This document shows positions 1 to 64,000 of a DNA stretch of 64,000 nt, piece by piece (positions within the stretch are counted from its first letter, which is position 1; each line of letters opens with the position of its first letter). The notes beneath the pieces were generated by a model. That model saw only the letters and a program-made list of their open reading frames with translations. It was not told the origin of the DNA and did not search any database. The stretch is from Sulfuritalea hydrogenivorans sk43H (GTDB taxonomy: Bacteria > Pseudomonadota > Gammaproteobacteria > Burkholderiales > Rhodocyclaceae), in the NCBI RefSeq assembly GCF_000828635.1, contig NZ_AP012547.1:2294001-2358000 (forward strand), written 5' to 3'. The position numbers and the translations under genes were made by a program.

Positions 1-80
1 ACTGCCACAAACAGCAGCGAGGGCAGCCACCACCGTGATCCGGGGCCCCGCGGTGACGACACTATCGATGGCATGCTCAT
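1..80 (-). CDS. Possible N-terminus of a membrane or exported protein, cut by the window edge
   Basis: Reading leftwards from an ATG at 80, an open frame runs off the window. It encodes a short basic stretch followed by a hydrophobic Trp/Leu-rich segment (WWLPSLLFVA), which looks like the start of a signal peptide or membrane helix. It lies 82 bp after the isocitrate dehydrogenase stop, on the same strand. No convincing ribosome binding site is visible and only 26 codons can be read, so both gene and start are uncertain and no function is proposed. Confidence 0.25.
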   Translation of the reverse strand, partial: MSMPSIVSSPRGPGSRWWLPSLLFVA

Positions 81-161
81 GGTGCAATTATGCACCGCGC
101 AGGAACGCCGCAGCGCCCTGCAGTTTTTGTGTCAGCGCGTTTATGTCCTGACAGAGGGCAA

Positions 162-1199
162 TCAGCCCCTTATTTTGGCCACCAGCGCCTTTGCGTACTG
201 GTCGGTAGTGGCGCTGCCACCGAGATCACCGGTGCGCACCTGATCCTTGTTCAGCACGTCGTCGATGGCCTGGCGCAGGCGATCGCCGAGGTCCTTGCGC
301 TTGACGTAGTCGAGCATCATTCCGGCCGCCATCAATAGCGCGGTGGGATTGGCGATGCCCTTGCCGGCGATGTCCGGCGCCGAACCATGCACCGCCTCGA
401 AAATCGCCGCGTCTTCGCCGATGTTGGCACCCGGCGTCATGCCCAGTCCACCGACCAGGCCGGCCATCTGGTCGGACAGGATGTCGCCGAACAGGTTGGT
501 CGTCACCAGCACGTCGAACTGCCACGGGTTCATCACCAGCTTCATGGCGCAGGCGTCGACGATGATCTCGTCCATGATGATCTTGTCCTTGTACTCGGCG
601 GCGTAAATCTCGCGCGCCGTTTCGAGGAAGATGCCGGTCAGCGCCTTCATGATGTTGGCCTTGTGTACCACGGTCACCTTCTTGCGGCCCTGCTTGACCG
701 CGTAGTCGAAGGCGAAGCGGACGATGCGGCGACAGCCCTGGCGGGTGTTGATGCCGGTGGACATGCCCACTGCATGCGGGTCGCCGTCGATCGGGATGTA
801 ATGCTCGTAGCCCATGTAGAGGCCTTCGTTGTTCTCGCGCACCATCACCAGATCGATGTTGTCGAAGCGGCCGCCGGGAACGATGGTCTTGGCCGGACGC
901 AGGTTGGCGTACAGCTTGAATTCCTCGCGCAGGCGCACGTTGGACGAACGGTAGCCGCCGCCCGACGGGGTTTCCAGCGGTCCCTTGAGCGCCAGCTTGT
1001 TCTTGCGGATGCTTTCGATGCAGGCCGGCGGCAGCGGATCGCCACAGGCGGTGACACCGGCCAGACCCGCCACCTGGGTTTCCCACTGGAAGGGAGCGCC
1101 GAGTGCGGCGAGCACCTCGACGGTCGCGGCGGTAATTTCGGGGCCAATGCCATCACCGGGAATCAGCGTGGCGGGAATCAGGGTCAGGGTTGCGCTCAT
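162..1199 (-). CDS. Isocitrate dehydrogenase, NAD-type (isocitrate/isopropylmalate dehydrogenase family)
   Basis: This 345-residue enzyme would oxidise and decarboxylate isocitrate to 2-oxoglutarate in the TCA cycle. The family signature IPGDGIGPEIT lies near the N-terminus. RENNEGLY (substrate-binding loop) and NLFGDILSD (metal-binding Asp residues) follow in the order expected. VHGSAPDIAGKGIANP near the C-terminus belongs to the dinucleotide-binding region. The length suits the short NAD-dependent class; homodimeric NADP enzymes are about 415 residues. The ATG at 1199 is chosen because GGAGA lies 8 bases upstream; an in-frame ATG 21 bases earlier lacks such a site. Isopropylmalate or tartrate dehydrogenase is the main alternative within the family. 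The gene stands alone, with about 230 bp before the next gene. Confidence 0.85.
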   Translation of the reverse strand: MSATLTLIPATLIPGDGIGPEITAATVEVLAALGAPFQWETQVAGLAGVTACGDPLPPACIESIRKNKLALKGPLETPSGGGYRSSNVRLREEFKLYANLRPAKTIVPGGRFDNIDLVMVRENNEGLYMGYEHYIPIDGDPHAVGMSTGINTRQGCRRIVRFAFDYAVKQGRKKVTVVHKANIMKALTGIFLETAREIYAAEYKDKIIMDEIIVDACAMKLVMNPWQFDVLVTTNLFGDILSDQMAGLVGGLGMTPGANIGEDAAIFEAVHGSAPDIAGKGIANPTALLMAAGMMLDYVKRKDLGDRLRQAIDDVLNKDQVRTGDLGGSATTDQYAKALVAKIRG

Positions 1200-1429
1200 G
1201 GGGTCTCCGCGTTTCTGCAAGGAAGGTCAGTGGTCAGTCGCGCCGCTTCATCATCCCGAACGGCAATGCATCGGTGAATCAGGGCAGGCGCGGTGAAGCA
1301 TGGCACGGGGGGGGCTGAACAGCCGCTTACTGCCCACCGTGGCCGGGCCGGATTATACGCAATCCCTATTGCCCCATACATGCGACCTATCAAGACCGAT
1401 GTGCGGCCCTGTCCGCCTAGCGCCGATAA

Positions 1430-3910
1430 CTATTGCGCCGCCCTCAGGGCCGGCAGCGCCGACTGCCGCAGCATGGAGGAAACACCGAGCCAGCCGGCGA
1501 CGACCACGAGCACCGTACCCGACAGCAGACCGATCAACCAGAGCTCAGGCTGCGGCAGGTAATCGAGGCGAAAGGCGAAGCGCGCCAGGCCCCAGCCGAT
1601 GAGGCTGGCGGCAATCCCCGCCAGCAGCCCGGCGAGTGCGCCAAGCGCCGCAAACTCGACCAGCACCGCGCCCGAAAGCTGCCTGCTGCTCGCGCCCAGG
1701 GCCCGCAGCACGGCCAGTTCGTGGCGGCGTTCGTCGCTGCTGGCCTGCAGCGCCGCGTACAGTACCGCCAGCCCCGCCAGTACGGCAAAGCCGAACACCA
1801 GTTGCACGGCCCGGGCGACCTGGTCGATCGTCGCATGCAACTGCTTGACCAGCGCGGCGACATCGATCACGGTCAGGTTCGGGAAAGCCCGCACCAGTTC
1901 GGGAATTGCACCGGCCTTTTCTGACGGCAGATGGAAACTGGTGATGTAGCTGACCGGGTATTTGTCGAGTACACCGGGTGGTGACACGACGAAAAAGTTG
2001 ACGCGCATCGAGTCCCAATCGAGTTTGCGCAGGCTGGTGATCGCCGCTTCGACACGGTTGCCGGCGATGTCGTATGTCAGGCGATCGCCCAGCTTGAGAT
2101 TCAGCGTCTCGGCCAATCCTTTCTCGACCGAAAACTCCGCATCAGACGTGGCGCCGTGCCAACGCCCTCCGCTGACCGTGTTGCCGGCAGGAAGCCGGGC
2201 CGACCAGGACAGGTTGAACTCGCGATCGACCAGGCGCTGGGCGCGATCGTCGGCGTAGCTCTCCGGGCCGACAGCCTGTCCATTGACCTGCACCAGCCGC
2301 CCGCGCACCATCGGCTCCAGTTCCGGCGCCGACAGTCCGCGCGCCTTGAAGAAGTCGGCGATGGCGACACGCTGATCGGGCTGGATATTGATGGCGAATC
2401 GATTCGGCGCATCCGCCGGCACGCGCGCCAGCCAGCTATCGAGCAAATCGCCGCGCGCCACGGTGAGCAGCAGCAAGGCAGTGAGTCCCAGCGCCAGGGC
2501 TACCGCCTGGACCAGCGTCGCCGCCAGGCGCCGACGCAGGTTGGCCAGCCCGTGACGCCAGCCATAGCCTCTGCCTGCCGGACGCAGCCTGCCCAGGGCG
2601 GCCAGCAACAGACGCGCCATCAGGGCAAAGAAGCCGAGCGCAATCATGAAGCCGACCAGCACGATCAATCCAAGGCGCAACTCACCCGCCATCCACAACA
2701 TCAGCGCCGCCAGCACCAGCGCACCCAGCAGATAGGCGCCAACCGAAGCCGGCTCGGAGCCGCTCCATTCGCGCCGCAGTACGCGTATCGTCGGCACGCG
2801 CCTCAAGCGCAGCAGGGGCGGCAGGGCGAAGCCGACGATCAGCGTAAGCCCCACCAGCAGGCCATGCAGCCAGGGCAACAGCGAAGGTGCCGGCAATTTC
2901 GTCACCAGCAAACCGGCGAGCAGCTGTTGCAGCGCTGCCTGCACGCCAAAGCCGACGACACAGCCCGACAGTGTTGCGGCAAGTCCGAACAGCAGGAATT
3001 CGCCGCCATGGATCAGCAGCAACTGCGGTGCCGAGGCGCCCATGCAGCGCATTACCGCGCAGCTGTCGAGATGTCGCCGCATGTAGCGTTCAGCCGCCAG
3101 CGCCACGGCCACGGCGGCCAGAATCACCGCCAGCAGCGCAGCCAGGCGCAGGAAGCGCTGCGCGCGCTCGGTCACGTTGCGAATCTCGGGCCTTGCGTTG
3201 TCGAGGCTTTCGATCTTCTCTCCGCGCCCGAGTTGCGCCCTGGCCCAGTTTTCGTACGCAGCCACCGCCGCCGCTTCGCCGGCCAGGTGCAGGCGATAGC
3301 CGACACGGCTGCCGCTCTGGATCAACCCGGTCGCCGGCAGATCGGCGAAGTTGATCATCAGGCGCGGTGCCAGTGCGAACACGTTCATGCCGCGATCCGG
3401 CTCCAGCGTCAGCACCGGGCCGCTGATCACCGTGATTCGTCCCAGCGTCAATGCGGTGCCCGCGGCAAGGCCCAGCGTGGTCGCCAGGCGCTCGTCCGGC
3501 CAGGCTTCGCCAGTTTGCGGCACATGTGCATTTTCGGCATCGGCGGCATTGGGCACCGGCGCCGTGCGCAATGTCCCGCGCAATGGATATCCCGCCGATA
3601 CGGCCTTGATTTCGGCGAGCAAGGCAACGCCGCCCAGGCTCACCATGCTCGGGAAGGTGGCGCTCTCGGCCTGCCGCAGGCCGCGTGCCGCAGCCTCCTG
3701 GCGAAAGCGATCGGCCCACGGATGGTCGGCGGTCAGCAGCAGATCGCCGCCGAGCAATTGATGGGATTCGAGCTTCAAGGCCTGTTCGACACGATCGGTC
3801 AGAAAGCCGACGCTGGTCAGCGCCGCGACCGCCAGCAGCAGCGCAACCCCCAGCACGGTCAGCTCGCCGGCACGCCAGTCGCGGGCAAGCATGCGCAGGG
3901 CGAGTTTCAT
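1430..3910 (-). CDS. FtsX/MacB-type ABC transporter permease, YbbP-like
   Basis: An 826-residue inner-membrane protein with the layout of YbbP-like permeases. There is one N-terminal membrane helix, a long periplasmic domain, a helix cluster, a second periplasmic domain and a C-terminal FtsX domain of three to four helices. These proteins pair with a LolD-like ATPase and act in lipid or lipoprotein handling or envelope stress. No ATPase gene is next to it, so the partner must be encoded elsewhere. Translation is placed at the ATG at 3910, where the protein begins MKLALRMLARDWRAGEL, as is usual for the family; the frame is open further upstream but that part is low-complexity. It follows radA with a 118-bp gap. 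Confidence 0.85.
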   Translation of the reverse strand: MKLALRMLARDWRAGELTVLGVALLLAVAALTSVGFLTDRVEQALKLESHQLLGGDLLLTADHPWADRFRQEAAARGLRQAESATFPSMVSLGGVALLAEIKAVSAGYPLRGTLRTAPVPNAADAENAHVPQTGEAWPDERLATTLGLAAGTALTLGRITVISGPVLTLEPDRGMNVFALAPRLMINFADLPATGLIQSGSRVGYRLHLAGEAAAVAAYENWARAQLGRGEKIESLDNARPEIRNVTERAQRFLRLAALLAVILAAVAVALAAERYMRRHLDSCAVMRCMGASAPQLLLIHGGEFLLFGLAATLSGCVVGFGVQAALQQLLAGLLVTKLPAPSLLPWLHGLLVGLTLIVGFALPPLLRLRRVPTIRVLRREWSGSEPASVGAYLLGALVLAALMLWMAGELRLGLIVLVGFMIALGFFALMARLLLAALGRLRPAGRGYGWRHGLANLRRRLAATLVQAVALALGLTALLLLTVARGDLLDSWLARVPADAPNRFAINIQPDQRVAIADFFKARGLSAPELEPMVRGRLVQVNGQAVGPESYADDRAQRLVDREFNLSWSARLPAGNTVSGGRWHGATSDAEFSVEKGLAETLNLKLGDRLTYDIAGNRVEAAITSLRKLDWDSMRVNFFVVSPPGVLDKYPVSYITSFHLPSEKAGAIPELVRAFPNLTVIDVAALVKQLHATIDQVARAVQLVFGFAVLAGLAVLYAALQASSDERRHELAVLRALGASSRQLSGAVLVEFAALGALAGLLAGIAASLIGWGLARFAFRLDYLPQPELWLIGLLSGTVLVVVAGWLGVSSMLRQSALPALRAAQ

Positions 3911-3958
3911 CTGCCCCCCCCCCAGCCCCCGCCCCGAGGGTGGGGGTGATGGTTGTTC

Positions 3959-3977
3959 AACCGGGCACTGCCCGGTT
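3959..3977 (-). repeat. Short hairpin between radA and the FtsX-type permease
   Basis: AACCGGGCA and TGCCCGGTT pair around a single base in the 118-bp gap after the radA stop codon. No T-run follows on the minus strand, so it is at best an attenuator or processing site rather than a classical terminator. A C/G-homopolymer patch at 3914-3946 lies next to it. Confidence 0.4.
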
Positions 3978-4028
3978 TCCGTGTTGCTGGCTGGCGCCGG
4001 CTTGGGGCGGCCCTGCGCTCGGCGCTCA

Positions 4029-4768
4029 TCACCACGCCCGCATCTGTTCGATGGCCTGTTCGACGCGGTCGAGCGCGATGACTTCGAGGCCCTTGATGGC
4101 CTGCCGCGGCGCATTGGCCTTGGGCACGATGGCATGGGTGAAGCCGAGCTTTGCAGCCTCCTTCAGTCGCTCCTGGCCGCGCGGCGCGGGGCGGATCTCG
4201 CCGGCCAGGCCGACTTCGCCGAAGACCACCAGCTTGCCCGGCAAGGGCTTGTTGCGCAGGGACGAGACGATGGCCAGCAAAACCGCGAGGTCGGCCGCCG
4301 GCTCGGAGATCTTCACGCCGCCGACGGCATTGACGAATACATCCTGATCGCTGCAGACGATCCCGGCATGACGATGCAATACCGCCAGCAGCATCGCCAG
4401 GCGGTTCTGTTCGAGGCCGACCGTCAGCCGGCGCGGACTCGGCGCCTGCGAGCCGTCGACCAGTGCCTGGATCTCGACCAGCAGGGGTCGCGTGCCTTCC
4501 TGGGTGCACAGCACGCAGGAGCCGGCAACGTCGAGCGAATGCTGTGACAAAAACAGTGCCGAAGGATTGGCGACGCCGCGCAATCCCTTGTCGGTCATGG
4601 CGAACACGCCAAGTTCGTTGACCGCGCCGAAGCGGTTCTTCACCGCGCGCACCAGGCGGAAGCTCGAATGCGTGTCGCCCTCGAAGTAGAGCACGGTGTC
4701 GACCATGTGTTCCAGCACGCGCGGACCGGCCAGGCTGCCTTCCTTGGTGACATGGCCGACGAGGATCA
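4029..4768 (-). pseudogene. radA: 3' part of the chromosomal radA, separated by the integrated element
   Basis: This is the C-terminal part of the branch-migration ATPase RadA. It starts at ILVGHVTKEG and includes the KNRFG motif and the Lon-protease-like domain (QDVFVNAVGG, PLPGKLVVFGEVGLAGE). The 5' part is at 26439-27073 on the same strand. Joining the two at the 7-bp repeat gives the expected uninterrupted sequence SGTCVILVGHV. The frame stays open into the element up to an ATG at 4847, and an ATG overlapping the junction (4769) would give MILVGHV. A truncated product lacking Walker A could therefore be made, but it could not act as an ATPase. The gene is broken by integration, not decay: no internal stop is seen. 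Confidence 0.93.
4762..4768. repeat. Left 7-bp direct repeat (attachment core)
   Basis: AGGATCA at the left junction; the same 7-mer occurs at the right junction. On the radA coding strand it reads TGATCCT and spans the codons for V-I-L of the RadA sequence CVILVGH. Confidence 0.88.
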
Positions 4769-4780
4769 TTATCTGCCGTA

Positions 4781-4860
4781 ATAATACATACATCACAACA
4801 AAGTGAGTGAATGAGTCAGCGTTTTCGGTTGGTTTCGCCATTATCACAAGTATGTATTAT
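4781..4860. repeat. Left-end inverted 10-mers, probable recombinase binding sites
   Basis: ATAATACATA at 4781-4790 and its exact reverse complement TATGTATTAT at 4851-4860 face each other just inside the left end. TATGTATTAT recurs exactly at 26320-26329 inside the right end, with partial copies there. The first copy starts 12 bp from the 7-bp core. Shared AT-rich words at both ends of an integrated element are what arm or core sites for its recombinase would look like; binding itself is inferred. Confidence 0.65.
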
Positions 4861-5485
4861 GGCCACGAAGTTCGCAATCAGTAGTCTCGGCCTTGTTCGG
4901 TATCGTCGATAGAATATTGTCATGACCTAAACGGAAAGCATGGGCTATTTGCATTCCAGGGTTGGATAACGAAGATTTCGAAGTCCAATTGGGCTTGACC
5001 GCCAAGGTTGGAATCAGCATCTCGAATGCAACTTCAATTGGTTGGAACTGTACCAGTGGTGCGTGTGCATGCTTTGGACTGGAAGCCGACTGCTGACATT
5101 AGCATACCCAGTGGCCGCAGCACTCAAATTGCCGTCGTTCAGGCTCGGCTTGGTCGGGTGACAGCAGCGTGCCCTGAGCGGCCTGATGATGTTCTCATGG
5201 GCTACGGCAGGTTACTGATCCTATAGCTGCCGCTCACCTGAACCATCCATCCGACAGCAGTTCGGCCACTGCCGCCGTTCGGCTTGCTGGCTGACTCAGT
5301 CGGCAATGAGGCGGTTAGCTGCCGGTCAGGCTTTACGGCAACTTTTTGTAGAATGAATTACAACTTATGCTGAGCGAAGCACCTTTGGCAGATGCCGGTG
5401 TGTTGGAGATCAAATGTGGCGAGGCTCATAAGAGGCGTATTTTCGCGCTATCCTGCTCTCTTTTCTTTATTCCCGATTTGCCAAT
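4861..5485. other. Gene-poor stretch inside the left end of the element
   Basis: No convincing gene is seen. A 72-codon open frame on the plus strand (5008-5226) begins MESASRMQLQLVG but has no clear ribosome binding site and no family I recognise. The stretch has lower GC than the host DNA and contains repeated words such as GCCGTTCGGC and GGCTGACT. It resembles remnants of decayed sequence. Confidence 0.5.
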
Positions 5486-6649
5486 ATGCGGCACCCGGTA
5501 TTTCTGATTGTTATCGCTCAACTTTTCGGCACTTCCTTGTGGTTTTCCGCTAATAGTGCTGCAGATGACCTGATTCGCAGTTGGGGTATTACACCGGCAG
5601 ACATTGGCACACTGACCAATGCCGTTCAGCTCGGATTTATCGTAGGTACGCTAAGCCTCTCAATTTCTGGACTTGCCGACCGATTCCCTGCAAGTCGCAT
5701 CTATGCAGTCTGTGCCACGCTTGGAGCGCTACTCAACACTGCATTCGCTTGGCTTTCGGTCGGCATGGCCAGTGGGGTATTGCTGCGTTTCTCGGTAGGG
5801 CTCTGTTTGGCTGGAATTTATCCGCTTGGGATGAAACTGGTGGTGAGTTGGGTGCCAGAGCGAGCAGGTGTAGCGCTAGCTTGGCTGGTTGGCATGCTCA
5901 CTCTAGGCACCGCTTTGCCGCATGGAATCCGTTTTTTTGGTGAAAGCGCATCATGGCAATTAACCTTAACAATATCCTCTTGTTTGGCACTCCTTGCTGC
6001 AGTAATGATCTTTTTCCTTGGTGATGGGCCGCATCTTAGGAGGCGTCACGACTCACCTCCTCTACGGCTTGGGCGCGTATTGCTAATATTTACAGACCCA
6101 AAATTTCGAGCTTCGGCATTCGGTTATTTCGGCCACCAGTGGGAGCTCTATGCCTTTTGGACACTGGTGCCTGCGTTTGTTGTTCTATCAGGGTTAGCTA
6201 AACAAGCAACGCCCCCTCTTTTCGGCTTCGCTTTCCTGATCATCGGTATCGGTGCAGGTGGTTGCATACTAGGTGGGTGGTGGAGCAAGCGTATCGGTAG
6301 CGCCCGTGTTGCGGCCTCAGCGCTCGCCATATCTGCCTTGTGTTGCACTTTATATCCTCTCACAAGCGACTGGCCGAGTTCGGCAAAGATTGCTTTGCTC
6401 CTCCTCTGGGGAGCTAGCGTGGTAGCGGATTCGCCCCATTTTTCGGCAATGTCGGCTCGTGCCTGCCCGCCAGATATAGTTGGTAGTGCACTCGCTTTTC
6501 AAAATGCCATCGGCTTTGCTATAACCATGATCTCCATACAACTTAGTACACGTTGGCTAGTTGATTGGGGTGCCGACATCGCTTGGCTATTGCTGCCAGG
6601 CCCGCTCCTTGGTTTATTGGGATTACGTAGGCTTTTGTCTAACAACTGA
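5486..6649 (+). CDS. Major facilitator superfamily transporter
   Basis: A 387-residue polytopic protein with about 12 hydrophobic segments split by a charged central loop (around residues 185-195, [10 protein letters not shown]). The first-half loop motif appears as [14 protein letters not shown], an MFS loop 2-3 signature variant (G-x-L-A-D-R-x). The best family guess is the nitrate/cyanate (CynX/NarK-like) part of the superfamily, but the substrate cannot be read from sequence. It is first in the plus-strand cargo group, 290 bp before the SOUL gene, and its base composition is clearly lower in GC than the host genes, which suggests transfer from another lineage. Phosphite or another oxyanion is a possible but unproven substrate given the ptx operon nearby. 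Confidence 0.8.
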
Positions 6650-6692
6650 CACATGGCTGTGTCGCGGGGGGATTGCAGACGTCCGGCAGGCC

Positions 6693-6730
6693 AGCGGTCG
6701 TAGGTTCGCAAGTCAACTCGAACGACCGCT
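6693..6730. repeat. Hairpin after the MFS gene
   Basis: AGCGGTCGT (6693-6701) and ACGACCGCT (6722-6730) form a 9-bp perfect stem with a 20-nt loop, 43 bp after the MFS stop. It may end that transcript, though no T-run follows. The rest of the 6650-6941 gap shows no gene. Confidence 0.4.
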
Positions 6731-6986
6731 TGGTTTATCAGTCTATTGCCGGACTGTGTCCTCTGCTACCGGTCGAGCCATCAGCGGTTCAGTGGCGGGT
6801 ATTCGAGTGGAACAGTCGCCAAACATTGCAATGAGGCTGAAATATGTACATTCGGCGCTTCATGTTCGCTATCGCACGTTCAATCATTCATGAATACCCC
6901 ATACTGCAAACCCATAGCCACCTAGAACACGGAATATAAATATGGACTGGCAATTGCTGCATGGCGTGCAGCTCAAAAAATGCGTG

Positions 6987-7616
6987 ATGTCCCATGTCAC
7001 CGCTTGGGCTGCACTATCTGCTCTCATCTTGTTCGTCCATCCTATGCCCAGCCATGCCACAGAAGAGCCCGACTACAAGGTAGTCCAGACGCTCGACAAT
7101 ATCGAACTACGCGAATATGCAACATACTCAGTCGCCGAGGTCGTAGTGCCTGGGCCAGCTGAAGAAGCTGGGAATCTGGCCTTTCCGATTCTGGCGGGCT
7201 ACATCTTTGGCAAGAACACGGGCACACAAAAGTTTGCCATGACTGCACCGGTCACGCAGGCCGCTGAGCCGGTCACGCTAGAGATGACCGCACCCGTCAC
7301 CCAAACAGTCGCACCTGGCGGCTTTCGGGTTCAGTTCGTGCTGCCAAAAGGCGTAACACGAGCCAGCGCCCCCGAGCCTCTAGATACGCGGGTTACACTG
7401 CGCGACATTGCACCCAGTCGCGTGGCGGTCATTCGTTATTCGGGATTTTGGTCAGATGCCAACTATAACCAGCACTTGGCCGAACTGCAGACTGCTTTGC
7501 GCGCGGCCAATCTGAATTGGGTGGGCGAACCCATTTACTCCCGCTACAACGCCCCCTTCACGCCATGGTTCTTGCGGCGAAATGAAATTTGGCTGCATCT
7601 GGCCGATACCCTATAA
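6987..7616 (+). CDS. SOUL-family heme-binding-like exported protein
   Basis: A protein of about 209 residues with a Sec signal peptide ending near HPMPSHA-TEEPDY. The SOUL/HBP-type domain follows: YKVVQTLDNIELREYA near its start, then the double motif KFAMTAPVTQ and LEMTAPVTQ, and the C-terminal FTPWFLRRNEIWL. Members bind heme or tetrapyrroles or act as stress proteins; the bacterial role is poorly known. Starts at 6942 and 6987 are both possible; 6987 is preferred because the signal peptide then begins directly (MSHVTAWAAL). It lies 71 bp before a nitroreductase-type gene on the same strand, so the two may be co-transcribed. Confidence 0.82.
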   Translation: MSHVTAWAALSALILFVHPMPSHATEEPDYKVVQTLDNIELREYATYSVAEVVVPGPAEEAGNLAFPILAGYIFGKNTGTQKFAMTAPVTQAAEPVTLEMTAPVTQTVAPGGFRVQFVLPKGVTRASAPEPLDTRVTLRDIAPSRVAVIRYSGFWSDANYNQHLAELQTALRAANLNWVGEPIYSRYNAPFTPWFLRRNEIWLHLADTL

Positions 7617-7687
7617 AACGTCGTAGCTGGCTCTCGGCCATTACTTGCGTAATGCAACCCCTAAATCTCAAACCAAGGAAATCTCTC

Positions 7688-8332
7688 ATGCCCCAAACTA
7701 CCGCGTTGATTGATTGCTTGAATTGGCGCTACGCCACCAAGAAGATGAACCCGGGCAAAAGGGTGTCGCAAGAAAAGGTTGAGCGCATCCTTGAAGCTGC
7801 CCGTTTGGCTCCCACTTCGAGCGGGCTGCAACCCTTCGAGATTGTGGTGGTCACCAGTGCCGAGGTGCGCACACGCATTAAGCCTATCGCGTGGAACCAG
7901 AGTCAGATAACGGATTGCTCGCACTTGCTGGTCTTTGCCGCATGGGATAACTACACACCTGAGCGTATCAATCACATGTTTGACCTGACCAACGAGGTGC
8001 GTGGCGTCAAGAATGAAGGGTGGGAGAACTACCGGAACATGCTGCTGGATAGCTACCCGCAGCGCAGCGCAGAGGTCAACTTCCAGCACACCGCACGGCA
8101 AGCCTATATTGGGCTGTCGGCGGCATTGATCGCAGCGGCCTTTGAAGAAGTGGATGGCACCCCCATGGAAGGGTTCGACCCCAAGGCACTCGACGAGATT
8201 CTGAGTCTGCCTGCGCGGGGTCTGCGTAGTGTGGCGATTCTTCCCTTGGGCTATCGCCAAGAAGAAGGTGACTGGCTGGTTAAACTCAAGAAGGTACGCC
8301 GTCCGCGCGAGCAGTTCGTCACAGAAGTCTAA
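7688..8332 (+). CDS. NAD(P)H-dependent nitroreductase-family oxidoreductase
   Basis: A 214-residue flavoprotein of the nitroreductase superfamily. It carries the FMN-contact sequence RYATKKMNPGKRVS near residue 15 and ARLAPTSSGLQPFE around residue 40. Near the C-terminus, LPARGLRSVAILPLGYRQEEGD matches the usual second flavin-contact segment. Such enzymes reduce nitro-compounds, quinones or flavins; the physiological substrate is not deducible. The ATG at 7688 follows AAGGAA at a spacing of 6 and gives the typical family start. An upstream extension to 7589 overlaps the SOUL gene and is unlikely. It is the last plus-strand cargo gene before the disrupted ptxE, which is convergent to it. Confidence 0.85.
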   Translation: MPQTTALIDCLNWRYATKKMNPGKRVSQEKVERILEAARLAPTSSGLQPFEIVVVTSAEVRTRIKPIAWNQSQITDCSHLLVFAAWDNYTPERINHMFDLTNEVRGVKNEGWENYRNMLLDSYPQRSAEVNFQHTARQAYIGLSAALIAAAFEEVDGTPMEGFDPKALDEILSLPARGLRSVAILPLGYRQEEGDWLVKLKKVRRPREQFVTEV

Positions 8333-8560
8333 TCAGCAGTCACATGCAGCCACATTGCAGCCATTGAAAATTTTAGGTGTCGGGGAGTGTCGGCTTACTG
8401 GCTGAAACGCCTACTCACCCAACCGGCCACAAGCGGGCATTGATGTAGCTGACAAATTGCTGGCTACGAGCGACCGGTAACCCATCGCATTGCTGACTGT
8501 CGAACGCTGACTCTATCGGGGCACAGTTCGGCAAAGCTACCTTCCGAGCGACGATTGGAA

Positions 8561-8801
8561 TCAAGCAGCATACTTAGCCAGCCAATTTCCGAAGCGACAA
8601 GCAGCATGCTTCTCGGAGAGTGAATCGCGCCAGATCACGTGGAGGGCCTTGCGCGGTGTTGGACTCCCTTCCAGCGGGATGGCGACCAGCTGCGTCGTTT
8701 TGACCTCGTCTTCGATGGTGCCGGCAAGTACCAACGACACCCCCATCCCGGCTTTTACCCATTGCTTGACCGCAGCGGTTGAACCCAGGCGCGCGCCGAC
8801 T
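8561..8801 (-). pseudogene. ptxE: 3' part of ptxE (LysR-type regulator), cut off by IS66
   Basis: Reading leftwards from the IS66 end, the frame gives ARLGSTAAVKQWVKAGMGVS and continues to a stop at 8561. This is the C-terminal effector-domain end of a LysR-type regulator. Removing IS66 and one copy of the 8-bp duplication joins it in frame to the part at 11349-11991 (LPVG followed by ARLGS), giving about 291 residues, a normal length for the family. No other damage is visible, so the break comes only from the insertion. Confidence 0.88.
8794..8801. repeat. IS66 target-site duplication, left copy
   Basis: CGCCGACT lies directly outside the left inverted repeat of IS66 and is repeated at 11349-11356. 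An 8-bp duplication is the usual length for the IS66 family. Confidence 0.93.
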
Positions 8802-8875
8802 GTATGCGTCCAGCCCATCCACCTTGCTGACCGAGGGATTGGGCAGATAGTGTCCACGCATTTTGAGGTGGACAC

Positions 8876-9265
8876 ATGCACCCAAAGGTGGCGAAGCCGG
8901 CGGCGCGGCGCACACGCAGGACGCACACGCCGGAGTTCAAGGCGCAAGTCATCGAAGCTTGCCTGCAACCCGGCATATCGGTCGCCGGCGTGGCATTGGC
9001 GAACGGGCTCAACGCCAACTACCTGCGGCGCTGGGTCAAGGAGCATCGCGAGCAAACCGCGAGAAACACGGTCAAGGGCGCGGTTGTCGTGTCGCGCCAT
9101 GTGAAACCGACAGCGCTGGTGCCGGTGACGATAGAGGCGCCTGTCGCCAGGGAGTGCGGTGAAATCCGGATCGACCTTCGTCGCGGCGCGACGGCCGTGC
9201 AGATGGCCTGGCCCGCCACCCACGCCGCGCTGCTCGGCGGCGTACTCAAAGACCTGCTGCGATGA
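8876..9265 (+). CDS. tnpA: IS66 accessory protein TnpA
   Basis: A 129-residue protein with a helix-turn-helix near residues 15-55 (THTPEFKAQVIEACLQPG, then VALANGLNANYLRRWVK), as in IS66 TnpA and IS3 OrfA relatives. It is needed with TnpB for full IS66 transposition. GAGGTGG lies just upstream of the ATG. It overlaps tnpB by 4 bp. Confidence 0.92.
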   Translation: MHPKVAKPAARRTRRTHTPEFKAQVIEACLQPGISVAGVALANGLNANYLRRWVKEHREQTARNTVKGAVVVSRHVKPTALVPVTIEAPVARECGEIRIDLRRGATAVQMAWPATHAALLGGVLKDLLR

Positions 9266-9600
9266 TCCGGCCGGCGCAAGTCTGGCTGGCCGTCGAACCG
9301 GTCGACATGCGCGGCGGCATCGACAGCCTGTCGCAACGCATCCAGAATCTCCTGGGGACATCCCCCTGCGACGGCAGCGCCTACGCCTTTCGCAATCGCC
9401 GATCGACACGGTTGAAGCTCTTGATCTGGGACGGCACCGGCGTCTGGCTGTGCCAGCGACGACTCCATCGCGGCCACTTCGTCTGGCCGACCGCGGACGC
9501 GAGCACCGTCGGTCTCACCGCGCGGCAATGGGAGTGGCTCGTCACCGGTGTCGAATGGCAGCGGCTCGATGCCCCGGCCCCGATCCATTGGCGCGTGTAA
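9262..9600 (+). CDS. tnpB: IS66 accessory protein TnpB (Orf2)
   Basis: A 112-residue protein with the family signature VWLAVEPVDMRGGIDSL near residue 10 and LLIWDGTGVWLCQRRL in the middle. Translation is probably coupled to tnpA through a 4-bp overlap. A 119-bp gap separates it from tnpC. Confidence 0.94.
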   Translation: MIRPAQVWLAVEPVDMRGGIDSLSQRIQNLLGTSPCDGSAYAFRNRRSTRLKLLIWDGTGVWLCQRRLHRGHFVWPTADASTVGLTARQWEWLVTGVEWQRLDAPAPIHWRV

Positions 9601-9719
9601 TGACGAGGTCTTGTCATGCAAACTCCGTGCGCAAAATCATGGCTGGAACGACACAACAAAGCGAGCGGGAACGACCTGTTCATCGGGCTGCGCGCGCTAT
9701 TCGCCGATAGAATCTGGGC

Positions 9720-11303
9720 ATGGATTTGCATGCTGAACTTGAACGCGTCATGGCCGATTCCGCGGTAGCGGACACGGCGGCGCGGGCGATTCGCAAACTG
9801 ATCGAGGACGCGCAGCGCAGCGCGACCGAACAGATCACCCGGCGCACCATCGAACTGCACGCCGCCCAGACCAAGATACAAGCCCTGACGCTGGAACTGG
9901 CGCACCTGCGGCGGATGCGCTTTGGCGTCAAGAGCGAAGCCCTGGATGCCGAGACCCGCGACCTGTTCCAGGAGACCCTGGCCAGTGATGTCGCCGCCGC
10001 CGAAGCGGAACTCGCCAAGCGCCAGGCGGAAGCGGAAGAGACGCCCGTCACCCCGCGTCCCAAGCGCGCACGCGCCGGGCGTCAGACACTGCCCGAGCAT
10101 CTGCCGCGCATCGAACATCACCATGAACCGGAATCCTGCACCTGCGGCCAGTGCGGCCAGGATCTGGTCAAGATCGGTGAGGACATCAGCGAGCAACTCG
10201 ATGTCGAGCCGGCCAAGTTCTTCGTCCATCGCCACATCCGTCCGCAGTACGCCTGCCGTGCCTGCGAGACGGTGAGTGCGGCGCCGATTCCGCCGGCGGT
10301 GATCGACGGCGGCATGGCTGCTGTAGGTTTGCTGGCATGGGTGATCATCGGCAAGTACCTCGATCATCTACCGCTGTACCGGCTGGAACGCATCGCGGCA
10401 CGTGACGGCGTGACGCTCTCCCGCTCGACCCTGGCCGAATGGGTGGGACGTATCGGCGTGGCCCTGCAACCATTGGCCGATCGCTTGACGGCATGCCTGC
10501 TGGAGCGACAGATACTGCATGCCGACGAAACGCCGGTGCAGCAACTGGATCCGGGCAACGGCAAGACCAAGCGGGCCTACCTGTGGGCCTACATGAGCAA
10601 CGTGCTGGAGACCGGGCCGCCCATCGTGGTGTTCGACTACCAGACCAGTCGCTCGGGCGCGCATGCGCGGAATTTCCTGGGGGAGTGGAAAGGCGCGCTG
10701 ATGGTCGATGACTTTGGCGGCTACAAGGCCCTCTTTGGTCAGGAGGTGACCGAGTTGGGTTGCTTCGCCCATGCGCGCCGAAAGTATTTCGATCTGAACG
10801 CGGCGCAGGCCCATCCGATTGCTCAGGAGGCGTTGCTGCGGATTGCGGCGCTGTACGCGATCGAGGCGCGAGGCCGGGAGATGTCGATTGCCGAGCGTAC
10901 AACGCTGCGGCAACGGGAAGCGCTGCCACTGCTGGTGTCGATGCACGAGTGGCTGAGCGCGACGCGCATGACGGTGGCCAACGGCGGTGGCACCGCCAAG
11001 GCGATCGATTACAGCCTGAAGCGCTGGCCGGCGCTCTCCCGCTACGCCATGAGCGGCGCTCTGCCGATCGACAACAACCCGGTTGAGAACGCCATCCGTC
11101 CGATTTGCCTGGGTAAGAAGAACTGGCTCTTCACGGGTTCCGAACGGGCCGGCCAGCGTGCTGCGGCGATCCAGAGTCTGCTGGCGACTGCCACGCTCAA
11201 TGGTCTCGATCCGGCGGCCTGGCTGCGCGGCACGCTGGAGAAACTGCCTACCTGCCTCAACAGCGAGATCGACTCGCTGCTTCCGCTTCGCCAGACCGCA
11301 TAG
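9720..11303 (+). CDS. tnpC: IS66 transposase TnpC
   Basis: The 527-residue transposase has an N-terminal coiled coil (residues 25-65), then a zinc-binding region with CTCGQCG (about residue 140) and QYACRACE. The DDE catalytic domain follows with LHADETPVQ (first Asp), ALMVDDFGGYK (second) and LPIDNNPVENAIRP (Glu region). The C-terminal part, NWLFTGSERAGQRAA, is typical of the family. No frameshift is visible. It starts 119 bp after tnpB. Confidence 0.95.
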   Translation: MDLHAELERVMADSAVADTAARAIRKLIEDAQRSATEQITRRTIELHAAQTKIQALTLELAHLRRMRFGVKSEALDAETRDLFQETLASDVAAAEAELAKRQAEAEETPVTPRPKRARAGRQTLPEHLPRIEHHHEPESCTCGQCGQDLVKIGEDISEQLDVEPAKFFVHRHIRPQYACRACETVSAAPIPPAVIDGGMAAVGLLAWVIIGKYLDHLPLYRLERIAARDGVTLSRSTLAEWVGRIGVALQPLADRLTACLLERQILHADETPVQQLDPGNGKTKRAYLWAYMSNVLETGPPIVVFDYQTSRSGAHARNFLGEWKGALMVDDFGGYKALFGQEVTELGCFAHARRKYFDLNAAQAHPIAQEALLRIAALYAIEARGREMSIAERTTLRQREALPLLVSMHEWLSATRMTVANGGGTAKAIDYSLKRWPALSRYAMSGALPIDNNPVENAIRPICLGKKNWLFTGSERAGQRAAAIQSLLATATLNGLDPAAWLRGTLEKLPTCLNSEIDSLLPLRQTA

Positions 11304-11348
11304 CCGATATCTCGCGTTTCAGTCCAGGTGGATCGGTTGGACGCTTAC

Positions 11349-11356
11349 CGCCGACT
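11349..11356. repeat. IS66 target-site duplication, right copy
   Basis: CGCCGACT directly outside the right IS66 terminus, identical to 8794-8801. Confidence 0.93.
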
Positions 11357-11991
11357 GGCAGTGCCGCCAATTCGACATCCAGGTATTCCGCCAGAAGCCG
11401 CCCCGTACCTGTGCCGGACTCGCCGCCAAGCATCGGGGTCTGGCTCAATTGGGCGCGATTGACGCAGGGCATACGGGCCCACGGGTGATCGGGCGCAACG
11501 ATGGCAACAATATCCTCGGTTCGCCAGACGCGAGAGACGAAACCGGGGCGCTCATCCCACCACTCCATGAGGGCGACGTCAATGTCTCCATTGGCAAGCA
11601 TTTCTGCAACCACCGGGTTTCGGTGTATCTGGAGGTCGACGTTCTCCCCAACCTGATCACCATAGGTTCTCAGGTAAGGCTGCAGGAGGTAGGTGCCAAT
11701 ATTGCTGCTGGCGCCGATGGCGAGGCGACGCTGCCGGAACGTATTGAGGGCATTGGTCGCCAGGCGCTGAAGATTCCCGGCATGGCTTTCGAACTCCCGC
11801 CCTTCCACCGTGAGGCGGCAACCCTGGGGATCCCGCTCGATGAGACGGACGCCGAGAAGCCTCTCCAGCTTCTGCAATTGCTGCGAGATGGCTCCCTGGG
11901 AGATCCCCAGTTCCCGGGCCGCCATGCGAAAGCTTCCCAGCCGGGCGATGGCGAGAAAACTCGCCACCTGATCGAGGTTGAGTGTGCTCAG
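11349..11991 (-). pseudogene. ptxE: 5' part of ptxE (LysR-type regulator of phosphite genes), truncated by IS66
   Basis: It encodes the winged helix-turn-helix (VASFLAIARLGSFRMAAREL, then GISQGAISQQLQKLE) and half of the effector domain, and runs into IS66 after ALPVGG. No ATG is suitable: a CTG at 11991 overlaps the ptxD stop as CTGA, and a GTG lies at 11967. The family pattern NLDQVASF favours the upstream start. Position directly after ptxD matches the ptxABCDE order described in Pseudomonas stutzeri, where ptxE encodes a LysR-type protein. The truncated product keeps its DNA-binding domain but would lose normal effector response. Confidence 0.87.
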
Positions 11992-12995
11992 GCCGCGACC
12001 TTTGTCACCGGGCGATTGACCGCGCCTTGCGGCTCCTGGCCAGCCAAGACTTGCAGGATGTTGGTCGTCGCCTCCATTTCAATTGCGATGCGGACCGAAT
12101 CTACGGCAGAGCCGATATGGGGGGTAAACAGCGTTCGCTCCGAATCCGCCAGCAGACGCGCCGATATCTTCGTCGGCCGATCCGGCCGGGCCCACTCCTC
12201 CAGTTCGAAGACATCCGCCGCATACCCGGCCAGCTTGCCGGCCTCAAGCGCGTCGGCCACCGCCTTTTCGTCCACCACCGACCCGCGACAGGCATTGACC
12301 AGAAAGGCGCCGTGCTTCATGGCGGCAATGGCGCGGGCATCAATCAGGTGCAGCGTGTCCTCCCCGTAGGGAACCATCGGCACCACGTAATCGCTGTCCG
12401 CCAGCAAGCGATCCATGGCTACGCGGCGCAGGCCTAAACGAGCCTCCATGGCGACCGGCAAGGGGAGGGAATCGGCATAGAGCAGCTCCAGTTCATAGCC
12501 CTGCAAGCGGGCGGCGATGGCCTGCCCCACCGCGCCCATGCCGATGATGCCCAGGGTTCGGCCGGTCAAGCCGGCGCCGTAAAGCACCGGCCGCCATCCA
12601 TCGAAGCTGCCGCTGCGGACCAGTTGATCGCCCTGGAGGATCTTGCGGGTCAGCCCGATCAGCAGGCCGATGGTCAGTTCCGCCGTGGGTATGGTCAGCA
12701 GGTCCGGCACGTTGGTGATCCAGATGCCGCGCCGGGTGCAGGCATCGACGTCATAGTTGTCGTAGCCCTTCAAGGCGCAGCCAACCACCCGCAGACGGGG
12801 GCAGGCGGCAAGGAATGCATCATCGACGCTGTCGGTCATGAAAGTCATGATGGCGTCGGCGTCCTTCGCGCGGCTCAGGATTTCCTCGCGAGCGAGCCGC
12901 TCGCGCGTGGTGTTGGGGATGACCGTGCAATGCTGTGCCAACCGGTCGATGACTTCCGGATGCACCCAACTGGTGAGGACGACTTTGGGTTTCAT
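11988..12995 (-). CDS. ptxD: Phosphite dehydrogenase PtxD
   Basis: A 335-residue D-2-hydroxyacid-dehydrogenase-fold enzyme that would oxidise phosphite to phosphate with NAD+. It keeps the segment [21 protein letters not shown] and the NAD-binding GMGAVG at residues 152-157. K76, R237 ([10 protein letters not shown]) and E266 fall at the same numbers as catalytic or binding residues of P. stutzeri PtxD as I recall it. The catalytic His is H293 (TPHIGSAV), one residue later. D175 after the second beta strand, where PtxD has Glu, favours NAD over NADP. The ATG at 12995 has GGAG 6 bases upstream, 11 bases after the ptxC stop. Context with ptxABC strongly supports phosphite over other hydroxyacid substrates. 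Confidence 0.95.
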
Positions 12996-13006
12996 TTTTT
13001 CTCCGT

Positions 13007-13813
13007 TCACTTGAAGCGTTTTCTGAGAGTGCTGCTGAAGGTATCGACCAGAGTGACCATGAGCAGGATCACCAGCAGGATGGCGGACACTTCCTGGTAC
13101 TGCATGATGCGCAGGGAGCCCATCAACTCGAAGCCGATGCCGCCGGCACCGACCATGCCCATTACCGTCGAGGCGCGGAAGTTGTACTCCCAGCGGTAGA
13201 TCGAGATGTCCGCCATCTGCGGCAACACCTGCGGAATGACTCCGTGCAACAGCACCTGCAGCGGCGTGGCGCCCGCGGCACGAGCGGCCTCGATCGGCGC
13301 TTCGTCGGCATGTTCGATGGCTTCGGCAAAGAATTTCCCGATCATGCCCACGGAATGCAGTCCGAGCGCCAGCACGCCGGGCAGGGCGCCGAAACCCACG
13401 GCCGCGACGAAGATGATGCCGAGGATCAACTCGGGAATCGCGCGCAGGGCATTGAGCAGGCCACGCGTGAACTGATAGACCACCGGATGCGGCGTGGTGT
13501 TGCGCGCCGCAAGGAAGGCCAGCGGCAACGAGAGCGACACGGCGAGCGCCGTGCCGGCCACGCTCATGGCCAGGGTGTCGATCAGCGGCCTGAGCCAGTC
13601 GCGCGCATTGGCGAAATCCGGCGGCAGCATCTCACCCAGCAGGCGCAGCAGGCTCGGCCCGCCCTCCGCCAGGCGCTCGCCGTCGAACAGGCCGACATAG
13701 TAGAGGCAGGCAACAATCAGGCAGAGGATTGCCAGCAGGCGCAGTGCGCCGACATTCCAGGCGCGCTGCTGCCGGGCGAGTATGCCGCTGTGGTCGAGCG
13801 TGTCGGTATTCAT
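13007..13813 (-). CDS. ptxC: Phosphite/phosphonate ABC transporter permease PtxC (PhnE-like)
   Basis: A 268-residue inner-membrane permease of the phosphonate (PhnE) type with about six helices. The EAA loop that contacts the ATPase reads [20 protein letters not shown], at about residues 175-195. It would move phosphite delivered by PtxB across the membrane, powered by PtxA. It sits 6 bp after ptxB and 11 bp before ptxD. A general phosphonate permease is the alternative, but the adjacent PtxD argues for phosphite. Confidence 0.92.
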
Positions 13814-13819
13814 CGGCGC

Positions 13820-14677
<858 letters not shown>

Positions 14678-15490
14678 TCAATCCTCGATGATGGCCAGGT
14701 CAAGTGACCTCGGCGGGATGGGAAGGGCGGTGGTGCTTGCTTGCGGAGCAACGCCGGCAGGTGCTTGGTTGTAAATCATTTCCTGCACGCCGGCACTCAG
14801 CGCGTCGGGCGACCCGTCGAACACCACCCGGCCGTGGGCCAGGCCGACGACGCGATCGGCATACTCAATGGCAAGTTCCACCTGGTGCAGGCTGACGACC
14901 GTGGTAATGCCGTCTTCGCGACAGATGCGCTTGAGTTGGGCCAGTACCCGACGCGAACTCGCCGGATCAAGGCTCGCCACCGGTTCGTCGGCCAGCATCA
15001 GGCGCGGCTGCTGGGCCAGGGCGCGCGCGATGCCGACGCGCTGCTGCTGCCCGCCGCTGAGCTTGTCTACGCGGTCGAGCGCCCGCTGCAGCAAGCCGAC
15101 GCGGTCCAGGCACTCCAAGGCGATGCGCTGCTCCGCCGTGGGAAGTGGGAACAGGCTGCGCCAGACGGAGTGGTAGCCAATGCGGCCGAGCAGCACGTTG
15201 GCCAGCGCCGTGTGACGCCCGATCAACTGGTGCTGCTGGAAGATCATGCCGGTCCGGCGCCGATGGGCCTGCAGTGCGGCGCGGCCGTCGATGGCACCGA
15301 TGTCGTCCGCTGTCACGCGGCCGGTCGTTGGCCGCGTCAGGAGATTGAGGCTGCGCAACAGAGTGGACTTGCCGGCGCCGGACGCACCCAGCAATACCGT
15401 GAATTCCCCGCGACCGAAATTTAGCGAGGTTGGCTGGAGGGCCACCAGATCGTCGCGGTAGCGCACGGATAGGTCGGTCAACTGAATCAT
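14678..15490 (-). CDS. ptxA: Phosphite/phosphonate ABC transporter ATPase PtxA (PhnC-like)
   Basis: A 270-residue ATPase with Walker A GASGAGKST (about residues 35-43), a Q-loop (MIFQQHQLIGRHTALANVL), the signature LSGGQQQRVGIARAL and Walker B RLMLADEPVASLD, all intact. It is the first gene of the ptx operon. The ATG at 15490 (MIQLTDLSV) has AAGGGG about 7 bases upstream; an in-frame GTG two codons earlier is less likely. A perfect inverted repeat lies 25 bp upstream and may be the control site. Confidence 0.92.
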   Translation of the reverse strand: MIQLTDLSVRYRDDLVALQPTSLNFGRGEFTVLLGASGAGKSTLLRSLNLLTRPTTGRVTADDIGAIDGRAALQAHRRRTGMIFQQHQLIGRHTALANVLLGRIGYHSVWRSLFPLPTAEQRIALECLDRVGLLQRALDRVDKLSGGQQQRVGIARALAQQPRLMLADEPVASLDPASSRRVLAQLKRICREDGITTVVSLHQVELAIEYADRVVGLAHGRVVFDGSPDALSAGVQEMIYNQAPAGVAPQASTTALPIPPRSLDLAIIED

Positions 15491-15514
15491 CGGCACCCCT
15501 TTTTCGCCGTCATG

Positions 15515-15537
15515 GTTGATTCGTCTATTGAATCAAC
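15515..15537 (-). promoter_or_regulatory. Perfect inverted repeat upstream of ptxA, candidate operator
   Basis: GTTGATTC and GAATCAAC flank a 7-base spacer, 25-47 bp upstream of the ptxA start. The dyad length and spacing fit a dimeric regulator site. PtxE, whose gene is broken, is the obvious candidate; a Pho-box is not evident. The T-N11-A core typical of LysR sites can be placed across it, but binding is inference. Confidence 0.5.
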
Positions 15538-16379
15538 TACGGCATTCAGTTAAGAAATTGCAATCGAAGCGGGGATGGTAACGACCGAGTGTGACCGCGA
15601 TATTTCGCTCAGGCTTCACTTGTGTGAAGTGTTGACAGGGTGGGTCATATATCAGGCCATCGGCCCTAACCGCTATGATTTCCGTACTCAGTCAAAGGCT
15701 TTAACCCATGGCCGTCCGAGGGGCAATGACGACTACAACCGCTTCGACAGAACTGCCGCCAGAGTGCGAGCAATCTCTGGCGGCAGCTTTGTGATCAGAA
15801 AGCGGACGTGGAACTTGATATTGTCATCAGTCGCTTTAGGGCACGGAGTAGGCATTCGCCAGATAGGAAAGCCGCCGTTCGCGACCTCTTCGGGCTGAAC
15901 GGCTGGTAAGCGCAGGATTGCAGCCCGATTGAGCGCGTTAGGCCAACGGCCGTTATGGCCGACCAACAGCCCGACAACCAATTGGGCTGAACGGCAGGTA
16001 TTTGATGAGTTACCCGCCGTTCAAACGCATCTGTTTTCGGAGGCCGCTACGGCTGTTGATGGCCGGGTCCGGTCTGCGACCCGAACCAAATTCTACCTGC
16101 TGGAACGGCGGGTTGACTCAATAAGCCGTCGCCCATGGCTTCATCATTTCAAGCCCGCCACCGCAACAGATCAGCAAGGATCCCAACGAGACTCGTTACT
16201 CCAAAACACACGGCCAGGGGCAAGTTGCCCCCATTCCGAATCGAAGTCGTCCATATTTACGGACTTACCGTAGCACTTCAACCGCCGAAACCGTCTACAC
16301 AGGGTACGCGAGGGCGTGATCCAGAATGCGTGACTTGGTGATAACGACCGCGACCCGTCGGAACTGGCTCCCTCTCCTG
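15538..16379. other. Gene-free stretch between ptxA and the element-borne radA
   Basis: About 840 bp without a credible gene. Short open frames occur on both strands (15575-15898 plus, 15733-15981 minus) but none shows a ribosome binding site or a family I know. The stretch holds a strong stem-loop at 15753-15786 and several GCCGTT/AACGGC words in opposite orientation, as at 15989-16020. It looks like decayed or regulatory sequence. Confidence 0.5.
15753..15786. repeat. 12-bp perfect stem-loop upstream of the ptx operon
   Basis: CTGCCGCCAGAG and CTCTGGCGGCAG form a perfect 12-bp stem around a 10-nt loop, followed on the plus strand by CTTTGT. It could be a terminator insulating ptx from neighbouring transcription, or a protein site. 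Its function is unknown. Confidence 0.5.
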
Positions 16380-17762
16380 TCATCTGTAGGCGTTGACCGC
16401 GTCTTCAACCCTTCCAACTGCGATGATCTCCAAGCCTGGTATCTCATGTTTTGGCGCATTGGCCTTGGGCACGATGGCGTGGGTAAACCCGAGTTTGGCG
16501 GCTTCCTTGAGACGTTCCTGGCCGCGCGGCGCGGGGCGCACCTCACCAGCCAAGCCCACCTCACCAAAGGCAACCAACTTGCCCGGCAACGGGCAGTTGC
16601 GCAGACTTGAAACGATCGCCAGCAGGACGGCGAGGTCGGCTGCGGGCTCGGTGATCTTGACGCCGCCGACGGCATTGACGAAGACATCCTGATCGGCGCA
16701 AACCACGCCAGCATGCCGATGCAAGACGGCAAGCAGCATAGCTAGCCGGTTCTGCTCCAAGCCAACCGAAAGCCGGCGCGGATTTCCGTTGGCGCCGTCG
16801 ACCAGCGCCTGAATTTCCACCAAAAGTGGCCGGGTGCCTTCCTGAGTCACCATCACGCAACTACCTGACACCGGCTTGTGATGTTGCGAAAGAAACAGCG
16901 CCGAAGGATTGTTCACCTCACGTAACCCCGTCTGTGTCATTGCGAACACGCCTAGCTCGTTGACGGCACCATAGCGGTTCTTGAAGGCGCGAATCACCCG
17001 GAAACTTGTCTGGGGGTCACCCTCGAAATACAACACGGTATCCACCATGTGTTCCAAGACTCGGGGCCCTGCAAGTACGTTCTCCTTTGTCGAGTGTCCC
17101 ACTAAGCACAACGTCATGTTGCCGCCTTTAGCCATGCGCGTAAGTTGCGCAGCACACTCTCTCACCTGTGCCACTGAACCCGGTGCGGATGTGAGTTGTC
17201 CCGACCAGAGCGTTTGTATTGAGTCAATCACTACTACGTCTGGTTTGCACTGCGAGATGGCCGCCTGAATTTTTTCCAACTGAATTTCGGGTAACAAACG
17301 CATGTCGTTCCCGTCCAACGACAAGCGCTTGGCGCGAAGAGCGATCTGTTGTGCCGACTCTTCACCGCTCACATATAAGGTGCTGCGCTGCATTGATAAA
17401 TGCGCTAGAACCTGCAGCAACAATGTTGACTTGCCAATGCCCGGATCGCCGCCAATGAGCACTACTCCGCCTGGCACCAGTCCACCACCCAAGACGCGGT
17501 CAAATTCCGCGCTACCTGTCGGCGTTCTCTGCACTTCTGCTGTTCCGACCTCCGAGAGCATCTGCAGCTTTCCGCCAGCTGCCCATGAGTTGAAACGATT
17601 ACTGCTCTTCGTATCAGTACCTGCCACTGATTCAGTTAGAGAGTTCCATGCATTGCAATGCGGACACTGCCCCTGCCACTTCGGCGTCTGGCCGCCGCAT
17701 TCGTTGCATGAATATATTGTGTGTGACTTCACTCCCAAACTCCCTCGATTCTTGGACTTCAT
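16380..17762 (-). CDS. radA: Complete RadA DNA repair and branch-migration ATPase carried by the element
   Basis: A full-length, 460-residue RadA. It has the zinc finger C19-x2-C22...C33-x2-C36, Walker A GGDPGIGKST (residues 104-113), Walker B VVVID near 178, the RadA motif as KNRYG (261-265; usually KNRFG) and the Lon-like C-terminal domain. Its C-terminal half is nearly identical to the broken host copy over long stretches (for example GKLVAFGEVGLAGE). It differs exactly where the host gene was hit: LCLVGHSTKEN replaces CVILVGHVTKEG, and the core TGATCCT is absent from its DNA. It can thus supply RadA to a cell whose own gene was split. It has its own upstream region with hairpins after the recombinase operon. 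Confidence 0.95.
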   Translation of the reverse strand: MKSKNRGSLGVKSHTIYSCNECGGQTPKWQGQCPHCNAWNSLTESVAGTDTKSSNRFNSWAAGGKLQMLSEVGTAEVQRTPTGSAEFDRVLGGGLVPGGVVLIGGDPGIGKSTLLLQVLAHLSMQRSTLYVSGEESAQQIALRAKRLSLDGNDMRLLPEIQLEKIQAAISQCKPDVVVIDSIQTLWSGQLTSAPGSVAQVRECAAQLTRMAKGGNMTLCLVGHSTKENVLAGPRVLEHMVDTVLYFEGDPQTSFRVIRAFKNRYGAVNELGVFAMTQTGLREVNNPSALFLSQHHKPVSGSCVMVTQEGTRPLLVEIQALVDGANGNPRRLSVGLEQNRLAMLLAVLHRHAGVVCADQDVFVNAVGGVKITEPAADLAVLLAIVSSLRNCPLPGKLVAFGEVGLAGEVRPAPRGQERLKEAAKLGFTHAIVPKANAPKHEIPGLEIIAVGRVEDAVNAYR

Positions 17763-17785
17763 CTCACCGTCCTAGCGTCAACACC

Positions 17786-17802
17786 TTGGGGCGCTGCCCC
17801 AA
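17786..17802. repeat. Short hairpin just upstream of the element radA
   Basis: TTGGGGC and GCCCCAA pair around a 3-nt loop, 24 bp upstream of the radA start. With the larger hairpin at 17825-17857 it may separate the recombinase/helicase operon from radA. Confidence 0.45.
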
Positions 17803-17824
17803 ACCCCGCGCTCGCCGCGTGGCC

Positions 17825-17857
17825 AGGGGTGGGGTTATAAAACCCAACCCCACCCCT
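17825..17857 (-). terminator. Stable stem-loop between the helicase gene and radA, possible terminator
   Basis: AGGGGTGGGGTT and AACCCCACCCCT pair perfectly over 12 bp around a 9-nt loop, about 120 bp after the helicase stop. A T-run does not follow on the minus strand, so intrinsic termination is only plausible; it could also slow transcription into radA. Confidence 0.45.
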
Positions 17858-17979
17858 AGCCACTGAGCATTGGTCGCTACGGTCTGTAAAGGGGCTTTCG
17901 CGGCATAAACGGCAACCTCCCCGCTGCGCGGGTCCCCTCCATTTATTCCACGATCCCCTTGACAGCCCTTCGCTCATAC

Positions 17980-20202
17980 CTATGCCTCCTCAAGTAAAGA
18001 AGGCAAGGTGATATGCCGCCGCGCCGATGAGGCTGCCGCTCGGATTGCCGCCAGCGTCGCTTGTTCGTCGCCGATCAACACAACTTGGTCAATACCTCGG
18101 GTGACTGCGGTATAGATCAGTGTTTGGTCGAGCAAGCGTGACTCGCGGATGGGCACAATTATCCGCTTGAACTGGCTGCCCTGGCTCTTATGGACGGTGA
18201 TCGCGTAGCTGTGGCTCACCGCCAACATCTGGGTGCTATTCAATTCATACTCGACGCCCTCGAATTCCGCAACACAGCAAAGATCATCCGCATCAGTCAC
18301 CGGTAGCGCCCGAACTATCCGGCCAAGCGAACCGTTGCGCAGGCCGAGTTGATAGTCGTTCTGGGTATAGATGACCAGATCGCCCACCTTGATCGGTTCC
18401 CGGTCCGTTGTCCCGGCGCCCACTACCCCATGCTCTGGATCGAAGCAGAACACATGGTCGGCTCCGGTTTGGTACTTGGCACGGAACGCCGCATTGAGGT
18501 TCTTGACGCCTCCTACCCGGGAATTGGTTACGGACAAGATCTGGACGCTGTAGTCCCGTCCGGTGCCTCCCACTTCGGCGTAAATCCGTTGCGTCGTGGC
18601 TTCGATATCCTTCGCTAGGCACGGCACGAACGACACGCCGGTATGAGGCTTTCCGGCGTATGTCGCCCAGACAGGTGCCTCATGGTTGCGAATGGCTGCC
18701 GCCACCTGCGGAATGCCGCTGGTCACGCTCTGGCGCTTGACCACCTTGAGTTCAGTCTGCGGGATGGAGTCAATGCAAGCCAAGGCATGCAGGACAAGTC
18801 CGGGGCCAATCGGGGGCAACTGCGATGGGTCCCCAACGAGGATCAGGCGCACGCCATCGGGCAGATGCCGCAGTAGGCGATACATCAGGATGACATCGAC
18901 CATGGATACCTCGTCTACGACGACGACGGTGCCAAGCTCGATGCCGCCGGGCTCAACCTTGGTGAGAAACCCGGCGATGGTCATACTCTCCCGGCCGGTG
19001 GCCTCGGCCATGCGCTGCGCCGCTCGACCGGCTAAGGCCAGTTGGTAGATCGGGATGCCGGGCTGAATTTGCTCCAGCGCGGCATACAGGGCTTTCAGGA
19101 CCGTCGTCTTGCCCGTCCCTGCCCCGCCGAGAATCAGACTTAGATGGGCTGCGGCGCACGTCAGGACAGCTTGCCGCTGCTCGGCGGTTAGGCTAATGCC
19201 ATGACTCGCTTCGTAGCCCGACAGAACATCCTCGAGCGACGCTGGATTGCTGTCCAACTGGGTGAACAACCCAGCCTGACCAGCACCATTCTCGCCACGG
19301 ATCATTGCACGTAGTCGCTCGGCCACATACCGCTCAATGAAATGGGCGCCCGTAGCCTGGTAAAGGTCGTCGACCACCTGATACTGACTATTGGACCGGC
19401 TTTGCTCAATGGCCTTGGTCGCCAGTTCTGGCGAATCGAGCAACCGAACGACAATGGCACGCGCATCGCGGGACGGTAGGCAGGTATGCCCCTGGCTCAG
19501 GCCCCGGTAAAGGGCCTCTTCAATAGCCGAGGCGAGGCGGCGGGGATCGTCTGCCTGGATGCCGAAACGCTTGCGAGCAATGTCGTCGACCGTTAACCAT
19601 CGCGCCTCGAAGCTGATCAGGGCGTAGGGATTGGCCTCTATCTTCGCCTGGGCTTGATCCTGGTAGAACGCAATGACGCTGGCGCCAATCTTCTGCGGGA
19701 TGCCAAGACGATCAAGCCACAGCAGGGTGCTGGCGACATTAAACTTCTCGAATGCCCGGCAAAGCATGTCAGCCGACTGCTCGTTCAGTATCTCGCAAAG
19801 CGCTGGGATGTCGCGATCCTTGACGACATCGACCAGTTCCGACCCGAAGCGCTGGTACAGCTTCGCGGCCTTTACGTGGCCGATACCGACGCACTCGGGA
19901 TTCGTGGATATCCAATTGATGACGTTGCGCCCGGCGGGACGGATGAGTTCCGCCTTCCGTGCGGCAATCTGGGTTTCATTGATCTTGAAGCCATTAGGCG
20001 CAATAACCTCCCGAACCGACGTTGTACCCTCAATAAGCCATTGCTGGCCCCGGTCGACCAGATGTCCATCCGGAATCAACTGGTAGTCGGCCACGACCAC
20101 ATAGCGCTCGCCTGCATCGGTGCTGCCAGCGAAGATGGCGCCACCACACCGGCCACGGCTGCGGATGGAGGCGACGCGAATCTCGGCCGAGATTTCGTTC
20201 AT
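17980..20202 (-). CDS. RecD2-like superfamily 1 DNA helicase of the recombinase module
   Basis: A protein of about 740 residues with an N-terminal OB-like region and a helix-hairpin-helix area (about residues 95-200, with NPECVGIGHVKAAKLYQRFG). The SF1B helicase core has Walker A GGAGTGKTT (about 360), VVVDEVSM (about 430), VGDPSQLPPIG and the C-terminal UvrD_C_2 motif HKSQGSQFKRIIVP followed by IYTAVTRG. Such enzymes unwind DNA 5' to 3'. The ATG at 20202 overlaps the previous stop as ATGA, indicating coupled translation. Being the last gene of the recombinase operon suggests it helps excision, integration or copying of the element, or repair after mobilisation; this is inference. Confidence 0.85.
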   Translation of the reverse strand: MNEISAEIRVASIRSRGRCGGAIFAGSTDAGERYVVVADYQLIPDGHLVDRGQQWLIEGTTSVREVIAPNGFKINETQIAARKAELIRPAGRNVINWISTNPECVGIGHVKAAKLYQRFGSELVDVVKDRDIPALCEILNEQSADMLCRAFEKFNVASTLLWLDRLGIPQKIGASVIAFYQDQAQAKIEANPYALISFEARWLTVDDIARKRFGIQADDPRRLASAIEEALYRGLSQGHTCLPSRDARAIVVRLLDSPELATKAIEQSRSNSQYQVVDDLYQATGAHFIERYVAERLRAMIRGENGAGQAGLFTQLDSNPASLEDVLSGYEASHGISLTAEQRQAVLTCAAAHLSLILGGAGTGKTTVLKALYAALEQIQPGIPIYQLALAGRAAQRMAEATGRESMTIAGFLTKVEPGGIELGTVVVVDEVSMVDVILMYRLLRHLPDGVRLILVGDPSQLPPIGPGLVLHALACIDSIPQTELKVVKRQSVTSGIPQVAAAIRNHEAPVWATYAGKPHTGVSFVPCLAKDIEATTQRIYAEVGGTGRDYSVQILSVTNSRVGGVKNLNAAFRAKYQTGADHVFCFDPEHGVVGAGTTDREPIKVGDLVIYTQNDYQLGLRNGSLGRIVRALPVTDADDLCCVAEFEGVEYELNSTQMLAVSHSYAITVHKSQGSQFKRIIVPIRESRLLDQTLIYTAVTRGIDQVVLIGDEQATLAAIRAAASSARRHITLPSLLEEA

Positions 20203-20660
20203 GGAGGAAGCATTCGCCCTGTGCGGCACAGATGCTCGTCAAGGTGTCTGTACCGCGCCAGTTGCTCGCGTAGGTCTCCGATCTCGGCACGCAGGGCGGC
20301 ATTCTGCTCTTCGAGCGCCTTCACCCGCTGTTCAGCCTTGCCTTTGGCTGCCATAACCCGACGTTCCAACGCCAAGGCAGTCGGGTCGTCCTTAGCGGCA
20401 GTGGAGGCGTCAGTGCCCCCGATAAGACCTCGCTCACGTAATGACGTCTCCAAGGTCTCAAGAGCAGCCTTTACGGCGGGGTTCTGGCGGACAACGGAGA
20501 GAGCAAATCCGCATTCATTGGCGATTTCTGACCGATTGAGCTTCCCGGCACGGGTGTAGTCCTGCCAGTCCCCAGCCGCATCGCGCTCGGCCACCCAGTC
20601 GCCAAACTTCTTAACGTTGGCAACTGCCAGTTGCTGCCCGGATCGATTCAATTGAATCAT
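20199..20660 (-). CDS. Small helix-turn-helix and coiled-coil protein of the recombinase module
   Basis: This 153-residue protein has a helix-turn-helix candidate around residues 40-75 (LNRSEIANECGFALSVVRQN). A C-terminal coiled coil (about residues 105-145, with VKALEEQNAALRAEIGDLRE) follows. The start overlaps the previous stop by ATGA, and the stop overlaps the helicase start in the same way. I know no exact family. By layout it resembles the small coiled-coil partners found beside multi-recombinase systems such as TnpC of Tn554. A role in positioning recombinases at the ends is conceivable. Confidence 0.75.
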   Translation of the reverse strand: MIQLNRSGQQLAVANVKKFGDWVAERDAAGDWQDYTRAGKLNRSEIANECGFALSVVRQNPAVKAALETLETSLRERGLIGGTDASTAAKDDPTALALERRVMAAKGKAEQRVKALEEQNAALRAEIGDLREQLARYRHLDEHLCRTGRMLPP

Positions 20661-21376
20661 GTACGCTTGCCTTCCTTCGCGGGTGCAAGCAGGGATTGCT
20701 GGACGGGTAATCCGAGAATCTTCCTGATGGCGGTTGCAAAGCCTGGCAAGAAGACAAAGCGATCCCGTTCATCAACCACCTCTCCAGTATCTCCCAGCCG
20801 CCACATCCTCCGTCCAAGATTCGTCGGATCCAGCGCGGCCTCAAGTGCCTTGTGCTCGCTGTCCGTCAATTGCGCCGCCATTTCGATCACAGCCACGTTC
20901 CTGGAACCCTTGGCAATTTCGGCGCCCAAGGGCCGCATATCCACAACCACCTGAGTCTTTGACTTAAGCAAGTTAAGTTCCGCCTTGAGCTTATCGCGCT
21001 CGACCAGGGCGATCTGACACAGGCTGCGCACCGCAGGGTCTTCGATCTTCTTCAGGAAGTCGTATCTCTCCGGGAACGTCTTTTTCTGCGGCATCTTGTT
21101 CGACTTGGGGCCGTTGTAAGCCGCCCAAGCGTCAATTATATTGGCATAATCCTCGGATTGCTTGTTGTAGATCGCACGCGCCTTGAAGAGCCCATGACTC
21201 TCTGCGATGCGCGACATATTGGCCTGGCTCAAGTCGCGAGCGCCCTGGCTGTGACGCGCATATTCGGTCGCGCACAATTCATGCAGCTTGCGCAGCTTTT
21301 CGTCCTTGTCGCGGCGATTGCCCTTGTCGAGCAACGCCTTCAACACCTCGTCAGGATGCACAGCACATGTCGTCAT
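20657..21376 (-). CDS. Third protein of the recombinase trio, GmtX-like
   Basis: A 239-residue soluble protein whose N-terminal 85 residues (HPDEVLKALLDKGNRRDKDE, then LSQANMSRIAESHGLFKARA) look like a helix-turn-helix domain. A central coiled-coil stretch (ERDKLKAELNLLKSK) and a C-terminal domain follow. The ATG at 21376 has GGAGG 9 bases upstream and starts inside the 3' end of the 1175-codon gene (26-bp overlap). Its position directly after the large recombinase-like gene is why I compare it with GmtX of Gamma-Mobile-Trio islands, from memory and unverified. Confidence 0.7.
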   Translation of the reverse strand: MTTCAVHPDEVLKALLDKGNRRDKDEKLRKLHELCATEYARHSQGARDLSQANMSRIAESHGLFKARAIYNKQSEDYANIIDAWAAYNGPKSNKMPQKKTFPERYDFLKKIEDPAVRSLCQIALVERDKLKAELNLLKSKTQVVVDMRPLGAEIAKGSRNVAVIEMAAQLTDSEHKALEAALDPTNLGRRMWRLGDTGEVVDERDRFVFLPGFATAIRKILGLPVQQSLLAPAKEGKRT

Positions 21377-24300
21377 CGTTGCGTACCTCCGTGTTGACCA
21401 TACGCAGATAAACCGGTTTGTTGTCACTAGGCCCGGCCTGCGGCAGCAGGTTATTTAACTTGATCCCAAGGGTCTTTTCGATGCTTGCTTGGCGATCCAG
21501 AATCTCTACAACATGACGGCGCGCGAGGATCGGATTGTCCGGATTGATATGATTCTCGAGGGCGCGCATGAAACCGTTGGCGGCAGTCATCTTCTCGTGT
21601 TCGCTCATACGTGCAAACGCCATCGGCTCCCTCTCACGCTCGAATGCGCGGTCAAGAATCTGGGCAAACTCAAAAATCGCCGTGCCAGCTTCAAGGTCGG
21701 GATAGAACTCGAGATCGGCGATCATCCCGGCTAGAACAAGCAATTCTGAATCAGTCTCCTCAACAACGGTCTGCAGTGTAAGGAGGTCGCCCTGCGCCAC
21801 CAGCGCGGTCGGACCGTCGGGATTATTCGGCAATGCATTGATGCGCTCGATCGTCCGATACAGGTTAACGATGTCCAGCGTCAGTTCGTTATACTTTTGC
21901 GCGGAGGCCTCCAGCATACGCTCAGCGGCACGCAGATCAGAGGCACGATTGAAGGGCTGGCTGCTCGATTCAGTGCGTGCCTTTTCCTTCAGTATGTCGT
22001 TACGCGCGCGCTCGCCAGCAGCAACCTGTTCTCCGGCCTTATGGAGATGGTATTGCCGATTATTGAATGTTGCGCAAAGCCCTTTCAAATGCTCCGTTCC
22101 TGCGACCTTCCAACGACAGCGCGCGCAATTCCGAACTCCTCCGGGGGTTTGACCGAATGTCCATTTCTTAACGTCATTCCCAGCTTTCTTAAGCACTGGC
22201 CCTCCATTGTGGCAGCCGGGAACACTGGCGTTATCAGGCACGGGGCCCGTGTTACCACCCGCTAGGCAGATCCCATCGTGCAGGTAAAGCCAACCCAACG
22301 GATTGCGGTCGGAAGGATTTACGGGCAGCACCGTGGCCGGGTCCGCTGCGTTGAAAACGACACGATCTCTCAGTTGCTCCATCCTGAGGCCAGCCAGATC
22401 GCGAGTCAGGTTTTCATCCTTTTTCGCATCCAGACGTTCCACCGCGCCTAATACGGCATCCTGAATATGCTTCAGGCCCGGCTTGGTGTAATAGATGGTC
22501 ATGATGAAGCGTGAATGGCCGACGATCTTCATCATCATTTCAGGCGGCACGTTGCCATCCAGGATCATGTGCGTAATAAGGCTGACGCGCGTAGCGTGCG
22601 GCGAACTGGCTGGCTGCCCGCGTTCATTTATCAGCCGGATCGGACTGCCATCGGGGTGGGTGACGTCTTCAGTTTGGAGAATCTCTTCGTAAGCAGCGAG
22701 AAGCTTCCGCCAGGCCTTCTTATGCATCCCGCTTGTTAATGGCCACTCGGCTTCGGTCGGCGTTTCGGGCGTGCGAAAGAGGAAGGCCGTATCGGGATAT
22801 TCATTGCTCTTCTCTTCGGCCTTGACTGTGAGAGCTCTCCTAGCAGGGAGGTCGCGCCAAGCCGTCAAACGAGAGATTGGGTTGTACTTCTGCTGCCAGT
22901 CTCGCAGTTTAGCGAACCAATAATACGGGTCGTCAGCTAAGTCGTTCATACGTGGCCAAGGGCACACCATGCCTTTAGCACCCGAACGCCGCCCGATGTC
23001 ATTGGTCTTGTTGGAATTCAGGAATATGGCGACGGTCGCCCCCATGGTTTCGTCTTCGGGGTCTGGGCGACGGAATACGCCCTGTCGCCTGGGATTGCGC
23101 GCCGTGCCGGTCCTCAGCGAGCCCTTATTGGGAATAAATTTGCCGCCTTGCCAGATGAAGGTGTCTGCCTCCCCACTGTCGACCATACGGATCTGTCCGA
23201 CGCGTGATGGAATCTGGAGCTGGACGAGCACCGCAACCCACCGCACCGGGCTCCACATTTCAAGCACCGGGTCCTGCCCTACTCGTTGCCGCAATCGCCA
23301 TACGCAATCGGGATCGTTCTTGTCGATGTGGCTTTCCTCGACCTCGAACCAATCGGGACCTTCATTCGAGCCGTCCACGGAAAGTTTTCCCTGTAGGCAA
23401 CGAACCCAGCACCAGTCCCTGAAATTCGGTCCTAGAGCGATCCTTCGCCTTAGGTCGCTTATCATCCAGTAGGGTAGGACGACTTTGTCGGATTCCGTAT
23501 TTGCTTTCGCTACGCCGCTCGCGAATAGTTCTGGAACCGGGTTGCGAAACATAGGTAAGGTAATCGGCTCGCCCGAACTCGTATCTGCAAATTCAGGCGT
23601 TCTGAGTACCCACCGCAGGAACACGTGAATGCAATTGTTAATCCGAATGCCATGCTCAGCTTGCTGGTGCGAACACGCAGTTGCATAAAAATCCTGCTGG
23701 ATGTTGCTACGCAGTAGTAGGTCGGCGGGCTTCTTTGGCAACTTCCGCGCAACCAAATAGCGCTCGATGAAGCCAGTAATCGCTGAGATCTTTCCGGAGA
23801 GATTCGTTTTTTCACCGTTCATCCATTCGGCGACAAATACTCTCCACTCTTCAAGCTCCGGATCAAGACGTGTGATCCAGAGAAAATCCTTGTCTTCTGA
23901 TTTTGCCTTCAAAACTTGTGGCGGCTTAGCGAGTCCCCCGGCAACTGCAGCGTCGAACCATTTCTTGACGATCGCCCTGGATGCTTTGAACTCCACAGCT
24001 ACTTCCTGAACGGTCTTACCGCTCTCAACAGCTCTGATGGCCGCGAGGCGTACAGCGTCGGAATATCGTTGCTTCTTAGTGGTCTTGTGTCCGATTACAG
24101 ACCGTACGATTCGAGTGGGAACGCCCAGGTCGCTTGCAATCTGAACATATTTCCTCCCCTCCTGAAACGCTTTCATGATCCTCTTGTACTGTTCCGGCGT
24201 CAGGTCGGCATCGACCGACGATGCGAGGTAGCAAGCGTATGAGGTGTCGAGATTCAGTTCGCGCGCTACGTCCGTGGGCTTCTCGCCATTGCGAACACGG

Positions 24301-24878
24301 CGCATCAATTCTTCCTTCGTATCTCGGGGAATGTGTTCAACCTTCTTGACATGCTGGGTCCAATTGTTGACGGTGCTGACGCTCACGCCGATCCCTGAGG
24401 CCACCGCTTTTTTTGATTCCCCGTTCTCAACCCGACGAACAGCTTGTTCTCGGACATCTTCATCAACACTTCGCTCTCTTGTCTTTGGTGTCAGGTACTG
24501 TACCTTCCCGATAGTGAGGCCCATTGCCTTTGCGATACTCACCTTGCTTTCGCCGGCTTCTAAGCGACGCATAATAATTTCGGTGAGTCTTTCATCTGGA
24601 CGTTTCTCAGTCTGAATGTGCTTGGTCCACTTGCCGACGACGCTTGCACTGATCCCCATCGCTGCGGCTACTCGCTTTCTCGATTCCCCTTGCTCGACCT
24701 GACGAATAGCTTCTTTCTTGATCTGCTCGTCGATTTGCGCTTCTCTTATCTTTGGCGTTAAGCGCTGCACCATGTCGTATGGAAGGGCCATTGCTTTCGC
24801 AATAGTTGCCTTGCTCTCACCAGATCTAAACCGGCGATCAACCTCGCCACGAACCTTCTCTGGGATTCTTACTCCCAT
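21351..24878 (-). CDS. Giant tyrosine-recombinase-like protein with tandem helix-turn-helix repeats, GmtZ/VPA1269-like
   Basis: 1175 residues. Residues 11-308 hold about seven helix-turn-helix repeats of roughly 33 residues spaced 33-46 apart. Examples are RRFRSGESKATIAKAM, RQVEQGESRKRVAAAMGIS and RRLEAGESKVSIAKAMGL. Repeats 1/3 end in LTPK and 2/4 in WTKH/WTQH, so a two-repeat unit was duplicated. Residues 540-800 resemble a tyrosine recombinase: R559 or R564 region, H761-x-x-R764, G787-H788 and Y797/Y798. Cysteines at about 870, 889, 918, 921 and 935 could bind metal. The C-terminus is helical. The start overlaps the upstream recombinase stop by 10 bp. I recall VPA1269-family/GmtZ proteins as similar in place and size; the catalytic role is inferred. 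Confidence 0.82.
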   Translation of the reverse strand: MGVRIPEKVRGEVDRRFRSGESKATIAKAMALPYDMVQRLTPKIREAQIDEQIKKEAIRQVEQGESRKRVAAAMGISASVVGKWTKHIQTEKRPDERLTEIIMRRLEAGESKVSIAKAMGLTIGKVQYLTPKTRERSVDEDVREQAVRRVENGESKKAVASGIGVSVSTVNNWTQHVKKVEHIPRDTKEELMRRVRNGEKPTDVARELNLDTSYACYLASSVDADLTPEQYKRIMKAFQEGRKYVQIASDLGVPTRIVRSVIGHKTTKKQRYSDAVRLAAIRAVESGKTVQEVAVEFKASRAIVKKWFDAAVAGGLAKPPQVLKAKSEDKDFLWITRLDPELEEWRVFVAEWMNGEKTNLSGKISAITGFIERYLVARKLPKKPADLLLRSNIQQDFYATACSHQQAEHGIRINNCIHVFLRWVLRTPEFADTSSGEPITLPMFRNPVPELFASGVAKANTESDKVVLPYWMISDLRRRIALGPNFRDWCWVRCLQGKLSVDGSNEGPDWFEVEESHIDKNDPDCVWRLRQRVGQDPVLEMWSPVRWVAVLVQLQIPSRVGQIRMVDSGEADTFIWQGGKFIPNKGSLRTGTARNPRRQGVFRRPDPEDETMGATVAIFLNSNKTNDIGRRSGAKGMVCPWPRMNDLADDPYYWFAKLRDWQQKYNPISRLTAWRDLPARRALTVKAEEKSNEYPDTAFLFRTPETPTEAEWPLTSGMHKKAWRKLLAAYEEILQTEDVTHPDGSPIRLINERGQPASSPHATRVSLITHMILDGNVPPEMMMKIVGHSRFIMTIYYTKPGLKHIQDAVLGAVERLDAKKDENLTRDLAGLRMEQLRDRVVFNAADPATVLPVNPSDRNPLGWLYLHDGICLAGGNTGPVPDNASVPGCHNGGPVLKKAGNDVKKWTFGQTPGGVRNCARCRWKVAGTEHLKGLCATFNNRQYHLHKAGEQVAAGERARNDILKEKARTESSSQPFNRASDLRAAERMLEASAQKYNELTLDIVNLYRTIERINALPNNPDGPTALVAQGDLLTLQTVVEETDSELLVLAGMIADLEFYPDLEAGTAIFEFAQILDRAFEREREPMAFARMSEHEKMTAANGFMRALENHINPDNPILARRHVVEILDRQASIEKTLGIKLNNLLPQAGPSDNKPVYLRMVNTEVRNDDDMCCAS

Positions 24879-26281
24879 ATTGATCCCAACCTCAAATCGG
24901 CAGTTCGCCCGATGAGGCCTGTATTTGACGGCCCTTCCGAATTCTCTTCAGCAAGTTTCCTGGCCCCTGCCTGCAAGGCGGTGGCGGCCTCATGCAATTC
25001 AGGCTGCGTATAGACTTTCTGACTCATAGGTGAGCAATGGTGCATGATTCTTTGGATGATCACCGGATCGATCCCGCCACGCCGCGCGCGTTGTGCATAG
25101 GCGTGGCGTGAGCCGTGGGCTGTTGTACCGTGCGCCTTGCCATACACCAACCCGATGCGCTCCACAGCTGATTGGAGCGCCTTGAGGTAGGAACCAATGC
25201 AGTAGACTCCGCCGACGGACGCTCTGTCCAAATTGATGAAGGCAAAAGGATGATGCCGCTCAATAGAGGCCACCTGCTCCAGATAGCGGCTCCAGATTTG
25301 CATGAACCAGCGACCATAGAGCTCTCTTGGAAACCAATGCACATTCATGAACCATCGCTCATCGAGTGCGGGATCTTTCCAACCAGCATGCATCCTCCCT
25401 CGAATAAGATTGCGTGGTGTCATGCCGAATTCGGAGGCCAAGTATTCGGCTCGGGTGCCGCGCTGTCCAGAGAGGTTTTCCCAGTGGTTTGGGGCAACGC
25501 CCAGGCTGGGATGATGAACCGCCACAAAGGCAATCAGCGGATCATCCCAATACGGTTGAACGTCAGCCATATACAAGTGAAACGGTTCGCTGACTCGCAG
25601 ACCACCACCAAATAGCAGCAAAGTAATCAGCATGCCTCGATAGTCACATTGGCCCGAGACACGAAAGCCCTTGAAGAGCAGTTCTTCAAACCGATCCTCC
25701 GGGAACATGGGCGGGCGCTTCGGGAATACCTTGGGCAAGCGCTCGCCCCGAGTAACCCTGCTTCTCCGCCCGGAGGGATTATCCGACCAGACATGCCCCA
25801 AGAACGCTTTACTCCGGCGGTAGTGGTACGCATGCAGATCAATTCTCTGGTCATACACCCCGCCCTTGTAAACAGGGTTGAACTTGGCAGCGCGCGGCCC
25901 TTCTCCCCGCGCCAGCCAGTCAAAGAATTCGCTGAGCTGGGTGATCATGTAGTTGGCGTCCTGCCCCTCGAATGGCGCCCAATACAGCCCGCTCGAGTCT
26001 TCAAAGGTATTTCTGTCAATCGTGCCGAGCTTCAATGCATTGGCGAAATTTCTGAAGAAGCGCCATTCCTCCTCACCAGGCATGGCATTCACTTCCAGAT
26101 ACTCTAGGAACAGCTTTACTGCTCGCAGCAGCTTGTTTTGCCATGACTGACTGCGCCGCATGCTGAGGCAATAGTCAATCAATGAGCGCAACGGGCCTTC
26201 CGCCGTCATCAGCACCGGGATTTGCATCGATGCCCCTGTGTTGTCAGAGACAATCTTTGCATTAACTGTGGCAAATGGCAT
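24869..26281 (-). CDS. Tyrosine recombinase/integrase of the element, GmtY-like
   Basis: A 470-residue site-specific recombinase. The catalytic set is visible: R229 in FGGGLRVSE, H389-x-x-R392 in AHGSRHAYAQR, H415 in IMHHCSP and nucleophile Y424 in QKVYTQPE. It is the first gene of the five-gene module and starts 158 bp inside the right junction. Its upstream region contains the repeated TATGTATTAT words, so the promoter and recombinase sites probably overlap and expression may be self-controlled. It is expected to recombine the AGGATCA cores. The GmtY comparison rests on gene order and recall. Confidence 0.88.
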   Translation of the reverse strand: MPFATVNAKIVSDNTGASMQIPVLMTAEGPLRSLIDYCLSMRRSQSWQNKLLRAVKLFLEYLEVNAMPGEEEWRFFRNFANALKLGTIDRNTFEDSSGLYWAPFEGQDANYMITQLSEFFDWLARGEGPRAAKFNPVYKGGVYDQRIDLHAYHYRRSKAFLGHVWSDNPSGRRSRVTRGERLPKVFPKRPPMFPEDRFEELLFKGFRVSGQCDYRGMLITLLLFGGGLRVSEPFHLYMADVQPYWDDPLIAFVAVHHPSLGVAPNHWENLSGQRGTRAEYLASEFGMTPRNLIRGRMHAGWKDPALDERWFMNVHWFPRELYGRWFMQIWSRYLEQVASIERHHPFAFINLDRASVGGVYCIGSYLKALQSAVERIGLVYGKAHGTTAHGSRHAYAQRARRGGIDPVIIQRIMHHCSPMSQKVYTQPELHEAATALQAGARKLAEENSEGPSNTGLIGRTADLRLGSIWE

Positions 26282-26296
26282 TTGCTAACTCAATCC

Positions 26297-26420
26297 AATA
26301 CATAAGTGACGACTCATAATATGTATTATAGGCGTCAATATGATATTTTTTACGGCAAATTTTTTTCGCTTATTTGCTCTGAGCCCCCTAAACCGGGGTG
26401 CTGACTTTGAAAATATGTAT
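26297..26420. repeat. Right-end repeated words, probable recombinase binding sites
   Basis: AATACATA (26297-26304), TATGTATTAT (26320-26329) and TATGTAT (26414-26420) lie between the recombinase start and the right 7-bp core. TATGTATTAT is identical to the left-end copy at 4851-4860. An A/T-rich tract (26340-26375) lies between them and might bind a bending protein. Function is inferred from position. Confidence 0.65.
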
Positions 26421-26438
26421 CGTCGGCCGGGGTTAATA

Positions 26439-26445
26439 AGGATCA
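26439..26445. repeat. Right 7-bp direct repeat (attachment core)
   Basis: AGGATCA at the right junction, identical to 4762-4768. Outside it the radA reading frame is intact; inside it the sequence diverges from RadA at once. Confidence 0.88.
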
Positions 26446-27073
26446 CGCAGGTGCCGCTCTGCTTGGCGAAGCGCGTCAGCTGCGCCGCGCATTCGCGCAC
26501 CTGGGCCACCGAGCCGGGCGCCGATTGCAACGCATCCGACCACACGGTCTGGATCGAGTCGATCACCGCCACGGCGGGCCGCAAGTTAACCAGCGTGGCG
26601 AGTATCTTTTCCAGATTGATCTCGGCCAGCAACTGCATGCCGCCGACATCGAGCGTCAGGCGGCGGGCACGCAGGGCCACCTGCTCGCCGGACTCCTCGC
26701 CGGAAACGTAAAGGACATTTTCACTGGCCTGGGCCAGGCGAGCCAGGGCCTGCAGCAGCAGCGTCGACTTGCCGATGCCCGGGTCGCCGCCGATCAGCAC
26801 CACGCCGCCGGCCACCAGACCGCCGCCCAGCACGCGATCGAATTCCTCGACGCCGGTGGGCTGGCGCGGCTCTTCACGCGGACGAATCTCGGCCAGGGCT
26901 TGCACGCCGCTGGTGCCGCCCAGCGCGGCAAAGTTGCGCCCGGCCGGCTGCACCGCCTCGATCACCGCTTCTACCAGGGTGTTCCACTGTCCGCAACCGG
27001 GGCACTGGCCCTGCCACTTGGGCGAACTGGCGCCGCATTCGGTGCAGGAATACTGGGTTTTGGCCTTGGCCAT
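26439..27073 (-). pseudogene. radA: 5' part of the chromosomal radA, separated by the integrated element
   Basis: It begins at the ATG at 27073 (MAKAKTQYSCTECGASSPKW) and encodes the zinc finger (CTEC...CPGC), Walker A GGDPGIGKST and Walker B VAVIDSIQT up to SGTCVILI. It then enters the element, where the frame runs on as an unrelated tail (NPGRRYIFSK) to a stop at 26285. The product would be a RadA ATPase core without the KNRFG motif and Lon-like domain, about 263 residues. It lies 11 bp after alr, so it is still transcribed with alr. Confidence 0.93.
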
Positions 27074-27083
27074 CAGATCACCG

Positions 27084-28175
27084 TCAATTAACGTCGATGA
27101 TCGGCACGCGCGCCGCGAGCGCGCAAAACATTTCGTAAGCGACGGTACCGGCTGCGGTGGCCACATCATCGGCCGACAGATGCATGTCGCCGGCGCCGCC
27201 CCACAAGGTCACCGTAGCGCCAACGCCGACTGTTGACGGCAGTTCGCTCAGATCGACACATATCTTGTCCATCGAGACGCGGCCCAGCGTGCGTGTGCGC
27301 TGCCCGGCCACCTGCACCGGCGTGCCGGTCGGTGCATGACGCGGATAGCCATCGCCGTAGCCGCAGGCGACCACACCGACGCGCATGGCCTTCTCCGCGA
27401 CAAAGCTGCTGCCATAGCCGATCGCGTCGCCGGGCGCCAGTTCGCGTACCGCGATCAACTCGCTTTCCAGCGTCATCACCGGGTGCAGGTCGAGTTCGGC
27501 GGCGCTTTGCATCGCGGGAAACGGCGATGCCCCGTAGAGCATGATGCCGGGGCGCACCCAATCCCCGATGGCCTCCGGAAAGCGCAGCAAGGCGGCGGAA
27601 TTGGCCAGCGATACCGGCAACTCGCGGCCACCGGCCATGGCACGAAAGTTCTCCAGTTGCTGCTGGATGCCACGCGCTTCGTCGGCATCGGCAAAATGCG
27701 TCATCAGCGTCACGGATGCGATGCAGTCGGCGGCAACGAGCCTGGCCAGCATCGCCGCGAATTCGTCGTGATTGAAACCCAGGCGATTCATGCCGGTATT
27801 CAGTTTCAGGTAAACCGGCAGGCGTATCGGCAGGCATGCTTCAACCAGCGCATCCACCTGCCAGGCCGTATGCAGCACCGGCGTCAGCTCAAGTTCGGCA
27901 TACAAGGGCAGTTCGTCCGCCTGATAGAAACCCTCCAGCATCAGGATGGGATGGGTAATTCCGGCATCGCGCAGCGCCACGGCGCCTTCGAGTTCGACCA
28001 GCGCATACCCGTCGGTGGCCTCGATCAAGGCACGCGCCGCAGGCAACAGGCCATGACCGTAGGCATCGGCCTTGACCACGCTCCAGACCCTGGCACTGCC
28101 GACATGGCGCCGTACGACATTGTGATTGTGACGCAGCGCGGACCAGTCCAGGCGTGCGCGTATCGGTCGCGCCAT
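27084..28175 (-). CDS. alr: Alanine racemase
   Basis: A 363-residue PLP enzyme converting L- to D-alanine for peptidoglycan. The PLP lysine is in VVKADAYGHG (about residue 34), and the catalytic tyrosine region AIGYGSSFVAEKAMRVG and GRVSMDKICVDLS follow in the usual order. It is followed by radA 11 bp downstream and preceded by a LysR-type gene ending 8 bp upstream, so the three probably form one transcription unit. Confidence 0.95.
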   Translation of the reverse strand: MARPIRARLDWSALRHNHNVVRRHVGSARVWSVVKADAYGHGLLPAARALIEATDGYALVELEGAVALRDAGITHPILMLEGFYQADELPLYAELELTPVLHTAWQVDALVEACLPIRLPVYLKLNTGMNRLGFNHDEFAAMLARLVAADCIASVTLMTHFADADEARGIQQQLENFRAMAGGRELPVSLANSAALLRFPEAIGDWVRPGIMLYGASPFPAMQSAAELDLHPVMTLESELIAVRELAPGDAIGYGSSFVAEKAMRVGVVACGYGDGYPRHAPTGTPVQVAGQRTRTLGRVSMDKICVDLSELPSTVGVGATVTLWGGAGDMHLSADDVATAAGTVAYEMFCALAARVPIIDVN

Positions 28176-28183
28176 GCTCCGCC

Positions 28184-29098
28184 CTAGGCTGTCTTTTTCG
28201 AGATCAAGGCGCGCAGCCGGACAGAGGCGAATTCGACGAAGGAGGCTACCAGCCGCGAGCGGAACTTCTCTTTCGGATACACCATCGAGAGCGTGCGGAT
28301 CAGGCGCGGCTTGAGCGGTATCGCGACGATGTCGCCCAGCCGCTGTTCCTTGGACACTGAAGCGCGCGATGCGATGGCAAAACCCAGTCCGGTTTCGACG
28401 ACGCCGTTGAGCGCGATCGGGCTGCCGAGTTCCATCACCACGTTCAGTTGGTCGAGCGCGATGCCCGAATGGCGAAGGTAGTTTTCGGTGAACTCGCGCG
28501 TGCCGGATCCCGGCTCGCGTGAAATGAAGGCATGTTCCAGCAATTTCTGCGGGGTCAGCTCCTTGTGCCGCGCCAGGGGAAAGCGCGGATGGCAGATCAC
28601 CACCAACTCGTCATCGCAGCACACTTCGCATTGCAGGTTCGGCTCATGCGAGAGCGACTCGATGAAGCCGATGTCGATGGTGTGCTCCATGACCCGATTC
28701 TCGATCGACTCCGAATTGCCGACGATCAGGCGCGAACGCACACCGGGGTAAGTCGATTTGAATTCGCCAAGAATTCCCGGCAGCATGAATTCGGCGATCG
28801 TGGTCGAGGCGCCGACCATCAGGGAGCCGCTGATCTCACCGGTCAATTCCGACAGGCGCACATCCATCTCGGACGACAGGCCAAGGATTCTTTCCGCGTA
28901 ACCGAACACCACCTCGCCCGCCGGCGTCAGTGCAATGCGTCCGTGGCCGCGATCAAAAAGCCGCGTATTGAAGTGCTCTTCGAGCTGCTTGATCTGAAAC
29001 GTTACAGCAGGCTGCGTCATGAACAGCACTTCGGCCGCCTTGGTAAACGACAACTGCTTGGCAACCGCGTGAAAAACCTGGAGCCGGCGATCAGCCAT
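28184..29098 (-). CDS. LysR-type transcriptional regulator, CysB/CbbR-like
   Basis: A 304-residue regulator. The N-terminal winged helix-turn-helix has LQVFHAVAKQLSFTKAAEVL and FMTQPAVTFQIKQLEE; an effector domain follows (ASTTIAEFMLPGILGEFK...). The ATG at 29098 has GGAGG 9 bases upstream. It is divergent from lplT, sharing a 255-bp intergenic region, so it could control lplT or alr as well as itself. The effector is unknown. Confidence 0.88.
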   Translation of the reverse strand: MADRRLQVFHAVAKQLSFTKAAEVLFMTQPAVTFQIKQLEEHFNTRLFDRGHGRIALTPAGEVVFGYAERILGLSSEMDVRLSELTGEISGSLMVGASTTIAEFMLPGILGEFKSTYPGVRSRLIVGNSESIENRVMEHTIDIGFIESLSHEPNLQCEVCCDDELVVICHPRFPLARHKELTPQKLLEHAFISREPGSGTREFTENYLRHSGIALDQLNVVMELGSPIALNGVVETGLGFAIASRASVSKEQRLGDIVAIPLKPRLIRTLSMVYPKEKFRSRLVASFVEFASVRLRALISKKTA

Positions 29099-29199
29099 GG
29101 GAACCACCTCCGAATTTAAGAATTTCCATATTCTAAGTATTCAATCACAAATCATCCGCCATGAGCGCAATTTATGCCTCCGCTGCTTGCGAAGGAGGC

Positions 29200-29243
29200 G
29201 GCATCCCCCGATGGGATATACCCGTCGAGCCTGCGAGACGGGT
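29200..29243. repeat. Hairpin repeat related to the units after hupB
   Basis: GGCATCCCCCGATGGGATAT (29200-29219) matches 18 of 20 positions of a word at 35676-35695. It is followed by ACCCGTC/GACGGGT around a 10-nt loop (29220-29243). It lies between the LysR gene and lplT. This looks like one unit of a small dispersed hairpin repeat. Confidence 0.6.
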
Positions 29244-29353
29244 GATATCCCTTGCAAACATGACCTCTGACGCATCGCAACATCGAAGTAATGACGCACC
29301 TTTCGTGATATAAACCGGCAGCCCGAAACAAGGTCGGACCAACGACCCAATCC

Positions 29354-30619
29354 ATGAGTACAGGTTTCTACATCATCATGGCAGCGCAGTTTTTTTCCGC
29401 GCTGGCCGACAACGCCCTGCTGATTGCAGCCATCGCCATCCTGCGCGACATGCATGCGCCGGCGGAATACGAACCCCTGCTGAAGACCTTTTTCACGGTT
29501 TCCTACGTTGTACTGGCTGCCTTCGTCGGCGCCTTTGCCGATTCGATGCCCAAATGGCGGGTCATGTTCATCAGCAACGGCATCAAGATACTCGGTTGCA
29601 GCCTGATGTTCCTTGATCTGCATCCATTGCTGGCCTATGCCGTCGTCGGACTCGGAGCCGCCGCCTACTCGCCGGCCAAGTACGGAATCCTCACCGAATA
29701 CCTGCCGCACCGCCTGCTGGTGGTGGCCAACGGCTGGATCGAAGGCCTGACGGTCTGCGCGATCATCCTCGGCGTAGTGCTGGGCGGCGCCTTGATCAGG
29801 CCGGAAATCGCGCTCAGCCTGCTTTCCCTGGACTTTCCGTTATTCGACACCGGCATCGACACCGTCGCCGAAATGACGCTGATCATCATCGGCACGCTTT
29901 ACCTGATCGCGGCGGTGTTCAATCTCTACGTCCCCGACACCGGGGTGGACCACAAGCCGCTGAAAAAGAACCCGGTCTATCTGTTCCATGAATTCAACCA
30001 CTGCCTCAAGCTGCTGTGGCGCGACAAGCTGGGCCAGATCTCGCTGGCGGTCACCACGCTGTTCTGGGGCGCCGGAGCGACGCTGCAGTTCATTGTGCTC
30101 GAATGGGCCAAGGCCGCCCTGAATCTCGACCTGTCCAAGGCCAGCATGTTGCAGGGCGTGGTCGCCGTCGGCGTGGCCATCGGCGCCGTGCTCGCGGCGC
30201 GCATGATCACGCTGCGCAAATCGGTGCGGGTAATCCCGCTGGGGATCGCCATGGGCGTTGGCGTGATCGCCATGATCGCCGTGCGCGACATGTGGCTGGC
30301 CGTGCCGCTGCTGGTTCTGGTGGGCATTTTCTCGGGCTTCTTCGTGGTGCCGATGAATGCCCTGCTGCAGCATCGCGGTCACATCCTGATGGGTGCTGGA
30401 CATTCCATCGCGGTACAGAACTTCAACGAAAATCTTTCAATCCTGATCATGACCAGCGCCTATTCGGTGCTGCTCAAGGCCCAGTTGTCGATCTATTGGA
30501 TCATTGTTCTCTTCGGACTGTTCGTCGCCGGCGCGATGTGGCTGGTCAAGCGCCAGCACGAGATCAACCAGCGCGAACGCGACGACGTCGCGCATCTCGA
30601 AGACGTCACCCATCACTGA
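29354..30619 (+). CDS. lplT: Lysophospholipid transporter LplT (MFS)
   Basis: A 421-residue transporter with about 12 membrane helices that flips lysophospholipids inward for re-acylation. The N-terminus (FYIIMAAQFFSALADNALL) and VGLGAAAYSPAKYGILTEYL are typical of LplT. Here no aas acyltransferase gene is adjacent. It is divergent from a LysR gene and converges with the cation-efflux gene, 11 bp away from its stop. Confidence 0.9.
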   Translation: MSTGFYIIMAAQFFSALADNALLIAAIAILRDMHAPAEYEPLLKTFFTVSYVVLAAFVGAFADSMPKWRVMFISNGIKILGCSLMFLDLHPLLAYAVVGLGAAAYSPAKYGILTEYLPHRLLVVANGWIEGLTVCAIILGVVLGGALIRPEIALSLLSLDFPLFDTGIDTVAEMTLIIIGTLYLIAAVFNLYVPDTGVDHKPLKKNPVYLFHEFNHCLKLLWRDKLGQISLAVTTLFWGAGATLQFIVLEWAKAALNLDLSKASMLQGVVAVGVAIGAVLAARMITLRKSVRVIPLGIAMGVGVIAMIAVRDMWLAVPLLVLVGIFSGFFVVPMNALLQHRGHILMGAGHSIAVQNFNENLSILIMTSAYSVLLKAQLSIYWIIVLFGLFVAGAMWLVKRQHEINQRERDDVAHLEDVTHH

Positions 30620-30630
30620 CGCTACAGCGC

Positions 30631-31557
30631 TCAGCGCACGTCCGGTTCGAAGAACACCCACTGCGCGCTCGGAAAGCGCTCCTGCATGCGCGCCTCGACG
30701 GCGTTGATGGCCTCGACCACCTGCAATCCGGTCTGCGTTTCCATGTCGCGCATGCGCGCCTTGACGGCGATCACCACCTTGTCGCCCCAGGCCAGCGTAA
30801 TCACGTTCAGCACCTGCTCCACTTCGGGCTGGGCGGCAACGAAGGCTTCGATCTCGGCGCGCAGTTGCGGCGCGGCGGATTCGCCGACGATCAGGCCCTT
30901 GACCTCGATCATCACCGCGATTGCGATCATCATCAGCACGGCGCCGATCGCCAGCGTGCCCAGTGCGTCCCACAACGGATTGCCGGTGACCACGGTGGAG
31001 GCGACCGCGAGGAAGGCCAGTGCGAGGCCGAGCAAGGCGGCGATGTCCTCGCCCGCCACCACCATCAGTTCGGACTGGCGCGTTTCACGGAACCACACGA
31101 GGAAAGGCTGACGCCCGGCGATCTTGCGAATCTCCCTGAGCGCTCCCCACAGCGAAAATGCCTCCAGCACCACGGCGCAGGCCAGTACCGCCATGGCAAT
31201 CAGGCCGTGCTGCAACGGCTGCGGATGCAGCAGCCGCTCGATGCCTTCATAGACCGAGAAAGCGCCGCCCATGAAGAACAGCATCAGCGCCACGATCATC
31301 GACCAGAAATAAGTGACGCGATGATGACCAAGCGGAAAGTCGGCGCTGGCGGGACGGCGTGCCTGCTTCAGCCCCAGCAGCAACAGCAGCTGGTTGGCGC
31401 AGTCCGCCGTGGAATGAATCGCCTCGGCCAGCATTGAGCCGGAACCGGTCCAGAACGCGGCCGCATACTTCGCCACCGCGATGCCGAAATTGGCGCCCAG
31501 CGCGTAGAAAATCGCCCGTATCGAACCATGAGCCGAGCCTTCGCTGCCGTGCGACAT
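30631..31557 (-). CDS. Cation diffusion facilitator family transporter
   Basis: A 308-residue metal/proton antiporter of the CDF family. About five to six helices are followed by a C-terminal cytoplasmic ferredoxin-like domain (from about residue 215). The metal-site region is seen as AEAIHSTADCANQ, the SLC30A9-like variant; HHRVTYFWS follows. Zn, Mn or Fe may be the substrate. The ATG at 31557 overlaps the stop of the upstream glycosylase gene by one base (TGATG), so the two are coupled. Confidence 0.88.
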   Translation of the reverse strand: MSHGSEGSAHGSIRAIFYALGANFGIAVAKYAAAFWTGSGSMLAEAIHSTADCANQLLLLLGLKQARRPASADFPLGHHRVTYFWSMIVALMLFFMGGAFSVYEGIERLLHPQPLQHGLIAMAVLACAVVLEAFSLWGALREIRKIAGRQPFLVWFRETRQSELMVVAGEDIAALLGLALAFLAVASTVVTGNPLWDALGTLAIGAVLMMIAIAVMIEVKGLIVGESAAPQLRAEIEAFVAAQPEVEQVLNVITLAWGDKVVIAVKARMRDMETQTGLQVVEAINAVEARMQERFPSAQWVFFEPDVR

Positions 31558-32297
31558 CAGCCGTCCTTTCCCGCCTGCATGGTCCGTCGCATGAAGCAAA
31601 GATCCTCCCACGCCCTGGCCTTGTCCTGCAGGGTGCGCAACAGGTAGGCGGGGTGGTAAGTCACGATCAGCGGGATGCCGCGATAGTCGTGCAACTTGCC
31701 GCGCGCGGCGGCGATCTTGACCTCGACTTGCAACAATGTCTGTGCCGCCGGCCGGCCCAGCGCCACGATCAGCTTTGGCTTGATCAGTTCGATCTGCCGC
31801 TCCAGATACGGCTTGCAGGCAGCGGTTTCCTCCGGGGTCGGCGTCCGGTTCTCCGGCGGGCGGCACTTCACGGCATTGGCGATATACACGTTCTCGCCCC
31901 GCTTGAGACCGATCGCGGCCAGCATGCTGTCGAGCAGTTTTCCGGCCTGGCCGACGAAGGGTTCGCCGCGCTGGTCTTCTTCGGCGCCCGGCCCCTCGCC
32001 GACGAACAGCCAGTCGGCATGGATGTCGCCGACGCCGAGTACCGCCTGCTTGCGCGCCTCGCAGAGTCGGCACTGGCGGCACGCCGCCACGGCGGTGGCA
32101 AGCTCGTTCCAGGTTGCGGGAACGGCCGGCGCGACGGCCACGGTCTCCGGCGCGCTGGCGGGAACGTTTTCACGCAGCAGCTCGACAGCGGCGGGGGCCG
32201 CCGCTTCTTCAAGCACCGGCCCTGCCGCTGCCGCGCGCAACTTCCAGACCGGCCCCAGGCCCATCTCGCGCAGTATTTGCTCGCGGTCCGACGTCAT
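31557..32297 (-). CDS. Type-4 uracil-DNA glycosylase (iron-sulfur)
   Basis: 246 residues. After an Ala-rich N-terminal extension of about 65 residues come CRQCRLCEARK (Fe-S cysteines), GEGPGAEEDQRGEPFVG (catalytic motif 1), NAVKCRPPENRTPTPEE and TYHPAYLLR. It removes uracil from DNA for base-excision repair. It overlaps rimI by 4 bp and the CDF gene by one base, within a tsaB-rimI-udg-CDF operon. Confidence 0.92.
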   Translation of the reverse strand: MTSDREQILREMGLGPVWKLRAAAAGPVLEEAAAPAAVELLRENVPASAPETVAVAPAVPATWNELATAVAACRQCRLCEARKQAVLGVGDIHADWLFVGEGPGAEEDQRGEPFVGQAGKLLDSMLAAIGLKRGENVYIANAVKCRPPENRTPTPEETAACKPYLERQIELIKPKLIVALGRPAAQTLLQVEVKIAAARGKLHDYRGIPLIVTYHPAYLLRTLQDKARAWEDLCFMRRTMQAGKDG

Positions 32298-32734
32298 AAG
32301 TCGAGCACCATCACGATCGCATCCTCGCGGCCCTCATGCGTTTGATAATAGTCACGCCTTCTGCCGATTTCGGTGAAGCCGTGATGACTGTAAAAACCCA
32401 GGCCGGAAGCATTGCTGGGGCGCACTTCCAGCAGCATGCGCGTCGCCGCATGAGTCCGGGCCCGGTCGAAAAGCTGGTTCAGCAGTGCCGAGCCGCGGCC
32501 GCCGCGCTGCAGTTCCGGCAGGATGCTGATGTTGAGCAGATGCGCTTCGTCCAGCACTTGCATCATGACGGCATAACCGGTCATGCGTCCGTCTTCCTGC
32601 GCCAGCCATGCACCATGGCCAGCCACCAGCGAGTCGGCAAAGTTGCCGCGCGTCCAGGGAAAGGGATGGATGCGGGCTTCTGCCGCGGCCACCGCCTCGA
32701 GGTCGGCATCCGTCATGCTCGGATAGCAGACCAC
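32294..32734 (-). CDS. rimI: Ribosomal protein S18 alanine N-acetyltransferase RimI
   Basis: A 146-residue GNAT enzyme that acetylates the N-terminus of ribosomal protein S18. The acetyl-CoA loop reads LQRGGRGSALLNQL, followed by LEVRPSNASGLGFYSHHGF, both typical of RimI. It lies between tsaB and the glycosylase with short overlaps, a common arrangement. Confidence 0.92.
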   Translation of the reverse strand: MVCYPSMTDADLEAVAAAEARIHPFPWTRGNFADSLVAGHGAWLAQEDGRMTGYAVMMQVLDEAHLLNISILPELQRGGRGSALLNQLFDRARTHAATRMLLEVRPSNASGLGFYSHHGFTEIGRRRDYYQTHEGREDAIVMVLDL

Positions 32735-33423
32735 TATTTCGCGCCACCGCGCGCGATCCGCTCGGCGGTCGTCAATGCCACCTTGTCACGCACATAGATG
32801 GGCTGTGCCAACATCACCGGCAACGCCGAGCCGCTGGAAAATTCCGGCGCCGCCAGGCGCAGCACGGCAGCGGCGGTGGGAAAGACATCGGCGCGCACCC
32901 CGACCAGATCGGGCTTCCTTGCGCGCAACAGTTCGCCATAGCCGGCAAAGCCGTCGCCCACGCCCCAGCCGCCCGCGAAAGTCGGCGCCGGCGACACGGC
33001 GGCAGGCAGGCAGACGGGCGCCATGAGTTGCGCGACGACCTCCCCTTCGACCGCATAGGCCGCGCTGTATACCTCGTTCATGCGCGCGTCGAGGCAGGCC
33101 CAAACCTCGCGCTCGCCGGACGCCAGCGCCAGCGCTTCGAGTGTCGACACCGGCATCACCGGCAGATCGAGGCCCCAGGCCAAGCCTTGTGCCACGCCGC
33201 AGGCCAGGCGCAAGCCGGTAAAACCGCCGGGGCCGGCGCCGAAGGCAATGCCATCGATCTGCCCCAGCGCAAGGCCTGCCTCTGCCAGCAACTCATGCAC
33301 CCAGGGCAAGAGACGTTCCGAGCCGCCATTGGGAACTTCCTCGGCGCGCTCGATCAGCTCGCCGTTTTGCCACAGCGCAACCGACAGGCGTCGTGTTGCG
33401 GTCTCTAGAGCCAACAGGCGCAT
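32734..33423 (-). CDS. tsaB: tRNA threonylcarbamoyladenosine biosynthesis protein TsaB
   Basis: 229 residues of ASKHA fold. It starts with LALETATRRLSVAL and has IDGIAFGAGPGGFTGLRLACG, the TsaB signature. It acts with TsaD and TsaE to make t6A37 in tRNA. It is first in the operon with rimI; start at ATG 33423. Confidence 0.94.
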   Translation of the reverse strand: MRLLALETATRRLSVALWQNGELIERAEEVPNGGSERLLPWVHELLAEAGLALGQIDGIAFGAGPGGFTGLRLACGVAQGLAWGLDLPVMPVSTLEALALASGEREVWACLDARMNEVYSAAYAVEGEVVAQLMAPVCLPAAVSPAPTFAGGWGVGDGFAGYGELLRARKPDLVGVRADVFPTAAAVLRLAAPEFSSGSALPVMLAQPIYVRDKVALTTAERIARGGAK

Positions 33424-33501
33424 GCGAAATCGGCGTGTATAGCGTGAAGCACTTCGTTCGGAGACCTACGTAAGAAACGCGCGCAGCGCGCCGAACAGTA
33501 A

Positions 33502-33516
33502 CCCCCCGCGAGGGGG
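33502..33516 (-). terminator. Possible GC-rich terminator of the slipin operon
   Basis: CCCCCC-GCGA-GGGGG between the slipin stop (33593) and tsaB could form a hairpin. It is followed on the minus strand by TTACTG, so the T-run is weak. Confidence 0.3.
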
Positions 33517-33592
33517 AAGGGGGCGGGCAACCAATTGGCCTTTCGCGTGTTTCATCTTCTGCGTCTGGATCTGGGTGCCATCAGCGTTCCAT

Positions 33593-34447
33593 CTACTTGC
33601 GGTTGCCGAGGATGCCGCGCAGCGTGTCCTGGATGTCGGCAGGAATCAGCACCGTCTTGGCGTTGTCCGACTTGGCCAGGTTGCCGATGGCATGGATGTA
33701 CTTTTCGCCGAGCATGTAGCGCATCGGCGCGTCCTCGCTGCCGATCGCCGCGGCGACGCGCTTGATCGCCTCGGCCGAGGCATCGGCCAGCGTGATCTGC
33801 GCTTCGGCCTGCAGGCGCGCAGCCTGCAGTTGCGCTTCGGCATTGAGGATGGTTGCCTGCTTGGTGCCCTCGGCCTTGGTCACCATGGCTTTGCGCTCGC
33901 GCTCGGCGGAAGCCTGGGCTTCCATGGCCTTTTGCATCGACTCCGACGGATTGATGTCCTGGATCTCGACCGACTTCACCGTCAGGCCCCAGTCAATGGC
34001 CTCGTCGGCGACGCCTTCGCGCAGGCGGGCCTTGATCTTGTCGCGGTTCGACAGCGCTTCGTCGAGAGTCATGTCGCCGATGATCGAACGCAGGGTGGTC
34101 ATGATCATGTTGCGAATGGCTTCGGAGAAATCCGTCACGCCGTAAACAGCCTTGATCGGATCGGTGATCTTGATGAAGGCGATTGCATTGGTCAGGATCA
34201 CCGCATTGTCCTTGGTGATGACTTCCTGCTCCTGCACATCGAGGATGATGTCCTTGGTCGTCAGCTTGTAGCGCACCTGGTCGAAGTAGGGAACGATGAT
34301 GTTGAGGCCGGGGCGCAAGGTGGTGTGGTACTTGCCCAGGCGTTCGACAATCCACTCCTCTCCCTGCGGCACGATGCGAACGCCCTTGGCGATCGTGACC
34401 GCGACAAAAACAAACAGTGCAATGACAAAAAACGCGAATTCGCCCAT
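33593..34447 (-). CDS. SPFH/stomatin-like membrane protein (paraslipin, QmcA-like)
   Basis: 284 residues with one N-terminal membrane helix (FAFFVIALFVFVAVTIAKG), then an SPFH/Band 7 domain (VRIVPQGEEWIVERLGKYH). A C-terminal Ala/Glu-rich coiled coil (about residues 170-235) drives oligomerisation. Such proteins scaffold membrane microdomains and regulate FtsH-type proteases. It follows an NfeD-like gene by 11 bp, the conserved partner of slipins. Confidence 0.92.
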   Translation of the reverse strand: MGEFAFFVIALFVFVAVTIAKGVRIVPQGEEWIVERLGKYHTTLRPGLNIIVPYFDQVRYKLTTKDIILDVQEQEVITKDNAVILTNAIAFIKITDPIKAVYGVTDFSEAIRNMIMTTLRSIIGDMTLDEALSNRDKIKARLREGVADEAIDWGLTVKSVEIQDINPSESMQKAMEAQASAERERKAMVTKAEGTKQATILNAEAQLQAARLQAEAQITLADASAEAIKRVAAAIGSEDAPMRYMLGEKYIHAIGNLAKSDNAKTVLIPADIQDTLRGILGNRK

Positions 34448-34458
34448 GCTCGACCCTT

Positions 34459-34911
34459 TCAGTATTTGCCGACTTTCAATATCTGGCCATCAACCGCCAG
34501 CACCCTGACCCGCTCTCCGGCCGCAATGGCTTCATCGGCGAGGCAGGGCCAGACATCGGAACCCATGACCGGCTTCTGGAAACGCACTTCGCCGCGCGCC
34601 GAGTCCACTCCGAGCGGAGCGACCGCCCGCACCAGCACGCCGATCTCGCCCAATGCCTCATTCGCCTGGCCGGACCGGGTCTTGCCTTCTTCCTTGCGGA
34701 ACACCCTGAACCAGAGCACCGTCATGGCAATCGACGCCGCCGTCCACAGCAGAATCTGCGTGCTGAATGCCATCATCGGCATTCCGAGCATGGCAACACC
34801 CACCAGCAAGGCGCCCAGGCCAAACCATATGATGAAGAAGCTGGGCACGGCGAGTTCCACCAGACCCAGCGCGAGGCCAAGAACCATCCAGTGCCACCAG
34901 GCGAGTTCCAT
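34459..34911 (-). CDS. NfeD-like membrane protein
   Basis: A 150-residue protein with three to four helices (WHWMVLGLALGLVELAV, IIWFGLGALLVGVAMLG) and a C-terminal OB-fold (residues 90-150, ending RVLAVDGQILKVGKY). It pairs with the downstream slipin. The ATG at 34911 is chosen because the first helix begins there; AAGGAA lies almost adjacent, so the ribosome site is unusually close and the start could be slightly different. Confidence 0.88.
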   Translation of the reverse strand: MELAWWHWMVLGLALGLVELAVPSFFIIWFGLGALLVGVAMLGMPMMAFSTQILLWTAASIAMTVLWFRVFRKEEGKTRSGQANEALGEIGVLVRAVAPLGVDSARGEVRFQKPVMGSDVWPCLADEAIAAGERVRVLAVDGQILKVGKY

Positions 34912-35188
34912 TTCCTTCGCGTCCTTTCGTATGCGGCTGCAAGTGACTGAATGGCCGAGCGGCCCGATCAGCCGGTTCCGGCGGCAGAAACCCGCTCCCT
35001 CTCGGCCAAAGTTCATTTTATCGCCTTTGCCATGCACACTTTTCCCCGGCCGGCAGATTATTCATGGATACTTGCAGATGCTCAAAATCCAATCTGGAAG
35101 TACCCGCAACGCCCATGCAATCGCGTGCCCCTGACTTCTGGAAGTATTGATACAATCTTCAAATAGTTTGAGCCAGGTTAAGAATTGT

Positions 35189-35219
35189 TTGCCACACCGA
35201 GTTACCATTCGCATAGAAT
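35189..35219 (+). promoter_or_regulatory. Possible sigma-70 promoter of hupB
   Basis: TTGCCA (35189-35194) and TAGAAT (35214-35219) are separated by 19 bp, about 40 bp before the hupB start. The spacing is longer than the ideal 17, so the -35 choice is tentative. Confidence 0.4.
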
Positions 35220-35258
35220 TCAACCCGCCACTATCATCATCACTCCACGAGGTCACAC

Positions 35259-35555
35259 ATGAACAAGTCTGAACTGATCGAAATCACCGCCAAGGAAGCC
35301 GATATCAGCAAGGCTGCTGCCGAGAAGGCACTGTCTGCTGTGATGGCAGCCATCGTCAAGGCCGTATCCAAGGGCGACTCCGTTACCCTGGTTGGCTTCG
35401 GCAGCTTCAAGTCGTCCAAGCGTGCCGCACGCGTTGGCCGCAACCCGCAAACCGGCAAGGAACTGAAGATCGCCGCGACGACCGTGCCGCGCTTCACCGC
35501 CGGCGCCACGTTCAAGGCTGCCGTTGCCGGCAAGAAGGCTGCCAAGAAGAAGTAA
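35259..35555 (+). CDS. hupB: HU-beta-like nucleoid protein
   Basis: 98 residues, DNABII family: MNKSELIEITAKEADISKAA and VTLVGFGSFKSSKRAARVGR, then the DNA-binding arm RNPQTGKELKI and a Lys/Ala-rich tail KKAAKKK. It bends and compacts DNA. It is a single gene with its own terminator directly downstream. Confidence 0.96.
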   Translation: MNKSELIEITAKEADISKAAAEKALSAVMAAIVKAVSKGDSVTLVGFGSFKSSKRAARVGRNPQTGKELKIAATTVPRFTAGATFKAAVAGKKAAKKK

Positions 35556-35576
35556 GCAGCCAGCGTTTCAGCTTTC

Positions 35577-35605
35577 AAACAGGCCCGCCATGTGCGGGCC
35601 TGTTT
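35577..35605 (+). terminator. Intrinsic terminator of hupB
   Basis: AAACAGGCCCGC and GCGGGCCTGTTT pair perfectly over 12 bp around CATGT and are followed by GTTTATG. It lies 22 bp after the hupB stop. The stem is symmetric and could also act on the minus-strand transcript. Confidence 0.85.
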
Positions 35606-35609
35606 GTTT

Positions 35610-35693
35610 ATGTCTCCGGCAAGAGCCGGGGACGGTATCCCTTGGCGGGATATGTCTCCAGCTTCTGCTGGAGACGGTATCCCCCGGTGGGAT
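35610..35693. repeat. Two tandem 42-bp units, each with two hairpins
   Basis: Unit 1 (35610-35651) and unit 2 (35652-35693) both start ATGTCTCC, contain a small palindrome (CTCCGGC-AAGA-GCCGGGG or CTCCAGC-TTCT-GCTGGAG) and end in GGTATCCC-N5-GGGAT. A truncated third unit (ATGTCCCCGCGGGAT) follows and runs into the stop codon region of the next gene. Loop and arm bases change in compensating pairs, so structure is kept. Confidence 0.8.
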
Positions 35694-35707
35694 ATGTCCC
35701 CGCGGGA

Positions 35708-36508
35708 TCAGGCACGCAGTGGATTCGCCGGCCTCTTCAACCGCTGACGGCTCGCCTCGAACAGGCATACCGCCGTCGCCGCCGCCACATTCAGCGACTC
35801 GCTGCCGCTCGCAAGCGGAATGGTGGTGCGTACGCTGGCCGCGGCAATCAGGTCCGGCGCAAGTCCCGCGCCTTCGTTGCCAACCAGCCAGACAACCGGG
35901 CCGGAGAGGTCGAGCTCATAGAGACTTGTGCCGCCGCGCGCGACAGTGGCGATGGAAGTCGCGGCGCTAGCCTCCAGCGCGGCAGCGAGATCGGCTTGTT
36001 CGCGAATCGCCAGCGAAAAATGCGCTCCCTGTCCCGCACGCAGCACGCGCTGGGTCCACGCACCGGCACACCCAGGACCCAGGACCACATCGCGTACGCC
36101 CGCAGCTGCGGCGCTGCGCAGGATTGCACCGACATTGCCGGCATCCTGAACCGCGTCGAGAAACACGGCATCGCCCGACAAGCCCCCTGTCGGCGCAGGC
36201 GGTATCCCGATCACCGCGGCAATGCCGGTCGGCGTGCTCACGCCGGAGATTTCGCGAAACAGGCTGTCGCGCAGGATCACGCACTCAACATTCGCGGCGC
36301 CTCGCAGCAGTTCATCGACCTCCGCATTTTTTTTCCCACTCTCGCTCACCAGCAATTGCTCGACGGCGATGCCGCGGGCAAAACAGGTCGTCACCAGATG
36401 AATCCCGTCCAGCAAGGCGCGGCCCTGCCGGCGCGGATCATCACTCAATGCGCGCAGGGTCTTGAAACCCGGATTTTCGCGAGAAGCGATGTGACGGGGA
36501 TCGCTCAT
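35708..36508 (-). CDS. TrmH/SpoU-family RNA 2'-O-methyltransferase
   Basis: 266 residues. An N-terminal substrate-binding domain (residues 1-100) is followed by the knotted SPOUT domain. LDAVQDAGNVGAILRSA carries the motif 1 Asn and Arg; VWLVGNEGAGL and IPLASGSESLNVAAATAV form the SAM-binding knot. It probably methylates a ribose in 23S rRNA (RlmB-like) or tRNA; the exact target cannot be read. It is the last gene of the minus-strand lpx cluster, 46 bp after rnhB. Confidence 0.88.
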   Translation of the reverse strand: MSDPRHIASRENPGFKTLRALSDDPRRQGRALLDGIHLVTTCFARGIAVEQLLVSESGKKNAEVDELLRGAANVECVILRDSLFREISGVSTPTGIAAVIGIPPAPTGGLSGDAVFLDAVQDAGNVGAILRSAAAAGVRDVVLGPGCAGAWTQRVLRAGQGAHFSLAIREQADLAAALEASAATSIATVARGGTSLYELDLSGPVVWLVGNEGAGLAPDLIAAASVRTTIPLASGSESLNVAAATAVCLFEASRQRLKRPANPLRA

Positions 36509-36554
36509 GCAACGGCTTCCGGGCTGTCCACTGGAGTTCGGCTCACCGGCAGGT

Positions 36555-37142
36555 TCATGATCCGGGCTTCCGTCGCACGTCGAGCAATGCCCGCACCGGC
36601 GCGAAACTCTTGCGATGGAAAGCGGCCGGGCCGTGCAGTTCCAGCGCCGCGCGATGCGCTACCGTGTCATAGCCTTTGTGACGATCCAGCGCGTACTGCG
36701 GAAAGGCCTCGTGGATGCAGCGCATCTCGGCATCGCGCGCGGTCTTGGCCAGAATCGATGCCGCCGAAATCGCCGGTTCCGTTGCGTCGCCGCCGATGAT
36801 CGCGCGCGCAGGAATCGCCAGCGACGGGCAGCGATTGCCGTCGATCAGAGCTGCCGCGGGTTGCACCGCGAGCGCCTCGACAGCCCGGCGCATGGCCAGC
36901 AGCGTCGCCTGCAGAATGTTGATGCTGTCGATTTCCTCGACCGATGCCGAAGCGATGCCGAAGGCGAGCGCCTTTTCGCGGATTTCGACGGCCAGGCGCT
37001 CGCGCTTGCGTTCCGACAGTTTTTTCGAGTCGGCCAAACCTTCGATGGGCCGCGCCGGATCGAGGATCACCGCAGCGGCATACACCGGCCCGGCGAGAGG
37101 CCCGCGCCCTGCCTCATCTACCCCGCATACCAGATGGGTCAT
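36555..37142 (-). CDS. rnhB: Ribonuclease HII
   Basis: A 195-residue nuclease removing ribonucleotides from DNA. Catalytic residues appear in [16 protein letters not shown] (Asp-Glu) and ALIDGNRCP (third Asp), with a further Asp in AKTARDAEM. Translation starts at the ATG at 37142, which overlaps the lpxB stop as ATGA. Confidence 0.95.
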
Positions 37143-38293
37143 GCCTTTTGCAGCAGGTAGGGCAACACCGCATCGGCAGCCTTCTGCGCGGTATCCTGCC
37201 GCAGCAGCCGATGGATGCCGTCGAAGACGCGGGAAATTCCGGCGCGTGCCTGACGGTCGACCAGCAGGTTGCCCAGGGCCTGGGCCAGATTCTCCGGCGT
37301 CGCTTCGTCCTGCAGGAATTCGGGCACCACGTAGCGACCCGCAAGAATGTTCGGCAGGCCTACCCACGGCAGATAACGCATGCTCCGCATCAGCCGCCAT
37401 GACCACGGCGACATCTTGTAGGCGATCACCATGGGCCGGCCGACCAGCGCGGTTTCCAGCGTGGCGGTGCCGCTTGCCACCAGCACGGCATCGCTGGCCG
37501 CGACGGCGTCCGCCGCATGGCCGAACATCAGGGTGAAGGGCAGTTCGTCTGCCTTCAGTTTCCACATGGCCGTCTCGAATTGCTGCCGCGTCTCGCGCGA
37601 TACCAGCGGCACGAGGAACTGCAGAGTCGGATAGCGTTCCAGCAGCAGCCTGGCGGTCTCGATGAATGTCTCGGCCATGAAATGCAATTCGGACTGGCGG
37701 CTGCCGGGCAGCAGCGCAATCACCGGACGCTCCGCCGCCACACCGAGCCGTTCGCGCACGGCACGCTGGTCAATTTCAAGCGGAATGACGTCGGCCAGGG
37801 GATGGCCGACATAGCTGCACTTGACCGCTGTGCCCTGGTACAGCTCGGGCTCGAAGGGATACAGGGCAAGAATATGGCTCACCGACTGGATGATCCTGTT
37901 CATCCGGTTCTTGCGCCAGGCCCAGATCGACGGGCTGACGAAGTGGATGGTGGGTATCCCGTTGCGCTTGAGACGCCTTTCCAGCCACAGGTTGAAATCC
38001 GAACCATCGACGCCGATGAATACATCGGGCCGGTCCTTCAGCAAACGGCGCAGCAGTTGCCGCCGCATCGCGGTGATGGCACGATAATGCCGCAGGACTT
38101 CGGCGTAACCGCGCACCGCAAGCATCTCCGCCGGCCAGAGCGATTCGAAGCCCTCGCGCTGCATCTTCGGTCCGCCGATGCCGTAGAACTTCGCTTCCGG
38201 CAAATGCCGTTTCAGGGCGCCAACGAGATGCGCTGCCAGCTGGTCGCTGGAGGCCTCGCCCGCCACCATTGCTATCCGTGGAGCCTGTCTCAT
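37139..38293 (-). CDS. lpxB: Lipid-A-disaccharide synthase
   Basis: A 384-residue GT-B glycosyltransferase joining UDP-2,3-diacylglucosamine and lipid [18 protein letters not shown] starts the N-terminal domain, with [30 protein letters not shown] and [10 protein letters not shown] downstream. The start at 38293 ([12 protein letters not shown]) fits the family. It follows lpxA by 4 bp. Confidence 0.96.
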
Positions 38294-38297
38294 GGAA

Positions 38298-39071
38298 TCA
38301 GCGAATGATTCCCCGTCCGGGCGCCGCGAGAAAATCGCTGAGCAGCGCCAGCTCGGGCACGGCAACCGATTCGGCGGCAATCACGGCACGTGCCTCATCG
38401 AGCTTCATCCCGCTCTTGTACAGGCTCTTGTAGGCCCGCTTCACCGCAGTCACTGCCTCGCCCGAAAAGCCGCGCCGCTTGAGTCCCTCGGCATTGATGC
38501 TGCGCGGCTCGGCCGGATTGCCGGCGGCCATGACGAAGGGTGGCAGGTCCTGCAACAGGATGGTGCCCATCGCGGTGATGCTGTGGGCGCCGATGCGGAC
38601 GAACTGATGTACCACCGTGAAGCCGCCGAGGATGGCCCAGTCACCGACATGCACGTGGCCGGCCAGTTGCGCGTTGTTGGCGAAGATGGTCTGGTTGCCC
38701 ACCTGGCAGTCATGCGCCAGATGAACGTAGGCCATGATCCAGTTGTCATTGCCCAGCCGCGTCACGCCGGCATCCTGGGCCGTGCCGCAATTGAAGGTAC
38801 AGAATTCGCGAATGGTGTTGCGGTCGCCGATTTCCAGGCGCGTCGGCTCACCCGCATATTTCTTGTCCTGCGGCTGCTCACCGATGGAACAGAACTGGAA
38901 AATGCGGTTGTCGCAGCCGATTCGCGTGTGCCCGGTGACCACGACGTGGGGCCCGATCACGGTGTGGTCGCCGATCTCGACGTGCTCGCCGACGATCGAA
39001 TAGGGACCGATGACGACGCCCTTGCCGAGCTTCGCCGCGGGGTGTACCAGAGCGGTGGAATGAACGCTCAT
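38298..39071 (-). CDS. lpxA: UDP-N-acetylglucosamine acyltransferase
   Basis: 257 residues with left-handed beta-helix hexapeptide repeats (STALVHPAAKLGKGVVIGPY) and the catalytic His in NWIMAYVHLAHDCQVGNQ. This is the first step of lipid A synthesis. Stop and start are shared with fabZ by one base. Confidence 0.97.
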   Translation of the reverse strand: MSVHSTALVHPAAKLGKGVVIGPYSIVGEHVEIGDHTVIGPHVVVTGHTRIGCDNRIFQFCSIGEQPQDKKYAGEPTRLEIGDRNTIREFCTFNCGTAQDAGVTRLGNDNWIMAYVHLAHDCQVGNQTIFANNAQLAGHVHVGDWAILGGFTVVHQFVRIGAHSITAMGTILLQDLPPFVMAAGNPAEPRSINAEGLKRRGFSGEAVTAVKRAYKSLYKSGMKLDEARAVIAAESVAVPELALLSDFLAAPGRGIIR

Positions 39072-39541
39072 CAGGGCGTGGGGCGCACGGCGCAGATGAT
39101 GTCGGCCTCGGCCGCCACCTGCCCATCGACCTTCGCGGTCGCCGAAAACTTCCAGATGCCGCGCTTGTTGGCATTGAGCGCGACATCGATGATCAATTGG
39201 TCGCCGGGGCCGACCGGCTTCTTGAAGCGTGCATTATCAATCCCGACAAAGTAGTACACCGACTTGTCGTCAGGCTTGTTGCCCATGGTCTTGAAGGCGA
39301 GGATCGCCGCAGTCTGCGCCATCGCCTCGATTACCAGCACGCCGGGCATCACCGGATGATGCGGATAATGGCCAGGGAAGAACGGCTCGTTCATGCTGAC
39401 GTTCTTGAGCGAAGTGATCCTCTCGCCGGGAATCACTTCCAGCACGCGATCGACCAGCAGGATCGGATAGCGATGCGGCAGGTACTCGAGAATTTGATGT
39501 ATGTCCAGACGGGAATCGACTGCCCCGCTTGCTTCGCTCAT
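39071..39541 (-). CDS. fabZ: 3-hydroxyacyl-ACP dehydratase
   Basis: 156 residues, hotdog fold. [13 protein letters not shown] and [21 protein letters not shown] contain the active-site His and Glu. It supplies unsaturated acyl chains and competes with LpxA for hydroxyacyl-ACP, hence its location in this operon. It overlaps lpxD by 4 bp. Confidence 0.97.
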
Positions 39542-40569
39542 GATTTCTTCTCCAGTGCGGCAAGCCGCTGTTCGAGGGCACGGATTTTATCGGCCATCGC
39601 ATCAAGATGACGCAGCCGCGAAAAATTCTTCAGCCAGTCGCCGTGTTCCAGGAAAGGCACCGTGCCGCTGTAGGTACCGGCCTCCTTGATCGATTTCGCC
39701 ACCAGGGTTCCCGCCGAGACATTGACGTCATCCGCAATTTCCAGGTGCCCGAGAATGACCGCGGCGCCGCCGACCGTACAACGCGCGCCGATCACTGCGC
39801 TGCCGGCAATCCCGACACAGCCCGCCAGCGCGCTGTGCGCCCCGATTTTTACGTTGTGGCCCACCTGTATCTGGTTGTCGAGCTTGACCCCGTCGGCGAT
39901 GACCGTGTCGTCCAATGCACCGCGATCTATCGTGGTTCCCGCGCCGATTTCGACATCGTCACCGATCAGCACGCGTCCCATCTGGGGAATCTTGACCCAG
40001 GCACCATCGGCTTCACGGGCGAAGCCGAAACCATCGGCACCGATCACCACCCCGGAATGGACCAGGCAGCGTGCGCCGAGACGATTGCGCGGATAGACCG
40101 CCACGTTGGCCGCGAGCCGACTGCCGGAACCAATTTCCACCTCGGCGCCAATGCTGCAATTGGCCGCAATCACTACGTCGGCGCCGATTCTGGCGCCAGG
40201 ACCAATCCAGACATTGGGGCCGATACAAGCCGTTGCAGCGACCTCGCCCTCCACCACCGCGCTTGGATGCACGCCGGATTCGGGCATCGGCGGCGGATTG
40301 AGCCACTGCGCGACACGAGCGTAATAGAGATAGGGCTGCGATGTCAGAATCGCCGCCGCCGGACCGTTCGCCGCTGGCGGCGCCATGATCACCGCCGAGG
40401 CGCGGGTGCTTGCAAGCTGATGGCGATACCGGGGATTGGCAAGAAAGGCCAGATCACCAGGACCGGCATGTTCCAGCGTGGCAATGCGGGAAATCGCCGT
40501 ATCGCCAGCGCCGACTATTTCTCCGCCGAGACGGGCGACAATCTCGTCGAGCCGCAGCGCCACGGCCAA
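39538..40569 (-). CDS. lpxD: UDP-3-O-(3-hydroxyacyl)glucosamine N-acyltransferase
   Basis: 343 residues. An N-terminal uridine-binding domain (about residues 1-100) is followed by a beta-helix of hexapeptide repeats, catalytic His in [19 protein letters not shown] and a C-terminal coiled coil ([18 protein letters not shown]). This is the third lipid A step. It follows the skp-like gene by 6 bp. Confidence 0.97.
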
Positions 40570-40575
40570 TGCGTC

Positions 40576-41076
40576 TTACTTGGTGCCGTCGCCCAGCGCC
40601 TTGATCACCTTGTCGGTGATATCGATGCGCGGGTTGGCGTAGACCGCTTCCTGGAAAATGATGTCGTACTTCTCGGCCTCGGCGATCTGCCTGATGATCT
40701 TGTTCACCCGCTCGAAAATCGCCGCCATTTCTTCATTCTGACGCTGGCTCAGGTCCTCGCGGAACTCGCGCTGCTTGCGCTGGAAATCGCGGTTGAGTTC
40801 GCCGAACTCGCGCTCCTTGGCGCGACGCTCGCTCTCGGCCATGGTCACGGCGTTCTTGTCGAGATTCTCCTGCAAGCCCTGCAACTGTTTGGCAATGCGT
40901 TGCAGATCCTGATCGCGCTTTTCGAAATCCTTTTCGATCTTCTTCTTGGCTCGTGCCGCCTGCGGGGCGTCGTTCAGTATCTTCTGGCTATTGACGAAGC
41001 CGATCTTGCTGTCGGCAAGAACGGTGGCGGAAAACGACAGCAGGGCGATACCTGCGAAAATATATTTCTTTAGCAT
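40576..41076 (-). CDS. skp: Periplasmic chaperone Skp/OmpH
   Basis: 166 residues with a signal peptide (MLKKYIFAGIALLSFSATVLA) and long alternating charged helices (residues 40-140), as in the Skp tentacles. It escorts outer-membrane proteins to the Bam complex, matching bamA 24 bp upstream. Confidence 0.93.
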   Translation of the reverse strand: MLKKYIFAGIALLSFSATVLADSKIGFVNSQKILNDAPQAARAKKKIEKDFEKRDQDLQRIAKQLQGLQENLDKNAVTMAESERRAKEREFGELNRDFQRKQREFREDLSQRQNEEMAAIFERVNKIIRQIAEAEKYDIIFQEAVYANPRIDITDKVIKALGDGTK

Positions 41077-41100
41077 GGCTCTCTCACTATTGGGAAGGGA

Positions 41101-43380
41101 TCAAAAGACCGAGCCCATCTGGAACTGCAAACGCTGCACCTTGTCTTCGGCTTTCTTGTTGAACGGATTCGCAAACGAGAACTTCAACGGACCCATTGGC
41201 GAATTCCAGGCCAATGCGACACCGGCACTGTATCTCAGGCTGCCCAGACTGAATTTGTTGTCGTAACCCCAGACACTGCCGGCATCGGCAAAGACACTCA
41301 AGCGCATGGAATTGTCGCGCCCCATGCCTGGCACGGGAAACAGCAATTCAGCGTTGCCGATCAGCCGCTTGTCTCCGCCCAGCGCCTCGTCCGTGGCCGG
41401 GTCGCGCGGCCCGAGGGAATTCGAGTCGAAGCCGCGCACCGAGCCAATGCCACCGGCGTAGAAGTTCTTGAAGAAGGGCAGCTCCTTGTTGCCATAGGAT
41501 TTGGCCAGGCCGATCTCGCCATTCAGTGCCAGAGTCAGCTTGCGATCAAGCGGGAAGAAGTGCTGATGCTGATAGGTTGCCTTGACATAGGTGGCGGTGC
41601 TGCCCGGCATTGCCATTTCAAGCACCGCCCGGCGATATACACCGCTCGTCGTCACCAGCAGACTGTCGCGGCCATCCTTTTGCCAACCGGCAGTGCCCAA
41701 CAGGGTATTGCTGCTTGCGCCGAAGCGGGTGACATAGTCCTGGTAGCGCAAGGGACTGTTGGTATCCACCGTCAGCTTGGTGCGATCGAACGAAAGCCCG
41801 AAATTCAGGTAATCATCTTCGGCAATCGGGACGCCCCAGCGCCCGCCACCGCCAAAGGATTTTGAGCCGAAGCTACCTACCGCCAATGTGCTGGTGTCGG
41901 TCTTGCGGTAGTAGATGTCGAAGCCCTGGCTGACGCCGTCGACCGTGAAATACGGATCGGTGTGCGACAGGGAGTAAACCTTGTTCGCCGCGCTGGTGCT
42001 GACCTGGACGCCGACATGCTTGCCGCTGCCGAACAGGTTCTGCTGCTGCACCGAGCCTGACACGGAGAACTTGTCCGCACTGGAAAAACCCGCGCCGAGC
42101 ATGATGTTGCCGGTGGGCTTTTCCTTGACCTTGACTTCCATGTCTACCTGATCGGTGGTTCCGGCGACGGGCGGGGTTTCAACGGTCACCTCGTCGAAGT
42201 AGCCCAGCCGATCAACCCTGGTGCGCGACTTGTTGATCTTGTCGCCGTCGTACCAGCCGGATTCGGCCTGGCGCATTTCGCGGCGCACCACTTCATCGCG
42301 GGTGCGCGTGTTGCCCGTCACGTTGATGCGGCGCACATACACGCGCCGCCCCGGATCGATGAACACGGTGAATGCCACCTGGCGCTTTTCCTTGTCGAGT
42401 TCCGGCGCCGCATTGACGTTGGCAAACGCATAACCTTCATTGCCCAGCCGCTCGCTGATGGCCTTGGTGGTCTCGGTCATCCTCTCGCGCGAGAACACCT
42501 CGCCCGGCTTGATCTGCACCAGCTTGGTCAATTCCGCTTCCGGCAACAACAACTGCCCCGCCAGCTTGACCGACGACACCGAGTACTTTTCACCCTCATT
42601 GATGTTGATGGTGATGTAGATGTCCTGCTTGTCCGGCGAAATCGACACCTGGGTCGACTCGATATTGAATTCGAGGTAGCCGCGATCGAGATAATGCGAG
42701 CGCAGGGTTTCCAGATCGCCGGAGAGCTTCTGCTTCGAATATTGGTCGTTCTTCGTGTACCAGGTCAGCCAGCCCGGCGTGCGCAGCACCAGCAGGTCGA
42801 GCAGGTCCGCTTCGCTGATGGCGCCGGCGCCGATGATGTTGATCTGCCGGATCTTGGCGATATCGCCTTCGTTAACAGCGAAATTCACGCCGACGCGATT
42901 GCGCTCCAGCGGCGTGATGGTCGTCGTGATCTGGACCGCATAGTGGCCCTGCGCCAGATATTGGCGCTTGAGTTCCTGCTCGGCACGCTCGACCATGGCT
43001 CGGTCGAAAATCCGCGACTCGGCGAGACCGACTTCGCGCAGCGACTTCTTCAGGTCTTCCGGCTTGAAGGCCTTGAGTCCGGTGAATTCGAGCGAGGCGA
43101 TGGCCGGGCGCTCCTCCAGCACCACCACCAGCACCTCGCGGTCGATTTCGAGACGCACATCCTTGAAGAATCCGGTGGCAAACAGTGCCTTGATGGCGGC
43201 GGCGGCTTTCTCGTCCGTCATGGTGTCGCCGACCTTGACCGGAAGGTAGGAGAACACGGTGCCGGCCTCGGTACGCTGGATCCCCTCGACCCGGATATCC
43301 TTGATCTGGAACGGATCGAACGCAAACGCGGAACGGGCCAGCAGAGCGACAAGCAGACCGGCAAGCAGTTTCTTCTTCAT
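41101..43380 (-). CDS. bamA: Outer membrane protein assembly factor BamA
   Basis: 759 residues: signal peptide, five POTRA domains (about residues 22-420, first FQIKDIRVEGIQRTEAGTVF) and a C-terminal 16-stranded barrel. The loop-6 VRGFDSNSLGP (V/IRGF motif) and the final aromatic strand ending GSVF are present. It inserts barrel proteins into the outer membrane. It follows rseP by 15 bp. Confidence 0.97.
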   Translation of the reverse strand: MKKKLLAGLLVALLARSAFAFDPFQIKDIRVEGIQRTEAGTVFSYLPVKVGDTMTDEKAAAAIKALFATGFFKDVRLEIDREVLVVVLEERPAIASLEFTGLKAFKPEDLKKSLREVGLAESRIFDRAMVERAEQELKRQYLAQGHYAVQITTTITPLERNRVGVNFAVNEGDIAKIRQINIIGAGAISEADLLDLLVLRTPGWLTWYTKNDQYSKQKLSGDLETLRSHYLDRGYLEFNIESTQVSISPDKQDIYITININEGEKYSVSSVKLAGQLLLPEAELTKLVQIKPGEVFSRERMTETTKAISERLGNEGYAFANVNAAPELDKEKRQVAFTVFIDPGRRVYVRRINVTGNTRTRDEVVRREMRQAESGWYDGDKINKSRTRVDRLGYFDEVTVETPPVAGTTDQVDMEVKVKEKPTGNIMLGAGFSSADKFSVSGSVQQQNLFGSGKHVGVQVSTSAANKVYSLSHTDPYFTVDGVSQGFDIYYRKTDTSTLAVGSFGSKSFGGGGRWGVPIAEDDYLNFGLSFDRTKLTVDTNSPLRYQDYVTRFGASSNTLLGTAGWQKDGRDSLLVTTSGVYRRAVLEMAMPGSTATYVKATYQHQHFFPLDRKLTLALNGEIGLAKSYGNKELPFFKNFYAGGIGSVRGFDSNSLGPRDPATDEALGGDKRLIGNAELLFPVPGMGRDNSMRLSVFADAGSVWGYDNKFSLGSLRYSAGVALAWNSPMGPLKFSFANPFNKKAEDKVQRLQFQMGSVF

Positions 43381-43395
43381 TTAATTGGACGAGAA

Positions 43396-44769
43396 TTAGC
43401 CGGAAACAAGGCGGTTGATATCGTTGTAGAAGGCAAAAGCCATCAGCAGCGCCAGCAAGGCAAAACCGATCTGTTGGCCGATTTCCAGAGCCCGTTCCGA
43501 GACCGGGCCACCCCTGAGAAACTCGACGAGATAATACATCAAATGCCCCCCGTCCAGAACTGGCACGGGCAGCAGATTCAGCACGCCGAGGCTGATGCTG
43601 ATGAGTGCCAGGAAGCGCAGGTAGTAGCTGGCGCCGAGTCGCGCCGACTGCCCCGCGTAATCGGCGATGGTCACCGGTCCGGAAAGGTTCTTCCACGACA
43701 GTTCCCCGGTCAGCATGCGCCCCATCATGCGCAGGCTCAGGATCGAGGTATCCCAGGTCTGCTGCAACGCCCGATCGATTGATTCGAGCGGCCCGTAACT
43801 CACTTCCGTGGTCATCTCGAAGGCCTCGCCCTTGCCCTCCTTCGCCATCAGGCCGAGACGTCCGATTTTATGCTGGCCTTCTTCCGTCATGCGCGGGGTG
43901 GCCGCGAGCTCGATCTGCCGACCGTCGCGCTCCACGACAAACGCCAACTGGCGCCCCGCCGCCGCACCTGCCACTGCGGCCAGTTGTTTCCATTCGCTGA
44001 TCGCCTTGCCGTCAATCGACAACACCCGATCGCCGTCGCTGAACCCCGCAAGCGCAGCGGCCGAATTCGGCTGTACGCGTCCGACCACCGCCGGCAGCGG
44101 CGGCCGGAATAGCACCAGCCCAAGCAAGCGCAGGGGATCCTTCTCCAGCTGTTCCAGATCGAAACGATCGCTGGCGATCCGGTAGACGCCGATCTCTCGT
44201 TGCAGGCTGATCACTTCCAGCTGCAGCACCTCCTTGTCCAATGCCCGCTGCATGACCTCCCAACGCAGTTGCTGCCATGTTTCGATGGGTTTGCCATTGA
44301 CCGAGCGCACCGTTACGCCATCGCCGATGCCGGCCATCGCCGCCGGAGTACCGGCTGGCGGCAAGCCGAGACGCGGCTTGAGTTCCGTCACGCCGTGCAT
44401 GAACAGGACCCAATACAACACGATCGCCAGCAGGAAGTTGGCCGCCGGGCCGGCGGCCACAATGAATGCGCGCCGCCCCACGGATTGACGATTGAAGGCT
44501 CGCGGCAGTTCCGCGGAAGGCACCTCGCCTTCGCGTTCGTCGAGCATCTTGACGTAGCCGCCGAGCGGAAACGCCGAGATCGCCCATTCGGTGCCATCAC
44601 TCCCGTGGCGCCGCATCCAGAGCACCTTGCCGAAGCCGAAGGCGAAGCGCAGGACCTTGACGTTGCATGCCCGCGCCGCGAGGTAATGGCCCATTTCGTG
44701 AACCACCACCAGCACAGCCAGGGCCAGCAAAAATGCGCCCGCGTACCAGGCCAGCGATTCCGGGTTCAT
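43396..44769 (-). CDS. rseP: Site-2 intramembrane protease RseP
   Basis: 457 residues. Zinc site HEMGHYLA lies in the first helix (H24, H28), followed by two PDZ domains (about residues 115-290) and the second metal motif [14 protein letters not shown]. It cleaves anti-sigma factor RseA and remnant signal peptides. The start overlaps the dxr stop as ATGA. Confidence 0.96.
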
Positions 44770-45968
44770 GCAGGCCCTTGCGCCGAGCTTGCGCCAAAAC
44801 GGCGCACGAGGAGATCAAGGGCCGCCGCGCGCCCCTGACGATCGGCCTCCAGCACCGCGGCAAGGTCGGGCACCGCAGCCTGGGGCACTGCATCCAGGGT
44901 GGCGGCAATAAGCTCGGCAACGCCCAGATAGGAAAGGCGGCGCTCCAGGAAAGCCGCCACCGCTACCTCGTTCGCGGCATTGAGTACCGCCGCCGCATTG
45001 CCCTCGGCGCGCAGTGCGCGATAGGCGAGATCGAGGCAGGGAAACCGCGCGAGGTCGGGACGCTCGAAATTGAGCTGGCCCACCGCGAACAGGTCGAGCG
45101 GCGCCACGCCCGATTCGATGCGCTGCGGCCAGGCCAGCGCGTTGGCAATCGGTGTGCGCATGTCGGGATTGCCCAACTGCGCCAGAACGGAACCGTCCTC
45201 GTAATCGACCAGGGAATGGATCACGCTCTGCGGATGGATCACCACTTCGATCCTGTCCGCCGGCGCGTTGAACAGCCAGTGCGCCTCGATCACTTCGAGG
45301 CCCTTGTTCATCATGGTCGCCGAATCGACCGAAATCTTGCGTCCCATCACCCAGTTGGGATGCGCCACCGCCTGCTCGGGCGTGACCCCGGTCAGGGTCT
45401 CCAGCGGCACGCTGCGAAACGGCCCGCCGGAGGCGGTCAGCAGAATGCGCCGGACGCCGCTGTGCGCCATGTCGCCCGCGTAATCATGCGGCATCGACTG
45501 GAACACCGCATTGTGTTCGCTGTCGATCGGCAGCAGCAGGGCACCGGCGCGGCGTACTTCGGCCATGAACACCGCGCCGGCCATCACCAGCGCTTCCTTG
45601 TTGGCCAGCAATACCCGTTTGCCGGCACGCGCCGCGGCCAGGGTCGGCGGCAACCCGGCGGCGCCGACGATGGCGGCCATCACCGCATCGACTTCGGGCA
45701 GGCTGGCGACTTGCGACAATGCGTCGGGGCCATGCAACACCTCGGTGCGCAGGCCGCCATCCCTCAACATTCCGGCCAGTCGCTGCGCATCGGCCGCACT
45801 GCCGACCACGGCATAGGCCGGCCGGAACCGGCGGCACTGCGCGGCGAGAACCTCCACCTGGCGATGTCCGGTCAGCGCCACGACTTCGAAGCGATCCGGA
45901 TGGCGCGCCACCACATCCAGCGTGCTGACGCCGATCGAGCCGGTGGCGCCGAGAACGGTCAGTTTCAT
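44766..45968 (-). CDS. dxr: 1-deoxy-D-xylulose 5-phosphate reductoisomerase
   Basis: 400 residues of the MEP isoprenoid pathway. NADPH-binding [15 protein letters not shown] lies at the N-terminus, [10 protein letters not shown] contains the metal and substrate region, and [20 protein letters not shown]-like sequence is seen ([16 protein letters not shown]). The start at 45968 overlaps the cdsA stop as ATGA. Confidence 0.97.
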
Positions 45969-46769
45969 GAGCGGACCCAATGCAAAATGAGCGCGGCCAG
46001 CGGCAGGGTCGAGGTCAGCGCATCGATGCGATCGAGTACGCCGCCGTGCCCCGGCAGCAGGTTGCTGCTGTCCTTGATGCCGGCCTGTCGCTTCAGCAGG
46101 GATTCGAACAGGTCGCCCATGACGCTCACCGCCGTGAGCAGGACCAGCATCAGGACGAGCAAGGGCAGCGACAGCGGCAGCTTGTCCTTCAAGGGCGAGA
46201 ACGACAGCACGATGCCGCCGTAGATCAGCACGCCGACCACCGCGCCCGCCACGCCTTCCCAGGTCTTGCCGGGGCTGATGCTCGGCGCCAGCTTGTGTTT
46301 GCCAAATGCCCGGCCGGCGAAATAGGCCGAGATGTCGGCGACCCAGACCAGCGCCATGGCCGCGAGCATCAGCCAGGTATCCACCGCGTGCAGCGCCACC
46401 ATCGCCGCCCAGGTCGGCAAAATCACCAGGGCGCCGAGCAGGTAGCCGAAGAAGTCGTTGCCGGCCAGCGTCCATTTAAAGCGGAACCACAACGGCACGA
46501 CAAGAATCCAGAACGCCACCGAGACGCCAAGCAATACCGGGACAAGTGGCTGCGCCGCCACCGTCAGTTGCCAGCAGAACAGCATCAGGACGAACGCATA
46601 CATCACCCGCGCCGGCTGGTCCTGGCGCATCAGGCCGCCCCACTCCCACGCGGCGAGCGCGGCGATCGCGGCAAAGGTCAGCACCGCCGCCAGCGGCGGC
46701 ATGGCAAACAGGATCAGCCCGAGTCCGGCAACCAGCAGCAGCGCGGTGATCGACCCGCGTCTTAAGCAT
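45965..46769 (-). CDS. cdsA: Phosphatidate cytidylyltransferase, with an apparent 1-base frameshift at the N-terminus
   Basis: A polytopic enzyme making CDP-diacylglycerol; the C-terminal signature [12 protein letters not shown] and [20 protein letters not shown] are intact. The start is odd. The ATG at 46769 reads MLKTRV, a typical CdsA beginning, but an extra G at 46751 throws off the frame of the rest, which begins [11 protein letters not shown]. In the main frame no ATG, GTG or TTG lies between the uppS stop and the first helix, only CTG codons near 46741. Either the base is a sequencing error, or the gene uses a rare start, or it is truly frameshifted. CdsA is essential, so an error or unusual start is most likely. 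Confidence 0.85.
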
Positions 46770-47583
46770 CGTGGTCGGTGGCTGGCACGGCCTGAGTCGG
46801 CGCTGGCGGTACGGCGAGCGGCTTGCCCGACTGCTCGCCGAGTTGCTCGCTGGTACGCCCGAAACGGCGCTCGCGCCGGCGATACGACGCAATCGAGGCA
46901 TCCAGCGCCGCATCGTCGAAATCGGGCCACAGGGTCTCGGTGAAATGGAACTCGCTGTAAGCCAGTTGCCAGAGCAGGAAGTTGCTGATGCGCTGCTCGC
47001 CGCCGGTGCGGATGAAGAGATCGGGCTCCGGCGCGTAAGCCATCATCAGATGCGGCGCAAGGTCGGCCTCGCCGTAGCAACCGGCCTTTTCCGGATGCGC
47101 CAGCGCCAGCTGGTTCATGGCTTGCAGGATGTCCCAGCGGCCGCCATAGTTGGCCGCGATGGTCAGCGTCAGGCGCGTGTTGTTGGCGGTCTTCGCCTCG
47201 CCTTCGCGAATCAGCGCCACCAGGCGAGGCTCGAAGGCGGAAAGATCGCCGACCACCTTGAGACGAACGCCGTTGGCGTGAAGCTTGCCTATTTCACCCT
47301 GCAAGGCACTGATGAAAAGATTCATGAGGAAGGACACTTCCTCGGCCGGGCGGCGCCAGTTTTCCGATGAAAACGCAAACAGGGTGAGGTATTCGACGCC
47401 GCGCGCAATGCAGGCCTTGACCATCGCCCGCACGGTCTCGACGCCGCGCTTGTGTCCCGCGACGCGAGGCAGGAAGCGCTTCTTGGCCCAGCGGCCGTTG
47501 CCATCCATGATGATGGCAATGTGGCGCGGCACATCCGCCACATCGGGAATTGCCTGCGTCGAGCTGGTGAATTTTCCTGCCAT
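46762..47583 (-). CDS. uppS: Undecaprenyl diphosphate synthase
   Basis: 273 residues. [15 protein letters not shown] holds the catalytic Asp and P-loop, [15 protein letters not shown] and [19 protein letters not shown] follow. It makes the C55 lipid carrier. The last 20 residues (rich in Ala/Pro) are beyond the conserved domain and are partly encoded by a copy of a 25-bp dispersed repeat (46795-46817). Confidence 0.96.
46795..46817. repeat. Copy 1 of the 25-bp dispersed repeat, inside the 3' end of uppS
   Basis: AGTCGGCGCTGGCGGTACGG followed by CGA. The four other copies are at 55764, 56430, 59981 and 61068, all in the same orientation relative to a minus-strand gene. Confidence 0.75.
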
Positions 47584-47623
47584 GCCTCCCCCTCCGCTGC
47601 CGCCAGGTTCTGATTCCCGATCC

Positions 47624-48181
47624 TCAGATCGCCATCAGGTCTTTCTCTTTGTCCGCCAGCGCCCGATCCACTTCGGCGACGTAGCGATCCGTAAGCCGCT
47701 GCATGTCATCGAGGGCACGGCGCTCGTCGTCCTCGGAGATTTCCTTTTTCTTCAGCGCGTCCTTCAGATGAGAGATCGCATCGCGGCGCAGGTTGCGGAT
47801 TGCCACCTTGGCGTTCTCACCTTCGTGCTTGATCACCTTGATCAGGTCGCGGCGCCGTTCTTCGGTCAGGGCCGGCATCGGCACGCGGATCAGTTCGCCT
47901 TGCGACGCGGGGTTGAGTCCCAGATCCGAATCGCGAATCGCCTTTTCGACCTTGGCCACCATGGGCTTTTCCCAGGGCTGCACGCCAATGGTGCGGGCGT
48001 CGATCAAGGTGATGTTGGCCACCTGGGTGATCGCTACCATCGATCCGTAGTAATCCACCTGCACGTGATCGAGGATGCCGGTATGCGCACGGCCGGTGCG
48101 CACCTTGCCAAGGTCGGCTTTCAGCGACTCGAGGCTTTTCTGCATTTTCTGTTCAGAAGCCTTCTTCAGCTCGGGAATCAT
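47624..48181 (-). CDS. frr: Ribosome recycling factor
   Basis: 185 residues with the usual three-helix bundle: [20 protein letters not shown] near the start, [14 protein letters not shown] in the middle and [19 protein letters not shown] at the end. It splits ribosomes after termination with EF-G. It lies 17 bp after pyrH. Confidence 0.97.
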
Positions 48182-48198
48182 GCCCCACTCCTAAAGTT

Positions 48199-48915
48199 CT
48201 AAACGTGAACCAGTGTGCCCTCGTCCTCGCCCATCACCACGCGCTTCAGGGCACCGGTCTTGAAGATCGAGAACACGTTGATCGGCAGCTTCTGGTCGCG
48301 GCACAGGGCGAACGCCGTGGCATCCATCACCGCCAGGTTGCGGCCGATCGCCTCGTCGAAACTGATGCGGGCGAAGCGGGTCGCCTGCGGGTCCTTCTTC
48401 GGATCGGCGGTGTAGATGCCGTCGACCTTGGTCGCCTTGAGCACCATCTCGGCGCCGATCTCCGAGCCGCGCAGCGCCGCCGCGGTATCGGTGGTGAAGA
48501 ACGGGTTGCCGGTGCCGGCGCCGAAAATCACCACCTTGCCTTCTTCGAGGTAACGGATCGCCTTGCCACGGATGTAGGGCTCGACCACCTGCTCGATGTT
48601 CAGCGCCGACTGCACGCGCGCGTTGATGCCCGCCTGGCGCATGGCATCCGACAGCGCCATGGCGTTCATCACCGTCGCCAGCATGCCCATGTAATCGGCC
48701 GTGGCGCGATCCATGCCGGTGGCAGTGCCGCCCACGCCGCGAAAGATGTTGCCGCCGCCGATGACCACACCGAGTTCGACACCGAGATCGGTGACCGACT
48801 TGATTTCCGCCACGATGCTGCCGAGCATCGCCGGGTTGATGCCGTAGGCATCGTCCCCCATCAGCGCCTCGCCCGACAGCTTGAGCAGGATGCGGCGGAA
48901 TTTCGGCGCAGTCAT
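48199..48915 (-). CDS. pyrH: UMP kinase
   Basis: 238 residues, amino-acid-kinase fold: [26 protein letters not shown] and [20 protein letters not shown] are all present. It phosphorylates UMP to UDP and is GTP-regulated in many bacteria. It follows tsf by 15 bp. Confidence 0.97.
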
Positions 48916-48930
48916 CGTTGCGTCTTGCCT

Positions 48931-49830
48931 TTACTTGTTGCCGGCAGCCGCAGCCGCTTGCGCGGCCACTTCGGCGGCGAAGTCATTGACCTTCTTCTCG
49001 ATGCCCTCGCCGACGATGAACAGCGTGAAGCCGGCCACCGATGCACCCTTGGCCTTCAGCAGCTGCTCGATGGTCTGCTTGCCGTCCTCGGCCTTGACAA
49101 ACACCTGGCCCAGCAGGGTCACATCCTTCAGGTACTTCTGCACCGTGCCTTCGGCGATCTTTTCCAGCATGGCTTCCGGCTTGCCGGCTTCGCGCGCCTT
49201 CTCGATGGCGATGCGGCGCTCCATGTCCAGCAGATCCGCCGACACGCCCGACGAATCCAGCGACTTCGGCTTCGAGGCGGCGATGTGCATCGCCAGGTCC
49301 TTCGCCAGTTGCTCGTCGCCGCCGACCACATCGACCAGCACGCCGATCTTCGAGCCGCCGTGGATGTAGGAAGTCAACTTGCCCTTGGCCGCAACGCGCA
49401 CGAAGCGGCGGATGCTCATGTTCTCGCCGATCTTGCCCACCAGCGCGGAACGGGTGGATTCGACCGTGCCCTCGCCCATCGGCAGGGCCGACAGCGCGGC
49501 GACGTCGGCCGGATTCTTTTCCGCCACCAGGCGCGCGCAGTCGGCGGCCAGCTTGAGGAACTCGTCGTTCTTGGCGACGAAGTCGGTCTCGCTGTTGATT
49601 TCGAAAATGCTGCCCAGCTTGCCGTCGGCGGCGATGTGGATCGCCACCACGCCCTCCGCGGCGACACGGGTTGCCGCCTTGCTGGCCTTGTTGCCCAGCT
49701 TGACGCGCAGGATCTCCTCGGCCTTCGCCATGTCGCCGGCCGCTTCGGTCAGCGCCTTCTTGCATTCCATCATCGGCGCGTCGGTCTTCTCGCGCAATTC
49801 CTTGACCATGCTTGCGGTGATTTCCGCCAT
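48931..49830 (-). CDS. tsf: Elongation factor Ts
   Basis: 299 residues; the N-terminal UBA-like domain ([20 protein letters not shown]) and the EF-Ts signature [13 protein letters not shown] around residue 80 are clear. It recharges EF-Tu. A 104-bp gap with GC-rich dyads separates it from rpsB. Confidence 0.97.
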
Positions 49831-49934
49831 TGCTTTGCTCCAAATTCAGTGAATCACTTGCCACGGCGGGCGCGGCGGCGCGGGCAGCCTGATGACCCGC
49901 ACCGCAGCGCCGCTGGCGCCGCGGCGGGTTGCCG

Positions 49935-50684
49935 TTACTCCGCGGCGTCCTCGACTTCGACGAACTCGTCGTCGCCGGCGAGTTGCTGCACCACTTCGTT
50001 GATGCCCTGGCTCTTGCCTTCGAGGATGGCATCGGCCATGCCGCGGGCGTAGAGGCGGATCGCGCCGGAGGAGTCGTCGTTGCCCGGGATCACGTAGCTC
50101 ACGCCTTCCGGGGAATGGTTGGTATCGACCACGCCGATCACCGGGATGCCGAGCTTGCCGGCTTCGGTGATGGCGATCTTGTGGTAGCCGACGTCGATGA
50201 TGAAGATCGCGTCGGGCAGGCCGCCCATGTCCTTGATGCCGCCGATGGACTTCTTCAGCTTGTCCATTTCGCGCTGCAACGTCAGGGCTTCCTTCTTCGA
50301 CAGCTTCTCGAAGTTGCCTTCGGCCATGGCGGTTTCCAGATCCTTGAGGCGCTTGACGGACAGCTTCAGGGTCTTGAAGTTGGTCATCATGCCGCCCAGC
50401 CAGCGGTCATCGACATAGGGCATGCCGCAACGCTGGGCTTCCTCGGCGATGATTTCGCGCGCCTGGCGCTTGGTGCTGACGAACAGGATGGTGCCCTTCT
50501 TGGCCGCCATCTTGCGGACGAAGGCGATCGCCTCCTGGTACTTGGCCAGGGTCTTTTCGAGGTTGATGATGTGGATCTTGTTGCGATGGCCGAAAATGTA
50601 CGGGGCCATCTTGGGGTTCCAGAAACGGGTCTGGTGGCCGAAGTGAACTCCCGCCTCCAGCATCTGGCGCATGGTAGTGCTCAT
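49935..50684 (-). CDS. rpsB: 30S ribosomal protein S2
   Basis: 249 residues: [20 protein letters not shown] at the start, [15 protein letters not shown], and [20 protein letters not shown]. The ATG at 50684 (MSTTMRQ) fits the family. It is first of the rpsB-tsf-pyrH-frr run with a well-formed promoter about 130 bp upstream. Confidence 0.97.
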
Positions 50685-50812
50685 AGAACTATCTCCGATA
50701 TGGGTTGAACCTCCGCCTGGCCGTGCTGCTTCGCGCTGATTTCCCGCGGGAAGCCACCCTATCGGCGCCGGGCGTGTGGATTTTGCCCGGGACCACCCCG
50801 GACAAGCGCGCA

Positions 50813-50841
50813 ATTATAACGGCTTGCGCAGTGTGGCACAA
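50813..50841 (-). promoter_or_regulatory. Sigma-70 promoter of the rpsB operon
   Basis: On the minus strand TTGTGC (50841-50836) and a perfect TATAAT (50818-50813) are exactly 17 bp apart. Transcription would begin near 50806 and leave a leader of about 120 nt before rpsB, long enough for S2 autoregulation as known for this gene in other proteobacteria. Confidence 0.75.
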
Positions 50842-50925
50842 GCCGCAAAAGCGGCTTCGACGACCCGAGAGATGCTCACTTTCCGGACTGAAAGCGACAC
50901 AGCTCTCCCAAAATCAGGCTAGACT

Positions 50926-51765
50926 ATGACATACGATATAAGTCGATCGACGCGGGGCGGGTTCGAGTCCCTCCGGCAATTCGACATTGAGGAGACCAAG
51001 TCCGTGAGCCTTTTTGCCATGAATCGTCTCGCCGCAGACATTCTGGAAGTCGAGAACCAGTTTCTGAGCCACGCCCCGCTTGACCGCTTCGACCCGACCC
51101 GGACCAATGTCTCGCCGGCGATCAGGAAGGCGATCAGCGAAACCGCGGCAATCGAGGCCATCGTGCTGACGGTGGATATCCGCCGCTCATCCTGCGTCCT
51201 CAAGGAATCGATCGACATCCCGCAGTACGCCAAGATTCTCGACGATTTCGTCGCCGAGTTCCGCACCGTATTGCACTACCACGGCGGCTGGTTCGACAAA
51301 TTCACCGGGGATGGCTTCATCTGCTACTGGCTGGTGGAGGACGCATTCACCGAGCGCATGGATACGGTGCTCGATTTCTGCTGTTCGGTGATGGATAACT
51401 TCCGCACCTACTACTACCCGGCCTTTGTCGCCAACATGCGTAACGAACCCGCGGGAATCGGGCTGTCGATCGGCGTCGATGCCGGCCCCTGCTACCTGAC
51501 GCCGATCGTCGGCGACCTCACCATCATCGGCTCGCCGATTGTCGGCTCGGTGCGCATGTGCGCCGCCTGTCCGCCCTACCACCTGATGCTCAACGCCTAC
51601 CCCGGCAGCCGCCTGATGGAAGGAACGACCACCGCCTGCGGCAGGCTGTCCGAAGACCTGGCCTACCAGGTCGAGGGCAAGTCGATCGTGACCAAGGAAT
51701 ATCCGCAAGGGCAGGTGGCCTATTCCGTGGAGTTTTACAGGAAGGGCTCGCGCCTGTTTTTCTGA
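50926..51765 (+). CDS. Class III adenylate/guanylate cyclase-like protein
   Basis: 279 residues (253 if it starts at the GTG at 51004, which has GAGGAG upstream and is likely the true start). The cyclase domain has LTVDIRRSS with the first metal Asp, KFTGDGFICYW with the second, and IGLSIGVDAGPCYLTPIVG. The late Asn-Arg transition-state motif is not obvious (GSPIVGSVRM is the nearest match), so activity and nucleotide are uncertain. There is no membrane segment. A cNMP-binding protein is encoded 3.5 kb downstream on the same strand. Confidence 0.78.
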   Translation: MTYDISRSTRGGFESLRQFDIEETKSVSLFAMNRLAADILEVENQFLSHAPLDRFDPTRTNVSPAIRKAISETAAIEAIVLTVDIRRSSCVLKESIDIPQYAKILDDFVAEFRTVLHYHGGWFDKFTGDGFICYWLVEDAFTERMDTVLDFCCSVMDNFRTYYYPAFVANMRNEPAGIGLSIGVDAGPCYLTPIVGDLTIIGSPIVGSVRMCAACPPYHLMLNAYPGSRLMEGTTTACGRLSEDLAYQVEGKSIVTKEYPQGQVAYSVEFYRKGSRLFF

Positions 51766-51829
51766 TGCGGCGGGCGTGCGGCAAGCGGCCTGCGGGTAAA
51801 ATGTCCTTCCCCAATCCCGCCCCGCTTTC

Positions 51830-52639
51830 ATGGCCATTTCAATAAAAACCGCCCAGGACATCGCCGAGATGCGGGTCGCCTGTCGCCTGGCGGGCGAGGT
51901 CCTCGACTACATCGAGCCCTTCGTCAAACCGGGCATCACCACCGCCGCTCTCGACAAGCTCTGCCACGACTACATGGTCGACGTGCAGGGCTGCATTCCG
52001 GCGCCGCTCAACTACGCGCCGCCCGGTTACGCGCCCTATCCCAAATCGATCTGCGCCTCGGTCAACCATCAGGTCTGCCATGGCGTGCCCAACGACCGCG
52101 CGCTGAAGAAGGGCGACATCGTCAACCTCGACATCACCACCATCAAGGACGGCTGGCACGGCGACACCAGCCGCACCTACTGCGTCGGCGAAACCTCGAT
52201 CCTCGCCAAACGGCTGGTATCGATGACGCACGAATGCATGTGGGTCGGCATCGCGCAGGTCAAGCCCGGCGTGCATCTGGGCGCGGTCGGCAATGCGATC
52301 CAGAAGCACGCCGAAGGCGCGGGATTTTCCGTGGTGCGCGAATTCTGCGGTCACGGCATCGGCCGCAATTTCCACGAAGAACCCCAGGTGCTGCACTACG
52401 GCAAGGCCAGCGACGGCCCGCTGCTGGTGCCCGGCATGGTATTCACCATCGAACCGATGATCAACGCCGGCAAGGCGGCCATTTCCGAACTGCCGGACGG
52501 CTGGACCATCGTCACCAAGGACCGCAGCCTTTCCGCCCAGTTCGAACACACCGTCTGCGTTACCGAAACCGGCGTCGAGGTGATGACGATGTCCGCCGGT
52601 GCGCCACCCTGCCCGGCCCACATCCGCATCACGCCCTGA
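51830..52639 (+). CDS. map: Methionine aminopeptidase, type I
   Basis: 269 residues. Metal ligands are visible in order: LDITTIKDGWHGDTSRTY (Asp, Asp), GHGIGRNFHEEP (His), FTIEPMINAG (Glu) and SAQFEHTVCVTETGVEV (Glu). It removes initiator Met. It is followed by glnD after 33 bp; the map-glnD order, next to rpsB, is common in beta- and gammaproteobacteria. Confidence 0.96.
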   Translation: MAISIKTAQDIAEMRVACRLAGEVLDYIEPFVKPGITTAALDKLCHDYMVDVQGCIPAPLNYAPPGYAPYPKSICASVNHQVCHGVPNDRALKKGDIVNLDITTIKDGWHGDTSRTYCVGETSILAKRLVSMTHECMWVGIAQVKPGVHLGAVGNAIQKHAEGAGFSVVREFCGHGIGRNFHEEPQVLHYGKASDGPLLVPGMVFTIEPMINAGKAAISELPDGWTIVTKDRSLSAQFEHTVCVTETGVEVMTMSAGAPPCPAHIRITP

Positions 52640-52672
52640 GCGTCCTCGCCAAGCCCGACGCCTTTTGAATCC

Positions 52673-55246
52673 ATGAGCGAACTGCGCGAACTGGCGGCCG
52701 ATGCGCGCCGACGCCTGGGCGAAGGGCAGCAGGCGCTGACCGCCGCCTGGCGGGAAAAGAAGGACGGCGTGGCCCTGCTTCGCGGCCGCGCGGCGCTGGT
52801 CGATAACGCCCTGCGGGAAGTCTGGAACGCGCTGGACATGCCTGCCACCTGCGCCCTGGCCGCGGTCGGCGGCTACGGCCGCGGCGCGCTCTACCCCGGC
52901 TCCGACGTCGACCTGCTGATCCTGGTGCCGGACGAACTCGGCATTGCCTGCGAATCAGGGACCGCGCCGCAACTTGAGCAACTGGTCGGCCTGCTGTGGG
53001 ACATCGGGCTCGACATCGGCCACAGCGTGCGCACCATCGACCACTGTCTGGACGAGGCCGAGCGCGACATCACGGTCAAGACCGCGCTGCTCGAAGCCCG
53101 CTACCTGGCCGGCTCGCGCGCTCTCTTCGACGATTTCGAGCAGAGCTACAACGCCGCGCTGGAACCCGCCGCGTTCTTCAGGGCCAAGCAACTGGAACAG
53201 GCGGAACGCTATGCCAGGTTCAACGACACGCCCTACAGCCTCGAACCCAACTGCAAGGAAAGTCCCGGCGGCCGCCGCGACCTGCAGGTAATCCGCTGGG
53301 TGGCGCGCGCCGCCGGCATCGGCGAAGACTGGAAAGCGCTGGCCAAGGCCAAACTCATCACCACGTCCGAAGTGCGCCAGCTGGAAAGCGCCGACCAGTT
53401 CCTGCGCGACCTGCGCATCGAACTGCACCTGCTGACCGGGCGCCGCGAAGACAGGCTGCTGTTCGACCACCAGGAAAAGCTCGCCGCGGCGATGGGCGTC
53501 CATCCGACCGATGCCAAGCGCGCCTCCGAAGTGCTGATGCAGCGCTACTACCAGAACGCCAAGCTGGTCACGCAGCTCAACTCGCTGGTGATGCAGGTGC
53601 TGAGCGACCGCCTGCTGCCGGCGCGCGAAGGCCCGCCGATCATCATCGACGCCCACTTCCAGATGGTGCGCGAACAGCTCGACGTACGCACCGAAGACGT
53701 CTTCCAGCGCCATCCGCGCGCCATCCTCGAATGCTTCCTGCTGCAGATGCAGCGCTCCGAGCTCAAGGGCATGACGCCGCGCACCCTGCGCGCCCTGTGG
53801 CGCGCCCAGGACCGCGTCGACGCCGCCTTTCGCCGCGATCCGGAAAACCGCGCGCTGTTCCTCAAGCTGTTCCAGCAGAACCACCTGATCCACCCGCTGC
53901 GGCGCATGAACCAGTACGACATCCTCGGCCGCTACCTGCCGGCCTTCGGCCAGATCGTCGGCCAGATGCAGCACGACCTGTTCCATGTCTATACCGTCGA
54001 CCAGCACATCCTGCAGGTGATGCGCAACCTGCGGCGCTTCGCCATGCCCGAATTCGCCCACGAGTACCCGTTCTGCTCGCGCCTGATGGCGGGCTTCGAG
54101 AAGCGCTGGCTGCTGTATGTCGCCGCCCTGTTCCACGACATCGCCAAGGGCCGCGGCGGCGACCACTCGCAACTCGGCAAGAAGGACGCCGCGCGCTTCT
54201 GCCGCGACCACGGCGTCAGCGAGGAAGACACCGCGCTGGTGGTATTCCTCGTCGAACACCACCTGACCATGTCGCAAGTGGCGCAGAAGCAGGATCTCGC
54301 CGATCCCGACGTCATCCTCGCCTTTGCCCGCAAGGTGGGCGACATCCGTCGCCTCACCGCGCTCTATCTGCTTACCGTCGCCGACATCCGCGGCACCAGC
54401 CCGAAGGTGTGGAACGCCTGGAAGGGCAAGCTGCTCGAAGACCTGTTCCGCATGACGGCGGGTGTCCTCAAGGGCACCGCGGTGCTCCAGCTCACCGGCG
54501 TCTCCGAACGGCAGGAAGAGGCGCGCGGCATCCTGCGCTACCACGGCCTGCGTCCCGACGTCGAACTCGAACTCTGGAGCCAGCTCGACACCGGCTATTT
54601 CATGCGCCATACCGCCGAGGAAATCGCCTGGCATACGCGCACCCTCTACCATCGCCCTTCAAGCCCCGAGCCGGTGGTGCGCGCGCGCCTCAATCCGATG
54701 GGCGACGGCCTCCAGGTGATGGTCTATGCCAAGGACCAGCCCCTGCTGTTCGCGCGACTCTGCGGCTTCTTCGCGCGGCTGGGCTACAGCATCGTCGACG
54801 CCAAGATCCACACCACGCGCCACGGCTACGCGCTGGACAGCTTCGTCGTCTTCGCCTTCGATTCGACGCTGGCCTATCGCGACATGATCGGCCTGATCGA
54901 GCACGACATCACCGAACAGCTCACGCAGCAGCCGCCCCTGCCGGCGGGGTTCGGCGGACGCCTGTCGCGACTGGTGCGCCACTTCCCGGTGACGCCGGAA
55001 GTCGATATCCGCGCCGACGAGCGCGGCAACCAGTACCTGATGGCGATCAGCGCCGCCGACCGGCCGGGCCTGCTCTACGCCATTGCCCGCGTCCTCAGCC
55101 AGCATGGCATCACCCTGCACACCGCCAAGATCGCCACCCTCGGCGAACGCGTCGAGGACGTGTTCCTCATCAGCGGCCGGGAACTGGCGCAAACCGCCAC
55201 GCTGGTCAGGCTGGAACAGGACCTCCTGACCGTGCTTCAGGTATGA
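52673..55246 (+). CDS. glnD: Bifunctional uridylyltransferase/uridylyl-removing enzyme GlnD
   Basis: 857 residues. The nucleotidyltransferase site GGYGRGALYPGSDVD lies near residue 68, the HD hydrolase site in AALFHDIAKGRGGDHS near 485, and two ACT domains at the C-terminus (first GDGLQVMVYAKDQPLLFARL, second DRPGLLYAIARVLSQHGI). It senses glutamine and modifies PII. It lies 7 bp before the cNMP-binding gene. Confidence 0.97.
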   Translation: MSELRELAADARRRLGEGQQALTAAWREKKDGVALLRGRAALVDNALREVWNALDMPATCALAAVGGYGRGALYPGSDVDLLILVPDELGIACESGTAPQLEQLVGLLWDIGLDIGHSVRTIDHCLDEAERDITVKTALLEARYLAGSRALFDDFEQSYNAALEPAAFFRAKQLEQAERYARFNDTPYSLEPNCKESPGGRRDLQVIRWVARAAGIGEDWKALAKAKLITTSEVRQLESADQFLRDLRIELHLLTGRREDRLLFDHQEKLAAAMGVHPTDAKRASEVLMQRYYQNAKLVTQLNSLVMQVLSDRLLPAREGPPIIIDAHFQMVREQLDVRTEDVFQRHPRAILECFLLQMQRSELKGMTPRTLRALWRAQDRVDAAFRRDPENRALFLKLFQQNHLIHPLRRMNQYDILGRYLPAFGQIVGQMQHDLFHVYTVDQHILQVMRNLRRFAMPEFAHEYPFCSRLMAGFEKRWLLYVAALFHDIAKGRGGDHSQLGKKDAARFCRDHGVSEEDTALVVFLVEHHLTMSQVAQKQDLADPDVILAFARKVGDIRRLTALYLLTVADIRGTSPKVWNAWKGKLLEDLFRMTAGVLKGTAVLQLTGVSERQEEARGILRYHGLRPDVELELWSQLDTGYFMRHTAEEIAWHTRTLYHRPSSPEPVVRARLNPMGDGLQVMVYAKDQPLLFARLCGFFARLGYSIVDAKIHTTRHGYALDSFVVFAFDSTLAYRDMIGLIEHDITEQLTQQPPLPAGFGGRLSRLVRHFPVTPEVDIRADERGNQYLMAISAADRPGLLYAIARVLSQHGITLHTAKIATLGERVEDVFLISGRELAQTATLVRLEQDLLTVLQV

Positions 55247-55253
55247 TTCCGCC

Positions 55254-55727
55254 ATGAGCTGGATTCGCGAACAATTCACCTTCACCGACCTGCAGCGGCT
55301 GCTGTTCAAGCTGTCCGAACACGTCAAGGCCTTCCAGGGACTCACCCCCGCCGAAATCAGCGACCTGCTCGGCAGTTCCGAAAAATGCACCTTCGTGCCC
55401 GGCGCCTACATCGTCAAGGAAGGCAATGTCGGCACCCACATGTACATCATCCTCAACGGCGAAGCGCGCGTGCTCAAGAACGGGCGCGGCGGCGAAGTGG
55501 AACTGGCGCGCCTGGCGGCCGCCGACAGCTTCGGCGAAATGGCCCTGGCCGACAACGAAGCGCGCAGCGCCAGCGTCATCGCCGACACCGATTGCGTGCT
55601 GGTCCGCATCAACGACCAGATCATCAATGCGCGGCCCGAGATCGGCCTCAAGGTCTATCGCAACATCGCCAAGGTAGTCTCGGCCCGCCTGCGCGCCGCC
55701 GACGAACTGCTGGCCTGGCGCCTCTAG
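55254..55727 (+). CDS. Cyclic-nucleotide-binding domain protein
   Basis: 157 residues consisting of a single CAP-family beta-roll with no DNA-binding domain. IVKEGNVGTHMYIILNGEAR and DSFGEMALADNEARSASVIA form the phosphate-binding cassette with F-G-E and Arg, so ligand binding is plausible. The gene follows glnD by 7 bp and so is likely co-expressed. It could report cAMP or cGMP from the nearby cyclase-like protein. Confidence 0.85.
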   Translation: MSWIREQFTFTDLQRLLFKLSEHVKAFQGLTPAEISDLLGSSEKCTFVPGAYIVKEGNVGTHMYIILNGEARVLKNGRGGEVELARLAAADSFGEMALADNEARSASVIADTDCVLVRINDQIINARPEIGLKVYRNIAKVVSARLRAADELLAWRL

Positions 55728-55763
55728 GCCGTCACCGCGCGTCGCACTGAAAGCAGCCTGAAA

Positions 55764-55789
55764 AGTCGGCGCCGGCGATACGGCGCTTT
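55764..55789. repeat. Copy 2 of the dispersed repeat, downstream of the bacteriohemerythrin gene
   Basis: AGTCGGCGCCGGCGATACGG then CGCTTT, 40 bp beyond the stop of the minus-strand hemerythrin gene. Confidence 0.75.
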
Positions 55790-55828
55790 CCCCGCGAACG
55801 CCCCTGATCGAACAGAACGCCGGAGCGC

Positions 55829-56296
55829 TCAGCGGCCCTTGCCGAAGAACCCGGCAACCGAACGACTCAGCCAGTCCTCTCCCGCGTCGCCCTTGACCAT
55901 GCCACCGATGCTGCGCTTCACATCGGGTACGAAGCCCTTGTCTTCCCGCTTGATGTGCAGCACCAGCCAGGTGCTGAGCATGTCGTGGAATTGCCTGGCG
56001 ACATCCTCGCCGGCGATGTGCCGGTCCCGATACTTCCCCACGCGCTTGACGAACACGTCATGCACCGCCTTGTGCGACTTGGCGTGCTTGTACCCGACCC
56101 TGACCTGCAGGTCTTCCTCGAAAGGAAAGTGGGAACGGCAATACTCCTCCACGGAATCGAGCACCCGCCCGACCGAGGCCGAATCCTTCTGCTCGATGGC
56201 GACCTCCAACTGGTTGATGCAATCGACAATCTTCCTGTGCTGCTGGTCGATTGCCTCGATCCCCGTTTCGAGGTCGCTGGTCCAAACCACTGCCAT
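55829..56296 (-). CDS. Bacteriohemerythrin
   Basis: 155 residues forming a four-helix bundle with the di-iron ligands: DQQHRKIVD (first His), HFPFEEDL (His, Glu), HAKSHKAVHD (His, His) and HIKREDKGF (His, Asp). It binds O2 reversibly and may sense or deliver oxygen. It stands alone between two copies of the dispersed repeat. Confidence 0.92.
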   Translation of the reverse strand: MAVVWTSDLETGIEAIDQQHRKIVDCINQLEVAIEQKDSASVGRVLDSVEEYCRSHFPFEEDLQVRVGYKHAKSHKAVHDVFVKRVGKYRDRHIAGEDVARQFHDMLSTWLVLHIKREDKGFVPDVKRSIGGMVKGDAGEDWLSRSVAGFFGKGR

Positions 56297-56429
56297 TTTT
56301 GCTCTTCCAGAAAATACGATACCGTCGCCGGCGCCCGGCGACGCAGCCGAGAATGCCGCCGCACGGCCGTATTCTGCGGGTAAGTGGATTGAACGACAAC
56401 CCGGGACGGAGAATCCGTTGCAAATCAGG

Positions 56430-56454
56430 AGTCGGCGCCGGCGGTACGGCGATT
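56430..56454. repeat. Copy 3 of the dispersed repeat, downstream of the lipocalin-like gene
   Basis: AGTCGGCGCCGGCGGTACGG then CGATT, 20 bp beyond the stop of the minus-strand gene at 56474. With copy 2 it brackets the hemerythrin gene. Confidence 0.75.
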
Positions 56455-56473
56455 CGCGCGCGCCGTTCGGCGC

Positions 56474-57484
56474 CTAGGCGGAAATTGCGACGCCGTGGTC
56501 GGGATCGCTGGTCAGTATCTCGAAGGCGGCACGATTCGTCGCCTCCAGCGACTCGCTGATGCCGGCCCGTTTGTCGTGGAAGCGAAGCGTGCAACGCGCG
56601 ATCTTGCTGTTAAGGCAATGTTTGACGCCGCCGGGCGGGTTGCGATAGGCGAGGCCGACAAACGCATCGCGCGGCGCCGAAATCACCCCGTCGATGACGA
56701 CCTCCGCCGTTTCCGACGTGAACTTCCAATTGAAGTAATCGAAGGAACCGCGCGCCCGAAGCCCCTGCAGCAAGCCGGTGAGCGCGTATTCCCTTTGCCG
56801 GTGGCGCAGCACCAGCGGCGTCAGCGGCGGTGTCCAGAAGGGACCGATGCGCAAGCGCGCCGTCGCTACCTCCAGAAAACTGTCGGGGTGCGCATCGAAG
56901 CCCGCCACCTGGCCCCAGGCATACAGATCGGTGTGGCGGCGGCCCCAGTTATGGTTCTGGCTGCCGACCCAACCCGTCACGTCGATCGCTGCGCCATTGA
57001 CCGACAAGCCGCCACTGAAGCGCGCCAGCGGCAAACTGACCAGGCTCTTCGCCGCGGGAAACCCGCCCTGGTAAAGCTTGAAGGGCAACAGCAGGACGGG
57101 CGTGGCCCTGCCTTCTAATGCCAGGTCCCAGGCCAATGCTTGTCCCTTGCTCGCGACGACCCCCTGCAAACGATGCGGACCGAGCGTCGCCGCGCCGACC
57201 CGAACGCCGAACCTTGAGATGTCGAACAGGCAGTCGGCCAACGGATATTCCTGTTTTGCGACGGCATGCCGGCCGGTTTCGCCATCGAAGAAGACGGCCC
57301 AGAGTTCACCAACCGCATCCCCGGCATGGCCCTTGGGGCAGAAGATCGTGTAGCGAATCCAGAACCCCAGCGGGCGCGCCGGATGATTGGCCCGAAGGAA
57401 AAAACTCTCGTAGTGCCCCTCGGCCTGGCCGCGAAAGCGGGCGAGATTGACGGTTTGAAGGAAGGCCTCAATATCGCTTGGCAT
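56474..57484 (-). CDS. Lipocalin-like protein of the CrtC/AttH or tocopherol-cyclase type
   Basis: 336 residues rich in beta strands, without signal peptide. VTGWVGSQNHNWGRRHTDLY near the middle and LYAWGQVAGFD recall the conserved N-H-x-W-G segment of hydroxyneurosporene synthase/AttH-type lipocalin proteins. Function is unknown; no carotenoid genes are nearby. It stands 45 bp before the DUF1353 gene on the same strand. Confidence 0.55.
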   Translation of the reverse strand: MPSDIEAFLQTVNLARFRGQAEGHYESFFLRANHPARPLGFWIRYTIFCPKGHAGDAVGELWAVFFDGETGRHAVAKQEYPLADCLFDISRFGVRVGAATLGPHRLQGVVASKGQALAWDLALEGRATPVLLLPFKLYQGGFPAAKSLVSLPLARFSGGLSVNGAAIDVTGWVGSQNHNWGRRHTDLYAWGQVAGFDAHPDSFLEVATARLRIGPFWTPPLTPLVLRHRQREYALTGLLQGLRARGSFDYFNWKFTSETAEVVIDGVISAPRDAFVGLAYRNPPGGVKHCLNSKIARCTLRFHDKRAGISESLEATNRAAFEILTSDPDHGVAISA

Positions 57485-57529
57485 GGCAGTCCGTGTGTTG
57501 GTATGTCCCGACGAGAAAGACGAGGCCGG

Positions 57530-58492
57530 CTATCTCGAGTGTCCCGACTTGATTTCCAGCGACTTCAGATCGAGCTGATCGCCAAGAAGCGCCCCGCTGT
57601 TTGCATCCAGCTTGAAATACTTTCCAGACTGAACCTTTTTCACCGTATCAGGCGTCAGCACGACCGCTGCGTTATACCGCGGCATTTCGCTATTGTCCCA
57701 AGCCTTGACCTGATCGAGCCCCGAAACATTCCATTGCGAAAGCACCCCGAGCTTCGCGGCACTCTTGCCATAATCCTTGGTGGAAAAGACTGAGCGGTAC
57801 TGGTCCGCATTCTTGGCGATGTCGTCCAGCGATGCGCCCACTTGACCGCTGGCAGAGATGTCCAGCACCTTGCCGTTGCTCGTCTTCAGCGAACGCGCGA
57901 CGGTGGACGCCTTGCTCAGCGCCAGGGCCAGCGTATCGGGATCGTTGAGATCGATCGTCGGCAGCGACGATATCGTCAGCTTGACCTCGGGCAGCCCGGA
58001 ACAAAATATCTTGTCGCCCATCGGATTGCATTTCAAATTCTGTGCGACGCGCTTGTCCAGCTTCCATTTGGGGCCGAAGGTCGCCACCGCCCAGTACATG
58101 AACTTGGCCTTCCACTCCTCGACGCCGTTTGCCCGCATCCCGTAGTAGAAATTGCGGTGCGTGTCGTGCTCGGTCCGGCTCTTCTCGTTGCAATAGTGAT
58201 CGTGGATCACCGACGCCTTGATGTAGGCCCCCTCGAATGGCCCGCCAATGAACGACCAGAAGGCCTGGGGAATCGACGCGCCATCCACTTCCTTGCCGGG
58301 CGGCACGATCCAGAGCAGCCCGTTCGGATCGACAAAGCGGAACTGGGCCGCCAGCTTGAACATCGGCCGCGGCTGCGCGTCTACGAATCGCCCTTCGAGC
58401 GGATCGCGAAATTCTCCAAAAAACTCCGGTGCCGCCATTGCCGGCGATGCCGAAAGGCCAACCAGAACTAACAGGAATGCAAGGATTCGCAT
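57530..58492 (-). CDS. Exported DUF1353-family protein with a long C-terminal extension
   Basis: 320 residues with a signal peptide (FLLVLVGLSASPAMAAPEFF). A DUF1353 domain (residues 35-150) follows, with LLWIVPPGKEVDGASIPQAF and ASVIHDHYCNEK, where the H-D-H-Y could be catalytic or metal-binding. A C-terminal region of about 150 residues has no family I know. GGGAG precedes the ATG at 58492. A second DUF1353 gene lies 37 bp upstream in the same direction. DUF1353 proteins are common in phages, so a phage origin is possible. Confidence 0.75.
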   Translation of the reverse strand: MRILAFLLVLVGLSASPAMAAPEFFGEFRDPLEGRFVDAQPRPMFKLAAQFRFVDPNGLLWIVPPGKEVDGASIPQAFWSFIGGPFEGAYIKASVIHDHYCNEKSRTEHDTHRNFYYGMRANGVEEWKAKFMYWAVATFGPKWKLDKRVAQNLKCNPMGDKIFCSGLPEVKLTISSLPTIDLNDPDTLALALSKASTVARSLKTSNGKVLDISASGQVGASLDDIAKNADQYRSVFSTKDYGKSAAKLGVLSQWNVSGLDQVKAWDNSEMPRYNAAVVLTPDTVKKVQSGKYFKLDANSGALLGDQLDLKSLEIKSGHSR

Positions 58493-58529
58493 GGCTTTCT
58501 CCCAAGGGTGCTGTAGATAGCGTTGGACG

Positions 58530-58958
58530 TCAGGGCTCACAACCCTCCGGCGCCCTGATCACCGGCCTTTTGTCAGCCGGATCGGCCGCCGGGTCGGCGA
58601 AGAGGCGGACACCGTGATACACCCACCACGCCCGTACCGACCACATGCCGTCCTCCTTGCAGATTTTCTGCAAAACGCGGTCTGCCGGTTCCCGATAGAT
58701 GTTGTGGTCGAGGTGGCTTTCCCGCATCAACTGGTACAGCGCATCGTGGATCAGTGACCCGCGCATGAAGCTCAGCGTGTCGATGGTCGGCCCTGAAGGG
58801 CCGTCCCAGGCATAGCCTTTGGCGATGGTCAGGTTCCCCGCCGTGTCGAGATCGATGTATTCCGTGTCGATCGCGGTGGCCGGCGTGATGTCGATGGCGA
58901 CCGCATACGCCTCCTTGAGCTGATACTTGTACCCGTCGTTGTAGGCGATGCATTTCAT
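58530..58958 (-). CDS. Second DUF1353-family protein, cytoplasmic
   Basis: 142 residues without signal peptide. TIAKGYAWDGPSGPTIDTLS and GSLIHDALYQLMRE are the DUF1353 core (G-x-x-x-D-G-x-S and I-H-D), and the C-terminus carries VYHGVRLFADP. It precedes the exported family member by 37 bp. Function is unknown; tandem copies suggest a shared role. Confidence 0.78.
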   Translation of the reverse strand: MKCIAYNDGYKYQLKEAYAVAIDITPATAIDTEYIDLDTAGNLTIAKGYAWDGPSGPTIDTLSFMRGSLIHDALYQLMRESHLDHNIYREPADRVLQKICKEDGMWSVRAWWVYHGVRLFADPAADPADKRPVIRAPEGCEP

Positions 58959-59077
58959 TTGGCCCTCCCGATTCAGTCGACAGCCAACACTTGATTTGCA
59001 AATTTAGCGGCCGGGGCAACCGGGAAGTCGAGCATCTCGATTGCCCCACCACGACGTCTTTCGCTTGTTTGCGAAAA

Positions 59078-59701
59078 TTACTTCGTAGTTGCCTTGCCGG
59101 CCGCGTCTGCAGATGCCTTTGCCGCATCGGCGCTCTTGGCCGCAGCATCCGCCGAGGCTTTGGCGTCACCAGCCGCCGTCTGTGCCGAGCTGATCATTTG
59201 CTGCGTAAGCCTTTGCGCAACCAGCGGCAACTCGGCCTTGATCAGTTCGACGGCCTTCTCCAGCAACGCATCGAATCTGGTGGCGTACGCGTTGTCCTTG
59301 ATATCACCGTTCATTCGGGCCTGGCACAAGGCGAAGGAACCATCACGGAACAACTGGATGCCCTGCGTCCTGACGAACAGGGTATTGATCGACGTCGCCA
59401 AAGTTTTCGCTATCTCGCCGCTGATCCTGGCTTCGTTTCCGCTAGTCGCCTTCGCGCTGGCTTCGGCGGCGGCTCGAATGGAACTGTTGATCGCCTCGGC
59501 AACATCCGGCGACGGCTCGGCGCAGAAGTGATCCTTCTTGAGGTCGACCAACACCATTCGCCGCTCGGCAGTAGTCGCCAAAGTGCCGATACGATCACCT
59601 ACGTGGTCTTCGATTACCGGCTTCTCTTTTGGTGGCGTAAACGCAGAGCATGCAGCCAAGCCGATCGCAGGAATGGAAATCATCAGCAGCTTGATGTTCA
59701 T
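59078..59701 (-). CDS. Ala/Lys-rich lipoprotein
   Basis: 207 residues. The signal peptide ends in the lipobox LAAC (Cys about residue 18). The body is helical and the last 40 residues are low-complexity repeats (ADAAAKSADAAKASADAAGK) like those of Lpp-type helical tails. A perfect AAGGAGGT lies 6 bases before the ATG at 59701. I do not recognise the family. It probably sits in the envelope, possibly with the exported DUF1353 protein. Confidence 0.75.
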   Translation of the reverse strand: MNIKLLMISIPAIGLAACSAFTPPKEKPVIEDHVGDRIGTLATTAERRMVLVDLKKDHFCAEPSPDVAEAINSSIRAAAEASAKATSGNEARISGEIAKTLATSINTLFVRTQGIQLFRDGSFALCQARMNGDIKDNAYATRFDALLEKAVELIKAELPLVAQRLTQQMISSAQTAAGDAKASADAAAKSADAAKASADAAGKATTK

Positions 59702-60010
59702 TTCTACCTCCTTCGCCGTGAGTGGATGGGAACAACTCCGTGTGACCTGATAGAGGTTGATTCCTTGGTTCTGAAAGATGTCCGTTTCATGACTGAAACA
59801 TCCTGTCGCTTAGACATGGCATCGATTTCTGCCGAGCATCCAGCCTTCCACCCTTGCGAAAAGATCGTGACAGGAGTTGCTCTGCACATTACGAGCGCAT
59901 TCCAATGCCACGTCAATATGCACCGCAGCACCTTTGGCGCATTTTTATGTCATTGGTACTAAAGGAAAAAGCGCAGAACGAGTCGGCGCTGGCGATACGG
60001 CGATTTGCGT
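59702..60010. other. Intergenic stretch without a gene
   Basis: About 310 bp of lower GC between the lipoprotein gene and potF. It holds only the upstream region of the lipoprotein gene and one copy of the dispersed repeat (59981-60006). No RNA gene or open frame with a start signal is seen. Confidence 0.5.
59981..60006. repeat. Copy 4 of the dispersed repeat, just after potF
   Basis: AGTCGGCGCTGGCGATACGG then CGATTT, 5 bp beyond the potF stop. Confidence 0.78.
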
Positions 60011-61096
60011 CTATCGCACTTTAATTTCCGTCCACATCCGCGACAGGCTGCGGCGCAGTTTCGGATCGAAGTCGCGCAGCATTTCCAGGCGCTGCAATTC
60101 GGCCGGCGGGGGAAAGATGCCGGGGTTGGCGGCGATCTCGGGGCGGATGTGGGCGGTCGCGGCGGCGTTGGGGTTGCCGGCGCCGATCAGGTTGGAGACG
60201 TCGGCGGCGTTTTCGCCTTCGAGCATGAAGTCGATGAACTGGTGCGCGAGATCGGGCCGGCGGCCGGTCTTGTGCAGCACGAAGTTGTCCACCGCCAGCA
60301 CCGCGCCCTCCTTCGGCGTGGCGAAGCCTATCTGGAAGGGACGCTTGGCCGCCGCCGCGTCCTGCTGTGCGCGGAACATGTCGTTCGAGTAGCCGTGGGC
60401 GACCCAGATGGTGCCGATGGCCAGATCCTTGATGTAGGTGCTGTTGGAAAACGCCGTCCACCAAGGCTTGGCGCGCAGGATCAGGCGCTTGGCTTGTTCC
60501 CACTTGGCGGGGTCGTGGTCCTGCACGGAGTAGCCGAGGTATTTCATCGCCGCCGCCATGAGTTCGCGCTGGCTGTTGAGTACGGTGACGCGGCCCTTGA
60601 GCTTCTTCAGGTGCTGCGGCTCGAAAATCAGCGCCCAGCTGTCGGTGGGCAGGTCCAGCTCCTTCATCTTGTCGATATTGAATCCGAGCAGCGTGACGGA
60701 TGTGGCGTAGGGCACCGAATGGCGGTTGCCCGGATCGAACCAGGTGTCGAGGAATTCGCGCTTGACGTTGCGCAAGTTCGGCAGCTTCGCCTTGTCGATC
60801 TCGCGCAGGGCCTTGCGCCGCACCAGCGATTCGACGGCATTGCCGGTGGGCACCAGCACGTCGTAGCCGACGGCGCCGGCTTCCAGCTTGGCCAGCATTT
60901 CCTCGTTGTCGGAGTAGTAGTCCTGCTTGAGCCGGCATTTGCAGTGGGCCTCGAAGCGCTGCACCGTGTCTTCGGAAATGTAGTTGTTCCAGTTGTAGAG
61001 GTAGAGCGTGTCGATCGCCCGGGCCGGCAGGCTCGCCAGCAGCAGCGCCGATAGAACGAAGGCCAGAAGTCGGCGCTGGCGGTGCGGCGATTTCAC
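60011..61096 (-). CDS. potF: Polyamine ABC transporter periplasmic binding protein
   Basis: 361 residues with a signal peptide (LLAFVLSALLLASLPARA) and the PotF/PotD family start TLYLYNWNNYISEDTVQRFE. It probably binds putrescine or spermidine. The start is the GTG at 61096, overlapping the potI stop as GTGA. Its first codons (KSPHRQRR) come from a copy of the dispersed repeat. It is the last gene of the operon potG-potH-potI-potF. Confidence 0.9.
   Translation of the reverse strand: MKSPHRQRRLLAFVLSALLLASLPARAIDTLYLYNWNNYISEDTVQRFEAHCKCRLKQDYYSDNEEMLAKLEAGAVGYDVLVPTGNAVESLVRRKALREIDKAKLPNLRNVKREFLDTWFDPGNRHSVPYATSVTLLGFNIDKMKELDLPTDSWALIFEPQHLKKLKGRVTVLNSQRELMAAAMKYLGYSVQDHDPAKWEQAKRLILRAKPWWTAFSNSTYIKDLAIGTIWVAHGYSNDMFRAQQDAAAAKRPFQIGFATPKEGAVLAVDNFVLHKTGRRPDLAHQFIDFMLEGENAADVSNLIGAGNPNAAATAHIRPEIAANPGIFPPPAELQRLEMLRDFDPKLRRSLSRMWTEIKVR
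61068..61093. repeat. Copy 5 of the dispersed repeat, at the potI/potF border
   Basis: AGTCGGCGCTGGCGGTGCGG then CGATTT. It lies over codons 2-10 of potF and ends at the potI stop codon. Confidence 0.78.
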
Positions 61097-61872
61097 TGGC
61101 GCGCCTTCAGCACATCGGGCGCGAGGCGCGACGCTACCAGGATCAGCGTCAGGGTCAGCGCCATCAGCAGCGTGGATACGGCATTGACCTCGGGCGTGAT
61201 GGCGACCTTGATCATCGAGTAGATCTGCAGCGGCAGCGTATTCACGCCGACGCCGGCGACGAAGAAGGTGATGACGAAATCGTCGATCGAGAGCGTGAAG
61301 GCCATCAGGAAGCCGGCCACCAGTGCCGGCATGATCAGCGGCAGCGTGACGCGACGGAAGGTGGCCCAGGGCGTGGCGCCGAGGTCGCGCGCCGCCTCGA
61401 AGATGCTTTCGTCCATGCCGGCCAGGCGCGCGCGCACGATCACGGCGACGAAGCCGATGCTGAAGGTAATGTGCGCGGCGAGGATCGAGAACAGGCCCAG
61501 CGACAGATCGAGCACCTGGCGGAAGAACAGCAGCAAGGACACGCCGAGCAGGATTTCCGGCATCGCCACCGGCGTCAGCACCAGGAAGGGCAGCCAGCGC
61601 GGGCGGTAGCGGTGCATGGACAGCCCCGCCATGGCGCCGAGCAGGGTCGACACGCTGCTGGAGACCAGCGCGATCAGCAGCGAGTTGGCGGCGGCGTGCA
61701 GCATGTCGTCGTCGTGCAGCAGCTTGGTGTACCAGCGCGTGGTGAAGCCGACCCACTCGGCGTTGAGCACCGAGTCGTTGAAGGAGAACAGCACCACCAC
61801 CGCCAGCGGAATGTAGAGGAAGGCGTAGGTAGCGAGCGAGGCGGTCCAGAGCCAGAAGCGGGATGAGTTCAT
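61093..61872 (-). CDS. potI: Polyamine ABC transporter permease PotI
   Basis: 259 residues with six helices. The EAA loop is FEAARDLGATPWATFRRVTL around residue 140, followed by PLIMPALVAGFLMAFTLSID. It forms the membrane channel with PotH. It is separated from potH by a 166-bp gap that contains an inverted-repeat insert. Confidence 0.92.
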   Translation of the reverse strand: MNSSRFWLWTASLATYAFLYIPLAVVVLFSFNDSVLNAEWVGFTTRWYTKLLHDDDMLHAAANSLLIALVSSSVSTLLGAMAGLSMHRYRPRWLPFLVLTPVAMPEILLGVSLLLFFRQVLDLSLGLFSILAAHITFSIGFVAVIVRARLAGMDESIFEAARDLGATPWATFRRVTLPLIMPALVAGFLMAFTLSIDDFVITFFVAGVGVNTLPLQIYSMIKVAITPEVNAVSTLLMALTLTLILVASRLAPDVLKARQ

Positions 61873-61890
61873 AACGGAAACCCGGCTTCT

Positions 61891-62020
61891 ATCCGCAGAT
61901 TACGCAGATTATGCCGAGAGGGCTGCGGAGTGACCTGCATCCGGAACTTTCCCGCCAGACGACGCGCATGGGCCAGGCAGCGCGCCGATCCATCTGCGTC
62001 AATCTGCGAAATCTGCGGAC
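61891..62020. repeat. 130-bp inverted-repeat element between potH and potI
   Basis: ATCCGCAGATTACGCAGATT (61891-61910) and AATCTGCGAAATCTGCGGAC (62001-62020) are inverted copies with two mismatches, and each arm itself contains a repeated CGCAGATT/AATCTGCG word. A further ATCTGCGTC precedes the right arm. No coding sequence lies inside. It looks like a miniature repeat inserted in the operon. Confidence 0.75.
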
Positions 62021-62038
62021 AAAATGCCTTTGGCAACT

Positions 62039-62881
62039 TCACGAAACCGCCTCCGTCCCGTGCAGCCCTCGCTTCGAGGCCCAGGCGGTGAGCCCCGCCA
62101 GCGCCAGCACGCAGGCCGTTAGCATGATCGACAGCGCCGAGCCGAGCGGCCAGTCGCGGTTTTCCAGGAACTGTTCCTTGATCAGGTTGCCGATCAGGAT
62201 GTCGCCGGTGCCGCCGAGCAGTTCCGGCACGGCGAACATGCCCAGCACGGGGATGAAGACCAGCGCCGAACCGGAGAAGATGCCGGGCAGCGAGAGCGGA
62301 AAGGTCACGCGCCAGAAGCGCGTCCAGGCATTGGCGCCGAGGTCCTGCGCGGCTTCGAGCAGGGCTGGATCATGTTTTTCGAGGTTGGTGTAGAGCGGCA
62401 GCACCATGAAGGGCAGGTGCGCATAGACCATGCCGACAATCACGGCGAAGGGCGTGTACAGCAGGTTGACCGGGCCCAGCAGCATGATCCAGGCATAGAT
62501 GCGCACCAGGAAATTGCTGGCGAAGGGCAGGATCACCAGCAGCACCAAAAAGTCGCGGCGCTGCCTGGGGCTTCGCGCGATCAGCCAGGCCAGCGGGTAG
62601 GCGAGCACGATGCAGAGCAGCGTGGTCAGCGCGGCGACCAGAAAGGAACGGGCGAAGATTTCGAGGTAGATGACGTCGCCGCCGAGGAAGCGGTAGGCAT
62701 CCAGCGTCAGCGCGGCGAGGCTGTCGATGGGCGCGAGGCCGCCGAACTCGCCGGTTTCGCGAAAGCCGGCGACCACCACGATCAGCGCCGGGACGAGGAA
62801 GAAGGCGAGCAGGAACAGCGTGGGCGGCAGCGTGACGATCCACTTGGTCAGGCCCGCCGGCTGGCTTCTCGGTGCGGACAC
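62039..62881 (-). CDS. potH: Polyamine ABC transporter permease PotH
   Basis: 280 residues with six helices; the EAA loop reads LEAAQDLGANAWTRFWRVTF. Partner of PotI. It lies 11 bp after potG. The C-terminus ends before the inverted-repeat insert. Confidence 0.92.
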   Translation of the reverse strand: MSAPRSQPAGLTKWIVTLPPTLFLLAFFLVPALIVVVAGFRETGEFGGLAPIDSLAALTLDAYRFLGGDVIYLEIFARSFLVAALTTLLCIVLAYPLAWLIARSPRQRRDFLVLLVILPFASNFLVRIYAWIMLLGPVNLLYTPFAVIVGMVYAHLPFMVLPLYTNLEKHDPALLEAAQDLGANAWTRFWRVTFPLSLPGIFSGSALVFIPVLGMFAVPELLGGTGDILIGNLIKEQFLENRDWPLGSALSIMLTACVLALAGLTAWASKRGLHGTEAVS

Positions 62882-62892
62882 AGGCGGCCTCG

Positions 62893-63978
62893 CTAGCTTC
62901 TGAGGTACACGCCGGCGTCATGCCGCCAGCAGACGGTGACGGCGTCGCCGACTTCGTGGAACTTGGCGCGGCCCGGCGCGGCGTTGGGCATCAGTGCCTC
63001 TATCACGCGACCGTTGGCCAGCTCGACCTTGTACAGCGTGACATCGCCCAGATACAGCAGTTCGCGCACCACGCCCTCGAAGCTGTTTTTCAGGTCGGCG
63101 GATTCCTTGTGGCCGAAGACGCGGATCAGTTCCGGGCGCAGGGCAAAGGCGCCGCGCTCGCCCACTGCGATCGGGCGCGGGTCGGTGGCGGCGATGTCGC
63201 CGAGGCCTTCCGCATGCAGGCCGAGCAGCACCTTGCTCGACGACGTCACTTCGACGTCGAGCAGGTTGATCTTGCCGATGAAGTCGGCGACGAAGCGGTT
63301 GGCGGGCTGGGTGTAGAGCTGGTCCGGCTCGTCGCATTGCTCGATGCGGCCGTCCTTCATCACGGCGATGCGATGCGACAGGGCCAGCGCCTCCTGCTGC
63401 GAATGCGTGACGAAGATGAAAGTGATGCCGACTTCGCGCTGCAGTGCGATCAGTTCGATCTGCATTTCGACACGCAGCTTGGCGTCGAGCGCGCCCAGCG
63501 GCTCATCGAGCAGCAACAGGCGCGGCTGGTTGACCAGGCCGCGCGCCAGCGCCACGCGCTGCTTCTGGCCGCCGGAGAGTTCGTGGGGAAAGCTGTCGGC
63601 CTTGTCTTCGAGATGCACCAGGGCCAGGGTTTCGCCGACGCGACGCCGTATCTCCGGCGCCGACTTTCCGGCCATCTCCAGCGGGAAGGCGATGTTGCCT
63701 GCCACCGTCATGTGCGGAAACAGCGCGTAGCTCTGGAACACGGTATGCAGCGGGCGTTTTTCCGGCGGCACGCCGGCCAGCGATTGGCCGTCGAGCAATA
63801 TCTCGCCTTCGTCCGGTTCGTCGAAGCCGGCGATCATGCGCAGGATGGTGGTCTTGCCGCAGCCCGAAGGCCCGAGCAGAGTGAAGAATTCTCCCTGCTC
63901 GATGGCGATGGAAACGTCCTTCACCGCTTCGAGCGAACCGAAGCGGCGCGTTAGGTTGCGGATTTCGAGCAGTGCCAT
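62893..63978 (-). CDS. potG: Polyamine ABC transporter ATPase PotG
   Basis: 361 residues. Walker A GPSGCGKTT (about residues 37-45), signature LSGGQKQRVALARGL, Walker B LLLLDEPLGALD and a C-terminal TOBE domain (about 280-355). It powers import by PotH/PotI. It is the first complete gene of the operon; its promoter lies beyond the window edge. Confidence 0.94.
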   Translation of the reverse strand: MALLEIRNLTRRFGSLEAVKDVSIAIEQGEFFTLLGPSGCGKTTILRMIAGFDEPDEGEILLDGQSLAGVPPEKRPLHTVFQSYALFPHMTVAGNIAFPLEMAGKSAPEIRRRVGETLALVHLEDKADSFPHELSGGQKQRVALARGLVNQPRLLLLDEPLGALDAKLRVEMQIELIALQREVGITFIFVTHSQQEALALSHRIAVMKDGRIEQCDEPDQLYTQPANRFVADFIGKINLLDVEVTSSSKVLLGLHAEGLGDIAATDPRPIAVGERGAFALRPELIRVFGHKESADLKNSFEGVVRELLYLGDVTLYKVELANGRVIEALMPNAAPGRAKFHEVGDAVTVCWRHDAGVYLRS

Positions 63979-64000
63979 GTCGGGTCCGCCGTTCTTCTAC

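Follow-up and report, generated by a model that had tools for sequence, protein, structure and literature searches.

A gamma-mobile-trio island that splits radA of Sulfuritalea hydrogenivorans and carries a complete, divergent radA gene

The chromosomal radA gene of Sulfuritalea hydrogenivorans sk43H is cut by an island of 21.7 kb that we analyzed within a 64,000-nt stretch of DNA (hereafter called the window, to which all coordinates refer) that is part of one 3.80-Mb contig. The split host gene, the core repeats, and the island genes from GmtY to radA are located on the minus strand. The N-terminal half of host radA, which starts with MAKAKTQ, occupies 26439..27073 and aligns in tblastn with 56% identity to residues 7–221 of the RadA protein encoded inside the island. 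The displaced C-terminal half is found at 4029..4768 and aligns with 81% identity to residues 218–460. Both junctions carry the 7-bp core repeat TGATCCT, at 26439..26445 on the GmtY end of the element and at 4762..4768 on its far end, where the repeat is included in the C-terminal host half. Counted with one core copy, the element delimited by these junctions spans 4769..26445 (21,677 bp). Joining the island flanks yields one open radA frame, indicating that the host gene has not decayed, and the insertion point corresponds to about codon 219, where the host reads TCVILVGH (ACC TGC GTG ATC CTC GTC). The 7-mer alone does not define this site, since the window contains 22 copies of TGATCCT compared to a mean of 6.67 in shuffled sequences. 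Of 30 further genomes searched from the genus, 28 contain a 24-bp host site centered on the core with at most 3 mismatches (20 of these 28 with the exact 7-bp core). The own genome contains none, and the 28 genomes therefore have an unbroken site. Indirect signs of mobility are the precise repeats, the open joined host frame, and the uninterrupted sites across most of the genus.

At the end adjoining the N-terminal half of host radA, the island encodes the tyrosine recombinase GmtY (470 aa; 24869..26281; NF040693, 464.6 bits with a cut-off of 340), followed by the integrase GmtZ (1175 aa; 21351..24878; NF047926, 701.5 bits, cut-off 600; also matching Integrase_2, PF13009, and helix-turn-helix [HTH] families) and by GmtX (256 aa; 20657..21427; NF040692, 218.3 bits, cut-off 40). 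Because GmtX, GmtY, and GmtZ all exceed their NCBIfam cut-offs, the island is, by its protein family matches, a gamma-mobile-trio (GMT) element, and plasmid relatives are annotated as gmtY. Next come a VPA1267 family protein (153 aa; 20199..20660; NF040697, 128.4 bits, cut-off 90), a RecD2-like SF1 helicase (749 aa; 17980..20229; TIGR01448, 370.9 bits, which is below the cut-off of 500), and a complete radA gene (460 aa; 16380..17762) that is separated from the far end of the element by 11.6 kb. No promoter-like match was found ahead of this cargo radA; the single match on its strand falls within the coding sequence, and one such match agrees with chance (1 found versus 0.6 expected). No tRNA gene was found in the 64,000 nt of the window. 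Further into the island, 11988–15496 holds an apparent operon for phosphite uptake and oxidation with a binding protein, a permease, an ATPase, and a dehydrogenase that matches the solved phosphite dehydrogenase 6ih2 with 491.7 bits. An IS66 transposase (9720–11303) is situated between this operon and a LysR-type ORF that matches only part of the substrate-binding domain.

A preliminary description of this DNA had presented the cargo RadA as full length and closely similar to the host copy. The former was confirmed, as the 460-aa ORF scores 627.7 bits with TIGR00416 (cut-off 403) and 436.6 bits with the solved RadA 8rxc and contains the C4 zinc motif, the Walker A motif GDPGIGKST, and the KNR motif. 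The latter was overstated, with identities over the gene of 0.661 for nucleotides and 0.716 for amino acids, the latter distributed as 81% in the C-terminal half and 56% in the N-terminal half. The KNR motif has the form KNRYG instead of the commoner KNRFG, a variant shared by 9 of 38 RadA sequences compared (7 of 36 when both cargo proteins described here are left aside), and the activity of the cargo RadA is for this reason an assumption. Six RadA matches were obtained in the own genome, of which the three strong ones are the full-length cargo protein and the two host halves and the others have E-values of 2e-5 or worse, so that the cargo gene is the sole intact radA found in this genome.

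Relatives of the island were sought with GmtY, which matched 8 of 199 family genomes at E 1e-3 and 5 of 399 order genomes at E 1e-30 (the own genome included in each case), while an alignment search of public genome contigs gave 29 loci. Genomes G017, G031, and G628 provide the same contigs as loci L066, L067, and L068, respectively. The sequence available per locus comprised 4.1 to 11.4 kb behind the GmtY start, and a RadA gene deeper inside an element would therefore be missed. Six members including the window form a near clade with GmtY identities of about 64% or more, and they target three kinds of genes: radA in two cases (the window at about codon 219 and L066 at about codon 33, in cargo numbering), umuC in two cases (L067 and L071, with near-identical GmtY in different hosts), and a DUF2461 gene in two cases (L068 and L069). 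Pfam names for the target pieces are one of UmuC type, one of UmuD type, and one of DUF2461 type. The elements with near-identical GmtY come from a Candidatus Accumulibacter MAG (L067) and a Burkholderiaceae MAG (L071) and occupy roughly corresponding positions in umuC, a likeness that by sequence suggests either recent transfer or a binning error.

The survey for co-carried radA that had been proposed along with the preliminary description thus returned one further island, L066, which sits in radA and carries a full RadA, with 69% identity in GmtY and 92% amino acid identity in the cargo RadA compared to the window. Within the 4.1 to 11.4 kb covered behind GmtY, L066 is the only one of the 29 loci with a RadA gene. 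It is again the only one in which the junction on the GmtY side contains part of radA (25 residues), and none was detected in the other 28 at E 0.1 when up to 1 kb before GmtY was searched at all 29 loci (flanks of less than 400 bp in L071, L081, and L084). As for elements of the near clade in other targets, neither the two umuC-member genomes nor the two DUF2461-member genomes showed a second full target copy, with a UmuC query devoid of the N-terminal part, a DUF2461 query of 104 aa, and genomes that are MAGs; the L071 genome gave one weak match of 28% to the UmuC query. G031 and G628 have one RadA match each at E 1e-180 among the matches listed, which makes a second RadA in them unlikely.

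In a tree of 38 RadAs, the cargo proteins of the window and L066 form one clade with support of 100/100 and a stem of 0.61, and dN/dS is 0.082 between the two cargo radA genes and 0.170 between the two host genes. By these measures, the cargo RadA is a separate lineage under purifying selection. Among the matches listed by E-value across 395 family genomes, full-length RadA proteins after that of G017 show 61% to 74% identity, and none of 368 other genomes of the class matches at E 1e-217. Plasmid RadA was rejected as a near source with a best match of only 70.9% on an Azonexus plasmid, for which an incomplete gene table has no annotated Gmt gene within 12 kb of RadA. Phage RadA was likewise rejected, with 30 of 31 phage records below 60%, and scans of viral contigs for relatives of GmtY or of the cargo RadA found none.

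The family genomes also include 34 of 395 without a RadA match at E 1e-180, of which 18 were examined, with G069 and G666 (two matches each) added. Eight of these 18 have no RadA match at E 1e-20, and the radA pieces in G164, G183, G587, G607, G609, and G646 stop at contig ends. In the draft genomes G164, G183, G587, G607, and G609, contigs end within radA near codons 79–117 (L099–L106), and an additional radA piece of G609 begins at 388. G069, from the same genus as the window, has two full-length radA genes on separate contigs (L107/L108).

Comparison of the two radA islands reveals a mosaic. Between the window and L066, synonymous differences are saturated in GmtY (pS 0.80) and GmtZ (pS 0.79), while dS amounts to 0.46 in GmtX, 0.26 in VPA1267, 0.30 in RecD, and 0.70 in RadA, with nucleotide identities of 0.861, 0.906, 0.906, and 0.846, respectively. 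The tree path connecting the two islands is accordingly 0.56 for GmtY and 1.07 for GmtZ versus 0.099 for RecD. In a sliding comparison, nucleotide identity climbs at the GmtZ/GmtX boundary (around 21,425) and ranges from 0.81 to 0.94 up to around 17,000. The point where a blastn block begins had raised the suspicion of a sharp crossover midway through GmtZ, which was discarded because the sliding comparison places the main change at this boundary. Over the final third of cargo radA (around 16380–16850), identity drops to 0.79 and 0.73 compared to about 0.88 in the remainder of the gene, as if this part had recombined with another radA, and beyond radA blastn found no similarity between the two islands at E 1e-3. 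RadA is conserved together with GmtX-VPA1267-RecD while GmtY-GmtZ are saturated and can therefore be seen as part of one backbone block, so that two strongly diverged targeting modules are combined with one RadA lineage. The window and L066 group together in GmtY with support of 86/89 and in 87% of bootstrap trees, compared to 26% for GmtZ. Their GmtY proteins may thus be sisters, and the second radA site could consequently be a shift within one lineage of radA-targeting elements. With only two elements and a block of common descent, the pairing of carried RadA and targeted radA is not a large independent sample.

About 300 aa at the N-terminus of the GmtZ of the window form an HTH array (encoded at around 23900–24878) with about 7 repeats when counted by eye, and about 5 repeats were counted in the same way in GmtZ of L066 to L069 and L071. 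Judged by length, the array is missing from 13 of the 14 other GmtZ proteins measured (857–910 aa versus 1085–1175 aa in the near clade), the fourteenth being L091 with 1129 aa. The array is also the fastest-changing part of GmtZ, with an identity of 0.70 between L068 and L069, which share the same target, versus 0.86 and 0.94 elsewhere in the protein. It is a candidate reader of the target site.

Taken together, we consider it probable, at roughly 70%, that a GMT island lands in a conserved coding stretch of radA and that its backbone includes, behind GmtX-VPA1267-RecD, a complete and divergent radA, with the consequence that the host gene is replaced. GmtY and GmtZ would recognize the conserved radA stretch, the circular form would integrate and thereby cut the host gene, and the element RadA would take over from the broken host RadA while its own gene would escape recognition by the recombinase. 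The replacement RadA would in this way pay for landing in a conserved gene. Since the same is seen in a related island at a different position of radA, the replacement looks like part of the island lifestyle. The earlier proposal that a complete gene is carried as compensation is in part supported by the full-length gene, its purifying selection, and the second case, but not in its part on adaptive recoding (see below). RadA is often dispensable, and such a rescue may thus matter little to the host.

More tentatively, the two radA islands could stand for a class of GMT islands that make conserved genes usable as landing pads by means of a divergent whole replacement gene. The targeting module of GmtY and the HTH-array GmtZ would be exchanged while the target gene is kept, with the array reading the new site and the repair gene of the host being swapped for that of the element. 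We find this wider reading conceivable rather than likely; under it, the replacement gene would fix which gene is safe to hit, because loyalty to the target persists across exchange of the module.

An alternative that we regard as unlikely, though the most serious one, is that the carried RadA primarily serves the element, for example in strand exchange or branch migration together with the RecD-like helicase during entry or excision, and that loss of host radA serves to prevent hexamers composed of both versions. The position of RadA directly behind RecD, its conservation similar to that of this block, and its distinct lineage all agree with such a role. Furthermore, a locus with a different and distantly related recombinase set (L124, G008:C35) also has VPA1267 beside a RecD-like helicase, and this pair hence seems to travel between island types as a tool of the element. 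However, VPA1267-RecD had no visible RadA neighbor in L067, L068, L069, G008:C35, L086, and L087 (the sequences of L071 and G032:C64 stop shortly behind RecD). Beyond this, rescue of the host function and takeover by the element predict the same anatomy, and sequence cannot separate them.

Considerably less probable is that coincidence alone placed the RadA block, as an ordinary passenger, aboard elements that hit radA. The small number of cases, two islands with a block of shared descent, leaves some room for such a coincidence, but two strongly diverged GmtY-GmtZ pairs would then have arrived at two different codons of a single gene that, by simple arithmetic, makes up about 0.03% of a 4-Mb genome. 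Additionally, the sequence covered at 28 of the 29 surveyed loci showed no RadA gene and no part of radA at the junction next to GmtY.

The preliminary description had further proposed that the carried gene is recoded at its own attachment site as a means of self-immunity. The cargo gene indeed lacks the core: it reads MTLCLVGH at the site (ATG ACG TTG TGC TTA GTG) and has TGTGCTT in place of the host TGATCCT, with 4 of 7 bases alike. Yet 88.9% of all aligned 7-bp segments of host and cargo are not fully identical, and 41.2% match as poorly as the core or worse, so that the missing core is explained by general divergence. Alignment over about 60 bp, as had been suggested, showed a flank that is mildly unusual around a core difference that is ordinary, with 29 bases alike over 61 bp (the lowest 4.1% of host-cargo segments) and 9 alike over 21 bp (the lowest 10.4%). 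The host 24-bp site was not found in the cargo gene at up to 3 mismatches, and a 31-bp host site reaches at best 16 of 31 matches there, which does not exceed what shuffled DNA gives (17.3 on average for the best match across 200 shuffles). This missing site may still protect the cargo copy from the putative recognition by the recombinase.

The sister island serves as a control. At each of the two sites, the cargo genes are almost identical in sequence, although either element inserts at just one. L066 has junction cores of TGCCC and TGTCC, and of the 6 core bases at the site that L066 uses, its cargo gene retains 5 (or 4, should TGCCC be the original) within surroundings of ordinary identity, as 51.8% of segments over 21 bp and 25.9% over 61 bp are equally poor or poorer. 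Despite the 3 of 7 differing core bases, the poor flank, and the lack of the site at 3 mismatches, recoding of the core under selection for self-immunity is hardly credible, and we reject it based on the segment comparison and the sister control. Any immunity of the cargo copy is best seen, from these alignments, as a by-product of deep divergence instead of a change made for this purpose.

To limit the harm of their integration, mobile elements usually insert at the ends of genes or restore the terminal part of their target. Whole-gene replacement that persists through a change of the targeting module would solve this problem in another way, with the unusual consequence that a repair gene of the host is exchanged for the version of the element. 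The window and L066 form a natural pair of GMT recombinases with different sites in one gene, which makes target choice in this family directly testable. Neither a radA landing site nor whole-gene replacement of radA appeared among the results of literature searches restricted to open-license papers, which did not include the original GMT description.

Like other GMT islands, the element in the window has GmtX, GmtY, and GmtZ above the curated cut-offs together with a VPA1267 family protein and variable cargo, but it differs from them by the HTH array of about 300 aa on GmtZ and by its position inside a conserved gene of which it carries a whole copy. GInt islands (ginABCD; PMC5385486) resemble it, according to the accessible part of that report, in that several tyrosine recombinases sit at one end ahead of the cargo, that the repeats are short and imperfect, that conserved genes are the targets, and that they work in a similar way. 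There, the authors consider it improbable that insertion inactivates the target completely, and the same part of the text does not mention a full target copy. GInt islands have three integrases plus GinD in one operon. In the window, two recombinases plus GmtX and VPA1267 are seen, and its proteins match the Gmt models, which are those that were scanned. Integrative and mobilizable elements (IMEs) in rumA also use an internal site in a conserved gene that is broken in the process (PMC5704250). In the portion of that study available to us, genes broken by IMEs with internal sites are called dispensable and no replacement gene is described, whereas the window island carries one. Finally, islands in tRNA and tmRNA genes are alike in that integration is paired with repair of the target function, and the accessible text of the Islander publication (PMC4383910) has them restore the tDNA by a fragment in attP. 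The two halves of host radA, by contrast, stay apart and run into element sequence, and what the window island brings along is an entire gene located 11.6 kb into the element.
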